A DNA stretch of 44,307 nt from Bacteroidales bacterium (lineage in GTDB: Bacteria; Bacteroidota; Bacteroidia; Bacteroidales; WCHB1-69): positions 1 to 44,307 of the forward strand of contig JAGCVQ010000026.1 in the NCBI GenBank assembly GCA_017962275.1, read 5' to 3'. The notes beneath the pieces were generated by a model, which had not been told where the DNA came from, did no database searches, and saw nothing but the letters and a program-made list of their open reading frames with translations. Both the position numbers and the translations under genes were made by a program. How positions within the stretch are numbered: the stretch's first letter is position 1; each line of letters starts with the position of its first letter. Of this stretch, positions 1-44,307 are shown piece after piece.

Positions 1-1
1 C

Positions 2-3000
2 TGTAAGAATACCGGCACGATGAGAGTCACCGTAAATGTGCCTGTAGATTCGGCTTTTACAATTGATACTTGCGGCAACTACACTTGGCACGGAACGACC
101 TATACAGTCTCAGGCAACTACACTAACAGCCACGAGGATGCCAACGGATGCACCCAAGTGGACACCTTGCACTTGACGATTAATCATACTACCTATGGCG
201 ATACTACGGCGGTCGCTTGCGGAAGCTTCGATTGGTATGAGCATACGGGCATTACCCAATCGTGCGAGAATTTGACCCATACGTTTCCCAACATCGCTGG
301 CTGCGATAGCGTGGTGACGTTGCACCTGATTGTAAACACAACTGAAGGAACTCAGGTTTTTGATACTATCTGTGAAGGAGACATGTATCCATTCTTCGGC
401 CAGCTACTTGATTCGACTGGTGTGTACACTGATACGTTGTTTTCATCGAAGGGTTGTGACAGTGTGGTAACTCTTTTTTTAACGGTAAACCCCACCTATG
501 ACTCTTCTATCACGAGAATAATCTGTCAAGGCGATTCCGTTGTGTTTAATGGAGTCACCTTGAAGTCCTCGGGTGTTTATGTTGACACGTTACAATCATC
601 AGGGAACGGTTGTGATAGCATTGTGACATTGTACCTCACAGTGAACCCTTTGCCGACCGCGCAGATTATCCCAACAGCAGCAACGATATGTGAAGGGGAT
701 AGCGTCACCCTAACGGCCGTTGGAGGCACTACTTACATTTGGTCGAAAGATGACATGATACTTGACAAAACACATACCTTGATTGTTAAGGAAACAGGTG
801 CTTACTCGGTCGAAGTCACTGACACCAATAATTGTTCCGCAATGGCAAACTTTACGTTGACAGTTAACTCACTCCCGAACGTTAGCATAAGTGATAACAC
901 CTCGATCTGTCAAGGCCAGACAACCACCCTTGCTGCTTCTGGTGACGGCAGCTATCTCTGGAGTAATGCCTCCACGCAGACCAGCATCAGTGTTAGTCAA
1001 AGCGGAACTTATACGGTCACAGTTACGAACATGCATAATTGTTCAGCCACTGCTTCTGTCACCGTCACCGTCAACCCACTTCCCATCGTGACCATCACTG
1101 GCGAAAGCAGCATCTGCAAAGACGACTATGCGACGCTTACTGCAACCGGTGCGAGTACGTACCGATGGAATGATGGCAATACGAGTTCTACCAAGACGGT
1201 CAATTCAAATAGCGCGACCACGCTTACTTATTTCGTTACGGGTACGGATAACAATAGTTGTTCGAATACTGCCAACAAGACAGTTACCGTCAATCCAACT
1301 TACAATATCACAGTTTACGACACCATCTGTGATGGTGAAAGCTACAACTTTTTTGGCCAAAGCATAGACTACTCCGTCGGTACAAATACGTTCATAGATA
1401 CGTTGCATACGACTAAGGGCTGCGACAGTGTCATTACCTTGACCTTGACGGTGTATCCGACCTATGACGTTGATACTGCTGCAACCATCTGTCAGGGTGA
1501 TACGTTCCATTTTCTCGACCATCATCTTACAACAGCCGGCAATTACACTTACGTTTTGCAAAGTGTGAACGGCTGTGACAGCGTGATTACCCTTTCTTTA
1601 ACGGTTGACCCAAGCTATCACAGATACATTACAGACACCATCTGCCAAGGCAACACATTCGACTTCAATGGCCGATCGATTTCAACCACAGGCATCTATA
1701 CAGACACATTGCAGACGGTCAAAGGTTGCGACTCCATTGTCACCTTGACCCTCGTTGTCAAACCGAAACATTACTCGGAACTGACCGTAACAGCTTGCGA
1801 TAGCTATAGTTGGAATGACTTGACCTATACTTCGACAGGTGACTATGTACAAACCTTTACAGGATCAAATAATTGTGATTCCATCGTTACATTACATTTG
1901 ACGATAATTCAAAGCAGTACGGCTGTTGACAGTATAACGGCCTGTGATTCATATACTTGGATTAACGGGGTTACATATACAACGAGCAATTATAATGCGA
2001 CATATACGCTTACCAATGCCGCCGGTTGTGATTCGATAGTCACGTTACACCTGACCGTCAACTACAGTGATGTTGGCGATACCACAGCGTTCGCTTGCAA
2101 CAGCTTTGATTGGTACGAACATACCCATCTTACTACGACTGGCGAATACACCCACATATTCGAGAATGCTGCCGGTTGCGACTCGGTTGTGACCCTCCAC
2201 TTGACTGTCGGTCACGACAACACGGGCGACACGACAGCTTTCGTGTGCGACAGTTTCGACTGGTTTGAATATACGAATATCACCCAAAGTGGCGATTACA
2301 CCCATACCTTCACGAATGCCAGCGGTTGCGACTCGGTGGTGACCCTGCATCTGACTATCAGAAATAGCAACACGGGCGAAATCGAAGCCGTCGCATGCGA
2401 CAGCTACGACTGGTACGAACATACAAATATCACCACCTCAGGCGATTACACTCACATATTTACGAATGCCGCCGGTTGTGATTCTGTCGTGACGTTGCAT
2501 TTGACAGTCAATCACAGTGCCATGGGCGATACGACTGCCGTGGAGTGCGAAAGTTTCATCTGGCACGGTGTGGAATACACGTCAACCCCGACCGTCGCTC
2601 CGAAATTCACTTACCAGACGGTGAAGGGCTGTGATTCTGTTGTGACCCTGCATCTGACCATTTATAAACCGCAACATACCGATACCACTGTGGTGGTGTG
2701 CGATGAATATTTTTGGAATGGTGCCACATATACCGGAAGTGGAACCTATACGTTCTCGCATGCGGATGCCGACGGCTGTATTCAAGTGGACACCCTCCAC
2801 CTCACAATCTACCCTTCCTTTATCCTCCAGCTCTCGGAGACAATCTGCCAGAGTGAATTGCCGTACCATTATCTCAACGGCGAAATAGATACCACATTTG
2901 AGACGGGAACACCTCAATCTTCAGAGGTGGACTTTGTGCTTTCAACCGTCAATGGATGCGACAGCGTCATCTCGCTCAGCCTCACCGTCGTCCCCTCTTC

Positions 3001-3484
3001 CTTGCAACAACTCTCCATCGTCGCCAAAACCCATGCCGACGGCACTCCCTATATGCTGATCTACCCGCAGGCGGGGCTTCTCTATCAATGGTATCGGGAC
3101 GGTGACGCGATTTCCGGGGCGACGGGACAGTATTACGTTCCGGAGGATGACCTGCAGACCTCCACTGCTTGTTACCGGGTGCTTGTGCGGCCTGATATTC
3201 TGCATTGCGGCATCATGACGGATTGTTGGGTAAAAACGGATGCTTCCGCCGCAAAAGTGTGCATCCTCCCCAATCCCAATGACGGCAGGTTCAGATTGCT
3301 GCTGCCAGCCGATGCGGTCAGCGTGCGCATCTTCAATGCCAACGGTCAGCTGGTGCTGGCTCAGGAGACGACGGGGGAAATCGAGCTTAACATCTCAGCC
3401 GACCTCGCGAACGGGCTCTACATGGTGCAGGTGCAGCGCGAAAACGGCGAAATCAATACCGAAAAATTAGTAATTAACCGATAA
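2..3484 (+). CDS. Repetitive cell-surface adhesin with type IX secretion C-terminal domain (5' partial)
   Basis: The reading frame is open from base 2, before the first ATG at 20, so this is the C-terminal part of a larger protein that starts outside the window. About 13 units end in a variant of GCDSVVTLHLTVN, typically preceded by a DTTAxxCDSFDW-like stretch. Around residues 215-430 there are three PKD-like modules (ICEGDSVTL...NNCSA). The last 75 or so residues (ILPNPNDGRF... NGLYMVQV... EKLVINR) match the type A sorting domain recognised by the Bacteroidota type IX secretion system, so the product should cross the outer membrane and be anchored to, or released from, the surface. Similar repeats occur in SprB-like gliding and adhesion proteins. 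It ends 22 bases before the ubiquitin-like gene, with no terminator or promoter seen in the gap. The ligand is unknown. Confidence 0.85.
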   Translation, partial: CKNTGTMRVTVNVPVDSAFTIDTCGNYTWHGTTYTVSGNYTNSHEDANGCTQVDTLHLTINHTTYGDTTAVACGSFDWYEHTGITQSCENLTHTFPNIAGCDSVVTLHLIVNTTEGTQVFDTICEGDMYPFFGQLLDSTGVYTDTLFSSKGCDSVVTLFLTVNPTYDSSITRIICQGDSVVFNGVTLKSSGVYVDTLQSSGNGCDSIVTLYLTVNPLPTAQIIPTAATICEGDSVTLTAVGGTTYIWSKDDMILDKTHTLIVKETGAYSVEVTDTNNCSAMANFTLTVNSLPNVSISDNTSICQGQTTTLAASGDGSYLWSNASTQTSISVSQSGTYTVTVTNMHNCSATASVTVTVNPLPIVTITGESSICKDDYATLTATGASTYRWNDGNTSSTKTVNSNSATTLTYFVTGTDNNSCSNTANKTVTVNPTYNITVYDTICDGESYNFFGQSIDYSVGTNTFIDTLHTTKGCDSVITLTLTVYPTYDVDTAATICQGDTFHFLDHHLTTAGNYTYVLQSVNGCDSVITLSLTVDPSYHRYITDTICQGNTFDFNGRSISTTGIYTDTLQTVKGCDSIVTLTLVVKPKHYSELTVTACDSYSWNDLTYTSTGDYVQTFTGSNNCDSIVTLHLTIIQSSTAVDSITACDSYTWINGVTYTTSNYNATYTLTNAAGCDSIVTLHLTVNYSDVGDTTAFACNSFDWYEHTHLTTTGEYTHIFENAAGCDSVVTLHLTVGHDNTGDTTAFVCDSFDWFEYTNITQSGDYTHTFTNASGCDSVVTLHLTIRNSNTGEIEAVACDSYDWYEHTNITTSGDYTHIFTNAAGCDSVVTLHLTVNHSAMGDTTAVECESFIWHGVEYTSTPTVAPKFTYQTVKGCDSVVTLHLTIYKPQHTDTTVVVCDEYFWNGATYTGSGTYTFSHADADGCIQVDTLHLTIYPSFILQLSETICQSELPYHYLNGEIDTTFETGTPQSSEVDFVLSTVNGCDSVISLSLTVVPSSLQQLSIVAKTHADGTPYMLIYPQAGLLYQWYRDGDAISGATGQYYVPEDDLQTSTACYRVLVRPDILHCGIMTDCWVKTDASAAKVCILPNPNDGRFRLLLPADAVSVRIFNANGQLVLAQETTGEIELNISADLANGLYMVQVQRENGEINTEKLVINR
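140..2998 (+). repeat. Degenerate protein-coding repeats in the adhesin
   Basis: Roughly 200-base units each encode a GCDS(V/I)(V/I)TLxLTV ending. At least 13 copies are readable, plus two variants with the ending GC(T/I)QVDTLHLTI near 150 and 2775. The copies between about 2060 and 2510 are the most alike, which suggests recent duplication there. Confidence 0.8.
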
Positions 3485-3506
3485 ATTCATCAAAAAAACA
3501 AAGAAA

Positions 3507-3827
3507 ATGGAAAGAGACGACTTTTACCTCAGAGTGCATTACAAGAACAAGACCATCCGCTATAAGCTGATTGATCCCAACGCCACGTTGAATGTGCTGA
3601 TGCAGAACCTGCGCCACAGCACGGATGAGAACGGAAAAGCCATTTTTGACCTGCCGAACGTCGATAAAGACGGGGTGGTGGTGGAATATTTCTTCGGTAA
3701 GAAAGACGAGAACGACAATTTCATCATCCTGAACCCTAAAATCGGTAAAACGGAGTGCTGCCTGCGCGACTACAACGTGAAAAGCGGTGACACTTTGGAA
3801 GTGATTATGGATCCCATTGCTGGCTAA
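3507..3827 (+). CDS. Ubiquitin-like beta-grasp protein
   Basis: This 106-residue protein has the layout of a ubiquitin-like modifier: an N-terminal beta hairpin (YLRVHYKNKTIRYKL), a helix-like stretch (ATLNVLMQNLRHS), and a C-terminal half that lines up without gaps to the end of ubiquitin (LRDYNVKSGDTLEVIMDPIAG compared with LSDYN...STLHLVLRLRGG). The chain stops at Ala-Gly, so a C-terminal glycine is already exposed and could be adenylated by the E1 encoded at 11967. It lacks the usual di-glycine. The internal loop around residues 40-65 is longer than in ubiquitin. The E2 gene follows 6 bases later. A YukD/EsaB-like non-conjugated protein is the main alternative, but the adjacent E2, E1 and JAMM genes favour a conjugated modifier. 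Confidence 0.83.
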   Translation: MERDDFYLRVHYKNKTIRYKLIDPNATLNVLMQNLRHSTDENGKAIFDLPNVDKDGVVVEYFFGKKDENDNFIILNPKIGKTECCLRDYNVKSGDTLEVIMDPIAG

Positions 3828-3833
3828 AAAATT

Positions 3834-4433
3834 ATGAGAGAAGTAGAAAAATACAAAGACAAACATTTTATTGGTCGGAATGCACGGCTTCTGAACGAAT
3901 GGATGTCTATCGACGAACGCTATATGCACAATCCGGAGGTGAGCTACATTATCCGGAAACGGAATGCCGAAGGACTCCCTGTTATCTATGAAATCATCTT
4001 CAACATCAAGTCGTTCTGCGGGGTGGGGGAGGCTGACGAGAACGGATGGCAGCGGCCGCTTTTCCACGACGAGTTCATCATGCGCATCATCATCCCCAAC
4101 AACTATCCGGGCGTGGATTCCAAGCTGGAGTTCAAGTTCCTCACCCAGACCCCCACGGGTTTCAAGATACCCCATCCGTGGCATCCGAACATCCGCTATT
4201 TCGGGGATTTCGCCGGACTGGTGTGTCTGAACACCAACGCCTGCGGAAGCTATACCGATTTGTCGTTTTACATCAACCGGGTGGTTTCCTATCTGAAATA
4301 CGAGAAGTACCACGCTTTGAATACGCCTCCTTATCCGCAAGACAACAAGGTGGCGGAGTGGGTGCTGGACCAGGCGGAACCCAACGGCTGGATTACGGAA
4401 CTGCAGGAGTATCATAATTTACAAAACGAGTAA
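3834..4433 (+). CDS. E2 (UBC-fold) ubiquitin-like conjugating enzyme
   Basis: A 199-residue protein with the core E2 signature. HPN occupies residues 117-119, and the predicted catalytic cysteine is Cys131 in GLVCLN, matching the HPN...G.(I/V)CL pattern of eukaryotic E2s. Upstream, the FIMRIIIPNNYP segment matches the E2 strand that leads into the conserved Y-P turn. The spacing from Asn119 to Cys131 is about four residues longer than in typical E2s. An expected C-terminal helical part follows (SFYINRVVSYLKYE). The enzyme would take the ubiquitin-like protein from the E1 as a thioester and pass it to a lysine, probably with the RING protein of this operon. It lies between the modifier gene (6-base gap) and an exported protein (6-base gap). 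Confidence 0.87.
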   Translation: MREVEKYKDKHFIGRNARLLNEWMSIDERYMHNPEVSYIIRKRNAEGLPVIYEIIFNIKSFCGVGEADENGWQRPLFHDEFIMRIIIPNNYPGVDSKLEFKFLTQTPTGFKIPHPWHPNIRYFGDFAGLVCLNTNACGSYTDLSFYINRVVSYLKYEKYHALNTPPYPQDNKVAEWVLDQAEPNGWITELQEYHNLQNE

Positions 4434-4439
4434 AAGACA

Positions 4440-5840
4440 ATGAAAAAATATTTGCTGATTTTCTTTTCGATTCTCTGTCTGAATGCGCTTGTTGCGCAGA
4501 ATGACGTGGTGCTCTCCTATACAGTGGAGCCTGAGAAAACACAACATATCCCGGTCATTCTTCGGGGACCCTCCAACGACTGCCCAAGCATCCCTTTGAT
4601 GTTGGAGGCCACATACGATCCCCAACAGGACTTTATTACGGTGGTGGTGCATAGCCGCTACGAGAGGCCGCTCAAGAAGAAAGACCAGATCACACACCTT
4701 TGGTGCCCCTCATCCCTGAGTGGGAGCCAGCTTGACGACCAAATGCTGACCGAACATTTCAAACAGTTTTACAGGTCTAAACTGAGCATGACGGCGGATA
4801 TGAAGTCCCAACTGAAAGCGGGCTTTACGCCCAAGCCCGCTTTTGAGTGTGTCAATGGATGGCTGTATAATGAGAAAGAGTCGGATCTGATGATGAACCT
4901 CGCGCCCGACAGGGTGATTGTCCTTAAAATCAAAATCACCAACGCAAGCGTGCCTACCATCTTGAAAATCAACAATATAATTCCGATCAAGGCGAAGTAC
5001 GATTTCCCGCAATTCTTCAACAAAGTCTCGTTGCAATACATTTCCAACAACTTCTCCATTTCGTTGAAATTGCCGGAAAGCAATTGCTTCGGACAGCACG
5101 AAATGATCAGCAAATACAGGCAATGGAATGAGAGCTTGACCAATGATTATCAGAAACTCCTTGATTTTCAAATTGAAAAGAGGGATCCTTCAGGTACTTC
5201 CAAAGAGGTTGTCTTGAAGAAGTTGGAACTGTTGAACAAATATGAGACCGCCCGTAAGGGGATTGTGGAAACCGATTGCGGGGAGTTGACGCAGGAGTAC
5301 GCTACTTTCTACCGTTACTATGACAAGATTGGGGAAGGCATTGTGACAGCGGACTCCTTGCAACGGATGATTACGCAGATGGATGTGCTTATTGATGATA
5401 TCTCCATCGCCAAGAACACTGGCAATGGCAAAGCGTGCCGTAAATACAAGGAAGGCGCGGCCAAGTTCAATGATGTGACGGTGGATGAGACGTTATACAA
5501 GGATTTCCCTGAATTGAAAAGTCTGGCAAAGCGTTTTATAGAACGGAGGCAGATGCTGAACAACCTGAAATGTCCCGGATCCGGCGGTGAACAGGTGCCC
5601 GGAACCGGTGGCCGGTGCAATTTTGACTCCGAGAAAATCAAGTCCGCCACATTGAAAATCAACAGTCTGCTGAATGAATACCGCGTCAAGAAAGTCAAGA
5701 ACGAGCAAAAGTTCTATGCTGTTGTGAAAGAGGCGGATGCCTACCTGAAAGGCTTTTCGGATCCGTGCACGAAAAAATATCAAAAAGTCATCCAACAATA
5801 TCAGGATGCCAAAAAGGCATATCAGAATGTCGTAAAATAG
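4440..5840 (+). CDS. Exported protein of unknown function in the ubiquitin-like operon
   Basis: I do not recognise this 466-residue protein. It starts with a clear signal peptide (MKKYLLIFFSILCLNALVAQ), so it should be periplasmic or at the outer membrane. Residues about 20-215 look like mixed beta structure; the rest is mostly charged and helical, with a short glycine-rich break (PGSGGEQVPGTGG) near residue 382 that probably separates two helical segments. No transmembrane segment follows the signal peptide and no enzyme motif is visible. It starts 6 bases after the E2 stop and ends 4 bases before the next gene, so it is very likely co-translated with the conjugation genes. A structural or ligand-binding role in the envelope part of the system is an inference from position only. 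Confidence 0.7.
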   Translation: MKKYLLIFFSILCLNALVAQNDVVLSYTVEPEKTQHIPVILRGPSNDCPSIPLMLEATYDPQQDFITVVVHSRYERPLKKKDQITHLWCPSSLSGSQLDDQMLTEHFKQFYRSKLSMTADMKSQLKAGFTPKPAFECVNGWLYNEKESDLMMNLAPDRVIVLKIKITNASVPTILKINNIIPIKAKYDFPQFFNKVSLQYISNNFSISLKLPESNCFGQHEMISKYRQWNESLTNDYQKLLDFQIEKRDPSGTSKEVVLKKLELLNKYETARKGIVETDCGELTQEYATFYRYYDKIGEGIVTADSLQRMITQMDVLIDDISIAKNTGNGKACRKYKEGAAKFNDVTVDETLYKDFPELKSLAKRFIERRQMLNNLKCPGSGGEQVPGTGGRCNFDSEKIKSATLKINSLLNEYRVKKVKNEQKFYAVVKEADAYLKGFSDPCTKKYQKVIQQYQDAKKAYQNVVK

Positions 5841-5844
5841 CGGT

Positions 5845-6618
5845 ATGAGAACACGTAGGACCCTTGTCGTTATATGGTTTTTCTTGTTGGCGTTGACACC
5901 CACTTGGGCGTTTTCGCAGAGTGGTTATGCGGATTCGGTCAAGGAGATCAAGAGCGAGCTGAAAAACTATTTGTCGCAGTTGGAGACCATCGAGAAAAAT
6001 CTCGTCACCTATTCGGATTACGAGCTCTACTCCAGCACATATCGGGATTGCGTGGAGCGGATGGACGTTTATTATGAGACCAACAAATCGTTTATCACAC
6101 TTGAAAGTCAGTTGTTGTTCGACATTTGGTCGGAAATCAAAGATTTGCGTGAAGACATAGATGAGAAGATTGAGACACTCCGGCAGGAAGCCCAGGCCGA
6201 GGCCCTCACACGGGAGCTAGAGACGGATTTTTCATTGACCGCTCTCAAATACGATCAATTCGCTGCAACCTTCCAGCAGCTGCCCCAAATGAAGAGAAAG
6301 GTCGCCAAAGACACCCTCGCTGCATTGAAAAGCAGAGACATGGAGCTTTATCCGGTCTATGCCGCACAAAAAATCCAGCACAAGGACATTATCGCGCAAA
6401 ACCCGCTTCTGGACTCCCTTTGCAAGCGAATCGACAGCTGCCATAAAACCATCAGTGAAGCGCAGAACATTGAAACCGTCAAATGGGGTGACATCATTTT
6501 CAAAGTGACCATTGTGGCGGCTTTGTTGGCTTTCTTGATAAATCTTATTGTGAGTAAGAAAAAACTTAATAATCAGCTGAATGGAAAGAAGAAAAATAAA
6601 CATATACCATCGATATAG
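5845..6618 (+). CDS. Coiled-coil periplasmic protein with C-terminal membrane anchor
   Basis: A 257-residue protein of unknown function. An N-terminal hydrophobic signal (about residues 7-24, ending TWAFSQS) is followed by about 190 residues rich in Lys, Glu, Leu and Gln with heptad-like spacing (VKEIKSELKNYLSQLETIEKN, shown only in part), suggesting long helices. A single membrane segment (IIFKVTIVAALLAFLINLIV) lies near residues 217-236, and the tail is strongly basic (KKKLNNQLNGKKKNKH). The predicted layout is periplasmic helices with a short cytoplasmic tail. It could act as a strut or partner for the membrane-anchored JAMM and RING proteins encoded next; that is inference. The gaps are 4 bases on each side. 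Confidence 0.7.
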   Translation: MRTRRTLVVIWFFLLALTPTWAFSQSGYADSVKEIKSELKNYLSQLETIEKNLVTYSDYELYSSTYRDCVERMDVYYETNKSFITLESQLLFDIWSEIKDLREDIDEKIETLRQEAQAEALTRELETDFSLTALKYDQFAATFQQLPQMKRKVAKDTLAALKSRDMELYPVYAAQKIQHKDIIAQNPLLDSLCKRIDSCHKTISEAQNIETVKWGDIIFKVTIVAALLAFLINLIVSKKKLNNQLNGKKKNKHIPSI

Positions 6619-6622
6619 TGCC

Positions 6623-8254
6623 ATGAAACGGTATCTTAGAATTGCAATCGCCGTCATGCTGTTGTCATGTACGGCCATGGTGTCGTCGGCTCAGAGCAAG
6701 GGTATTGCAGCCGTCTATTATGATGCCCAAACGCGGGAATTGACGATTGACAGACCGATGAATCTCTGCAAAATCATCTGCACGGAGGATATGCCTGTTG
6801 CGTTGAGACGATTTGTCGGTGATTCCTGCAAGATTTTGGAACAAAACAAGAAATACGTTGCTCCGAACATCACTCCCGAAGAGATGGCTGGCTACGATTC
6901 CCTCACGGTCTATTTCAGAAATGCGCAAAAGATGGAGGTTTATGATCAGCCTTACAGGGTGAAAATCGACATCCGAAACCTGATTGAGGAGGAAAAAGAG
7001 AAGGAGACGAAGAAAGTTCCGTTCTATGCCAAATGGCTTGCGCTGGGGAAATCGGTGATTTATTTCGCTTCGGGAGGCTTTCTGTTGCTGGTTGCGCTGT
7101 TGGTTACTCTGTTATTGCTTCGAAGGAAACGGAAAGTGAAGAATGACAGCACGGAGGAGAGCCTTCATGTGATGCAGGTGGTGGAGGAGGAGCAAAACGA
7201 TTATGCTGTCGGGTTGGACTATATTCGGGAGCATCCGGAGGGCTATTTTGCCGTGGATATGGAGGAGTTCAGTCTTGACACGGCGGTGAAGAAGGTCTAT
7301 TTTTCGCGGGAGGCGGTGAAAAGTCTCAACAGTTACTATAAGGCCTTCCTTGAGCAGCCTGAGCGCACCAACGAAACCGGATGCTACCTGATTGGTGGCT
7401 GGGAAACCGTGGACGGGAATGACGAGCAGTACAATATAAGTGTTGAAGAGATGGTGATTCCCGGCGATGATGCGGTTTACGACGAATATTCCCTGAATTT
7501 CGGGCTCAAAATCGGCATTAAGTTAGGAAGTGCCATCCGAAATCTTTGCGAGAAGACGGGTCGGGATTATGTGCACACCGTCTGGATGCACTCCCATCCG
7601 GGCTTAGGTCTGTTCCTGTCTTCCCATGATTTGGTGGTCCAGAAGCAGCTCGCTTACCCCGATGCGCCCAAACGCATGGTGGCCATCGTGATTGACACCA
7701 ACACTCCGAACTGGCAGATGGCCTTTTTCACGGCCAAGAACAGCGGGGTGATGAACAACAAGGAGGATTTGCTCAAAACCATCTCCTTTGACGTGCTGAA
7801 CGAGTGGAGCCGGCATAAGGCGGTCGCGGCGCCGTCGTCGGCCACGGTGGAAAACAGCCTCATCGTATCCACAGAAGATGCGCGGGACGAGTTTGCCTTT
7901 TCCGCCAAAACCATCAACCAGATTGACGATGCGGTTTATGCGGAGGCTGCGGAAGAATCCTGTCCTCTATATGGGGAGATTCGCCTGAACGAAGAGAAAA
8001 AGACCCGTGTGGTTACGGCATGCGGTATCTCTGGCGACGACAAGCAGATTGGCTTGCTGGTGGTGGATCCCGACACAGAGGAAGCCTTTGACCCGCATCG
8101 TTGCGACGAGAGCCTTACCCAAGTTGACTTCTGCTTGGTGTATCGTTCGGAACAAGAATGTTATGTGGTTTGGCAGAACGCTGATCGGAAAATCAGGTTT
8201 TTGCACACTTCCCTCAAGGAAATGAAGGAATGGACCCGAAGAAAAAGAGTATGA
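6623..8254 (+). CDS. Membrane-anchored JAMM/JAB deubiquitinase-like protein
   Basis: Starting at 6623 (543 residues) gives a good signal peptide (MKRYLRIAIAVMLLS...SSAQS); an in-frame ATG at 6581 would add 14 residues overlapping the previous gene. A periplasmic domain of about 115 residues is followed by a membrane segment near residues 143-168 (SVIYFASGGFLLLVALLVTLLLL) with a basic RRKRK stop-transfer. The cytoplasmic part carries an intact JAMM zinc-protease motif, H-x-H-x7-S-x2-D: His323, His325, Ser333 and Asp336. Glu261 in LIGGWET is the likely catalytic glutamate. Such enzymes cut isopeptide bonds of ubiquitin-like proteins or trim their precursors. Because the modifier already ends in Gly, deconjugation is the more likely role. 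The gene overlaps the RING gene by 4 bases (ATGA). Confidence 0.9.
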   Translation: MKRYLRIAIAVMLLSCTAMVSSAQSKGIAAVYYDAQTRELTIDRPMNLCKIICTEDMPVALRRFVGDSCKILEQNKKYVAPNITPEEMAGYDSLTVYFRNAQKMEVYDQPYRVKIDIRNLIEEEKEKETKKVPFYAKWLALGKSVIYFASGGFLLLVALLVTLLLLRRKRKVKNDSTEESLHVMQVVEEEQNDYAVGLDYIREHPEGYFAVDMEEFSLDTAVKKVYFSREAVKSLNSYYKAFLEQPERTNETGCYLIGGWETVDGNDEQYNISVEEMVIPGDDAVYDEYSLNFGLKIGIKLGSAIRNLCEKTGRDYVHTVWMHSHPGLGLFLSSHDLVVQKQLAYPDAPKRMVAIVIDTNTPNWQMAFFTAKNSGVMNNKEDLLKTISFDVLNEWSRHKAVAAPSSATVENSLIVSTEDARDEFAFSAKTINQIDDAVYAEAAEESCPLYGEIRLNEEKKTRVVTACGISGDDKQIGLLVVDPDTEEAFDPHRCDESLTQVDFCLVYRSEQECYVVWQNADRKIRFLHTSLKEMKEWTRRKRV

Positions 8255-10695
8255 ATAAAACAGATAAAGCTATGAAAAAACAGTTGGTTTTCGTGATTAC
8301 CGCGTTGTTGCTCCTTGGAACATCATGCCAGCGGGGACAACAGGGCGGACAGCCACAACAGCCCGTCGCGGCAACGTCGGATTCGATATCCGTCGTGCAA
8401 CTCTCAAAATCCGACAAGGCGGACACGCTCTATGTGGATTTCAAGATTCTGGATGCGTCGGGCAAGAAGAAGTTCGTCGATCAGCTCAACGCGGGCAGTT
8501 TTTCTGTGTCGGACGTGAGCGCTATGGGGCAGAATATGTCTCCCAAGGTGGATTCCGTTATCGACATCCGCCAGAAAAAGGTCATTTCCGACCAGATTTC
8601 CATGCTCTTCTTGGTGGACAGAAGCGGGAGCATTTCACCGAATGAATTGCTGGAGCAATACACCCAGATTTGTAACATCATAGAGATTTTGCCAAACACC
8701 AAGATCTATCTGTCGTTCATGGACAGTACCGTGACCCCGAGTCTGTTGGCTACGAAAGAGAACATGAAGTTCAAATTTTATGAGGAGTTTGTCGTCAAAG
8801 AGGGTACGGAGAAGTATCTCTACAAGGCGATTATGGCCAAGATAGAGGAGTTGTCTGGCACCCCCGGATTGCACTACCCCGAGGTGCCGCACAATCCTGC
8901 TTTTCAGGACTCCACCCAGAAAATGCTGTTTGTGTTAACGGACGGCAAGGTGATGAATGCTGACGGCACGTTTATCGGAACCGACTTCTTCAAGTGGAAG
9001 GAGGAGATTTGGGAACTGTCGGAAAAGCAGGCGCATTCGGAAATCCCATACGTTCCGATTCATTGTATCTATATCGGAGACCCTGGCGCCACGGCAAATA
9101 TCAAGGACGAAATGGAGGCGCTTTGTGCATCCGCGCCCACAAAGGACGCTCTGAAAGGACAGTTCCACACCCTGTTCGATGTTGCGCAGTTGCAGGAGAC
9201 GCTGATGGGAACCATCGACTCCATTGCCGCCGACTATAGGTTGGTTCTGGTGAATCCTGCAGGCAAAACGTACGACGGCACGCAACGTTTGCTTACCGTC
9301 ACGCTGAAGGACAATGGCTCCGTGTTGGCGCAAGGAGTCATGAACTATGCGTTTGGGAACCAGCATGTTCCGATTGTTGTGGCATCAGAGGGCTCAAACA
9401 CTTCGAACAATCGTACGATTCTTGCTGGTTTGCTCTACGGCTTGATTTTCATTTTGTTGGCTTATCTGATCATGCAATATTTAGTGCCATGGATTAAATA
9501 CAGGATATTCTGCAAGAAATATATCGTGGAGTATCGTGGTGGCAGCGGCAGTTCTGCGGTTGAGCAACAGCATTGTTATCATTGCAAGGAACCTTTCCAA
9601 AATGGGGATAAGATTGTGGTGAAGTGCGAACATGTAGTGCATCTGGAGTGTTGGGAGGAGAATCGGAACCGCTGTCCGGAATACGGCATCCACAACTGCT
9701 CCAAGGGAATCCATTACTACAACAAGGAGCAACTTTCTGACCCGCGAAACGCCCCCTACTTTGTGATGTGGATGGTCTATGGCCTGATGGCGGGCTTGGT
9801 GTCATGGCTCTTCATGCGGCTTTGCTACTCTGAAACCTTGTTTTCGTCAATGATTATTGGTCTTTTGGGACTGCTGCGGCCGGCTGAAACGCTACAAGGA
9901 TTCACCACCTTGTCGTTTGTCTCCAAAATCCAGTCCATGTTGCTTTGCGGCATTCTGTTAGGATTTTTCATCACCCTGTTTTTCAGCTATCAGATTGAAT
10001 TCAGGAAGAAGAATTTCAAAATCTGGTGTCAGATGCTTTTGCGTGCCGTGGTCGGCAGTGCGGTAGGATTCGTTGCCTTCCTGCTCGGTGCCGTGGTGAT
10101 CATCCTTTTGGGCAAGGAAACCAACTGCATCTACACCGACTGGATTCCGTGGGCGTTGTTCGCTGTCGGTATTGCCTTTACCCTTTCTTTCAAAACGGAC
10201 ATCAACCTCAAGAGTGCTTTGATTGGCGGATTGATTTCCGTGCTGATCAGTTTCGTGGTGCTCTATCTGGCCACTTTCGCCAAAGAGGTGCTCAGCATGT
10301 TCAGCTACATGATTTACGCCGCCGGCTTCGGAATCGCTATCGCGGTGGTGCATTTCGTTTCCGAAAAGTACTTCTTGCGCATTTCCGGTCCTGTGAAGGA
10401 ACGTGATATCGCCATATACAAATGGATGAGTGTTACGGGCGGTTTCAACAAAGTGACCATCGGCAAATCCATTGACTGCACTTTGGAGATGAACTGGGAT
10501 GATGCCGTGACTATTGCCGACAAGCAGGTGGAGATTTACTTGGAGAACGATCGTCCCTATTGTTGTGCCCTCACAGACGGCACTCGTCTGCCTAATGGAC
10601 AAGTGATGCAGAAGGGCCAGACGATCTTGCTGAACCATGGTACGGAATTTACCATCGGGAATACGTTGTTTACCTATATTGAAAAAGACAAATAG
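8251..10695 (+). CDS. vWA-RING-FHA membrane protein, candidate E3 ligase and sensor
   Basis: The chosen start at 8251 makes an ATGA overlap with the JAMM gene and gives 814 residues; an upstream ATG at 8230 is also in frame. A lipoprotein-type signal ends at Cys26 (LLLGTSC). Next comes a vWA domain with an intact metal site (Asp123-x-Ser125-x-Ser127 and LTDG at Asp231), expected in the periplasm. A membrane helix near 390-415 leads to a RING-H2-like zinc module: Cys442, Cys445, Cys459, His461, His464, Cys467, Cys475, Cys483. About six or seven further membrane helices follow (residues 505-715), then a C-terminal FHA-like domain (about 722-812, KVTIGKSID...NGQVMQKG...FTIGNTLFTYIE). The final Cys pair is spaced 7 rather than 2, so a RING-like treble clef is possible. 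The phosphothreonine-binding site of the FHA looks altered (ADKQ in place of SxxH). Confidence 0.83.
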   Translation: MNKTDKAMKKQLVFVITALLLLGTSCQRGQQGGQPQQPVAATSDSISVVQLSKSDKADTLYVDFKILDASGKKKFVDQLNAGSFSVSDVSAMGQNMSPKVDSVIDIRQKKVISDQISMLFLVDRSGSISPNELLEQYTQICNIIEILPNTKIYLSFMDSTVTPSLLATKENMKFKFYEEFVVKEGTEKYLYKAIMAKIEELSGTPGLHYPEVPHNPAFQDSTQKMLFVLTDGKVMNADGTFIGTDFFKWKEEIWELSEKQAHSEIPYVPIHCIYIGDPGATANIKDEMEALCASAPTKDALKGQFHTLFDVAQLQETLMGTIDSIAADYRLVLVNPAGKTYDGTQRLLTVTLKDNGSVLAQGVMNYAFGNQHVPIVVASEGSNTSNNRTILAGLLYGLIFILLAYLIMQYLVPWIKYRIFCKKYIVEYRGGSGSSAVEQQHCYHCKEPFQNGDKIVVKCEHVVHLECWEENRNRCPEYGIHNCSKGIHYYNKEQLSDPRNAPYFVMWMVYGLMAGLVSWLFMRLCYSETLFSSMIIGLLGLLRPAETLQGFTTLSFVSKIQSMLLCGILLGFFITLFFSYQIEFRKKNFKIWCQMLLRAVVGSAVGFVAFLLGAVVIILLGKETNCIYTDWIPWALFAVGIAFTLSFKTDINLKSALIGGLISVLISFVVLYLATFAKEVLSMFSYMIYAAGFGIAIAVVHFVSEKYFLRISGPVKERDIAIYKWMSVTGGFNKVTIGKSIDCTLEMNWDDAVTIADKQVEIYLENDRPYCCALTDGTRLPNGQVMQKGQTILLNHGTEFTIGNTLFTYIEKDK

Positions 10696-10701
10696 CCGGC
10701 T

Positions 10702-11970
10702 ATGAGATATTTGAGATGTGCAATTGGACTTTTGTCTTTTCTGTGCTGCGTGAATATTCTTTTGGGACAGAACGTGGTCACAGGAAAGTACAAAGGCCAT
10801 ATTGTCAAAATGAAGTTCTATAAGGGCAGTCCTGATGATATCCAATATTTGGAGTATGGTCTGGTAACGGAGTTGAACAAGACTGTGACACGGTTGGAGA
10901 AAGAGAAGTCCTCCCTCCAGAAAGAGTTGAACAAATTGAAAGGGAAAACTCCGGTGCAGGATGACAGCCTCCAGATGGAGTTGATTATCAAGGAACGTGA
11001 TTTGCTTGCGCGGGAGCGGACAATTGACTCGCTGAACGAACGGGTGGATGTGATTTCCGCCTCGCTGCAAATGCTCCGGGACAGCCTGGCTACCTTGGAA
11101 AAAGTCACCCCGAGAGTCAGAAGTCTTTCGGCGGATTGTTCGCACTTCGGGGTAGGCTATAGCATCGGAATTCCTCTGGCCTTTAGCACTATCTTGGGTC
11201 AAAAGAACGTGTCGGGGCAATCTGTTTGGAATCGCCGGATGACCCTTTCCCATCAAGTCGGCATCTTCTGGGGAAGCCGTTCCTTGGTGCGGAAGGGCTC
11301 GTTGTCGTTAGGGGCCGGTGTGGAGTACAGTAAAATGCAGTTTGCGGCTGGGGCTGGCCAGACCTCAGATACATTCGACAATGCGATGGATCGGGACCAA
11401 GACAATTACATTGCTTACCTGACTGGCCATAACATGGAAGAACGGGCCACAATGCATTATCTGAGCATCCCGCTGACGCTTTCCGTGGGCCAACCCTATC
11501 ATGACCGGGTCAGTGGCTACTTCCAGCTCGCTATCGTCCCCTCCTTTTGTGTTTCATCGTTGCTTAATGTGTCGGGATATTATGACTTGTCAGGGTATTA
11601 CCCACAATATCAACTCACTTTGAGCAATTTTGAATCATTAGGTTTTGTGTCCGATAATAGTATCGGGCAAATGGATGAAGCTCTGAATGTCAACCGGTTT
11701 TTGCTGGCAGGTCGATTGGCAGGTGGTATATACTTGCCACTGTGCCGGACAAGTCAGGGCGAAACCTCGCCTTGGGTGCTCAAATTGGGGGCAAAGCTGG
11801 ATTTCTCTATCACTCCGATGGCGAAGGGAGTGCATGACAAGGCTCCTTTCCAAGATGCGACAGCACACCTGAATCAAAACAACTTTCTGGCAAGTGATGG
11901 TTGTCGCTTCTTGAATCCCGCGTTGGAAGTGGGCATTATGTATATTTTCGGAACTAAAAATTTACGATGA
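10702..11970 (+). CDS. Exported coiled-coil protein with outer-membrane beta-barrel-like domain
   Basis: A 422-residue protein with a signal peptide (MRYLRCAIGLLSFLCCVNILLGQ). Residues about 45-135 form a strongly predicted coiled coil (LNKTVTRLEKEKSSLQKEL and following). From about residue 148 to the end the sequence alternates in the manner of a small outer-membrane barrel (FGVGYSIGIPLAFS, LSLGAGVEYS, HYLSIPLTLSVGQ, RLAGGIYLPL, PALEVGIMYIFG). The likely arrangement is an outer-membrane barrel with a coiled-coil arm reaching into the periplasm, which could bridge towards the inner-membrane RING and JAMM proteins. No family was recognised. It sits 6 bases after the RING gene and overlaps the E1 gene by 4 bases. 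Confidence 0.72.
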   Translation: MRYLRCAIGLLSFLCCVNILLGQNVVTGKYKGHIVKMKFYKGSPDDIQYLEYGLVTELNKTVTRLEKEKSSLQKELNKLKGKTPVQDDSLQMELIIKERDLLARERTIDSLNERVDVISASLQMLRDSLATLEKVTPRVRSLSADCSHFGVGYSIGIPLAFSTILGQKNVSGQSVWNRRMTLSHQVGIFWGSRSLVRKGSLSLGAGVEYSKMQFAAGAGQTSDTFDNAMDRDQDNYIAYLTGHNMEERATMHYLSIPLTLSVGQPYHDRVSGYFQLAIVPSFCVSSLLNVSGYYDLSGYYPQYQLTLSNFESLGFVSDNSIGQMDEALNVNRFLLAGRLAGGIYLPLCRTSQGETSPWVLKLGAKLDFSITPMAKGVHDKAPFQDATAHLNQNNFLASDGCRFLNPALEVGIMYIFGTKNLR

Positions 11971-13169
11971 TGGCAAACGAACAAAGAGAGTGGGGCGCAG
12001 GCGTCTTTTCGCTGCTCTCCTGGTTTAAGCAAGAAAATGTGAAGAAGGCCAAAGTGATGGTCGTCGGGGCGGGCGCATTGGGCAACGAGGTGCTGAAAAA
12101 CCTCGCCCTGTTCGGCGTGGGCAACATTTACATCGTGGATTTCGACACCATCGAATATTCCAATCTCACCCGTTCCATCCTTTTTCGCGAGTCAGATGCG
12201 GACAAAGGGTTATATAAGGCGGAAGTGGCCGCCAAACGCATCAAAGAAATCAACAAAAACATCAATGTGCAATACATTGTGGGCAATCTGAGCTCGGATG
12301 TTGGTCTTGGCGTGTACAAACAGATGGATGTGGTCATTGGTTGTCTCGACAGTCGTCTGGCCCGCCTTCAGTTGAACCGCCAATGTATGCGTGCCGGTGT
12401 GCCTTGGGTGGACGGCGGCATTGAGGACTTGAACGGCGTGGTGAAAGTCTTCAAACGCGGCGTGAACTGCTACGAGTGCGGACTTTCGGATACGGCCAAG
12501 CACAACCTGTTCCAGAAGATGTCGTGCGCCGGCGTGGCCAAACGCAACGAGGATGCGGGACGCATTCCCACCACGCCTGTGATAGCCTCCATCATCGGAG
12601 CGGTGCAGACGCAGGAAGCGATGAAACTCCTTCACCCGGAAGAACTTTATAAGGGCAACCTGACCTCCCTTTGCGGTCAGTGGTTCCATTACGAAGGAAT
12701 GCACAACAATGTGAAGATTTACAAATCAACCGCTTATCATAACGATTGTCCGTCTCATGAGTATTGGAAGCCCGTGTTCAAGATTCCTCAGCTCTCGGCC
12801 GATATCACCGTTGAAAACTGTATCGCCATGCTCAAGGACCTGTTGAATGTGGAGAGCGTGGAAATCAATCTGCGAAACGATCGGTTTGTGGACAAAATCG
12901 TTACCCGCAACGACAACCAGTGCTTCAAACCGATGCTTCCCGAATCCAAGATTCCCGACTACATAGACTCTAATCCCCAGCTGTATTGCCGATTGCGCAT
13001 GGATCTCAACCAGAACACGTATGAGAACATTGACGAGGAATTCCCTTACCAGCAATTGACGTTAAAGGAAATAGGTATTCCCTACTTCGATGTTCTCCAA
13101 ATCACGACCGAGTCTGGATATTTTTATGTGGAGCTGACCAAAGACGAGGCCAAATATCCTTTCCAATAA
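11967..13169 (+). CDS. E1-like activating enzyme (ThiF/MoeB/UBA superfamily)
   Basis: A 400-residue enzyme with the Rossmann adenylation fold: GAGALG at residues 34-39, Asp58 and Asp60 after strand 2, then Asn66, Arg69 and Lys84 in the ATP-handling positions and Asp128 in GCLDSR. A zinc-type CYEC pair is at 168-171. Cys187 in MSCAG lies where MoeB-type E1s have a reactive cysteine, ahead of the conserved PTTPVIASIIGAVQTQEAMKLL segment. The C-terminal 150 residues are an extra domain ending in beta structure (LKEIGIPYFDVLQI...YFYVEL), possibly analogous to the ubiquitin-fold domain that recruits E2. It would adenylate the C-terminal Gly of the modifier and form the E1 thioester. No ThiS, MoaD or cofactor gene is nearby, which argues against a thiamine or molybdopterin role. 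Confidence 0.92.
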   Translation: MMANEQREWGAGVFSLLSWFKQENVKKAKVMVVGAGALGNEVLKNLALFGVGNIYIVDFDTIEYSNLTRSILFRESDADKGLYKAEVAAKRIKEINKNINVQYIVGNLSSDVGLGVYKQMDVVIGCLDSRLARLQLNRQCMRAGVPWVDGGIEDLNGVVKVFKRGVNCYECGLSDTAKHNLFQKMSCAGVAKRNEDAGRIPTTPVIASIIGAVQTQEAMKLLHPEELYKGNLTSLCGQWFHYEGMHNNVKIYKSTAYHNDCPSHEYWKPVFKIPQLSADITVENCIAMLKDLLNVESVEINLRNDRFVDKIVTRNDNQCFKPMLPESKIPDYIDSNPQLYCRLRMDLNQNTYENIDEEFPYQQLTLKEIGIPYFDVLQITTESGYFYVELTKDEAKYPFQ

Positions 13170-13185
13170 CCGTGTCGTCATCCTT

Positions 13186-13980
13186 ATGAGATTCAATCAG
13201 AAATATGATTCGATAGGCGATTTGAAAGCCGAGACTTGGATGAACACGTATCTTCCCGATAACGTGCCCGTTCGGGTTAGCTCGAAAGGAATCTTCTACA
13301 GCAACTATTGCGAAGATCTTTTGGAGGTGGATACGTCTGCGAAGGAAGTAAACGTCTCTTTGTCGCGTGACGGGCTGTTTCACTTGCTCCCGGAGGCCCT
13401 TTTCGTGGATGAGAATTACCTGCGAGACCCGAAACGGAAACACAAGCCTTTCACTCCCGAAAAAGAGCGCATCCTGAACTTCTTCACTCCCTTTGATTCG
13501 GAATATTTTCAAGTCACCCTTGGATTGGACCGGGTGGTTCAGGATTTTGAATCCGATTTGGTGGATGTGTTGCTGAAATCTCTCTATGATATTGATGCAC
13601 AGGCGATTCAGAACCCGGAAGTCAAAAAAGCACTCCCGTTGTTGTTGCAAGCTTCCGAGATCAGAGGCGATTATGTGCTGATAGGAAGGCTGATGACAGC
13701 CATAACAGGTTTCCAGGCCCAAATACAGCGGGTTTTCAGGACTTTCCCCGATAATGCCGGGAATGAATATGGGACGGTCGTTGCCAGAATCGTTTTTTAC
13801 ATTCCCTCTTTGACAAATACCGAGTATTCTTCCCTTTATGATGAATTGGGCGAGTTTGTTCAATTTATCGCCGAATGGTTTTTCCCCGTTGAACAGGCTT
13901 TTGAATATGCGATAAAAGAAGAGGGGCGTCCTTTTGTTTTGGATGGAACCCTTACGTTGGATTATAACACTTATCTTTAA
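13186..13980 (+). CDS. Type VI secretion baseplate protein, TssG-like
   Basis: A 264-residue cytoplasmic protein with no signal peptide. The N-terminal region contains NVPVRVSSKG and NVSLSRDGLFHLLPEALF, which resemble the TssG pattern of an arginine-containing strand followed by an FGLTGPSG-LP loop, in the form expected for Bacteroidota systems. The C-terminal half is helical with no recognised motif. The call is supported mainly by the following TssK-, TssE- and TssF-like genes. In type VI secretion TssG joins two TssF subunits in the wedge of the baseplate. It starts 16 bases after the E1 stop, the largest gap inside the operon, yet no promoter motif is visible there. Confidence is moderate because similarity is weak. 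Confidence 0.55.
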   Translation: MRFNQKYDSIGDLKAETWMNTYLPDNVPVRVSSKGIFYSNYCEDLLEVDTSAKEVNVSLSRDGLFHLLPEALFVDENYLRDPKRKHKPFTPEKERILNFFTPFDSEYFQVTLGLDRVVQDFESDLVDVLLKSLYDIDAQAIQNPEVKKALPLLLQASEIRGDYVLIGRLMTAITGFQAQIQRVFRTFPDNAGNEYGTVVARIVFYIPSLTNTEYSSLYDELGEFVQFIAEWFFPVEQAFEYAIKEEGRPFVLDGTLTLDYNTYL

Positions 13981-13984
13981 CAGT

Positions 13985-14887
13985 ATGATGACTTTTGATA
14001 GAATTGACTGGAAAAGAGGCATGGAAATCATGCCGGAAACCTTTCTTTATGCGGATGGTTATCACGACAGTGTCAGTCGATTAAACCGCCAGCTGTTGGT
14101 GCCTTTCGCATACGGTTTGGTGCCTTTGCATGACTTCACGTTGAAATACACAATTACCGACCAAAAACTCACGATTGACAAAATATCCTGCACCATTATG
14201 GATGGCGAAGGGAATGTTCTGCATATCACGAAAGGAATCTTTCTGCCGTTGCCTAAAGAGGTACAAGGAACCTTCTATTTGGCTGTATCATGCGGGGAAG
14301 ATGATCATGTAGAGAAAAATGGTGTTCCTATGCTGGAACAAGGCTATAAATTCCAAATTATCAATCTGTTGAACCCCTGCTCTCCGTTTTTGTTCCCGTT
14401 GTTGAAACTACATGCGGAAAATGGAGACTGGGAAGTCGTGGACTTCATTCCGCCTTGTTGCGTGCTCAGCGCCCATTCGGATTTGAGCAACTTGTCCAAC
14501 CAATGCAGGCAATGCTTGGGGAAGATTCTCGATCTTGTTGAAAAAAAAGGGGATAAGGATGCTTATTATCAAATCGGCTATCTCTTCATCGAGATGTCTA
14601 ATTCTTTCCGATACGACACTCCTGCAATGCTCATTTCCTATTTGAAAAAAGCGGTTTTCATTCTCAAATCGAATGATTTTTTCAACGGCTCAGATGATGA
14701 ATTGCTTGATAGGGCAGGGGAGTTTGTTCAGCTTGAGTATAACCCGAACGCACTCTTCGAAACCATTCAGGAAGCCTTGTCGTATCTTCATGCCGCACTC
14801 GCCTTTCTCCAGCAGACCAAACCGGAGCCGGTAGTGGAGAAGCCTAAGCCCGAGCCAGAGGAAGAGGAATTCACGTATATGTTGTAA
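13985..14887 (+). CDS. Type VI secretion baseplate protein, TssK-like
   Basis: Translation from 13985 gives 300 residues starting MMTFDRIDWKRGM; an upstream ATG at 13934 lies inside the previous gene. The first 80 residues follow the TssK pattern: an I-x-W-x-x-G-M start, a segment with F-x-x-x-D-x-Y-H, an aromatic PFAYGLVPL motif, then a beta strand ending in MDGEGNVL, equivalent to the pDG turn of TssK. Canonical TssK is about 440 residues, so this is a short form. Its tail is an acidic, proline-rich EKPKPEPEEEE stretch. TssK connects the baseplate wedges to the membrane complex. Here the classical TssJLM partners are absent, as is usual in the Bacteroidota subtype. Gaps are 4 bases before and 2 bases after. 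Confidence 0.62.
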   Translation: MMTFDRIDWKRGMEIMPETFLYADGYHDSVSRLNRQLLVPFAYGLVPLHDFTLKYTITDQKLTIDKISCTIMDGEGNVLHITKGIFLPLPKEVQGTFYLAVSCGEDDHVEKNGVPMLEQGYKFQIINLLNPCSPFLFPLLKLHAENGDWEVVDFIPPCCVLSAHSDLSNLSNQCRQCLGKILDLVEKKGDKDAYYQIGYLFIEMSNSFRYDTPAMLISYLKKAVFILKSNDFFNGSDDELLDRAGEFVQLEYNPNALFETIQEALSYLHAALAFLQQTKPEPVVEKPKPEPEEEEFTYML

Positions 14888-14889
14888 CG

Positions 14890-15324
14890 ATGTACATTAA
14901 GATACCCTTTCAGATTGTGAACGGCTCTGTGGAGCAAGAGACGGACATCAAGAAATCGGTTGACCGCTTCATCGATTTGCTGATAGCCACCCCGATGGGG
15001 CATTTCAAGGCAGATCCCGATTTCGGTTTCGTGTTCAAGAATTTCCGTTTCGAGAATTTTGATGAAAAAAAGCGCACGATAGCCTATAGGAAGGCGGACG
15101 AACCCATGAACGATTTCAAGATTACGGGGTCGAGCAAGAACCCCAAGAACTTTGCATACGCTTTGAAACGCAATATAGAAATGTATGAGCCGCGAATGGA
15201 TGTGAGTGAGGTCACGATGGATTATGATTCAAAAAAACATAATGTCAAACTGTTGATTTCAGGGCTGATTAAAGGGGAAAAGACGCAAAACTACAGTCAC
15301 GAGGTCAATTTTTATGTGTGGTAA
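14890..15324 (+). CDS. gp25/TssE-family baseplate protein
   Basis: A 144-residue protein with the gp25-like (GPW/gp25) layout: an N-terminal DIKKSVDRFIDLLIATPMG helix-turn, then ADPDFGFVFKNFRFENF, and a C-terminal beta region. In phage T4, R-type pyocins and type VI systems this protein sits at the baseplate-sheath junction and starts sheath polymerisation. It lies 2 bases after the TssK-like gene and 1 base before the start chosen for the TssF-like gene. A phage or extracellular-injection origin is possible, but the TssK- and TssF-like neighbours favour type VI secretion. No sheath gene (tssBC) follows within the window. Confidence 0.73.
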   Translation: MYIKIPFQIVNGSVEQETDIKKSVDRFIDLLIATPMGHFKADPDFGFVFKNFRFENFDEKKRTIAYRKADEPMNDFKITGSSKNPKNFAYALKRNIEMYEPRMDVSEVTMDYDSKKHNVKLLISGLIKGEKTQNYSHEVNFYVW

Positions 15325-15325
15325 T

Positions 15326-17107
15326 ATGGATAATCAGTTGAATATACAATCAGGTAAGGCGTTGCTTGAGAAAGTTATCAAGCAATGGGAACAAGACGGG
15401 CTTTTCGACAGCTTTGATGATGCAAACAAGAGGCTGGATCGTGATGGAGAGAGTGCTGTGAGGCATAATTTGGAACGGGATCCTGTCATCAATCTCTTTA
15501 TGACGGCGTTGGCTCATCAAACTAATCTGTTGAAAGAACAAATTACGGAATTGCGCACATCTCTGTTGGATGAATTCATCAGGCGAACGGTCCCATTCAC
15601 GTTGACCAGACCGACACCTGCCATGACAGTTCTAAGAGCGAAAATGGTAGATGCCTCGGAGTCCTCTTTGATCGTGGATGATTCGACGTTGATTCGTCTT
15701 GAAAAGCGGTCTAAGACCAAAATGCGGTTCAAAGAGCAGGAAAGTTTCTCGTTCATGCCTCTTCTGAAGACAAAAATCCTGAACACAACGGTAGGGTCAG
15801 TCAGAAGGGTAAGTAGGAACACTTTTGAAATATCCTTTTCCGGGAATTCGAATGTAGATAATCTTTCGGGAGTGTCATTCTTTTTCCCCAATCACACAAT
15901 TTCGTCGTTGTCCCTCCAGGTGGACGGCGTTCAACTTCCTGTGTTCTCCCTCAATGATTGTGACCGGTTGCCATTATGTGATGTTTTTAATGTGAACCAC
16001 TGTGTTTTCAATCGCTCATTGCTCTATGGAACGACCGAAAGCTGGTTGGATAGATTAGCTCCCTTGGCCAACCGCTTGTTTTATGTGGGGAGTTACGAGG
16101 GTGACGAGTTGTCGTCGGCCATATCAGTTCAAATGACCATTAACGATCCAGAAGAAGTGGTCCTTTCAGACTTGGATGTGTTTATAAATTGCATTCCCAT
16201 TGTGAATGTGGAGAAAGGAACGGTCAATTTGTCGGTTGATGAACCCATAAAAAAGATTGCCACAGAGAAGATTGTCGATATTCAAGAAAAGAAAGAATCT
16301 CCCATCACCCAATCGGTAAAAGCGGGGAAAGTCTTTCTTCAGTTACAGGCACCTTCGGACAATTCGTTTGATTTAGAACAAATTACCTTGCGCAGGTTCG
16401 CAGCAGAGCGTTTTCATATTGGCGAATTAGTCAATCAGACTCAAGCCCTGACGCATCGTTATTCGTCTGATTTTCACGCGTTCAGACCCTTCGCCGATGT
16501 CGAGTTTGATGAAAAAGTGAACGAAGTACGAGTCTTGTTGAATGAAATTGAGAGCATCATCAGTAAGAATCAGTCGGTGCCCAACGGGGTGTATGTGATG
16601 CTTCAGAAACATCATAACGGTCATTTTGCGAGTGAACAGTCGAGAATTGCCGTCCCCTATCTACTGACGGACGGCCAACGGGGAAATGGGCTTCTTCCCA
16701 GCTGTGCAGTGAAGCTTCCTCCGTTGTTTGATGAGTCGAAAAGCGTTATTATGATGACTACTTTTGGTGGCAGTGACGAGGTTACGGACGATGAGACGCT
16801 CCGCCAAATGGCCAGTTATTACCACCTTACCAAAGAGCGGCTGATTACGAAGTCGGATGTCAAACAGTTCTGTTGTAAAGAGTTGATGAATACTTATCAG
16901 GTTCCGAAAGAGGCAATTCGTGATATTGCATTTCGGTCTGAAATGCACAATGGACATCAGCGGATGATGATTGACATAGCATTGTCTCCAACATCAAATA
17001 TTGAGGATGCGGACGATTTGTCTCAGCGTATTGCTGCAGAGATACAACAGAAAATCAATGTCCGTGTCACAGGCTTTTGTGCTTTCGAGGTGCGTGTGAG
17101 AATCTAA
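15326..17107 (+). CDS. Type VI secretion baseplate protein, TssF-like
   Basis: A start at 15326 (MDNQLNIQ, 593 residues) falls 1 base after the previous stop; an in-frame ATG at 15314 would overlap it. The N-terminal 100 residues match the TssF pattern: RDPVINLFMTALAHQ, then LLDEFIRRTVPFTLTRPTPAMTVL, corresponding to the 'LLYP..LRPIPSM' strand of TssF. Near residue 287, FINCIPIVNV matches the conserved L-x-C-T-P-V-V-N motif. The length is close to the usual 580-620. TssF is the main wedge protein of the type VI baseplate, paired with TssG. Codons here look more AT-rich than in yidC just downstream, which could reflect transfer or different expression. Confidence 0.7.
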   Translation: MDNQLNIQSGKALLEKVIKQWEQDGLFDSFDDANKRLDRDGESAVRHNLERDPVINLFMTALAHQTNLLKEQITELRTSLLDEFIRRTVPFTLTRPTPAMTVLRAKMVDASESSLIVDDSTLIRLEKRSKTKMRFKEQESFSFMPLLKTKILNTTVGSVRRVSRNTFEISFSGNSNVDNLSGVSFFFPNHTISSLSLQVDGVQLPVFSLNDCDRLPLCDVFNVNHCVFNRSLLYGTTESWLDRLAPLANRLFYVGSYEGDELSSAISVQMTINDPEEVVLSDLDVFINCIPIVNVEKGTVNLSVDEPIKKIATEKIVDIQEKKESPITQSVKAGKVFLQLQAPSDNSFDLEQITLRRFAAERFHIGELVNQTQALTHRYSSDFHAFRPFADVEFDEKVNEVRVLLNEIESIISKNQSVPNGVYVMLQKHHNGHFASEQSRIAVPYLLTDGQRGNGLLPSCAVKLPPLFDESKSVIMMTTFGGSDEVTDDETLRQMASYYHLTKERLITKSDVKQFCCKELMNTYQVPKEAIRDIAFRSEMHNGHQRMMIDIALSPTSNIEDADDLSQRIAAEIQQKINVRVTGFCAFEVRVRI

Positions 17108-17118
17108 CCCAAAGGAGT

Positions 17119-17619
17119 ATGCGTTTTGCCCGATTTTTCCTGCTTGTTGTCACACTGTCGGTTTGTAGTGTTTTCATTGGCTCGGCGCAGTCTGTCGAAA
17201 ACGACTATAGTTGTGAAGACCAAATTGACCAGGTGATATTGTATGCTCGTTTGAAGTTGGGCTGCCCTTACGAATGGGGCGGTTCGGGTCCTCGCACATA
17301 CGACTGTTCTGGCCTCGTGAATTATGCTTTTCAGCAGATAGGGGTTGTGGTCACTCGCACAACCAGCACCTTATGCATTGAGGGGGAACGGGTGTTTCTG
17401 ACCAATATCAAACGGGGAGATTTGGTTTTTTTTGTGTCGGGAGAGTATCCAAACCGGCATATTTCGCATGTGGGAATTGCCATTTCTGACTATGACAACG
17501 GGGATTTCAAGTTTATCCATGCTTCGGCGGGGAATGGCTGTGTGGTCATCAGCCGTTTCACCGATTCGAACTATCAGACCACTTACGGCGGCGCCCGCAG
17601 GATTATCCGGTGTGATTAG
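17119..17619 (+). CDS. Exported NlpC/P60 peptidoglycan hydrolase
   Basis: The start at 17119 is preceded by a strong AAAGGAG site (17111-17117) and gives 166 residues with a signal peptide (MRFARFFLLVVTLSVC...GSAQS). The rest is one NlpC/P60 cysteine-peptidase domain: YDCSGLVNYAF with Cys63, the catalytic His117 in SHVGIAI, and the third polar residue His134 in FIHAS. GDLVFF and the YEWGGSGP loop are typical. These enzymes usually cut the gamma-D-Glu to diamino-acid bond in stem peptides. It starts 11 bases after the TssF-like gene and closes the operon. It could open the wall for assembly of the apparatus, or be an effector; no immunity gene is evident, so assembly is preferred, as inference. 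Confidence 0.88.
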   Translation: MRFARFFLLVVTLSVCSVFIGSAQSVENDYSCEDQIDQVILYARLKLGCPYEWGGSGPRTYDCSGLVNYAFQQIGVVVTRTTSTLCIEGERVFLTNIKRGDLVFFVSGEYPNRHISHVGIAISDYDNGDFKFIHASAGNGCVVISRFTDSNYQTTYGGARRIIRCD

Positions 17620-17656
17620 ACAATGAACTGTATCTGCTTGCCGGGGCTTGCCAGAG

Positions 17657-17721
17657 CGTGGAAAACCGCCTGAACACTGTGATTTCCACGTTGTTAATAA
17701 CTTTCGGCCCATTGTGGATAA
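17657..17721. promoter_or_regulatory. DnaA-box-like sites with 8-base inverted repeat (candidate origin element)
   Basis: TGTGGATAA at 17713-17721 is an exact reverse complement of the TTATCCACA DnaA box. TTGTTAATAA at 17691-17700 is a one-mismatch relative, placed 21 bases (two helical turns) before TTGTGGATAA. An exact inverted repeat, CGTGGAAA (17657-17664) and TTTCCACG (17683-17690), lies just upstream. parA and parB are about 2.5 kb away. It may be an origin or only a DnaA-regulated promoter for yidC. Confidence 0.4.
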
Positions 17722-17728
17722 CTTACTC

Positions 17729-17759
17729 TTGACAAAAGCTGTTTTTTGTTGTATATTTG
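17729..17759 (+). promoter_or_regulatory. Bacteroidota-type promoter upstream of yidC
   Basis: TTGAC at 17729-17733 and TATATTTG at 17752-17759 match the phylum's -33 and -7 elements with 20 bases between TTG and TA. It overlaps the edge of the DnaA-box-like region. Confidence 0.65.
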
Positions 17760-17803
17760 CAAAGTCGTTTTCATGACGATATATGATAATCACGATTTTT
17801 TTG

Positions 17804-17811
17804 TACTTTTG
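17804..17811 (+). promoter_or_regulatory. Second -7 element before yidC
   Basis: TACTTTTG fits TAnnTTTG and lies 22 bases before the yidC ATG, but no good -33 element is visible at the right distance. Confidence 0.45.
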
Positions 17812-17832
17812 CCGCCGTTTTAAATTTGGAAA

Positions 17833-19770
17833 ATGGATAAGAATACAGTTATCGGTCTGTTGCTGATTTTCGCCCTGTTTATGGGCTTCAGCTTCTACCA
17901 GACCTCGAAGGTGAAGAAACAGCAGGCAGCGCAACAGGAACAGGCGCTGCAGGAACTGGCCGAATCGGCCGAGGAAACGAACAACACACTCTCCCTTGAC
18001 GCTCAGTCGGATACGAACAAGACCGCTGAACCGGCGGCCGCCAAGCTCACCCCGGCGCAGAAATTCTCGAACGCGCAGGTGGATGAAGAGGGCGACTATA
18101 CCGTGGAGACCGCCAAGGCTTACTACCGCTTCAGCAAGAAGGGCGGCTACCTCAAGGAAATCCAGCTCAAGGATGTCTATCGCTACACCCCCAAAGGCGC
18201 GGAAAAGGAGCCCTTAGTCATCTACGAGGGCGGCTCCAACAGCATGGCCATGAAGCTCATGCTGCGCGACCAGACCGAAATCTCCACCGATGAATGCGTC
18301 TTCGTGGCCAATACCGACGAACTGGTGGTGGATGCACAGCATAACAAGCTGTCGCTCAGACTCTACCCCAACTCTTCGGCGGACAGCGCGCAGTGCCAGG
18401 TGCTCAACCAGAAATCCTACATCGAATATCTCTATACCTTCTCCAATGAGGACTATAAGTTTGATTATCAAATCAATATGGTCAACATGGAGCCGTATCT
18501 CTACCCGAACCGCCACAGCTTCACCATGAAGTGGCAGGCCCAGCCCAAGTGCGTGGAGAAGAACTACGACTACGAGAAGAACATTACCTCTATATATTAT
18601 ATGGACAACAGCGACGAGGTGGATAACCTCGACGAGCGCAAGCCCGACCATAAGGAATTCACGTCGCCGCTGAAGTGGGTCTCCTTCAAACAGCAGTTCT
18701 TCACGACCTGCTTGGTGACCACCGACCAACCCTTTACGTCGGGTTCCGTCACCGTGAAGGTCCCGGAAAAGGGCGAGACCAGCATCCTGAAGGATCTCGA
18801 CGCCGACCTCGACTTCGAGATGGCGAACCTGAACGACGGTCATTTCAAAATGTACATGTTCGTGGGTCCGAATCAGTATCGCCTGCTCAAGGGCTACGAC
18901 CAGAAACTGGAGCGTCAGGTGCCCCTGGGCTGGGGTTTCTTCCTGCTGCAGTGGATCAACCGCTTCATCATCATCCCGGTGTTCAACTGGTTAGAGGCAT
19001 ACGGCTTGAGTTACGGTCTTATCATCCTGATACTCACCATCTTCATCAAGATTGTGGTGTTGCCGGTGAGCTACAAGACCTATATGTCGTCGGCCAAGAT
19101 GCGGGCACTGAAGCCGGAAATCGAGGCTCTCAATGCGAAATACCCGAAGGAGGAGGACATGATGAAGAAGCAGCAGGCCACGATGAGCCTCTACAAGAGC
19201 GCGGGGGTGAGTCCGGCCGGCGGCTGCGTGCCGATGCTGCTGCAGATGCCTATCCTCATCGCCATGTACCGTTTCTTCCCCTCCGCCTACGAGCTGCGCC
19301 AACAGCCGTTCCTCTGGGCTGAGGACCTCTCCACCTACGACTCCATCTGGGATTTCGGCCATAACGTCCCCTTGCTTGGCGACCACCTCAGCCTCTTCAC
19401 GATCCTGATGACCATCGCCACCATCGTCTATACCTGGCTGAACCAGAAGCTGATGGCCCCCACGCAGGGCAACAAGGACCAGCAGCGCATGATGAACATC
19501 ATGATGTACATGATGCCGATCATGTTCCTGTTCATGTTCAACAACTTCGCATCCGGCCTCACGTACTACTACCTGCTCTTTAACCTCGTGACCTTCCTGC
19601 AGATGTTCATCTTCCGCATCGCCGTGGATGAGGACAAGCTTCGTGCGCAGATGCAGGAGAACATGAAGAAGCCCGTCAAGAAGTCGCGCTGGCAGATGAA
19701 GATGGAGGAACTGCAGAAACAACAGGCTCAAATGCTTAAACAACAGCAACAAGGACAAAAAAGAAAATAA
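17833..19770 (+). CDS. yidC: Membrane protein insertase YidC
   Basis: A 645-residue protein that inserts and folds inner-membrane proteins, alone or with SecYEG. An N-terminal signal anchor (TVIGLLLIFALFMGFSFY) is followed by a periplasmic beta domain (about 75-360). The conserved YidC/Oxa1 core starts near residue 366 (GWGFFLLQWINRF), with YGLIILILTIFIKIVVLPVS, the cytoplasmic SAKMRALKPEIEAL hairpin, PAGGCVPMLLQMPILIAMY and a late MMPIMFLFMFNNFASGL segment. The length is normal for the phylum. The C-terminal tail is rich in Gln and Lys (QAQMLKQQQQGQKRK), as is common in Bacteroidota YidC. It has its own promoter and is not part of the upstream operon. Confidence 0.97.
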   Translation: MDKNTVIGLLLIFALFMGFSFYQTSKVKKQQAAQQEQALQELAESAEETNNTLSLDAQSDTNKTAEPAAAKLTPAQKFSNAQVDEEGDYTVETAKAYYRFSKKGGYLKEIQLKDVYRYTPKGAEKEPLVIYEGGSNSMAMKLMLRDQTEISTDECVFVANTDELVVDAQHNKLSLRLYPNSSADSAQCQVLNQKSYIEYLYTFSNEDYKFDYQINMVNMEPYLYPNRHSFTMKWQAQPKCVEKNYDYEKNITSIYYMDNSDEVDNLDERKPDHKEFTSPLKWVSFKQQFFTTCLVTTDQPFTSGSVTVKVPEKGETSILKDLDADLDFEMANLNDGHFKMYMFVGPNQYRLLKGYDQKLERQVPLGWGFFLLQWINRFIIIPVFNWLEAYGLSYGLIILILTIFIKIVVLPVSYKTYMSSAKMRALKPEIEALNAKYPKEEDMMKKQQATMSLYKSAGVSPAGGCVPMLLQMPILIAMYRFFPSAYELRQQPFLWAEDLSTYDSIWDFGHNVPLLGDHLSLFTILMTIATIVYTWLNQKLMAPTQGNKDQQRMMNIMMYMMPIMFLFMFNNFASGLTYYYLLFNLVTFLQMFIFRIAVDEDKLRAQMQENMKKPVKKSRWQMKMEELQKQQAQMLKQQQQGQKRK

Positions 19771-19805
19771 TTTTCGGAAAATACGTCCGCATAAACGAAA
19801 TTTAG

Positions 19806-19813
19806 TAATTTTG
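19806..19813 (+). promoter_or_regulatory. -7 promoter element before the PUR-family gene
   Basis: TAATTTTG fits TAnnTTTG and lies 35 bases before the ATG at 19849. No convincing -33 element was found. Confidence 0.5.
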
Positions 19814-19848
19814 CGGTCGAATTTGAAACAATAAAAGTTAACGCCATT

Positions 19849-20196
19849 ATGGAAAATCAAGACAGAAATGAAGTGCTCTCCAGAGCGGTCAAGGCAGGAA
19901 AAAGAACGTATTTCTTCGATGTGAAGCGGAGCCGTAACGAGGAGATGTACCTCACCATCACGGAGAGCAAGCGCAAGTTCAACGCCGACAACGGCAACTT
20001 CTTCTACGAGAAGCACAAAATATTCCTCTATCCGGAAGATTTCGAGAAGTTTCAGAACGCCCTTTCCGGCGTGATCGGTTTCATCAACGATGGTACTGTG
20101 CCCGCCGAGGATGACTTCATGGAGAACGACAACTTCGAGAAGAACGAGGACATGGATCTGGGTATCACCTTCGACGACATAGATCTCTCATTATAA
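19849..20196 (+). CDS. DUF3276 PUR-family nucleic-acid-binding protein
   Basis: A 115-residue protein matching the Bacteroidota/Spirochaetota DUF3276 family, which adopts the PUR-alpha fold and binds single-stranded DNA or RNA. The characteristic stretches are GKRTYFFDVKRSRNEEMYLTITESKR and FYEKHKIFLYPEDFEKF (quoted in part), forming one PUR repeat of four strands and a helix. The C-terminal 35 residues are acidic. The stop overlaps the parA ATG by one base (TAATG), so the two are probably translationally coupled. Regulation of gene expression is known or suspected for homologues; the target here is unknown. Confidence 0.85.
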   Translation: MENQDRNEVLSRAVKAGKRTYFFDVKRSRNEEMYLTITESKRKFNADNGNFFYEKHKIFLYPEDFEKFQNALSGVIGFINDGTVPAEDDFMENDNFEKNEDMDLGITFDDIDLSL

Positions 20197-20969
20197 TGGG
20201 GAAGATAGTATCCATTGTAAACCAGAAAGGTGGGGTGGGGAAGACAACCACCGCGGTGAACCTCGCGGCGTCGTTGGCCCTGCTCGACTTCCGTGTGCTG
20301 CTCATCGACGCCGACCCGCAGGGCAATGCCTCCAGCGGCGTGGGCGTTTATCCCGATGACGACACGGTGAGCATCTACGACTGTATCGTCAACGGGAAGA
20401 TGGCCTCCGAGGCCGTGGTGGCGACGAAAACCCCGAACCTTTTCCTGATGCCCGCCACGATCAACCTCGTGGGCGCCGAAATCGAGATGATCAACTACGA
20501 CCGCCGCGAGTACCGCATGCGGGATGCACTGGTGGATGTGAAGAACGACTACGACTTCATCTTCATCGACTGCGCCCCGTCACTCGGACTGGTGACCCTC
20601 AATGCCCTGGTGGCTTCCGATTCGGTCATCATCCCCGTGCAGTGCGAGTACTTCGCCCTCGAAGGTCTCGGCAAACTGCTCAACACGGTCCGCATTGTGC
20701 AGTCGAACATGAACCCCGAGCTCTCCATCGAGGGCATCCTCATGACCATGTACACGAACCGCTACAAGTCGGCCAACGCGGTCTATGAGGACGTGCGCTT
20801 CCACTGCCGCGACATCGTCTTCGATACCGTCATCAACCGTACCGTAAGACTCAGTGAGGCACCAAGTTATGGTGTTCCCATCGCGGTTTATGACATCAAG
20901 TCCGTGGGTCATGTCAACTACATGAACCTTGCCAAGGAGTTTTTGCTGAAGAACGGATATACGGTGTAG
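20196..20969 (+). CDS. parA: Chromosome-partitioning ATPase ParA
   Basis: A 257-residue ParA/Soj-type ATPase. The deviant Walker A motif KGGVGKTT spans residues 11-18, Walker A' is IDADPQGN near residue 37, and FIFIDCAPSLG near 121 is the Walker B region. With ParB bound to parS it moves the origin region during segregation. Full length with no disruption. It follows the PUR-family gene with a 1-base overlap, and parB lies about 115 bases downstream, separated by two heptamer arrays. No parS palindrome was spotted in the window. Confidence 0.95.
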   Translation: MGKIVSIVNQKGGVGKTTTAVNLAASLALLDFRVLLIDADPQGNASSGVGVYPDDDTVSIYDCIVNGKMASEAVVATKTPNLFLMPATINLVGAEIEMINYDRREYRMRDALVDVKNDYDFIFIDCAPSLGLVTLNALVASDSVIIPVQCEYFALEGLGKLLNTVRIVQSNMNPELSIEGILMTMYTNRYKSANAVYEDVRFHCRDIVFDTVINRTVRLSEAPSYGVPIAVYDIKSVGHVNYMNLAKEFLLKNGYTV

Positions 20970-20974
20970 TGGCA

Positions 20975-21012
20975 GTTGAGAGTTTAGAGTTGAGAGTTGA
21001 GAGTTTAGAGTT
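20975..21012 (+). repeat. Heptamer array after parA
   Basis: Five tandem 7-base units in the order GTTGAGA, GTTTAGA, GTTGAGA, GTTGAGA, GTTTAGA begin 6 bases after the parA stop. Each unit contains TGA or TAG. The same two units build the array at 23740. Confidence 0.9.
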
Positions 21013-21048
21013 TATTAGGGATTATGGTTGGATATGTGTTGGTCGTAA

Positions 21049-21080
21049 ATTGTGAATTGTGAATTGTGAATTGTGAATTG
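21049..21080 (+). repeat. Heptamer array before parB
   Basis: Four and a half tandem copies of ATTGTGA end 5 bases before the parB ATG. The unit differs from the array 36 bases upstream but has the same 7-base period and also carries TGA. Confidence 0.9.
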
Positions 21081-21085
21081 AAAAT

Positions 21086-21961
21086 ATGCCAAAGAATGAC
21101 AAACCGTTAGGGAGAGGGTTGGGCGCGATGCTCGGTGATATGCCGATCCCTGTCCATAAGGATAATGCGAATGTGGTGAGCGGCAACGCGAACATCCGGA
21201 TTGAGTCCATTGAGGCGAACCCGTACCAGCCGCGCACCAAGTTCGACGAGGATGCCCTGAACGAGTTGGCGCAATCCATCAAGACCTACGGGCTGATCCA
21301 GCCGGTGACGGTGCGTCCGGTGGGCAGCGGCAAGTACCAGCTGATTTCCGGCGAGCGTCGTTTCCGTGCCGCCCAGATGGCCGGTCTTACGGAGATTCCC
21401 GCCTTTGTGCGCACGGTCGATGATGCCCTTTCCATCCAGATGGCGTTGGTGGAGAATATCCAGCGCGCCGACCTCAATGCCCTCGAAATCGCCATGAGCT
21501 ACCAGATGCTCATCGACGAGTGCCACCTTACCCAGGATGAACTGGGGACGAAGGTGGGCAAGACAAACACTACGATTTCCAACTACTTGCGTCTGCTCAA
21601 ACTCTCCACGCCCGTACAGGTGGCCGTGCGCGACAACCAGATTTCCATGGGTCACGCCCGCGCCTTGGTGGCGGTGGAGGACGAAGCGTTGCAGGCCAAA
21701 TTGCTGCAACAGATTGTGAACGGACAACTTTCGGTGCGCCAGACGGAAACGTTGGTGAAGAAGACGCTGGAAGGCGTTCTCGACAAGAAGTCGAAGGTGA
21801 AGATCACCCTTTCGGACGAAGTGCGTTCCGCGCAGACCGCCATTTCCAAAAAGCTGAACACGAAGGTGAGCATCAAGAAGGACATCTCCGGCAAAGGCCA
21901 GATTCAGATTCCCTTCGCGTCAGACGAGGAACTGAAGAATATTTTGAGCCTGCTGCAATAA
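21086..21961 (+). CDS. parB: Chromosome-partitioning protein ParB
   Basis: A 291-residue ParB/Spo0J. The N-terminal CTP-binding domain contains IEANPYQPR and ISGERRFRAAQMAG with the GERR motif at residues 89-92, then ALVENIQRADLNALEIA. The central helix-turn-helix (LTQDELGTKVGKTNTTISNYLRLL, quoted in part) binds parS, and a C-terminal dimer domain follows from about residue 240. Length and motifs are normal. It starts directly after a heptamer array, so translation initiation may rely on weak AT-rich sequence and not on a Shine-Dalgarno site. Confidence 0.96.
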   Translation: MPKNDKPLGRGLGAMLGDMPIPVHKDNANVVSGNANIRIESIEANPYQPRTKFDEDALNELAQSIKTYGLIQPVTVRPVGSGKYQLISGERRFRAAQMAGLTEIPAFVRTVDDALSIQMALVENIQRADLNALEIAMSYQMLIDECHLTQDELGTKVGKTNTTISNYLRLLKLSTPVQVAVRDNQISMGHARALVAVEDEALQAKLLQQIVNGQLSVRQTETLVKKTLEGVLDKKSKVKITLSDEVRSAQTAISKKLNTKVSIKKDISGKGQIQIPFASDEELKNILSLLQ

Positions 21962-22003
21962 AACGGGAGTTTTCACGTTAGCAGCATGCAATTAATTTCG
22001 AGT

Positions 22004-22579
22004 ATGAAACATCGTAAACAGATTCTAACAGTAGTTATCTTGCTCTGTATGAGTCTGTTTGCGTATTCTCAGGAGATTGCTTCCGAGAAGCAGTCGCGGG
22101 TGAAGGCGTCCGATTCGGTGCAGGTTTCCAAGCACAGCCCCACGGCCGCGATGCTTTGGTCCATCATCCCCGGCGGCGGTCAGATTTACAACAAGAAGTA
22201 CTGGAAAGTGCCCATTGTGTATGGACTTTTGGAAGGTTCGTGCTATTTCCTCACCAAATACGCCTCCGACATGATGCTCTACCGTCGCGAGTTCATCAAC
22301 CGCCGCGACGGCAATACCGAGCTGCTGATACCCGGTCTGGCGGACATTCCCGACGAGAACATCCTCTATGCCAAACAGAAGGCCCAGCGCAACATGGAAA
22401 TCTGCATCGCGGCCACCGCCATCATCTACACCCTCAACTTCATCGACGCCATGGTGGACGCGCACCTCTACTATTTCGATGTTTCCGACGACCTCTCCTT
22501 CCATTGGAGCCCGATGTTGCTCCCGAATCCGATCAACACCTCGCCGTCGTATGGGGTGAGCGTGGTGTTGTCTTTTTAA
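22004..22579 (+). CDS. DUF5683 membrane protein
   Basis: Starting at 22004 gives 191 residues with a basic start and signal-like segment (MKHRKQILTVVILLCMSLFAYSQ); an ATG at 21986 would add six residues. The conserved DUF5683 core is present: SPTAAMLWSIIPGGGQIYNKKYWKVPIVYG (quoted in part), then a membrane segment, and another near IAATAIIYTLNFIDAMVDAHLYYF. The family is widespread in Bacteroidota next to parAB, as here, but its function is not established. A location in the cell envelope is likely. Its stop codon is part of the first unit of a heptamer array. Confidence 0.82.
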   Translation: MKHRKQILTVVILLCMSLFAYSQEIASEKQSRVKASDSVQVSKHSPTAAMLWSIIPGGGQIYNKKYWKVPIVYGLLEGSCYFLTKYASDMMLYRREFINRRDGNTELLIPGLADIPDENILYAKQKAQRNMEICIAATAIIYTLNFIDAMVDAHLYYFDVSDDLSFHWSPMLLPNPINTSPSYGVSVVLSF

Positions 22580-22603
22580 TGAAGAATGAAGAATGAAGAA
22601 TGA
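22578..22603 (+). repeat. Heptamer array at the DUF5683 stop codon
   Basis: Three copies of AATGAAG and a decayed fourth begin within the TAA stop codon (22577-22579). Every complete unit contains TGA. Confidence 0.88.
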
Positions 22604-22618
22604 TAATACCATAACAAT

Positions 22619-23740
22619 ATGAATAGTAATAGATTTTTTTTGGTTTTGAAGATGATGGTGGTGGCGGTGTGTTTGTGTGGGATTGCACAGGCGACGGCGC
22701 AGAACTGCCATATTAAATGTCGTATGGATGTGGCTGAGTTTCAAGGGAAAGCGGTGGTGCTGTATGACATGAACACGGGGAAGCAGCTTGGCAGCACGAA
22801 AATTGCTGACAGCGCTTTTGCCTTTGATATTGACGTTGCGGAACCGTTTGTGGGCTATATGCAGACCTCCTCGCTCACGTTAGGGAGCAACAATTACTTC
22901 TATTTCCGCTTCGTGGCTGAGCCCGGCGAGATTTACGGCGATCTCGTCACGGATTCCTTGTCGGGAACTCCGCTGAACGACCTTTATTACAGTTTTTCCC
23001 GGAAATACCATCAAGAAGAGGAACGGATTGACCAGATTGCAGCGAAACTGGAAGGTGCAGAGTTTATGTCGGCAGGAGAAGTGGTCCGTTTGACGCAGGA
23101 TTATACGCAAAGCTGGAAGTCCTTGATGGAGTCCATGGCTGAAATGTATGAAGCCAACAAGACCAACGCGGTCGGTGCTTTGGCACTGGAAGATTACCTT
23201 GGGTATGACGCTGTGGATTACGAAACCGTCCTGCAGATGCTGGAAGGGGCCGCTCCCGTTGTGACCACGTACAAACGGCTGGAAAAGAAGCTGCAAGCGA
23301 TGGAGAAATTGAGCCAAACGGCTCCCGGCAAGCACTTCGTCGATCTCGATTTGATTGACTACAAGACGGACAAGCCCATCAAACTGAGCAAGGTGATCGA
23401 CGGGAAAGTCGCGATTATCGATTTCTGGGCCTCCTGGTGCGGTCCCTGTCGCCGCGAGATCCCCAATTTGGCCAAGATTCATGAAAAGTACGGAAAAGAC
23501 AAGGATTTTGTGTTGGTCAGTCTCAACGTGTGGGACAAGCCCGACGGTCGTGCCAAAGCCATCAAGGATTTGAAAATGTCCTGGACGCAGCTGTTGGACG
23601 GCACCCGCAACGCCACCGATGTTTACGGCGTTGACGCCATTCCGCAGATCCTGCTCATCGGCAAGGACGGCGTCATCATCGCCCGCGATTTGCGAGGCGA
23701 GGAGATTGAGGCGGCGGTGAAGAAAGCGTTGGGAAGGTAG
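22619..23740 (+). CDS. TlpA/ResA-like thioredoxin-fold protein with N-terminal DUF4369-type domain
   Basis: A 373-residue exported protein. The signal segment spans about residues 8-28 (VLKMMVVAVCLCGIAQATAQ). An N-terminal beta domain follows (VVLYDMNTGKQLGSTKI...), typical of Bacteroidota proteins that pair DUF4369 with a thioredoxin domain. The middle is helical. The C-terminal thioredoxin domain has FWASWCGPC with active-site Cys274 and Cys277, and the cis-proline site near IPQILLI. It probably reduces or exchanges disulfides in the periplasm; the substrate is unknown. Its stop runs directly into a ten-unit heptamer array that fills the gap to dapB. Confidence 0.9.
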   Translation: MNSNRFFLVLKMMVVAVCLCGIAQATAQNCHIKCRMDVAEFQGKAVVLYDMNTGKQLGSTKIADSAFAFDIDVAEPFVGYMQTSSLTLGSNNYFYFRFVAEPGEIYGDLVTDSLSGTPLNDLYYSFSRKYHQEEERIDQIAAKLEGAEFMSAGEVVRLTQDYTQSWKSLMESMAEMYEANKTNAVGALALEDYLGYDAVDYETVLQMLEGAAPVVTTYKRLEKKLQAMEKLSQTAPGKHFVDLDLIDYKTDKPIKLSKVIDGKVAIIDFWASWCGPCRREIPNLAKIHEKYGKDKDFVLVSLNVWDKPDGRAKAIKDLKMSWTQLLDGTRNATDVYGVDAIPQILLIGKDGVIIARDLRGEEIEAAVKKALGR

Positions 23741-23809
23741 TTGAGAGTTGAGAGTTGAGAGTTTAGAGTTGAGAGTTGAGAGTTTAGAGTTGAGAGTTGA
23801 GAGTTTAGA
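23740..23809 (+). repeat. Ten-unit heptamer array with 21-base higher order
   Basis: Beginning at the last base of the stop codon, the units are A A A B A A B A A B, where A is GTTGAGA and B is GTTTAGA. The AAB triplet makes a 21-base super-repeat. A carries TGA and B carries TAG. It fills the whole gap up to the dapB start. Confidence 0.92.
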
Positions 23810-23814
23810 GTAAA

Positions 23815-24540
23815 ATGAAAGTCGCGATATTAGGATACGGGAAGATGGGCCACATGGTGGAGAAGGTGCTGCTGGAGCGGCGGCACGAGGTGGTGGCCGT
23901 CATCGACAATGAAGAGGACTGGCAACGGCTTGACGGGGAGTTCCGGAAGGCGGAGGTCGCCATCGATTTTTCCGAACCGTCGGCCGCGGTGCCGAACATG
24001 CTCCGTGCGTTCGAGGCGAAAGTCCCGATCGTGGTGGGCACAACGGGCTGGCTCGACCGTTTAGACGAAATCAGCGCGAAGTGCAACGCTGCGGGCGGCA
24101 AGCTCGTTTATAGCGCGAATTTCAGCATCGGGGTCAACATCTTCTTCAAGATAAACCAGTTGCTGGCGCAGCTGATGAACGATCAGGACCGCTACCACGT
24201 GGAGATGGAGGAGACGCACCACATCCACAAGAAAGATGCGCCGAGCGGCACCGCCATCCATCTCGCCCAGGACATCCTCCATGAAGTGGATTCCCTGCAG
24301 CAGTGGCAACTCACGCCCTGCGACCACACCCGCGTGGTGCTTCCGATCACGGCCATCCGTGAAGGCGAAGTGCCCGGCACGCACAAGATTGTATGGTCCT
24401 CCCCCGAAGACACGATCGAGATCACCCACACCGCCCACGGCCGCGAAGGCTTCGCCCGTGGCGCCGTCCACGCCGCCGAATGGATTGTGCTGCAACCCTC
24501 CGGCGTATATCCTTTTGAGAAATTGATAATTGATAATTGA
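23815..24540 (+). CDS. dapB: 4-hydroxy-tetrahydrodipicolinate reductase
   Basis: A 241-residue enzyme of the lysine and diaminopimelate pathway, reducing HTPA to tetrahydrodipicolinate with NAD(P)H. The N-terminal dinucleotide fold is GYGKMG at residues 7-12, and VVGTTGW is the conserved loop before the catalytic part. The signature EETHHIHKKDAPSGTA contains the general acid/base His and the Lys of the active site. The protein is slightly shorter than the E. coli enzyme but near the usual phylum length. The final codons (KLIIDN and stop) are encoded inside a heptamer array, so the C-terminus may have been remodelled by the repeat. Confidence 0.95.
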   Translation: MKVAILGYGKMGHMVEKVLLERRHEVVAVIDNEEDWQRLDGEFRKAEVAIDFSEPSAAVPNMLRAFEAKVPIVVGTTGWLDRLDEISAKCNAAGGKLVYSANFSIGVNIFFKINQLLAQLMNDQDRYHVEMEETHHIHKKDAPSGTAIHLAQDILHEVDSLQQWQLTPCDHTRVVLPITAIREGEVPGTHKIVWSSPEDTIEITHTAHGREGFARGAVHAAEWIVLQPSGVYPFEKLIIDN

Positions 24541-24546
24541 TAATTG
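24521..24546 (+). repeat. Heptamer array overlapping the dapB stop codon
   Basis: Three full copies of AATTGAT plus five bases. The dapB stop TGA (24538-24540) is part of the third unit, so the repeat encodes the last residues of the protein. Confidence 0.88.
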
Positions 24547-24557
24547 GGGCTCACCCC

Positions 24558-24583
24558 TAACCCTTTAACCCTTTAACCCCTAA
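24558..24583 (+). repeat. Octamer array before lepB
   Basis: Three units of about TAACCCTT (period 8) end 3 bases before the lepB ATG. A related octamer array lies at 41625-41664. Confidence 0.82.
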
Positions 24584-24585
24584 AC

Positions 24586-26223
24586 ATGTTCATATCCAAA
24601 ACCGCCCTTATCGTCATCCTCATCATCTCCTTCCTCGGCTGGCAAGTCGGGATGTGGGGCATTTTCAAGAAAGCCGGTCTCAAGCCGTGGCTGTCGCTGA
24701 TCCCGTTCTACAACGTGTGGCTCTGGATCAAGGTCGTCATCGGTCGGCAATGGTGGTGGATGCTGCTGTTCCTGATCCCGTATCTCGGCATCTTCATGTT
24801 CTTCTACATGGTGTGGGAAACCATCCGGCAGTTCAACAAATACAGCTACGTGCCACTGATTCTCGGCACGATGTTCTTCCCGTTCTACCTGCCGTATTTG
24901 GGTTTTTCGAAGAAGGAACAATATGTCACGCCGGAGAACTTAGAGCGTCCGAAGAAAACGTCCGCCCGTTCCTGGGGCGACGCGCTGATTTTCGCGGTGG
25001 CTGCGGCCTACATCATCCGCGCCTGCTGGTTCGAGCTCTACACCATCCCGACCTCCTCTATGGAAAGCTCCCTGATGATCGGTGACTTCCTGTCGGTCAG
25101 CAAGATAGCCTATGGCGTGCGCGCCCCGCAGACGCCCATTGCCGTGCCGTTCGTCCACAACAAACTGCCCAAAACCGAGGTGAAGTCCTATTCGGAAATC
25201 ATCAAACTGCCCTATATGCGTTCCAAAGCCCTCAAGCCGGTGAAACGCAACGACGTGGTGGTTTTCAACTATCCCGACGGTGATACGGTGGTGGTGGAAC
25301 GTCAGGCCGAGAGTTATTACGCCATCGTGCGTGAGTTCGAGGCAATGTTCAATCCGGATGCCAGCGATGTCGAGAAAAACAACCTCTTCCGCCATTATCC
25401 GCCCGAATATATCCAGCAACTGCGGATGAAGTACCCCGGCGCCTACCGTCCCGGAAAGGGTAGGGATGTGGTCTGGCAGGAGTACAAGGTCATTGCCCGC
25501 CCCGTCGATAAACGTGAGAACTACGTGAAACGCTGCATCGGCACTCCTGGCGACAAACTCGAGGTCAGAGACTGCCAAGTCTATATCAACGGACAGAAGG
25601 CGCAGAATCCCGACCGTATCCAGTTCATGTACATCGTTTCGCATCCCTCGGGACTGCAACTCTCCAAGAAAGAGCGCAAGACGCTGAACATCAACGAAGA
25701 GGATATGCAGCAGATCGACATCAACCATTTTCTGTTCCGGCTTAATGCCGAGCAGAAGAATCTTATAGAGCAGAAGGGTTACGAGGTGAAGATGTGGAAG
25801 GACGATGACGGCGAATACGATCCCGACATCTTCCCGCACGACAGCAACTACCGCTGGAACAAGGATTTCTTCGGTCCGCTCACCATCCCGCAGAAGGGCA
25901 TGACGGTGGAGATTTCGCCCGAGAACATCGTCCTTTACGACAAGATCATCCGCAATTACGAAGGCCACGACCTGCAGGTGAAGGACGGCAAAGTGCTGAT
26001 TGACGGGCAGGTGGCCACCGACTACACTTTCGCGATGGACTACTATTTCATGATGGGCGACAACCGTCACAATTCCGCCGACTCCCGTTTCTGGGGCTTC
26101 GTGCCCGAGGACCACATCGTGGGTAAGGCATCTATTGTATGGCTCTCCATCGACAAATTCAAGACCTGGAGCGACAAGGGCAAGGTGCGATGGAAAAGGA
26201 TGTTCAAGAAGATACGGCTGTAA
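24586..26223 (+). CDS. lepB: Signal peptidase I with extra N-terminal membrane domain
   Basis: A 545-residue leader peptidase. The first 110 residues hold several membrane segments and a WLSLIPFYNVWLWIKVV motif of the DUF5684 type, fused ahead of the enzyme. The protease part has the Ser in PTSSM (Ser158) and the general base Lys in YVKRCIGTPGDKLEV (Lys315), then MGDNRHNSADSRFWGFVP. The catalytic residues are about 157 apart, much more than in E. coli (55), because of a large insertion between about 195 and 300; such insertions are common in this phylum. It removes signal peptides of exported proteins, including those of the operon upstream. A clear terminator follows. Confidence 0.94.
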   Translation: MFISKTALIVILIISFLGWQVGMWGIFKKAGLKPWLSLIPFYNVWLWIKVVIGRQWWWMLLFLIPYLGIFMFFYMVWETIRQFNKYSYVPLILGTMFFPFYLPYLGFSKKEQYVTPENLERPKKTSARSWGDALIFAVAAAYIIRACWFELYTIPTSSMESSLMIGDFLSVSKIAYGVRAPQTPIAVPFVHNKLPKTEVKSYSEIIKLPYMRSKALKPVKRNDVVVFNYPDGDTVVVERQAESYYAIVREFEAMFNPDASDVEKNNLFRHYPPEYIQQLRMKYPGAYRPGKGRDVVWQEYKVIARPVDKRENYVKRCIGTPGDKLEVRDCQVYINGQKAQNPDRIQFMYIVSHPSGLQLSKKERKTLNINEEDMQQIDINHFLFRLNAEQKNLIEQKGYEVKMWKDDDGEYDPDIFPHDSNYRWNKDFFGPLTIPQKGMTVEISPENIVLYDKIIRNYEGHDLQVKDGKVLIDGQVATDYTFAMDYYFMMGDNRHNSADSRFWGFVPEDHIVGKASIVWLSIDKFKTWSDKGKVRWKRMFKKIRL

Positions 26224-26236
26224 ACGAGTTACAGAA

Positions 26237-26267
26237 AGAGACTTTCGAGCGAGAGTCTCTTTTTTTT
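26237..26267 (+). terminator. Rho-independent terminator after lepB
   Basis: The stem AGAGACT (26237-26243) pairs with AGTCTCT (26254-26260) around a 10-base loop and is followed by seven further T's. Confidence 0.88.
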
Positions 26268-26308
26268 GCTGAAGCCCATTATGTCGAAATCGTGGCTTTG
26301 AGGAAAAT

Positions 26309-26340
26309 TTGTTTGTTTCAGAAAAAAAAAAGTACTTTTG
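26309..26340 (+). promoter_or_regulatory. Promoter of the MscS-family gene
   Basis: TACTTTTG at 26333-26340 is a perfect -7 element. TTG at 26309-26311 lies 21 bases upstream and a second TTG at 26313-26315 lies 17 bases upstream; either could serve as the -33 box. Confidence 0.7.
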
Positions 26341-26387
26341 CAGCATAATTGAATCGAGTATAAAACAAGTTGACAACCCCTTCAACA

Positions 26388-29045
26388 ATGAAAAAAATAA
26401 TCTGCCTCATAGCTGTTGCTATAATTACTGTCGGCGCGATGGCGCAAAAGGTGACTGTGAACGAGCGTACGTTGACCAATACCCTCAAAGAATTGAACTT
26501 GGAATTGAAGACGCTGTGTGATCAAATGCCTGAGACACAGCAAGCTTTCAACAAAGAGTACAAGAGTCAGCATCAGCGGATGATCGATGTCATCACACGG
26601 ACGAACGAACTCTCCATCCTGCTCTATTCGCAGGAACAGAAGCGGACGTTCGACATGGCCTACGCTTTGAAGAAAGTGACGACCAGCTATCATGATTTCA
26701 ATCAGGGTATGCGGCCGTATGACCAAGTCATCAACGACTTCAACTTTGAAGTAGAGCGTTATGCGCGTCTGATCGAGGCCCTTCGCCGTCTTCCGCCGGA
26801 GATGAAGGAGATAGAGGTTGAAATTGTGCCGGACAGTCTGTTATACCATAATGAGGAGTTGTCAGATTCCAATTTGTTGGAAACCGAATCCTCCTTGGAA
26901 AGGGAAATTATCCAGATCGCCATTAAGGACAGCGCTGCGGCGCCGTTTGTGCTGGACGAGGCGGGGGAACAGTACCGCACCTCCTGTATTCTATACGCCT
27001 CCGAACTGCTGAAGATGTATGCAGAAAACCGCGAGACCGTTGTGGCGGACAGCTCCCATTATCGCGAAGCGTTCATTCGCACAAAAGAGGCCTACGATTA
27101 CGCAGAGGCACAATACACCGCATTGGACCAGTACGTCTTTTTTGTAGGACAAGCGCCGTATTGGGAAGTTCTCTCCAACTTCAAAACCTGTTGGAAGAAT
27201 ATGAAGAAAGAGATGCGCAATGAGTATGATTTTGATGCGTTGAAGAAGGCAAAAGCCGAAGATGACCGATATTACAACAAACTCTCCGGAAGGGCGGAAA
27301 AAGCCTTTTCGGTAATAGCCTGCGGCATCCAATTGGGCACACTTCTTATGCTGTGGATGTTGATATATGTCATTCTCTGGTTGATCAAACGTTTCTCCAA
27401 AACCCCGAAAGCCGTCCTGAATAAGTCATTGTTACTGTTTTCCATATTCGTGAGCACCCTTTTGTATTTCTTGACATTCGGCTATTTTTGGGAAGGAAGC
27501 GAGTATGTGCATTACGGTGTGAAAAACATCAACATCTTCCTTTGGCTGCTTGCGGCTGTTTCCGGTTCATTGCTGCTGCGTGTCAATACAGACCAAATCC
27601 GTCACGGCATCAGTCTCTATATCCCCACCATTCTGCTGGCATTGTTCATCATCATCTGCAGGAACACTTTTATTCCGGACATTCTGTTGACCATTGTGTT
27701 CACGCCTGTCCTGCAGGTTGCGGTGTTGGGACAGTTGTTCGTTTGTCTGATGAAGCAAGGACAAACCGCCCGTATCGACAGTATTCTCGGTTGGGTTTCG
27801 TTAACCGTCTATAGTATCTCGTTGATTAGTGCGGTCATCGGTTTTATTTTCTACGCTTTGATTTTCACTGTTTTTTGGTACTTCATGATGGTGAGTTTGT
27901 CAACCATCCTCTGTGTCTCGGATTTGATGGACCGTTACAAAGAGAACCGGCTGGACGAGCGCATAGAGGAAAAGCGAAAACACAACGCGTACGTGTTTGG
28001 TGAAGACCGTGACATTATGCTTTTCAGCGTCACATGGTTCCACGACCTTATCAAGCAGGTTGTGGTTCCCGTCCTGATATTGCTCTCCATACCGTTTTTC
28101 ATCCATCTCTCGTTGGATATGTTTGATTTCACGGATCTCTTCAAACGCTACTATTTTGATCCGTTCTTCCAGCTCACGGATGAGGCCACGGGTGTCTCCA
28201 CGCTGCGCGTTTCCGTCATGAGCGTTGTCTATCTGCTGAGTCTCTACTTTGTGTTCCGTTACATCAATCGCGTCCTTCATGTCCTTTGGCACTATATCCG
28301 CTATACCTCCTTTATGCGCAAGAACAAGCGCACTTACATACGCGCCAACGAAATCAACCTCTCCATTGGAAACAGTATCATCAGTGCTTTGGTCTGGATG
28401 ACCTACATTATTGTGATGGTGGATGAATTGAAGATCCCCACCGGCTCCCTGGCATTGATCGCAGGCGGTTTGTCTGCCGGTATCGGTATCGCCCTCAAGG
28501 ATATCCTCAACAACTTTATCTACGGTATTCAGCTGATGGGTGGACGTCTGCGTGTCGGCGACTGGATCGAGTGCGAAGGGGTGCGGGGAAGGGTTACCGG
28601 CATCAACTACCAATGTGTGCTGGTGGAGACCATTGAAGGTACCGAGATGTCTTTCCTGAATGCTTCTCTCTTTGGACAGAATTTCAACAACCTCACTCGG
28701 AACAACTCATACGAGATGACCAAGGTCATCGTCGGTGTGGAATACGGCACCGACGTGGAAAGGGTGCGTGAAGTACTGTTAGAGGCAATGAAGCAGTTGG
28801 ATACCAAAGACAAATATGGACGCCATATCGTGGATCCGAAGAAAGGCACTATCATCATACTGGAAAGCATGAGCGACAGTTCCGTGGATATCGCCGTGAA
28901 ACAGTACATATTAGTCCCCGAACGGATTGCATACGTGGAACGTGCCAAGGAAGTCGTCTATAAGGCTATGAACGATGCGGGTATCACCATCGCTTTCCCG
29001 CAGTGCGATATACATATTAAAGACATTGTAAAGAACGATAATTAA
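26388..29045 (+). CDS. Large MscS-family mechanosensitive channel
   Basis: The start at 26388 gives 885 residues with a signal peptide (MKKIICLIAVAIITVGAMAQ); an upstream in-frame ATG at 26370 would spoil it. A helical periplasmic domain of about 280 residues precedes roughly ten membrane helices. The pore-lining helix and MscS core begin near residue 690 (LIAGGLSAGIGIALKDILNNFIYG, quoted in part), followed by the beta domain with GDWIECEGVRGRVTGI and NASLFGQNFNNL, and a C-terminal alpha/beta vestibule. It resembles the enlarged MscK/YbdG-type channels. It should release solutes during osmotic downshock. It has its own promoter and is followed 6 bases later by a small membrane protein. Confidence 0.92.
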   Translation: MKKIICLIAVAIITVGAMAQKVTVNERTLTNTLKELNLELKTLCDQMPETQQAFNKEYKSQHQRMIDVITRTNELSILLYSQEQKRTFDMAYALKKVTTSYHDFNQGMRPYDQVINDFNFEVERYARLIEALRRLPPEMKEIEVEIVPDSLLYHNEELSDSNLLETESSLEREIIQIAIKDSAAAPFVLDEAGEQYRTSCILYASELLKMYAENRETVVADSSHYREAFIRTKEAYDYAEAQYTALDQYVFFVGQAPYWEVLSNFKTCWKNMKKEMRNEYDFDALKKAKAEDDRYYNKLSGRAEKAFSVIACGIQLGTLLMLWMLIYVILWLIKRFSKTPKAVLNKSLLLFSIFVSTLLYFLTFGYFWEGSEYVHYGVKNINIFLWLLAAVSGSLLLRVNTDQIRHGISLYIPTILLALFIIICRNTFIPDILLTIVFTPVLQVAVLGQLFVCLMKQGQTARIDSILGWVSLTVYSISLISAVIGFIFYALIFTVFWYFMMVSLSTILCVSDLMDRYKENRLDERIEEKRKHNAYVFGEDRDIMLFSVTWFHDLIKQVVVPVLILLSIPFFIHLSLDMFDFTDLFKRYYFDPFFQLTDEATGVSTLRVSVMSVVYLLSLYFVFRYINRVLHVLWHYIRYTSFMRKNKRTYIRANEINLSIGNSIISALVWMTYIIVMVDELKIPTGSLALIAGGLSAGIGIALKDILNNFIYGIQLMGGRLRVGDWIECEGVRGRVTGINYQCVLVETIEGTEMSFLNASLFGQNFNNLTRNNSYEMTKVIVGVEYGTDVERVREVLLEAMKQLDTKDKYGRHIVDPKKGTIIILESMSDSSVDIAVKQYILVPERIAYVERAKEVVYKAMNDAGITIAFPQCDIHIKDIVKNDN

Positions 29046-29051
29046 GATATT

Positions 29052-29624
29052 ATGGACGTAAGATTCAAACAAAAAGGCAAAATCGTTGACATCGCCATCG
29101 TATTGCTGGCTGGCGTAGTTTCAGTGGCTACGATGATTTATGCAGTTTTCCATTTCGGGCTGGCAAATGCCTGGAACGAATTGATACTCAATTTTTTCTA
29201 TATCGCTTGTCTAGTGATGATAGCGATGTATTTCTTAAAAGTGGGTATCACCACGAAACAGTTCAACTATTGGTGTACTCTGTGTGTGGGCATCACCGTG
29301 TTGTTGCGCGACATTCTCTTTCCGCCCCCATTGGTGAATTACGCGTTCCATTTGGTCTGTATCACACTCGCGGTGCTACTGGTACTCATGCTCACCTTCT
29401 TTTATGCGCGCAAAGATTGGAAAACGTATTCCAAGGGCAACTTGTGGATGATTTGTGTCGTGGATATGGTCCTTGCGGCACTCTACAACATAGACATCAT
29501 GTTGGAACCCACCGACGAATACACTGTCTTCATGCTCACGGAAATCTGGATTCGTCCCACCATCACCTACGGCTTGGTGGCCTGTTTCATTGATGAGAAG
29601 GAAGATGATGAGAGAACAAGATAA
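29052..29624 (+). CDS. Small multi-pass membrane protein of unknown function
   Basis: A 190-residue protein with about five hydrophobic segments: IAIVLLAGVVSVATMIYAVF, LILNFFYIACLVMIAMYFL, a weaker one at WCTLCVGITVLL, YAFHLVCITLAVLLVLMLTFFY, and one near LWMICVVDMVLAALY. It ends in a charged cytoplasmic tail (DEKEDDERTR). No family was recognised. It starts 6 bases after the MscS gene and is probably co-transcribed with it, so a role linked to the channel or to osmotic stress is possible but unproven. Confidence 0.72.
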   Translation: MDVRFKQKGKIVDIAIVLLAGVVSVATMIYAVFHFGLANAWNELILNFFYIACLVMIAMYFLKVGITTKQFNYWCTLCVGITVLLRDILFPPPLVNYAFHLVCITLAVLLVLMLTFFYARKDWKTYSKGNLWMICVVDMVLAALYNIDIMLEPTDEYTVFMLTEIWIRPTITYGLVACFIDEKEDDERTR

Positions 29625-29660
29625 TGAAAAGCATATAATAAATAAAAAAAGGAGGAAATT

Positions 29661-30278
29661 ATGATTCTTAAAAAACTCACAGATAATCACCCTGATATTC
29701 CCGCGCTCAAAAAATTGTATGATGAAGCATTTCCTGAGAATGAGCGTCCCATGAGTATGGACACCATACTCGCGTTCATGGATCAGATTCCGTGTGATCT
29801 TCTGGGCGTTTATCCCGAAGAGACCCCGGGTGAATTTTCCGGTTTTTTCTTTGGAATCAGGGGTGAGGCCGGTGTATATGGGGTTTATTTTGCCACTCGT
29901 CCGGACCTGCGCTCAACCGGTATCGGTGGCAAAGCGTTCAGAGCCATCGTGGAGCACTATGGAGACACGCAGTTCTGGTTCTCATACGAGAGCGTTTTCG
30001 AAGAGAGCGAAAACGCCGAACAGCGGGAGCGCAGACGTAATTTTTACTTGAGAAACGGCTTTCACGAGACGGGGTGGTTCACCAAACTGAACGGCACCGA
30101 ATTCATAGTTGCTTGTTCCAAAGAAGAGTTTGATAAGGAGGGCTTCGAAAAATTCATGGCTTCCATGGCCGCTGGTCTTCCCAATCCTCAGGCCCTTCCG
30201 CAATTATACAGACGGCAATTACGACAAGTCTTTGGCCGTCAAATGCAACAACGGTACCTTCGTCGGCAAGAAAACTGA
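29661..30278 (+). CDS. GNAT-family N-acetyltransferase
   Basis: A 205-residue protein preceded by a clear GGAGG site (29651-29655), unusual for this phylum. The GNAT core is visible: FPENERP near the N-terminus, VYFATRPDLRSTGIGGKAF with the acetyl-CoA-binding R-x-x-G-x-G (about residue 90-100), and a later NFYLRNGFHETGW segment typical of motif B. The substrate is unknown. The normal protein appears to end near residue 175. From about residue 178 the frame runs on through sequence that, in the next frame, belongs to a carboxylesterase, so the last 25-30 residues are probably not native. It may still be active. Confidence 0.8.
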   Translation: MILKKLTDNHPDIPALKKLYDEAFPENERPMSMDTILAFMDQIPCDLLGVYPEETPGEFSGFFFGIRGEAGVYGVYFATRPDLRSTGIGGKAFRAIVEHYGDTQFWFSYESVFEESENAEQRERRRNFYLRNGFHETGWFTKLNGTEFIVACSKEEFDKEGFEKFMASMAAGLPNPQALPQLYRRQLRQVFGRQMQQRYLRRQEN

Positions 30279-30890
30279 CGAACTGATTATCTTTAAGGGC
30301 ATCCCTTACGCAACGCAGCCGGTGGGGAAGCTTCGTTGGCAGAAGGCGCTTTCTGCCGCAGACGATGGCGGCGTTTACGAAGCGATAAATCCCGGCCACG
30401 TTCCCATTTCTTTTTTTAACGACTCGATGGGAACGGCGGAGTTTGGAGAGGACTGCTTGGTGCTGAACGTATATCGCAATACCAGCTGCACTGATAGCAA
30501 GAAGCCGGTCATGGTGTGGATTCACGGTGGTGGGTTCTGCGCCGAATCCCAATCGTCGCCCCTCTACGACCTTACCAGTATCGCCAAGCAGTACCCCGAC
30601 ATCCTGTTCGTCTCCATCGACTATCGGGTCGGCTTCATGGGATTCATGAACTTCGAGCGGGTTCCTGGCGGAGAGAACTTCAAGGAGGCAGGCAACCTGG
30701 GCCTGTTGGACCAGCTTGAGGCCTTAAGGTGGATACAGAAAAATATCGCCGGGTTTGGTGGCAATCCCGACAATGTGACGATTTTTGGCGAGTCGGCAGG
30801 CTCGGCAAGCGTCACCTTCCTCCCGCTCATCGATGGAAGCGAGGGACTCTTCAAGAGATGCATCGCACAGAGTGCCAACATCGCCTACAC
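30200..30890 (+). pseudogene. Carboxylesterase (type B) 5' fragment
   Basis: The frame (shared with the open frame from 30109) encodes the N-terminal half of a type B carboxylesterase: FKGIPYATQPVGKLRW, the oxyanion segment WIHGGGF, DYRVGFMGF, and the nucleophile elbow FGESAGSAS. The enzyme normally needs about 500 residues; only about 230 are present, and the catalytic Glu/Asp and His regions are missing. The similarity changes abruptly after SANIAYTDTPD into amidohydrolase sequence. No native start is obvious: the 5' end merges with the acetyltransferase tail in another frame. The product would not be a working esterase. Confidence 0.75.
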
Positions 30891-31197
30891 CGACACGCCG
30901 GACCCCGTTCCTGGACTCGCCTATTACGTCCGCAAGGACGGCCACGTGACCGGCAATTCCTTCGAAACCGCCAGCTGGCCCAAAAGGAGTTGGGAGACAA
31001 GTACCATGTGAAGGTCACCTGCGCCCATCTGGAGGTGCAGGCTGATGAGGATCTCCCCCGTTTTGCCAAGTTAGGCGTGTTCGCGAATTACACCCCCTGG
31101 TGGCATTGCGGCGGCGACCCTGGCGTGTTGACCCCGATGCTTGGCGAGAAGCGCGCCACCACGATGTACCGCTGCAAGACGGTTTGGAACACGGGCC
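30890..31197 (+). pseudogene. Amidohydrolase (YtcJ-like) internal fragments
   Basis: Two pieces of a YtcJ-type amidohydrolase are joined with a frame change near 30970. The first (to about 30970) reads GLAYYVRKDGHVTGNSFE, resembling the D-x-x-G-x-x-TG-x-x-x-E motif. The second, in the next frame, reads HLEVQADEDLPRFAKLGVF, then NYTPWW and KRATTMYRCKTVWNTG, which match the later part of the same family. The intervening segment and both ends are missing, so the gene is dead as it stands. It lies between an esterase fragment and a transporter fragment on the same strand. Confidence 0.65.
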
Positions 31198-31345
31198 TTG
31201 TATCACCATCGCGACGGTGTTGACCTTGTTCAGTGTGCTGCTTTTCACGAAGCTGCGTTCTGACTTGGTCTTTTTGGGAGCTATCGCCATCCTGTTTGTG
31301 ACAGGTGTATTGGATGCCAAAGAGGCGTTCTCAGGCTTTAGCAGT
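31198..31345 (+). pseudogene. SLC13-type transporter N-terminal fragment
   Basis: About 45 residues (ATVLTLFSVLLFTKLRSDLVF, then GAIAILFVTGVLDAKEAFSGF) match the first two helices and the GFS turn of SLC13/divalent-anion symporters. The sequence then loses similarity and stops. The native start and more than 90 percent of the protein are absent. Confidence 0.6.
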
Positions 31346-31425
31346 TGCCATAGTTGTCAAAAAAAATGGGGTCGAATAGTAACAAAATTACATTGTGAGA
31401 GGTAAAAGGTAGAATTGAATTAGTT

Positions 31426-34400
31426 GTGAGCAAAAAGAGTCTGATCTGGAAAATACCCTGCATCGTTTTAGGTGTCATCTTGGGAATCGTGCTGTTGCTG
31501 TTGATTACAGTGACGGTGATTCTGGTGACGCCCAAAGCCCGCACGGCCGTCTTGCACAAATGCGTGGAGGTGGTCAATGAGCGGACTGACTGGGATGTGG
31601 ACCTGGGACGGCTCTACCTGTCGCCTTTCCATCACTCTCCGATGATTCTCTACCGCGCCTACAAGGGCAAAGAAGACCTGCCGTTGCAGGTGGAAATCGA
31701 CAGTCTCTATGTGGGCCATCGCGGCAAGGACACGCTCATTTACGTCCATGCCCTGCGCCTGCAAGGCAATGTGAATAAACCAGGGGTAGGGGAGTCGAGT
31801 GACGATTTCACCGCCCGCACGATTGTAGTCGATCAACTGCTGCTGGAGCAAACGACCCTCCATTCCGACACGATGATAGCCGCGGTGGGTATCGACGCTA
31901 TTGTGAAGCATCTGAATGTGAAGAGTCCGGGACTCAATATCGCGAAGGGAAATTACCCGCTGCACGGCCTGAAGCTGGCAGATGCGTATGTGGGCATTGA
32001 GCTGCGCGACACGCCCCCCGACGAAGAGGAGGACACCACCTCCACCCCGATGGCTTTCGACATACCGGATGGGGAGTTGCGTAATGTGCGGTTTGTGCTC
32101 AATCCGATGGGACTGGATTTGCGGGCCGGCACGCTGAGCACGAATGTGTTGGCGGATGTGGGGGGCAACCTCTACGATGCGCGTCGCCTCAATATCGGGA
32201 ATGCTTCGCTTACCCTCGGGACCCTGCATCTGCCTTTTGACACGATCTACGGGGATGCGCTGGTGGATTTGAACACCGATCTGATTAACTCGAACCGATT
32301 GTACGTCCGCTCCGATTCGTTCGGGGCGAAAGCGGACCTGACGGCCACGACGCTGAATTTGGAAACGATGCGGGTGGATTTGTCAGGGAACGCCGATTAT
32401 CAAGGCAACAAGGCGAACTTGAGAGGATTCTATGACATCGATGACGAGGTGTATGATATGCTGGTGAATGTCGAGCATGTTAACCTGAATCCGTTCCTCA
32501 AAGACAGTGCATACGTGGATTTGGTCGGCGAAATACATGCGCAGGGGAAAGGGATAGATCCTCATTCTCCCGCGATGAAGTGCAAAGTAGATATGCACCT
32601 GACCAACGGCATCTATGATCAAATCGATGTTTCCGGTCTGACGCTCAACGCCGAATTAGCCAATAAAACCGTTGCCGGGAACCTGCATTTGCCGGTGAAG
32701 ATGACCGACCGTGACCTGCGGCTGAAGGCGGAGACGGAACATCAGTTCCGTGTGTCGGACTTTTTCACCCCCGAACGGATGAACGTGGACTACCACACAC
32801 AGATGAAGCATCTGATTGCCCACGTGGCGGGCGAGGATTTTGACATCAAATCCCTGGACCTTGACTTCACTACGGATACCGCCACCTCGTTGTATTTGGT
32901 CACGCAGGGACTCACCATCGATGCACAAAGCCCAATGCACGCCCTCCGGTTGGTGGATGAAGTGCAACCCTTGCTCAGAATTGTTTCGGACACCGCGTTT
33001 GTGAATTCCATTGTCTCGTTGAAAGACCTGACGCAGTTAGACACGCTCCGAAGGCTTATCCCCGACATACAGGCGGAGATAGAGCTGACGGAGGGGAGTC
33101 CTGTTCAGTCCATCATCGAACGGGCTGGATTGGATATCAACGAGTTGACGTTGTTGTTGAAGTCCGATTCGCTGCAATCTAACCTGACGCTGGATGCTTC
33201 CATACCCTATATTGACCATTCGGATGACAGTGCGGGATTACGCCTGCCCGCTACTACAGCGGCGCTGAGGGTCAACATGACGGAAGGCAAAACCATCGCC
33301 TCGGTCACCGCCAACACCAGCATCACCGATGGCGTGATGAGTGTGGACGACCTTTGTACCGATGCCGCGCTGCAACTGAATCTGGAACGCGACGGGCGCG
33401 AGCTGAAGGGGACGGGGCACCTTGCGCTGGACAGTCTTCTTTACGATGATATGGTTCTCGGAAACCGGACGGCCGATATCCGGATTTCGCCCTCCGAGCA
33501 GTTTGGCAACGCTATTCGGGCGGATTTGCGCTTGGACGATATCCCGCTTGAGCTGGTGGACAACATTCTGGATATGGAAGACATCGAGCTGGACGGCATT
33601 GCGCGGGTGAAGGCTTCCGCAGACGGTTTGCCTGCCCAGATGGACCTCTCCGCCGAAGTGCTCCCGCTGGATGTGACGGTTTATTACAAACCCTACGAAG
33701 TGCTGTTGAATATGGGTGAAACGCCCATCTTGATGAAGCATAACAATGTTGATTTCAACGATTTGCACCTCTATTGCGCCGACAATTCCTATTTGGCTGT
33801 CAACGGTGGATTTGATCTCAACACGATGCGCCTGGATATGGATTTGTCTGCCGACAAGTTCTCTCCGTTGACCCTGGAGCCGGATGGGGTATTACCTGTC
33901 TATGGAGACTTGTCCACCGACATCCGAGGGAAAGTGGCCGGACCGCTGGACAGTATCCTCGCAGACTTGGATATCACCGTCCTGCCCACTACCGACCTCA
34001 CCTATCCGATAGACAAGAAGAATCTGGCGCAAGTGAAGCCCTACGGCACGGTCAACGTTCAATACAATACCGCTGTCGGGGAACTCAACCTGGGCGGACA
34101 AATCAACATTGATGAAGGCGTGGTTCGCTATTCCCCCGATTTGTATCCCATGATGCCCTTCCATGTGGATTCGGGAAGCCATGTCGTCTTCAACGGTCCG
34201 TTGGGACAGACAATGGTGAAAGTCTCTGCTTCGCAGCAGGTGAAATCGGATGTGCAATCGGAGGGCGAAGAGACGCGCCGTGTGGTCTTCAACACGGGTG
34301 TGCGTGTGAACGGCATGCTCGATTCGTTAGGTCTTGACGCCATCGGCTTCTTCCTTGAAGCGCCGGATGACGAGACCGTCACGCGGGAGCTTGCCACTAT

Positions 34401-36231
34401 AGATGAGGAGACCCGTGAAGGCATAGCGGCCGTCTTGCTGGCAACCGGCATGTATATGGGCGAGAGCAATGTGGCTGCGCGAAGGGAAGGCTATACCTTG
34501 TCCAGCATCATCAACAGCCGTCTCAATGCCGCCATGGCGAATTCCAAGATGGGGAAGGTGATCGATGTGGATATCAGTAGCGGACAAACGGTGCATGCGT
34601 CCGGCAAGACCAATGACATGAACATCGCCATCAGCAAGTCCCTGTTCAACGATAAACTGCGCATCACGGTTGGCTCCACCATCTCCGACAACCCGGAGGT
34701 CAACAAAGCCAATGGATTGCTCAGTCGTATTTCCGCAGACTATAAACTGACCCAATCGGGTAATGTGTATCTGCGCCTGTTCTCCCAGCGCGATTATGAC
34801 AACATTTTTGAAGGCGAGCTCAACAAGTCCGGTATAGGTGCGGCGGCTACCAAACAATGGAAGCGTTACCATTTCTCCCCCTCGTTGGGCGATTCTATTT
34901 TACGCACCTACAACCTCACGGCGGATGCGGATGTCGCCTATCGTTCCAACAACAGTATCGGTCCGAACCTCACCCTTGCCCATTCGATGAAGAACCTTTT
35001 GGGACGCGGGGAGACCTTCGCGGTAAAGGGCTACGGGGCGTACTACTGGTCACTGCGCAAACGACAACCGGGAGACCCGAAAACAACCAACACCTACAAA
35101 TTCGGTGTGGATGCCGCGCTCGTGTTCCCGTATCTGCACTGGGTGGGGGACAACAACCCCGACGGCGACACTCGCTACCGGATAGGGTACAAGTACGAAA
35201 ACATTGCCGGTGGATACGGCGTCCACAAGTTCTCCGGTGCTTTCTCGTATTTCATCCGCTCGTCTCGTTATGTCACGCATGTCTTCACGCCCGCCTCGCT
35301 CTCGGTGGTCAGAGTGAAAGCCGAGTCACCGGATTTGATCAATGACGCCACTAACCGTCCGGAACTCCTCAAACTGCTCTACGGAAACGAGTTTATTCCC
35401 TCCATCGGTTATGGGATTACCTATAGTGATTACCGCGCTAAACGGAGGGTCAACACCATGATCGACTTCGAAGTGAAAGAAGCTGGCAACCTGACGAACG
35501 CCATCTATTGCCTGTTTGGACATCCGTGGAGCGAAGTGGACAAAGAGATTGCCCACATCCCATACGATCAGTTTGTCAGGGTGACGGCTGAGCTGTGGAA
35601 TAAGTTCAATCTGACGGAACGAGTATGCATCGCCACGCGGCTTTTCGCTGGAGCCAATTTCCCATTGGGTAACTCCAACGAATCCGCCCCGCTTTCCGAA
35701 GCCTTCTATGCCGGCGGTCCCAACAGCTTGCGTGCAGCGGATCCCTACGCCTACGGGCCGGGCAATTACCATAGCACCCAATACAATCAGAACTTTTTCC
35801 ATGCCGGTGATATAAAACTCGAAGCGAACTTCGAACTGCGTTTCCCCATCGTTTGGAAACTCAATGGCGCCCTGTTCCTCGATGCCGGCAATGTGTGGAA
35901 CTGGTATAATATCTCCGACATCCTCAGTAGTGAAGATTATGCGTCGTTTGTCGAGGGAATGGGGATAACGGAAGAACTGCAGAACGGATTTATCGGAAAT
36001 CCCAACATCGCGAAGCAGATCGCCTTAGGTACCGGCGCGGGTCTCCGTCTCGACATCGACGGACTCGTTATCCGCCTGGACTTGGGTGTAGGCATCCATG
36101 CCCCATACCAAACCTACAAATACACCAAGGAAGGCACGCAGGATCTCACACGACCGATTACCACCTATTACAATATGCCTTCTGTTCTGGATGGCCTGCA
36201 CCTCAATTTCAGCATTGGCTATCCGTTCTGA
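31426..36231 (+). CDS. TamB-type translocation protein fused to an Omp85-like barrel
   Basis: A 1601-residue frame starting with GTG. An N-terminal membrane anchor (IPCIVLGVILGIVLLLLITVTV) is followed by about 1100 residues of repetitive beta structure ending in the DUF490 (TamB) C-terminal region (VVFNTGVRVNGMLDSLGL...LSSIINSRLNAAMANSKMGK...VYLRLFSQRDYDNIFEGEL, quoted in pieces). TamB normally ends about there. Here, from about residue 1150, the frame continues into a TamA/BamA-type outer-membrane barrel (GRGETFAVKGYGAYYW, then LSEAFYAGGPNSLRA, FELRFPIVWKLNGALFLDAGNVW). No POTRA domains are seen. In Bacteroidota TamB and its Omp85 partner TamL are normally separate proteins. The protein would help build the outer membrane; the fusion may be genuine or a deletion or assembly join. 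Confidence 0.85.
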   Translation: MSKKSLIWKIPCIVLGVILGIVLLLLITVTVILVTPKARTAVLHKCVEVVNERTDWDVDLGRLYLSPFHHSPMILYRAYKGKEDLPLQVEIDSLYVGHRGKDTLIYVHALRLQGNVNKPGVGESSDDFTARTIVVDQLLLEQTTLHSDTMIAAVGIDAIVKHLNVKSPGLNIAKGNYPLHGLKLADAYVGIELRDTPPDEEEDTTSTPMAFDIPDGELRNVRFVLNPMGLDLRAGTLSTNVLADVGGNLYDARRLNIGNASLTLGTLHLPFDTIYGDALVDLNTDLINSNRLYVRSDSFGAKADLTATTLNLETMRVDLSGNADYQGNKANLRGFYDIDDEVYDMLVNVEHVNLNPFLKDSAYVDLVGEIHAQGKGIDPHSPAMKCKVDMHLTNGIYDQIDVSGLTLNAELANKTVAGNLHLPVKMTDRDLRLKAETEHQFRVSDFFTPERMNVDYHTQMKHLIAHVAGEDFDIKSLDLDFTTDTATSLYLVTQGLTIDAQSPMHALRLVDEVQPLLRIVSDTAFVNSIVSLKDLTQLDTLRRLIPDIQAEIELTEGSPVQSIIERAGLDINELTLLLKSDSLQSNLTLDASIPYIDHSDDSAGLRLPATTAALRVNMTEGKTIASVTANTSITDGVMSVDDLCTDAALQLNLERDGRELKGTGHLALDSLLYDDMVLGNRTADIRISPSEQFGNAIRADLRLDDIPLELVDNILDMEDIELDGIARVKASADGLPAQMDLSAEVLPLDVTVYYKPYEVLLNMGETPILMKHNNVDFNDLHLYCADNSYLAVNGGFDLNTMRLDMDLSADKFSPLTLEPDGVLPVYGDLSTDIRGKVAGPLDSILADLDITVLPTTDLTYPIDKKNLAQVKPYGTVNVQYNTAVGELNLGGQINIDEGVVRYSPDLYPMMPFHVDSGSHVVFNGPLGQTMVKVSASQQVKSDVQSEGEETRRVVFNTGVRVNGMLDSLGLDAIGFFLEAPDDETVTRELATIDEETREGIAAVLLATGMYMGESNVAARREGYTLSSIINSRLNAAMANSKMGKVIDVDISSGQTVHASGKTNDMNIAISKSLFNDKLRITVGSTISDNPEVNKANGLLSRISADYKLTQSGNVYLRLFSQRDYDNIFEGELNKSGIGAAATKQWKRYHFSPSLGDSILRTYNLTADADVAYRSNNSIGPNLTLAHSMKNLLGRGETFAVKGYGAYYWSLRKRQPGDPKTTNTYKFGVDAALVFPYLHWVGDNNPDGDTRYRIGYKYENIAGGYGVHKFSGAFSYFIRSSRYVTHVFTPASLSVVRVKAESPDLINDATNRPELLKLLYGNEFIPSIGYGITYSDYRAKRRVNTMIDFEVKEAGNLTNAIYCLFGHPWSEVDKEIAHIPYDQFVRVTAELWNKFNLTERVCIATRLFAGANFPLGNSNESAPLSEAFYAGGPNSLRAADPYAYGPGNYHSTQYNQNFFHAGDIKLEANFELRFPIVWKLNGALFLDAGNVWNWYNISDILSSEDYASFVEGMGITEELQNGFIGNPNIAKQIALGTGAGLRLDIDGLVIRLDLGVGIHAPYQTYKYTKEGTQDLTRPITTYYNMPSVLDGLHLNFSIGYPF

Positions 36232-36250
36232 TGGATCGAAGGGGGTACAT

Positions 36251-36293
36251 GAAAAAAGCACTCCCGAATTTCTTCGTAAGTGCTTGATTTTTA
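36251..36293. terminator. Bidirectional terminator between the TamB fusion and tRNA-Val
   Basis: The stem AAGCACT (36256-36262) and AGTGCTT (36279-36285) is flanked by a T-run on the minus strand (for the tRNA) and by GATTTTTAG on the plus strand (for the TamB gene). Confidence 0.75.
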
Positions 36294-36296
36294 GTG

Positions 36297-36371
36297 TGGG
36301 AACTACTAGATTCGAACTAGTGACCCTCTGCTTGTAAGGCAGATGCTCTAAACCAACTGAGCTAAGCTCCC
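36297..36371 (-). tRNA. tRNA-Val(UAC)
   Basis: The minus strand folds into a complete 75-base tRNA: acceptor GGGAGCT paired with AGTTCCC (one G-U), D arm GCTC/GAGC, anticodon stem TCTGC/GCAGA with loop CTTACAA (anticodon TAC), and T arm ACTAG/CTAGT around TTCGAAT. The discriminator base is A; CCA is not encoded. Confidence 0.96.
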
Positions 36372-36386
36372 TCGCAAATGCGGCTG

Positions 36387-36394
36387 CAAAAATA
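36387..36394 (-). promoter_or_regulatory. -7 promoter element of tRNA-Val
   Basis: On the minus strand TATTTTTG fits TAnnTTTG and lies 15 bases upstream of the tRNA 5' end. Confidence 0.6.
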
Positions 36395-36457
36395 CACTTT
36401 TTTTCGTTATTCTCGAACGGATCCGATAAAAAACGGAATCCGCTGTCATAGAGCGGT

Positions 36458-37036
36458 TTAGAAAATCACCCCGACGGTGATGCCGGCGTATTGGGGCAAC
36501 CGGCCCTCCTTGTTTCGGAAATAATGCTGCAACGACAAGCGATAATCCGCGCCGATGGTGATGAACCCGAACCGGAAGTCGAAGCCGGTGGTGAAGAGCA
36601 CCCATTGGCTCTCGATGTTGGTCTTGTCGTACCCCAAGATGTTTTCCGTCACCTTCAGCAGTGGCTGGTAGGAGATGCCCACGTTCGGCATGAACGTGAT
36701 TTTCTTCGTGATGGGCACCTCGCCCACCGCCTTGATGGGGATGATCAGATAGCGCGTCTCCACCAAATCATTGATGCTCTCGCCGTTGTGGAGATTCACC
36801 TCGAAACGGCTCTTGAAGTACTGGTAACCGAGACCGATCTCGCCGTACACATACTTGCCCGCCCGGAAATAGACTCCGAAATGCGGCGTCCTCAGATTCG
36901 TCAGGTAGTCCTCATACGAGTAGGCCCTCACCAACGGGATCTGCGTGGAAATCCGGAACCCGAACTGGTACCAGTTTTGCGCGCCGGCCGCCATTCCGAA
37001 CAATCCAAACAACAACAAAAGAAAAAGCCGTTTCAT
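36458..37036 (-). CDS. Small outer-membrane beta-barrel protein
   Basis: A 192-residue protein with a signal peptide (MKRLFLLLLFGLFGMAAGAQ) and about eight alternating amphipathic strands (FGVYFRAGKYVYGEIGLGYQYF, in part; ITFMPNVGISYQPLL; VLFTTGFDFRFGFITIGADYRL). The last residue is Phe (VGVIF), the usual barrel end signal for BamA. It resembles the generic Bacteroidota eight-stranded barrel group that includes PorT-like proteins; a specific role cannot be given. It is the last gene of a five-gene minus-strand run, 11 bases after pth. Confidence 0.82.
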   Translation of the reverse strand: MKRLFLLLLFGLFGMAAGAQNWYQFGFRISTQIPLVRAYSYEDYLTNLRTPHFGVYFRAGKYVYGEIGLGYQYFKSRFEVNLHNGESINDLVETRYLIIPIKAVGEVPITKKITFMPNVGISYQPLLKVTENILGYDKTNIESQWVLFTTGFDFRFGFITIGADYRLSLQHYFRNKEGRLPQYAGITVGVIF

Positions 37037-37047
37037 CTCACGCTCAA

Positions 37048-37662
37048 TTACTCATTACTGATTTCTAATTGCTTGGCCAGTTCCGTCTCTTTCGTGTTGA
37101 ACTGGTTCATGGTGTGTTGCATGCCCACGGTGACGAAAGATTTCACGGCGCTGACAGCCCGGTCGAGACAAGGTTCCACCAATTTGAGTTCCTCGGAGGA
37201 GAAGCGGCTGAGCACGTAATCGACCTGGTAGCCCTGGGCGTAGTCCTTGCCGATGCCGCAACGCATGCGCGGGATGTCGGTGCGGCCCAACGTCTCGATG
37301 ATGTTGCCGATGCCGTTGTGCGAACCGCCGCCGCCCTTGGGTTTCAGCTTGAAGATGCCCAACGGAAGGTCGATGTCGTCGTAAATCACCAGACAGTGAT
37401 CCACGGAGACGTTTTCCTCTGCCAGCCAGTATTTCACCGCCTTGCCACTGAGGTTCATGTAGGTGGTGGGCATCAGGATGACAAGCTCGCGGCCCTTGAA
37501 CGAGGCGCGGGCCACGTATGCCAGCCGGTCGTTCTTGAATTCCGCCTTGAACGCCTTCGCCACTGCGTTGGCCACCTCGAAACCGTAGTTATGTCTTGTG
37601 CCGGCGTATTGCTGCTCGGCATTTCCCAATCCCACAATCAGATAGCGTTTCTCATTCTCCAT
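37048..37662 (-). CDS. pth: Peptidyl-tRNA hydrolase
   Basis: A 204-residue enzyme that frees tRNA from peptidyl-tRNA dropped by the ribosome. Conserved residues are readable: GLGNAEQQYAGTRHNYGF with Asn14 and catalytic His24, PTTYMNLSGKAV with the substrate-binding Asn, YDDIDLPLG with the catalytic Asp, and the GGGGSHNGIGNI loop. Length is normal. It overlaps the 3' end of rsmD by 11 bases, indicating coupled translation. Confidence 0.96.
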   Translation of the reverse strand: MENEKRYLIVGLGNAEQQYAGTRHNYGFEVANAVAKAFKAEFKNDRLAYVARASFKGRELVILMPTTYMNLSGKAVKYWLAEENVSVDHCLVIYDDIDLPLGIFKLKPKGGGGSHNGIGNIIETLGRTDIPRMRCGIGKDYAQGYQVDYVLSRFSSEELKLVEPCLDRAVSAVKSFVTVGMQHTMNQFNTKETELAKQLEISNE

Positions 37663-38224
37663 CCTTTTCCTCGCTTTCTTCTTCAGACATGTTCACAAAA
37701 AAGGAAAAATGCAGCTTTCCGTAGCGACGATGGTCGTAAAACTTCGGATGACCGGAAAAATCGTGCTTCCCGGAATGTTCCATCACCAACCAGCCGTCGG
37801 GCAGCAACAGGTTGTGCTCGAACACGTTGTCGATGATCTTCTCGATGTTCGGCAGGTCGTAAGGCGGGTCGGCGAAGATGATGTTGAACTGCTGCCGGCA
37901 CGAGGCGGTGTAGGCGAAGGCGTCCTGCCGGATCACCGTCACCTGGTCGTTGTAGCGCAGCTGGTCGATGGTCTTCTGGATGAACTTGGTGCACAATGGA
38001 CTCTCATCGACCGCCACCACGGAAATCGCCTCGCGGGAAGCAAACTCGTAGGTGATGTTGCCGGTGCCCGCAAAAAGATCGAGTACCCGCACATTATCGA
38101 GGTAGAAATAGTTGTTCAGGATGTTGAAAAGGCTCTCCTTGCCCATGTCCATGGTCGGGCGCACGGGCAAGTTGGTGGGCGCGACAATATGCCGGCCCCG
38201 GTTTTTTCCACTGATGATTCGCAT
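37652..38224 (-). CDS. rsmD: 16S rRNA (guanine966-N2)-methyltransferase RsmD
   Basis: A 190-residue AdoMet enzyme that methylates G966 of 16S rRNA. It starts MRIISGKNRGRHI, the usual RsmD opening, followed by RPTMDMGKESLFNIL, the AdoMet loop LDLFAGTGNITYE and the catalytic motif ADPPYDLP. Length is normal. The acidic tail (EEESEEKDGE) overlaps the pth start. The DUF3822 gene ends 2 bases upstream, a pairing common in Bacteroidota. Confidence 0.94.
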   Translation of the reverse strand: MRIISGKNRGRHIVAPTNLPVRPTMDMGKESLFNILNNYFYLDNVRVLDLFAGTGNITYEFASREAISVVAVDESPLCTKFIQKTIDQLRYNDQVTVIRQDAFAYTASCRQQFNIIFADPPYDLPNIEKIIDNVFEHNLLLPDGWLVMEHSGKHDFSGHPKFYDHRRYGKLHFSFFVNMSEEESEEKDGE

Positions 38225-38226
38225 GA

Positions 38227-38898
38227 TTACAGGATGACGGGATTCAGGTTACACGATTTGAGCAGCTGCGGCAACTTCCGGTTCTCCTCCGCAAGGAATT
38301 GCAGATAGACCGCGGGCTGGCGCAGGTTTTGCTGCCGGATGACGTTGAGGATGTGGTAGAAAGTGTCTTCGGGCTCGGCCGGACGGAAGCGGTTCATGAG
38401 GAGCACCTCCTCTTTCTGCACCGCCACGATGTCCGTGAAGTCGTCGTTGAGGGCGGCGATGAGGGCAGGCTGAGGCCCCTGGGCGCACAGGAAGCGGTAG
38501 AGCAAGGTGGCTTCGGAGACGGTCTGTGTGGGGTAGGGCAGTCGTCCTACGGTGTCGGCCTCATTCTGCGTCAGGAAATAGACGGCGCGGTAAGTCCCCA
38601 CCGTGTCGGAAAAGGTGGCTCCGAGCTGGGTGGTGTCGAACTGCAGGGCGAGGTAGTCGCGGTCTTTGGACGGGTCGTAAAGCTCTTCAGGCACGAGCAT
38701 CGGGATATGCCGTGCGGCCACCACGTTGACGGTCTCGCCGAGGGGGAAGAAGAGCGGGGCCTGGGTGGTGAGCAACGCCCCCGAGCTGTTCGGGAAGTCC
38801 CGATAGGTCAGCTTGCCTCCGTCGGGCTTATAAAACGAGAATCCATCCGGCGACATGCGGATGGATTCTCTTCCATATACTTGAATAGATGGGTTCAT
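38227..38898 (-). CDS. DUF3822 family protein
   Basis: A 223-residue cytoplasmic protein matching the DUF3822 family, which in Bacteroidota is regularly encoded directly upstream of rsmD, as here (2-base gap). Recognisable features are the N-terminal SPDGFSFYKPDG strand, FFPLGETVNVVAARHIPMLVPEELYD, and the middle AVYFLTQNEAD segment. The biochemical function is not established; no active-site motif is visible. The conserved neighbourhood suggests a part in ribosome or translation-linked work, but this is inference. Confidence 0.78.
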   Translation of the reverse strand: MNPSIQVYGRESIRMSPDGFSFYKPDGGKLTYRDFPNSSGALLTTQAPLFFPLGETVNVVAARHIPMLVPEELYDPSKDRDYLALQFDTTQLGATFSDTVGTYRAVYFLTQNEADTVGRLPYPTQTVSEATLLYRFLCAQGPQPALIAALNDDFTDIVAVQKEEVLLMNRFRPAEPEDTFYHILNVIRQQNLRQPAVYLQFLAEENRKLPQLLKSCNLNPVIL

Positions 38899-38909
38899 CG
38901 GTCGGGGTT

Positions 38910-39590
38910 TTACTCCCAGCTGCCGGCCGTGCTGGCTTCGGTCAGGGAGCCCATGTAGATGCCCTCGTATTGGGACTTGTACTGGTTCTCCTCGGAGAGG
39001 TTGTTGTAGAAAATCTTGTTCCAGAGACGGGTCAGCGGACCGGCGTTCTCCGGGGTGATGGACTTGTCCATGTTGTAGAGCATGTCGTCCAAGCTCACGT
39101 CAATGCGATAGACGGGGATGGTGTAGGTCTTGCTGGAGAGGGAGTCGGTCTGGATCTGGTACTTTTTCTCCTTGTTGGAGAACGGGATGTACTGGAAGTG
39201 CTTGAAGTTCTCTGCCGGAACCTTGTGGTCGATGTCTAAAATCTTCTCCAAAGCGGGCACCTCGACAATCTCCTTGTGGATGAGGCCCAGTTTGAAGGCT
39301 TCGGCCTCGCTCATGGTGTCGGGGAAGTTACCGACGTTCTTCTCGATCTGCACGGTGCCGTTTTGGACGAAATCCATCAGCTTGTCAATGTCATCGGCAT
39401 AGACTTTGTGGACGTTCTTATAGACGGCCTGGGCACTGCGGATGGCCAGCAGATTCTGCACGTTGGCCTCCTTGCGGAGCTCGTAAACGGTTTTGAATTT
39501 TTCGGGACGCATGATGCTCCGTGCGGCGAAGATGGCCAAAACGACCACCACGATGGCCAATAAAATAGCGATTAACCTTCTAATTTTCAT
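38910..39590 (-). CDS. Membrane-anchored protein of unknown function
   Basis: A 226-residue protein with one N-terminal membrane helix (LIAILLAIVVVVLAIFAARSI, in part) followed by a soluble domain that begins FKTVYELRKEANVQNLLAIRSAQ, then AVYKNVHKVYADDIDKLMDFV. This helix-rich start loosely recalls pseudopilins and similar proteins, but the membrane segment is not a prepilin signal. The rest (AENFKHFQYIPFSNKEKKYQI; TYTIPVYRIDVSLDDML) is mixed alpha/beta. No family was assigned. It is the first gene of the minus-strand run leading to DUF3822, rsmD, pth and the barrel protein and follows a good -7 promoter box. Confidence 0.78.
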   Translation of the reverse strand: MKIRRLIAILLAIVVVVLAIFAARSIMRPEKFKTVYELRKEANVQNLLAIRSAQAVYKNVHKVYADDIDKLMDFVQNGTVQIEKNVGNFPDTMSEAEAFKLGLIHKEIVEVPALEKILDIDHKVPAENFKHFQYIPFSNKEKKYQIQTDSLSSKTYTIPVYRIDVSLDDMLYNMDKSITPENAGPLTRLWNKIFYNNLSEENQYKSQYEGIYMGSLTEASTAGSWE

Positions 39591-39638
39591 AACGTTATAT
39601 AACTTTTTTGATTAAATTCCTATTCCTAAAATTATCTG

Positions 39639-39646
39639 CAAAAGTA
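39639..39646 (-). promoter_or_regulatory. -7 promoter element of the five-gene minus-strand operon
   Basis: TACTTTTG on the minus strand lies about 48 bases upstream of the ATG at 39590. A TTTG (minus strand, 39662-39665) is near but spaced only 15 bases away. Confidence 0.6.
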
Positions 39647-39705
39647 GTAAAAAAATGACAACAAATTTTCCTCCGGCAAAATTATTTTCAAATGGTGATT
39701 GTGAA

Positions 39706-40344
39706 TTAAAAGAGGATGCGGTGGATGCCGGCCTCGTGAGGGGTGGTGATGAGATTCTTAAAACGTTGGTAGTCAGACGGATTCTCCACGAAATCCACGT
39801 TCTCGGTATCGACGAGAAGGATGGGAATCTGCTGGTTTTCACGGAAGTAGGTGAGGTATTTCTCCTGGATGTCGGAAAGGTATTCCAAGGTGATGTCCTT
39901 TTCGAAGGGACGGTTGCGCTTGGCAATCTGCCGGAGTAGCCGGTCGGGTTTGGTGTAGAGGTAGAGAATCAGGTCGGGTTTGGGCAGGTTGGTGGCGACG
40001 GCGTCGAACACCATGCGGAAGAGCGCGAACTCGTCGGGGGAAAGGTTGTTCTTGGAGAAGAGCAAGCACTTGTCGATGAAGTAGTCGCCGAGGACGAAGT
40101 CGGTGAAGAGGTCGCGGGAAGGGAGCATCGACTTGAGCTGCTGGTAACGGTCCATCAGGAAGGTCATCTCCACGGGCAGCGCGTAGTGCTCGGGATCCTT
40201 GTAGAATTTCTCAAGGAAAGGGTTGTCGGCAAAGCGTTCCAACACCAGTTCGGCGTTGAAATCCTGGGCCAGCATGGTGCTGAGGGTGGTTTTGCCCGCC
40301 CCGATGCTGCCCTCCACAACGATGTAATTATAAGGTACTTTCAT
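39706..40344 (-). CDS. Deoxynucleoside kinase
   Basis: A 212-residue P-loop kinase of the dNK/dGK-dAK family, which phosphorylates deoxynucleosides for the salvage pathway. The N-terminal P-loop is VEGSIGAGKTTLS (about residues 10-22). LERFADNPFL carries the catalytic Glu-type region, MDRYQQL is a substrate-binding segment, and KRNRPFEKDITLEYL contains the LID arginines. Length is normal. It lies downstream of folK on the same strand, separated by a heptamer array in the 70-base gap. Base specificity cannot be deduced. Confidence 0.9.
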   Translation of the reverse strand: MKVPYNYIVVEGSIGAGKTTLSTMLAQDFNAELVLERFADNPFLEKFYKDPEHYALPVEMTFLMDRYQQLKSMLPSRDLFTDFVLGDYFIDKCLLFSKNNLSPDEFALFRMVFDAVATNLPKPDLILYLYTKPDRLLRQIAKRNRPFEKDITLEYLSDIQEKYLTYFRENQQIPILLVDTENVDFVENPSDYQRFKNLITTPHEAGIHRILF

Positions 40345-40345
40345 T

Positions 40346-40380
40346 GTTCAAGGTTCAAAGTTCAAAGTTCAAGGTTCAAG
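40346..40380 (-). repeat. Heptamer array between folK and the kinase gene
   Basis: Five units of GTTCAAG or GTTCAAA on the plus strand. In the sense direction of folK they read CTTGAAC or TTTGAAC, each containing TGA. The array ends one base from the kinase ATG. Confidence 0.88.
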
Positions 40381-40414
40381 GTTTCACACAATCGGGCCAA
40401 TCCGTATGAATAAG

Positions 40415-40846
40415 TCAGGCTAAAAGGTCGATGTTCAGTTCGCGGAGGGGGGCCAGCACAAATTCGCGCTCGGCGATGTGCGGGTGGGGGAGAGTGAGAC
40501 GCTCGTTCTGAAGATGCATCCGGTCGTAGTCGAGGATGTCCAGGTCGATGGTGCGGGCGTGATAGACCGGCTTGCCATCGACAACAGTGCTCTTCTCCGT
40601 CCGGCCCAACCGCCGCTCGATCTCCTGCAGTTTGTCCAAAAGCGCCATCGGCTCCAAATCCGTCTCCACGACAACCACTTGGTTGAGGAACGGGTCGGAG
40701 TCGAAGCCCCACGACGGGGTCTCGATCACCGACGAGCGTTGCACAACCTTACCAACCTCCCATCCGATGAGGCACAGGGCCATTCTCAGATAGAAGTCGC
40801 GGTTGCCCATATTGCTGCCCAAAGCAATGACGGCACGGTGTGGCAT
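40415..40846 (-). CDS. folK: 2-amino-4-hydroxy-6-hydroxymethyldihydropteridine pyrophosphokinase
   Basis: A 143-residue HPPK of folate synthesis, transferring pyrophosphate from ATP to the pterin. Motifs: IALGSNMGNRDFYL at the N-terminus, DPFLNQVVVVET for the pterin pocket, RTIDLDILDYD with the two metal-binding aspartates, and LTLPHPHIAEREFVLAPL near the end. Length is slightly short but all motifs are intact. It starts 12 bases downstream of the stop of a small conserved-looking gene. Confidence 0.95.
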   Translation of the reverse strand: MPHRAVIALGSNMGNRDFYLRMALCLIGWEVGKVVQRSSVIETPSWGFDSDPFLNQVVVVETDLEPMALLDKLQEIERRLGRTEKSTVVDGKPVYHARTIDLDILDYDRMHLQNERLTLPHPHIAEREFVLAPLRELNIDLLA

Positions 40847-40858
40847 CCCTCGCGCGGG

Positions 40859-41008
40859 TTAGTTGTTGATGAAAAGCAACGGTTGCGGCGCAATCCCCAC
40901 GATGACACTCAGGGATTTGGAGTAATTCAGGATGTTATCGATGATTTTTCTCGAAGGTTTCTCCCTTTTGACCGTCTTTTTAATAACAGAAGTATAATTT
41001 TTATCCAT
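40859..41008 (-). CDS. Small protein of 49 residues upstream of folK
   Basis: The frame from 41008 (MDKNYTSVIKKTVKREKP and so on) encodes a short basic protein with a KPSRKIIDNILNYSKSLSV core. Similar small proteins with a P-S-x-x-x-I-x-x-I-L-N-Y-S-x-(A/S)-L motif occur widely in Bacteroidota, from memory. The 12-base gap to folK and the terminator just upstream fit a real first gene of the folK transcript. Function is unknown. Confidence 0.6.
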   Translation of the reverse strand: MDKNYTSVIKKTVKREKPSRKIIDNILNYSKSLSVIVGIAPQPLLFINN

Positions 41009-41036
41009 CGGCAAAATATTGATGATACAATTAAAA

Positions 41037-41067
41037 AACACCGCAATAACGTCCGGCGCGGTGTTTT
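41037..41067. terminator. Bidirectional terminator hairpin
   Basis: AACACCGC (41037-41044) pairs perfectly with GCGGTGTT (41058-41065) around a 13-base loop. There are A's before and T's after, so it can act on both strands. On the minus strand it ends the DUF486 transcript. Confidence 0.85.
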
Positions 41068-41120
41068 ATTGTATGGAGGATGGAAAAATATTTTCGGGAG
41101 AAGTAACTGCTTGGTTTTCA

Positions 41121-41148
41121 GACGTGAGACGTTAGACGTGAGACGTGA
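41121..41148 (+). repeat. Heptamer array GACGTGA
   Basis: Four units (GACGTGA, GACGTTA, GACGTGA, GACGTGA). It is inverted relative to the array at 41171-41217, so the transcript could fold into a long hairpin. Confidence 0.88.
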
Positions 41149-41170
41149 GGAGGGTTCGGTTCCTCTTCTT

Positions 41171-41217
41171 ACATCACACGTCACACGTCACACATCACAC
41201 GTCACACGTCTCACGTC
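41171..41217 (-). repeat. Heptamer array directly after the DUF486 stop
   Basis: In the sense of the DUF486 gene the units read GACGTGA, then GACGTGT or GATGTGT repeated, starting right after the TAG stop. Consecutive units create TGA at each junction. Confidence 0.88.
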
Positions 41218-41586
41218 CTACTTCTTAAAAATGAAATACACCGCCAGAATCAGCAGGCAGAAGCCGATGAGATGGTTGTGGGTGAAGGGCTGGTCCTTGA
41301 ATAAAAGGAGCATGAAGACGGTGAAGACGGTGAGCGAAAGGAACTCCTGGATAACCTTCAGCTGCCAGAGGTTGAAGGGACCGCCGTTGTCGATGAACCC
41401 GATACGGTTGGCCGGCACCATGAAGCAGCACTCGATCAACGCGATGCCCCAGCTGAATAGGATTACCAGCGGCAACGACAGCTTGCTGAACCACGCCGTG
41501 CTCTGCAACTTCAAATGACTGTACCACGCGAACGTCATGAACACGTTCGAACAAATCAGCAGCAAAAAAGTATAAACGCCTTTCAT
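41218..41586 (-). CDS. DUF486/DMT-family small membrane protein
   Basis: A 122-residue protein with four hydrophobic segments and the DUF486 pattern: a first helix ending FMTFAWYSHLK, then LPLVILFSWGIALIECCFMVPANRIGF, FNLWQLKVIQEFLSLTVF, and a final helix LLILAVYFIFKK (some quoted in part). It belongs to the drug/metabolite transporter superfamily as a half-size member that probably forms dimers. The substrate is unknown. Expression probably starts from the -7 element at 41698-41705, giving a leader of about 100 bases that contains an octamer array. Confidence 0.88.
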   Translation of the reverse strand: MKGVYTFLLLICSNVFMTFAWYSHLKLQSTAWFSKLSLPLVILFSWGIALIECCFMVPANRIGFIDNGGPFNLWQLKVIQEFLSLTVFTVFMLLLFKDQPFTHNHLIGFCLLILAVYFIFKK

Positions 41587-41624
41587 TATAATATTGTTTT
41601 ATTTACACATCCACCGCCTCCCCT

Positions 41625-41664
41625 TAACCCTATAACCCTGTAACCGTCTAACCCTGTAACCCCA
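41625..41664 (+). repeat. Octamer array in the DUF486 leader
   Basis: Five units near TAACCCTG (variants TAACCCTA, TAACCGTC, TAACCCCA) with period 8. It resembles the array before lepB. Confidence 0.85.
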
Positions 41665-41697
41665 TAGGATAGGGTGGGGGCGAAAAAAAAACGGCGG

Positions 41698-41705
41698 CAA
41701 AGATA
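41698..41705 (-). promoter_or_regulatory. -7 promoter element of the DUF486 gene
   Basis: On the minus strand TATCTTTG is followed by CCGCC, the same context as the -7 boxes before yidC and the HTH gene. Confidence 0.6.
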
Positions 41706-41894
41706 AAATTTTTTATCGCGTCGAGAATTCAATATCCGGGAGCTTTTTTGATCCCAATCCGAAATATGAAAAAAATGGAAACCACGCTCGCCGCCGGATG
41801 ATCACCAGGACAACAAGTCCAAGCCTTTATAACCGATGTTTACAAATGTGATACAACGGTCGCACTGACGGGGTTCACAGACACAACGATTGAA

Positions 41895-41961
41895 AATACA
41901 AAAGTAAACGGATCAAGACCATGATTCACAAGCATAACTAACGAACAATACAAAAGTAAAC
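41895..41961 (-). repeat. Direct repeat containing -7-like boxes
   Basis: AATACAAAAGTAAAC occurs exactly at 41895-41909 and 41947-41961, 52 bases apart. On the minus strand each contains TACTTTTG, and a third box (TATATTTG, minus strand) lies at 41978-41985. Confidence 0.6.
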
Positions 41962-42337
41962 CACACAAATGAAAATACAAATATAACCATTCGTTCAGGT
42001 ATGAATTCTGCGTGAAGAGTTGTATTACAACTGTCAAATCACGAGCTTTTCCGTCACCCACAACGCCTAACCATCGAATCTACCCGAATGCCTGTCTACG
42101 ACACCTATTAATATTTTATAAGAAGCTGATTCCCATGTATTTTATACGATTAATCAAATGTATAGCACCAAGTATGTCTATATACTTTATCAACATTTTC
42201 AATTATGAAAATATTAAATCTATAAATGATTAAAAATCAAAGAATAATACAGTTTATGTAATGTATAAGATAAAATAGTTATCAACGGAAAGAAGAAGGG
42301 TTGTATTTGTTCATAACCCTCGATTTTGTTGATTATT

Positions 42338-42352
42338 TCTGTGAATCACAGA
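42338..42352. promoter_or_regulatory. 15-base palindrome, candidate operator
   Basis: TCTGTGA-A-TCACAGA is a perfect inverted repeat 35 bases before the -7 element of the HTH gene. Autoregulation by that protein is a reasonable guess. Confidence 0.45.
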
Positions 42353-42386
42353 TGTAATAATTAGAGTATGGTGTTGTTTATTTTTG

Positions 42387-42394
42387 TATCTTTG
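42387..42394 (+). promoter_or_regulatory. -7 promoter element of the HTH gene
   Basis: TATCTTTG fits TAnnTTTG and lies 43 bases before the ATG at 42438. The -33 element is not clear. Confidence 0.6.
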
Positions 42395-42437
42395 CCACCT
42401 CGTTAATTGAAATAGGAATTAATCACAAAAGTAAAAT

Positions 42438-43109
42438 ATGATAGACAGAATTAAACGAGTGATCGATTATTCACAACTGTCCGCGTCTGCTTTCGCGGAT
42501 ACAATTGGAATCAGCCGCTCCGGAATGACACATTTGTTAACCGGACGCAATCAGCCCAGTCTGGATGTGGCCAGGAAAATCTTGGCCAAATATCCTGAGG
42601 TTTCCACCGAATGGCTAATCATGGGTATGGGGGAAATGCTGCGTGTGGATGAACCGCAACCCCAGCCTCAGTCGGCGGCTTCCATCGAGGAACCTAAAAC
42701 AGCCCCGGAAGCATATCCCGACGAGAATTCAAAAATCGGCGCCCAATTCGACCTGTTTGGCGAATATGCTGCTCCGGACGATTCTGAAGAGGATGTTGCC
42801 GCTCCCATTGAGGATATGGAAGAGACGCCGTCGGAAGAACAGGCTGACGATGAGGCAGATACCGCAGATGAAGAGGTCGAGGAGCAAGAAGAGGAGCCGG
42901 ACGCGGTTCCCGTGCCCGTCGTGACACCGGCACAACCCGCCCGCGTGCCTGCCGCCCCTGCACGTCCGCGCAAAGCTTCCGCCGAGGCCCGTCCGGTATC
43001 CGCGCCCGCCCGCCGCGAGCGTCATACCCCCGCGCCCCCGCAAGAGAAAAAACTGCAGAAGATCGTCTTCTTCTACGACGACCATAGTTTTGAAGTGTAT
43101 TCGAATTGA
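42438..43109 (+). CDS. XRE-type HTH regulator with acidic linker
   Basis: A 223-residue protein. Residues 1-68 form an XRE/Cro-type helix-turn-helix (ASAFADTIGISRSGMTHLLTG, quoted in part, then PSLDVARKILAKYPEVSTEWLI). A long low-complexity linker follows: strongly acidic between about 85 and 160 (EEQADDEADTADEEVEEQEE), then rich in Pro, Ala and Arg. The last 20 residues (LQKIVFFYDDHSFEVYSN) look structured and may be a conserved tail. HTH proteins of this plan are common in Bacteroidota, often controlling envelope or stress genes, but the target here is unknown. The gene is isolated, preceded by a palindrome, and its stop leads into a heptamer array. Confidence 0.85.
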   Translation: MIDRIKRVIDYSQLSASAFADTIGISRSGMTHLLTGRNQPSLDVARKILAKYPEVSTEWLIMGMGEMLRVDEPQPQPQSAASIEEPKTAPEAYPDENSKIGAQFDLFGEYAAPDDSEEDVAAPIEDMEETPSEEQADDEADTADEEVEEQEEEPDAVPVPVVTPAQPARVPAAPARPRKASAEARPVSAPARRERHTPAPPQEKKLQKIVFFYDDHSFEVYSN

Positions 43110-43165
43110 GACGTAAGACGTGGGACGTAAGACGTGGGATGTATGATCTAAGACGTGAAACATGA
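43110..43165 (+). repeat. Heptamer array after the HTH gene stop
   Basis: Eight units, the clearest alternating GACGTAA and GACGTGG; the last four are decayed. It begins directly after the TGA stop. The array at the rsgA end faces it in inverted orientation. Confidence 0.85.
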
Positions 43166-43224
43166 AACTACTTGAAACATAAGGTATAGTTACATATAGG
43201 ATCTGAAAAAGCGTCCACCCCACA

Positions 43225-43252
43225 ACGTCTCACGTCACACATCACACATCAC
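43225..43252 (-). repeat. Heptamer array overlapping the rsgA stop
   Basis: On the plus strand the units read ACGTCTC, ACGTCAC, ACATCAC, ACATCAC. In the rsgA sense they carry TGA repeatedly and include the rsgA stop codon. Confidence 0.85.
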
Positions 43253-44184
43253 ACCAGCTCCCAGTCCGCCAGCTTCATGTCGTCGGCCTCTATGATGGCG
43301 AGGTAATTGAGGTAGCGGGAAAGTGCGATTTCCCCGTTTTCCACGGCCTCCTGCACCAGACAGCCGGGCTCGTGGGTGTGGCTGCAATCGTCGAATTTGC
43401 AGCGGTTGTTGAACGCCCGCAGCTCGGGGAAGTAGTCGCGGACCTCCTCTTTCGTGTATTGGATCAGCCCGAACTCCTTGATGCCCGGCGTATCCACCAT
43501 ATAGCCACCCGCCAGCGGGAACATCTCCGCGAACGTGGTGGTGTGTTTTCCCTTGTTATGGACTTTCGAGATGTCGCCTGTGCGCAGGTTCAGGGTCGGG
43601 TCTATGGCGCTGATGATGGCCGATTTTCCCGTGCCCGAGTGCCCGCTGAAGAGGCATACCTTCCCGCTGATCATCTCCCGCAGCGCATCGATTCCTTCAC
43701 CGGTCACCACCGACGTGTGCCGGATGCCGTAGCCGATGTGACTGTATAGCTCCGAAAGCTCCTCCACCACGGCTAATTCCGCCTCGTTGTAGAGGTCCAT
43801 CTTGTTGAAGACCAAGCACACGGGAATGCGGAATCCCTCGGCGGCCACCAAGAAGCGGTCGATGAAGCCCAGCGAGGTGCGCGGCTCCCGCAACGTGACC
43901 ACCAGGAACGCCAGGTCGATGTTGGCGGCGATCAGATGGCGGATTTTCGACAGGTTGGTGGATTTCCGCTCGATGTAGTTCTTCCTCGGCTCGATTTTCG
44001 TGATCGTGCCCGTGCCGTCCTTTTCCAGCTCGTAGTTCACCCGGTCGCCCACCACCACGGGGTTGGTGTTCTTGATGCCGTGGATGCGGAACTGCCCGCG
44101 CAGCCGGCACTCCAAACGCCCGCCCGTGGCCTCGTCCAGCACCGAGTACCAGCTTCCCGTGGATTTTGTCACTAAACCGTCCAT
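43249..44184 (-). CDS. rsgA: Ribosome small-subunit-dependent GTPase A
   Basis: A 311-residue circularly permuted GTPase that helps mature the 30S subunit. An N-terminal OB fold (about 1-65) is followed by the permuted G domain: G4 motif NKMD comes first (near residue 127), then the P-loop GHSGTGKS at 181-188 and the G3 motif DTPG with GIKEFG after it. A C-terminal zinc knuckle is visible (C-x4-DC-x-H-x5-C, in RCKFDDCSHTHEPGC). Length is normal. The gene converges on the HTH gene, and both 3' ends carry heptamer arrays. Confidence 0.96.
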   Translation of the reverse strand: MDGLVTKSTGSWYSVLDEATGGRLECRLRGQFRIHGIKNTNPVVVGDRVNYELEKDGTGTITKIEPRKNYIERKSTNLSKIRHLIAANIDLAFLVVTLREPRTSLGFIDRFLVAAEGFRIPVCLVFNKMDLYNEAELAVVEELSELYSHIGYGIRHTSVVTGEGIDALREMISGKVCLFSGHSGTGKSAIISAIDPTLNLRTGDISKVHNKGKHTTTFAEMFPLAGGYMVDTPGIKEFGLIQYTKEEVRDYFPELRAFNNRCKFDDCSHTHEPGCLVQEAVENGEIALSRYLNYLAIIEADDMKLADWELV

Positions 44185-44205
44185 TGTCTCTCAATTTTGC
44201 GGCCG

Positions 44206-44213
44206 CAAAGGTA
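44206..44213 (-). promoter_or_regulatory. -7 promoter element of rsgA
   Basis: On the minus strand TACCTTTG fits TAnnTTTG and lies 21 bases upstream of the ATG at 44184. The upstream side is occupied by a heptamer array, so no -33 box is visible. Confidence 0.5.
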
Positions 44214-44221
44214 CAAAAAAT

Positions 44222-44298
44222 AATGAAGAATGAAGAAAGAAGAATGAAGAATTAATAATGAAGAATTAAGAATGAAGAATTAAGAATGAAGAATTAAG
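44222..44298 (+). repeat. Eleven-unit heptamer array upstream of rsgA
   Basis: Units of AATGAAG and AATTAAG, alternating in the second half to give a 14-base super-repeat. The first unit type is the same as after DUF5683 (22578). Confidence 0.9.
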
Positions 44299-44307
44299 CG
44301 TGTCTCC

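What the first reader, a model, noticed from the sequence alone, without database searches (positions are those of the whole stretch)
3507..13169. Complete ubiquitin-like conjugation route in one bacterial operon: modifier, E2, JAMM, RING and E1
All five classes of the eukaryotic ubiquitin pathway can be read in one tight same-strand run: a modifier whose C-terminal 20 or so residues align without gaps to ubiquitin, an E2 with HPN and catalytic Cys131, an E1 with an intact ATP site, a JAMM protease with all metal ligands and a RING-H2-like zinc module. Simpler bacterial E1-E2-JAB-modifier operons are established (for example Bil and CD-NTase-associated systems), but they usually lack an E3, and those I know of do not place the E3 and the protease in the membrane.
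Basis: partly seen in the sequence, partly recalled or inferred. Interest (0 to 1): 0.95.

Follow-up and report, generated by a model that had tools for sequence, protein, structure and literature searches.

The report
Secretion system carrying its own ubiquitin pathway
A gut-type bacterium carries, built into the genes of a contact-dependent toxin-injection machine, a full set of ubiquitin-pathway genes (tag, E1, E2, E3-like protein and tag remover), in a kind of machine whose usual membrane-anchor genes could not be found, which suggests that a ubiquitin-like tag helps run the injector.

Summary
In detail: modifier, E2, JAMM, RING and E1 are present, with key residues conserved in relatives. 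In relatives the block sits inside a Bacteroidota-type T6SS in fixed order: ClpV-TssB-TssC-Hcp-VgrG-PAAR-like-effectors-[modifier-E2-two exported proteins-JAMM-RING-exported protein-E1]-TssG-TssK-TssE-TssF. TssC and E2 share a contig in 13 of 15 genomes with both; 12 show both flanks. In a sample of 393 genomes of the order, E2 occurs in 6, TssC in 17, both in 4. Those 15 genomes have no match over cut-off to membrane-complex proteins TssN, TssO or TssR; seven TssN-bearing controls have TssO in 7, TssR in 3. Six TssC genomes have neither TssN nor E2. The modifier is 106/106 identical in five genomes differing pairwise at 5-42 synonymous codons. A relative lies near an extracellular injection system, but its RING zinc ligands are lost. 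Best reading: a membrane-bound ubiquitin-like cycle serving, perhaps replacing, a T6SS envelope anchor. I found no report of this linkage in the rows shown. Conjugation is untested.

The parts
20..3484 (+). repeat protein with a type IX secretion sorting tail, next to the modifier gene; a tail-bearing protein also precedes the modifier in L015
   Evidence: PF18962 4.8e-11, TIGR04183 6.1e-10; L015 923-aa protein PF18962 2e-7. Its true start may lie beyond the contig end.
3507..3827 (+). ubiquitin-like modifier, 106 aa, ends -DPIAG
   Evidence: profile to ubiquitin, beta-grasp model pLDDT 84, identical protein in 5 genomes with synonymous divergence
3834..4433 (+). E2 conjugating enzyme, WHPN and Cys131
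4440..5840 (+). exported protein (signal segment), unknown
   Evidence: no Pfam family; one hydrophobic segment at residues 1-26; homologues in the same position
5845..6618 (+). signal segment, then one C-terminal TM and a basic tail
   Evidence: hydropathy segments 6-25 and 212-241; homologues
6581..8254 (+). membrane-anchored JAMM/JAB protease (likely start 6623): signal segment, TM 153-184, then JAMM
   Evidence: hydropathy; ligands invariant 13/13; RPN11/CSN5 profile matches
8230..10695 (+). vWA - TM - RING - several TM - FHA-like protein, candidate membrane E3 (likely start 8272)
   Evidence: vWA by Foldseek and PF00092 1.2e-6 (2 of 13 members); Prok-RING_1 in 12 of 13 and FHA in 2 of 13 members at E<=0.1; ligands; hydropathy segments from 394 to 712. 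The N-terminal hydrophobic stretch was seen by eye only, it does not pass the threshold. Model pLDDT 64, C-terminal part mostly under 50
10702..11970 (+). exported protein with coiled coil, possible outer-membrane barrel (inference)
   Evidence: signal segment, weak coiled-coil Pfam hits, homologues
11967..13169 (+). E1-like activating enzyme, Lys84, Cys187, conserved C-terminal extension
   Evidence: ThiF 2.5e-54; SUMO E1 subunit 2 1.4e-24; conservation; extension matches no known domain convincingly
13186..13980 (+). TssG-like T6SS baseplate protein
   Evidence: no Pfam or NCBIfam family; iterated profile takes in the gene beside tssK in TssN-type loci, e.g. L073 1e-82 (profile includes that member); name from gene order as in PMC10781749
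13934..14887 (+). TssK baseplate protein (start probably about 13985)
   Evidence: TIGR03353 1.4e-7, under its cut-off; iterated profile takes in TssK of TssN-type loci, e.g. L048 2e-95
14890..15324 (+). TssE / gp25 baseplate protein
   Evidence: PF04965 9.2e-8, over cut-off; TIGR03357 3.5e-6, under cut-off
15314..17107 (+). TssF-like baseplate protein
   Evidence: no fitting family hit; iterated profile takes in the neighbour of gp25 in TssN-type loci, e.g. L073 7e-219; name from gene order
17077..17619 (+). NlpC/P60 cell-wall hydrolase, last gene of the run
   Evidence: PF00877 1.5e-21; same position in L007-L010

Best explanation
This is the distal half of a Bacteroidota-type VI secretion locus that carries its own ubiquitin-like conjugation pathway. 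Inferred working: E1 adenylates the modifier's C-terminal glycine and passes it by Cys187 to Cys131 of the E2. The vWA-RING-FHA-like protein, its vWA in the periplasm and its RING and C-terminal parts in the cytosol, recruits the charged E2 at the inner membrane. The modifier is placed on a T6SS component there (baseplate, membrane partner, or the E3 itself) and the membrane-anchored JAMM removes it. With the three exported proteins of the operon, this forms the envelope-side module that assembles or gates the baseplate, in genomes without recognisable TssN, TssO and TssR. Shown by computation: components, conserved residues, TM segments, linkage, no TssN/TssO/TssR match over cut-off. Inferred: conjugation, substrates, anchoring or gating.
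For: TssC and E2 on one contig in 13 of 15 genomes with both; 12 of the 13 show the block with T6SS genes on both sides, the thirteenth (G680) runs off its contig inside the block. Association in a sample not chosen for it: 4 of 5 E2-bearing genomes (own excluded) have TssC against 17 of 392, p 1.2e-5, uncorrected for relatedness. TssN 0 of 15; TssO 0 of 15 over cut-off against 7 of 7 TssN-bearing controls; TssR 0 of 15 against 3 of 7. Key residues invariant. Modifier pN 0 at pS about 0.5 in comparisons with four genomes. Profiles point to protein-conjugating E1/E2, RING and JAMM proteins. A related set lies near an eCIS in G123.
Against: No conjugate has been shown. The window's own assembly has no TssC. 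Six other TssC-bearing genomes have neither TssN (Pfam) nor this E2, so lack of TssN does not require the ubiquitin block, and Pfam may miss divergent TssN. No sequence similarity was found between the block's envelope proteins and TssN/O/P/Q/R; the best profile match (RING to TssN) had probability 7%. The enzyme set also occurs without TssC in G050, beside SrfB/SrfC (as G467, 93), and in G123/G217; in the last two the RING zinc ligands are lost. In G466 the E2 is followed by unrelated genes. FHA is recognised in only 2 of 13 members. The block is patchy: E2 in 5 of 36 genomes of the genus, own included.
Confidence: 0.55

Rival explanations
1. A post-translational regulator of an otherwise ordinary T6SS: the vWA part senses an envelope signal and modifier conjugation switches baseplate assembly or firing, analogous to the kinase/phosphatase/FHA control of other T6SS (recalled), while anchoring is done by unrecognised or divergent membrane proteins.
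For: FHA match in 2 of 13 E3-like proteins; conjugating and deconjugating enzymes both with TM segments; ORFs that look like kinase, PP2C phosphatase and FHA proteins near the T6SS of G685 (L068, read by eye, no family search); six TssC genomes lack both TssN and the block, so other anchors may exist.
Against: TssN, TssO and TssR are without a match over cut-off in all 15 carriers tested, which a mere regulator does not explain.
Confidence: 0.25
2. Cargo labelling: the modifier is put on effectors, Hcp or VgrG to sort or hold them at the injector.
For: The block lies just downstream of VgrG, a PAAR-like protein and, in L015, a Tle1-like lipase; the relative in G123 lies beside a PAAR protein and an eCIS-core protein.
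Against: The genes between PAAR-like and modifier differ between loci (read by eye) while the modifier is frozen within the genus; on the other side are baseplate genes.
Confidence: 0.12
3. An anti-phage ubiquitin-like system (Bil or CBASS type) that merely landed in a T6SS locus.
For: Ubiquitin-like conjugation serves anti-phage defence in other bacteria (PMC10097602, title and abstract start seen); E1 matches PADLOC E1-E2 models.
Against: Among the 10 proteins scanned only the E1 domain gives strong PADLOC matches; fixed order between T6SS genes in 12 loci; modifier and E2 do not fit the Bil features tested.
Confidence: 0.04
4. Effectors aimed at eukaryotic ubiquitin in rumen protozoa or hosts.
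For: 5 of 14 record titles name ruminants (yak, reindeer, goat, water buffalo, sheep).
Against: A complete set with its own modifier; E3-like and JAMM proteins have TM segments; low pN in E1, E2 and modifier.
Confidence: 0.02

Closest known systems
Bacteroidota T6SS subtype iii of Bacteroides fragilis (Bongiovanni 2024, PMC10781749; outline, sections 6, 11, 16 and passages read)
   Same: TssC (PF17541), VgrG, ClpV-like ATPase and baseplate genes, with baseplate homology shown by profile; TssB, Hcp and PAAR-like named by order and by eye, PAAR-like also as DUF4280
   Different: No match over cut-off to TssN, TssO or TssR; an eight-gene ubiquitin-like block instead. The paper reports tssN and tssP nearly ubiquitous and tssN systematically between tssK and tssG; its two main-text ubiquitin mentions concern a ubiquitin-like fold in EccD/TssN.
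Caldiarchaeum subterraneum ubiquitin operon (PMC5654768, passages read)
   Same: Ub, E1, E2 and RING protein in an operon, with an Rpn11/JAMM protease next to it
   Different: There the RING protein is small and the mature modifier ends in GG; here the RING lies inside a vWA/TM/FHA-like protein, JAMM has a TM segment, and the locus is a T6SS.
Bil (BilABCD) systems (PMC11354881, passages read)
   Same: Modifier, E1, E2, JAB in one operon
   Different: BilA has two Ub-like domains and BilB a CEHH motif; here one domain, an HPN/Cys E2, plus a RING protein.
Complete bacterial operons with E2 and E3 homologues (earlier comparative genomics; known here only from the citing passage and, for RING proteins, from a reference and the Pfam name Prok-RING_1)
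   Same: Ub-like components with a RING protein in bacteria
   Different: The paper on prokaryotic RING proteins (PMC5938088) is not held, so whether it already includes a T6SS-linked example is unknown.

Membership tests
T6SS subtype iii | TssC sheath (PF17541) | tested here: inconclusive
   Own assembly 0 (contig begins inside the locus); 11 of 16 related genomes, and 4 more E2 carriers in the order sample
T6SS subtype iii | baseplate TssE/F/G/K | tested here: met
   TssE by Pfam; TssK weakly by NCBIfam; TssF, TssG and TssK by iterated profiles that take in genes of TssN-type loci
T6SS subtype iii | membrane complex TssN/Q/O/P/R, at least in part | tested here: not met
   TssN, TssO, TssR: own genome 0 and 0 of 15 carriers over cut-off. 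TssP and TssQ tested only with single-sequence models on fetched loci. So it is called T6SS-iii-related, not a plain member.
Ubiquitin-like protein conjugation pathway | beta-grasp modifier with C-terminal glycine | tested here: met
   7 of 10 in A4 end in IAG, L029 in VPG, L026 and L031 have residues after the glycine
Ubiquitin-like protein conjugation pathway | E1 and E2 with catalytic residues | tested here: met
Ubiquitin-like protein conjugation pathway | RING E3 | tested here: inconclusive
   ligands conserved in the T6SS-linked members aligned but lost in L029 and L031; window protein under Pfam cut-offs and weak PDB matches
Ubiquitin-like protein conjugation pathway | covalent transfer to substrates | not testable with these tools
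   needs biochemistry
Bil | two-domain BilA and CEHH E2 motif (as described in PMC11354881) | tested here: not met
   106-aa modifier modelled as one beta-grasp domain; no CEHH pattern after Cys131 in the E2 alignment, by eye
CBASS cap2/cap3 (features recalled) | CD-NTase with fused E1-E2 | tested here: not met
   E1 and E2 are separate genes; no CD-NTase match among the 10 proteins scanned, in the rows shown
Prok-RING_1 (PF14446) | score over curated cut-off | tested here: not met
   18.8 bits against 29.1

The most novel reading that the evidence does not exclude
A ubiquitin-like modifier and its enzymes form the anchor of a T6SS. TssN, whose cytosolic domain has been likened to a ubiquitin-like fold that docks the baseplate (PMC10781749), is missing, and a free modifier placed by a membrane E3 and removed by a membrane JAMM provides a reversible dock instead. 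Bacteroidota T6SS would then fall into two deep classes, TssN-anchored and ubiquitin-anchored, with a related module serving an extracellular injection system too.
Probability: 0.27. Interest if true: 0.95.

Novelty: new variant of a known kind. Interest (0 to 1): 0.87.

Why it matters
What bacterial ubiquitin-like pathways with an E3-like protein are for is largely open (my own knowledge). Tying one to a defined machine gives a short list of likely substrates and a visible readout (sheath assembly, Hcp release, killing). It also offers a candidate for the unknown envelope anchor of T6SS without recognisable TssNQOPR, and shows, within one genus, a modifier as frozen in sequence as eukaryotic ubiquitin (recalled comparison).

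Tried and rejected
Anti-phage context: only the E1 domain gives strong PADLOC matches; rejected because of the T6SS flanks.

Homology of the block's envelope proteins to TssN/O/P/Q/R by profile comparison: none; best RING-TssN probability 7%. Shared architecture only (TssR also has a vWA, TssN also has several TM, by PMC10781749).

A ubiquitin-fold domain at the E1 C-terminus: looked likely by eye, but profile searches gave no support.

Classical VipB model PF05943 in the own genome: 0; it rang in E. coli among the controls, and PF17541 was used for Bacteroidota instead.

Plasmids with the RING protein: no match. First profiles for TssO/Q/R from one sequence reached only themselves, and the TssP profile drifted into PKD-like repeat proteins (the script then failed); redone. 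The RING rows of the table were read in a wrong frame and are discarded; corrected. One search failed on file names and was rerun. A JAMM text pattern was mis-spaced and matched nothing; the ligand count stands on the alignment.

Generality of the RING: made while checking this report, showed the zinc ligands missing in the eCIS-linked homologues; the claim of a complete RING set there was withdrawn. By eye their segment recalls a metal-free U-box (recalled motif, untested).

Structure of the RING protein: vWA part usable, RING middling, C-terminal part mostly under 50 pLDDT, so no fold claim for the FHA part.
Full report
1. What is there. Eight + strand genes run from 3507 to 13169 with short gaps or overlaps: modifier, E2, a 466-aa exported protein, a 257-aa protein with signal and TM segments, JAMM, vWA-RING, a 422-aa exported protein, E1. 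The run continues with four baseplate genes and an NlpC/P60 gene to 17619. After that come genes that read as housekeeping (YidC, ParA/ParB; by eye).

2. Components. E1: ThiF 2.5e-54; the single-sequence PDB search is topped by SUMO E1 subunit 2 (1.4e-24), above MoeB (4.5e-21); the family profile is topped by UBA7 and UBA1 (2.8e-31, 3.5e-31), MoeB 5.9e-27. Lys84 and Cys187 are invariant in 11 of 11. E2: WHPN and Cys131 invariant in 10 of 10, profile to PDB E2s 5.6e-9, PF00179 in 8 of 10 members at E<=0.1; the window protein alone matches no Pfam family. JAMM: ligands invariant in 13 of 13; RPN11 4.3e-12, also CSN5. RING: seven ligands in 13 of 13, the eighth nearly invariant; of seven further homologues five have all eight (L061, L065, L070, L072, L096; L065 is the same locus as L024) and two, L029 and L031, have lost them. 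Prok-RING_1 matches 12 of 13 members at E<=0.1, all weakly; six PDB hits, all RING-finger proteins, 0.012-0.073. The N-terminal part is a vWA domain; an FHA match (4.2e-5 at best) occurs in 2 of 13. Modifier: profile to ubiquitin, model pLDDT 84. Foldseek's two hits under 0.001 are talin FERM heads; SUMO, a bacterial Ubl (8tyx), ubiquitin and EccD follow between 0.0018 and 0.01.

3. Topology. Hydropathy gives a signal segment and one later TM in the 257-aa and JAMM proteins, a signal segment in the 466- and 422-aa proteins, and in the RING protein a TM at 394-424 followed by more up to 712. The RING protein's N-terminal hydrophobic stretch is shorter and did not pass that threshold; I read it as a signal segment by eye. 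On that reading vWA is periplasmic and RING, JAMM and the C-terminal part are cytosolic. This is inference.

4. Selection. Against the window, pS is about 0.5 and pN 0 in each, while E2 has pN 0.0085-0.062, E1 0.010-0.049 and the 422-aa protein 0.196-0.266. Between this group and L017 or L023 the modifier is only about 60% identical, so the freeze is not uniform across the family.

5. Context. The window is a whole contig, cut at base 1. In relatives the upstream half is present. One search gives, as far as the fetched stretches reach, the order ClpV-TssB-TssC-Hcp-Hcp2-VgrG-PAAR-like-(effectors)-modifier-E2-466-257-JAMM-RING-422-E1-TssG-TssK-gp25-TssF. Not recognised: 466 and 257 in L070 and L072, 257 in L064/L065, 422 in L070, PAAR-like in L072. 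ClpV-like and VgrG are supported by Pfam in L033, TssC by PF17541; TssB and Hcp are named by order and by eye. E2 and TssC lie on one contig in 13 of 15 genomes with both (G456-G460, G462-G465, G488, G617, G680, G824); in 12 the block has T6SS genes on both sides, in G680 the contig ends inside it. In G454 and G461 they are on different contigs, and the E2 contig ends about 2 kb and 6 kb upstream. Two more E2 carriers with the T6SS-side genes but no TssC match, G000 and G455, have contigs that begin just upstream of the block. In G466 the E2 sits at a contig end and is followed by unrelated genes. An L015 gene between PAAR-like and modifier matches the Tle1-like lipase.

6. Not chance linkage. 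In one sample of 393 genomes of the window's order (Bacteroidales, judging by the record titles of relatives), TssC occurs in 17 and E2 in 6: own, G050, G488, G617, G680, G824. Leaving out the own genome, 4 of 5 have TssC against 17 of 392, p 1.2e-5, uncorrected for relatedness. In a phylum sample a narrower E2 model matched 3 of 395 including the own genome, and 5 of 36 genomes of the genus including the own one carry E2, so the block is rare and patchy.

7. Missing membrane complex. PF17555 (TssN): 0 of 17 genomes chosen for E2 and 7 of 17 TssC-bearing genomes; the four E2-bearing ones among the latter are all negative. That makes 0 of 15 genomes with both TssC and E2. PF17561 (TssO): 7 of 7 TssN-bearing controls, 0 of 15 over cut-off; one sub-threshold match in G454, 24.7 bits against 29.2, in a 601-aa frame on another contig. 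PF17643 (TssR): 3 of 7 and 0 of 15. The controls were picked for TssN, so the TssN contrast is partly built in; the TssO contrast is less so (7/7 against 0/15, 5.9e-6, uncorrected). Against a simple swap: G410, G677, G685, G707, G710 and G767 have TssC but neither TssN nor E2; G677 is 65% complete and G710's TssC is a fragment.

8. History. A tree of 25 TssC proteins puts the 6 TssN-type rows included (from 5 genomes; those of G584 and G688 were not fetched) and two with neither on one side of a 100/100 branch, and the 15 ubiquitin-type rows on the other, with G410 (neither) and the ungrouped G461b among them. The tool counts two changes for the ubiquitin label, draws G488 next to the TssN side, and warns of long branches. 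The root is unknown.

9. Other settings. In G123, E1, modifier, E2, a JAMM and a homologue of the vWA-RING protein without RING zinc ligands lie beside a PAAR protein, a protein with the eCIS core domain (PF13699) and an nSTAND protein; sheath, gp19 tube, gp25, spike and Pvc16 genes lie roughly 19 to 27 kb upstream of E1. G217 has a similar arrangement with the same loss; its eCIS core was not reached in the stretch fetched. In G050 the set lies beside SrfB and SrfC, with further Ubl-like and JAB genes.

10. Literature. Searches (open-access PMC library; several lists were capped, e.g. 20 of 493, 15 of 392) showed, in the rows listed, no paper on a T6SS or eCIS with a ubiquitin conjugation operon. 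PMC10781749 (sections 6, 11, 16 and passages) says the membrane complex or part of it is found in all its T6SS-iii. PMC8213781 and PMC12210884 (passages) have ubiquitin only in one reference title and not at all. The older paper on prokaryotic RING proteins is not held, so priority is not settled.

11. Judgement. Components: about 0.9. Functional link to the T6SS: about 0.85. That the block supplies or replaces the anchoring function: about 0.5. That modifier conjugation itself is the docking step: lower, 0.27. The check that removed the RING claim for the eCIS-linked set did not change these odds, since they rest on the T6SS-linked members, where the ligands are kept.

Noticed in passing
L029 8634-15728 with L080/L081 (G123): A related E1-modifier-E2-JAMM set with a vWA protein whose RING zinc ligands are lost lies near an extracellular contractile injection system with PAAR, eCIS-core and nSTAND genes; by eye the degenerate RING segment recalls a U-box.
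   Followed up: partly
L011 1548-18543, L012 3181-6884 (G050): The same enzyme set lies beside SrfB and SrfC; L012 also has a protein with two Ubl-like repeats plus an extension (by eye) and a separate JAB protein (PF01398 7.8e-6).
   Followed up: partly
L024 9998-11126 (G465): Two tandem E2 genes, both matching the family.
   Followed up: no
L096 and L097 (G461): A second, more divergent modifier/E2/JAMM/RING set and a second TssC-bearing contig in one genome.
   Followed up: no
L068 16350-19999 (G685): ORFs that look like a kinase, an FHA protein and a PP2C phosphatase beside a T6SS without recognisable TssN or the ubiquitin block; read by eye.
   Followed up: no
window 20-3484: Repeat protein with a type IX sorting tail directly before the modifier gene; L015 has one there too, other loci similar by eye.
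   Followed up: partly
window against L015: The 466-aa protein, TssG and TssK genes are nearly identical at DNA level (pS under 0.04) while modifier (pS 0.53), E2 (0.48) and the 422-aa protein (0.75) are far diverged, suggesting recombination within the locus.
   Followed up: no
window 26370-29045: Large MscS-type mechanosensitive channel protein (PF00924 8e-9).
   Followed up: no
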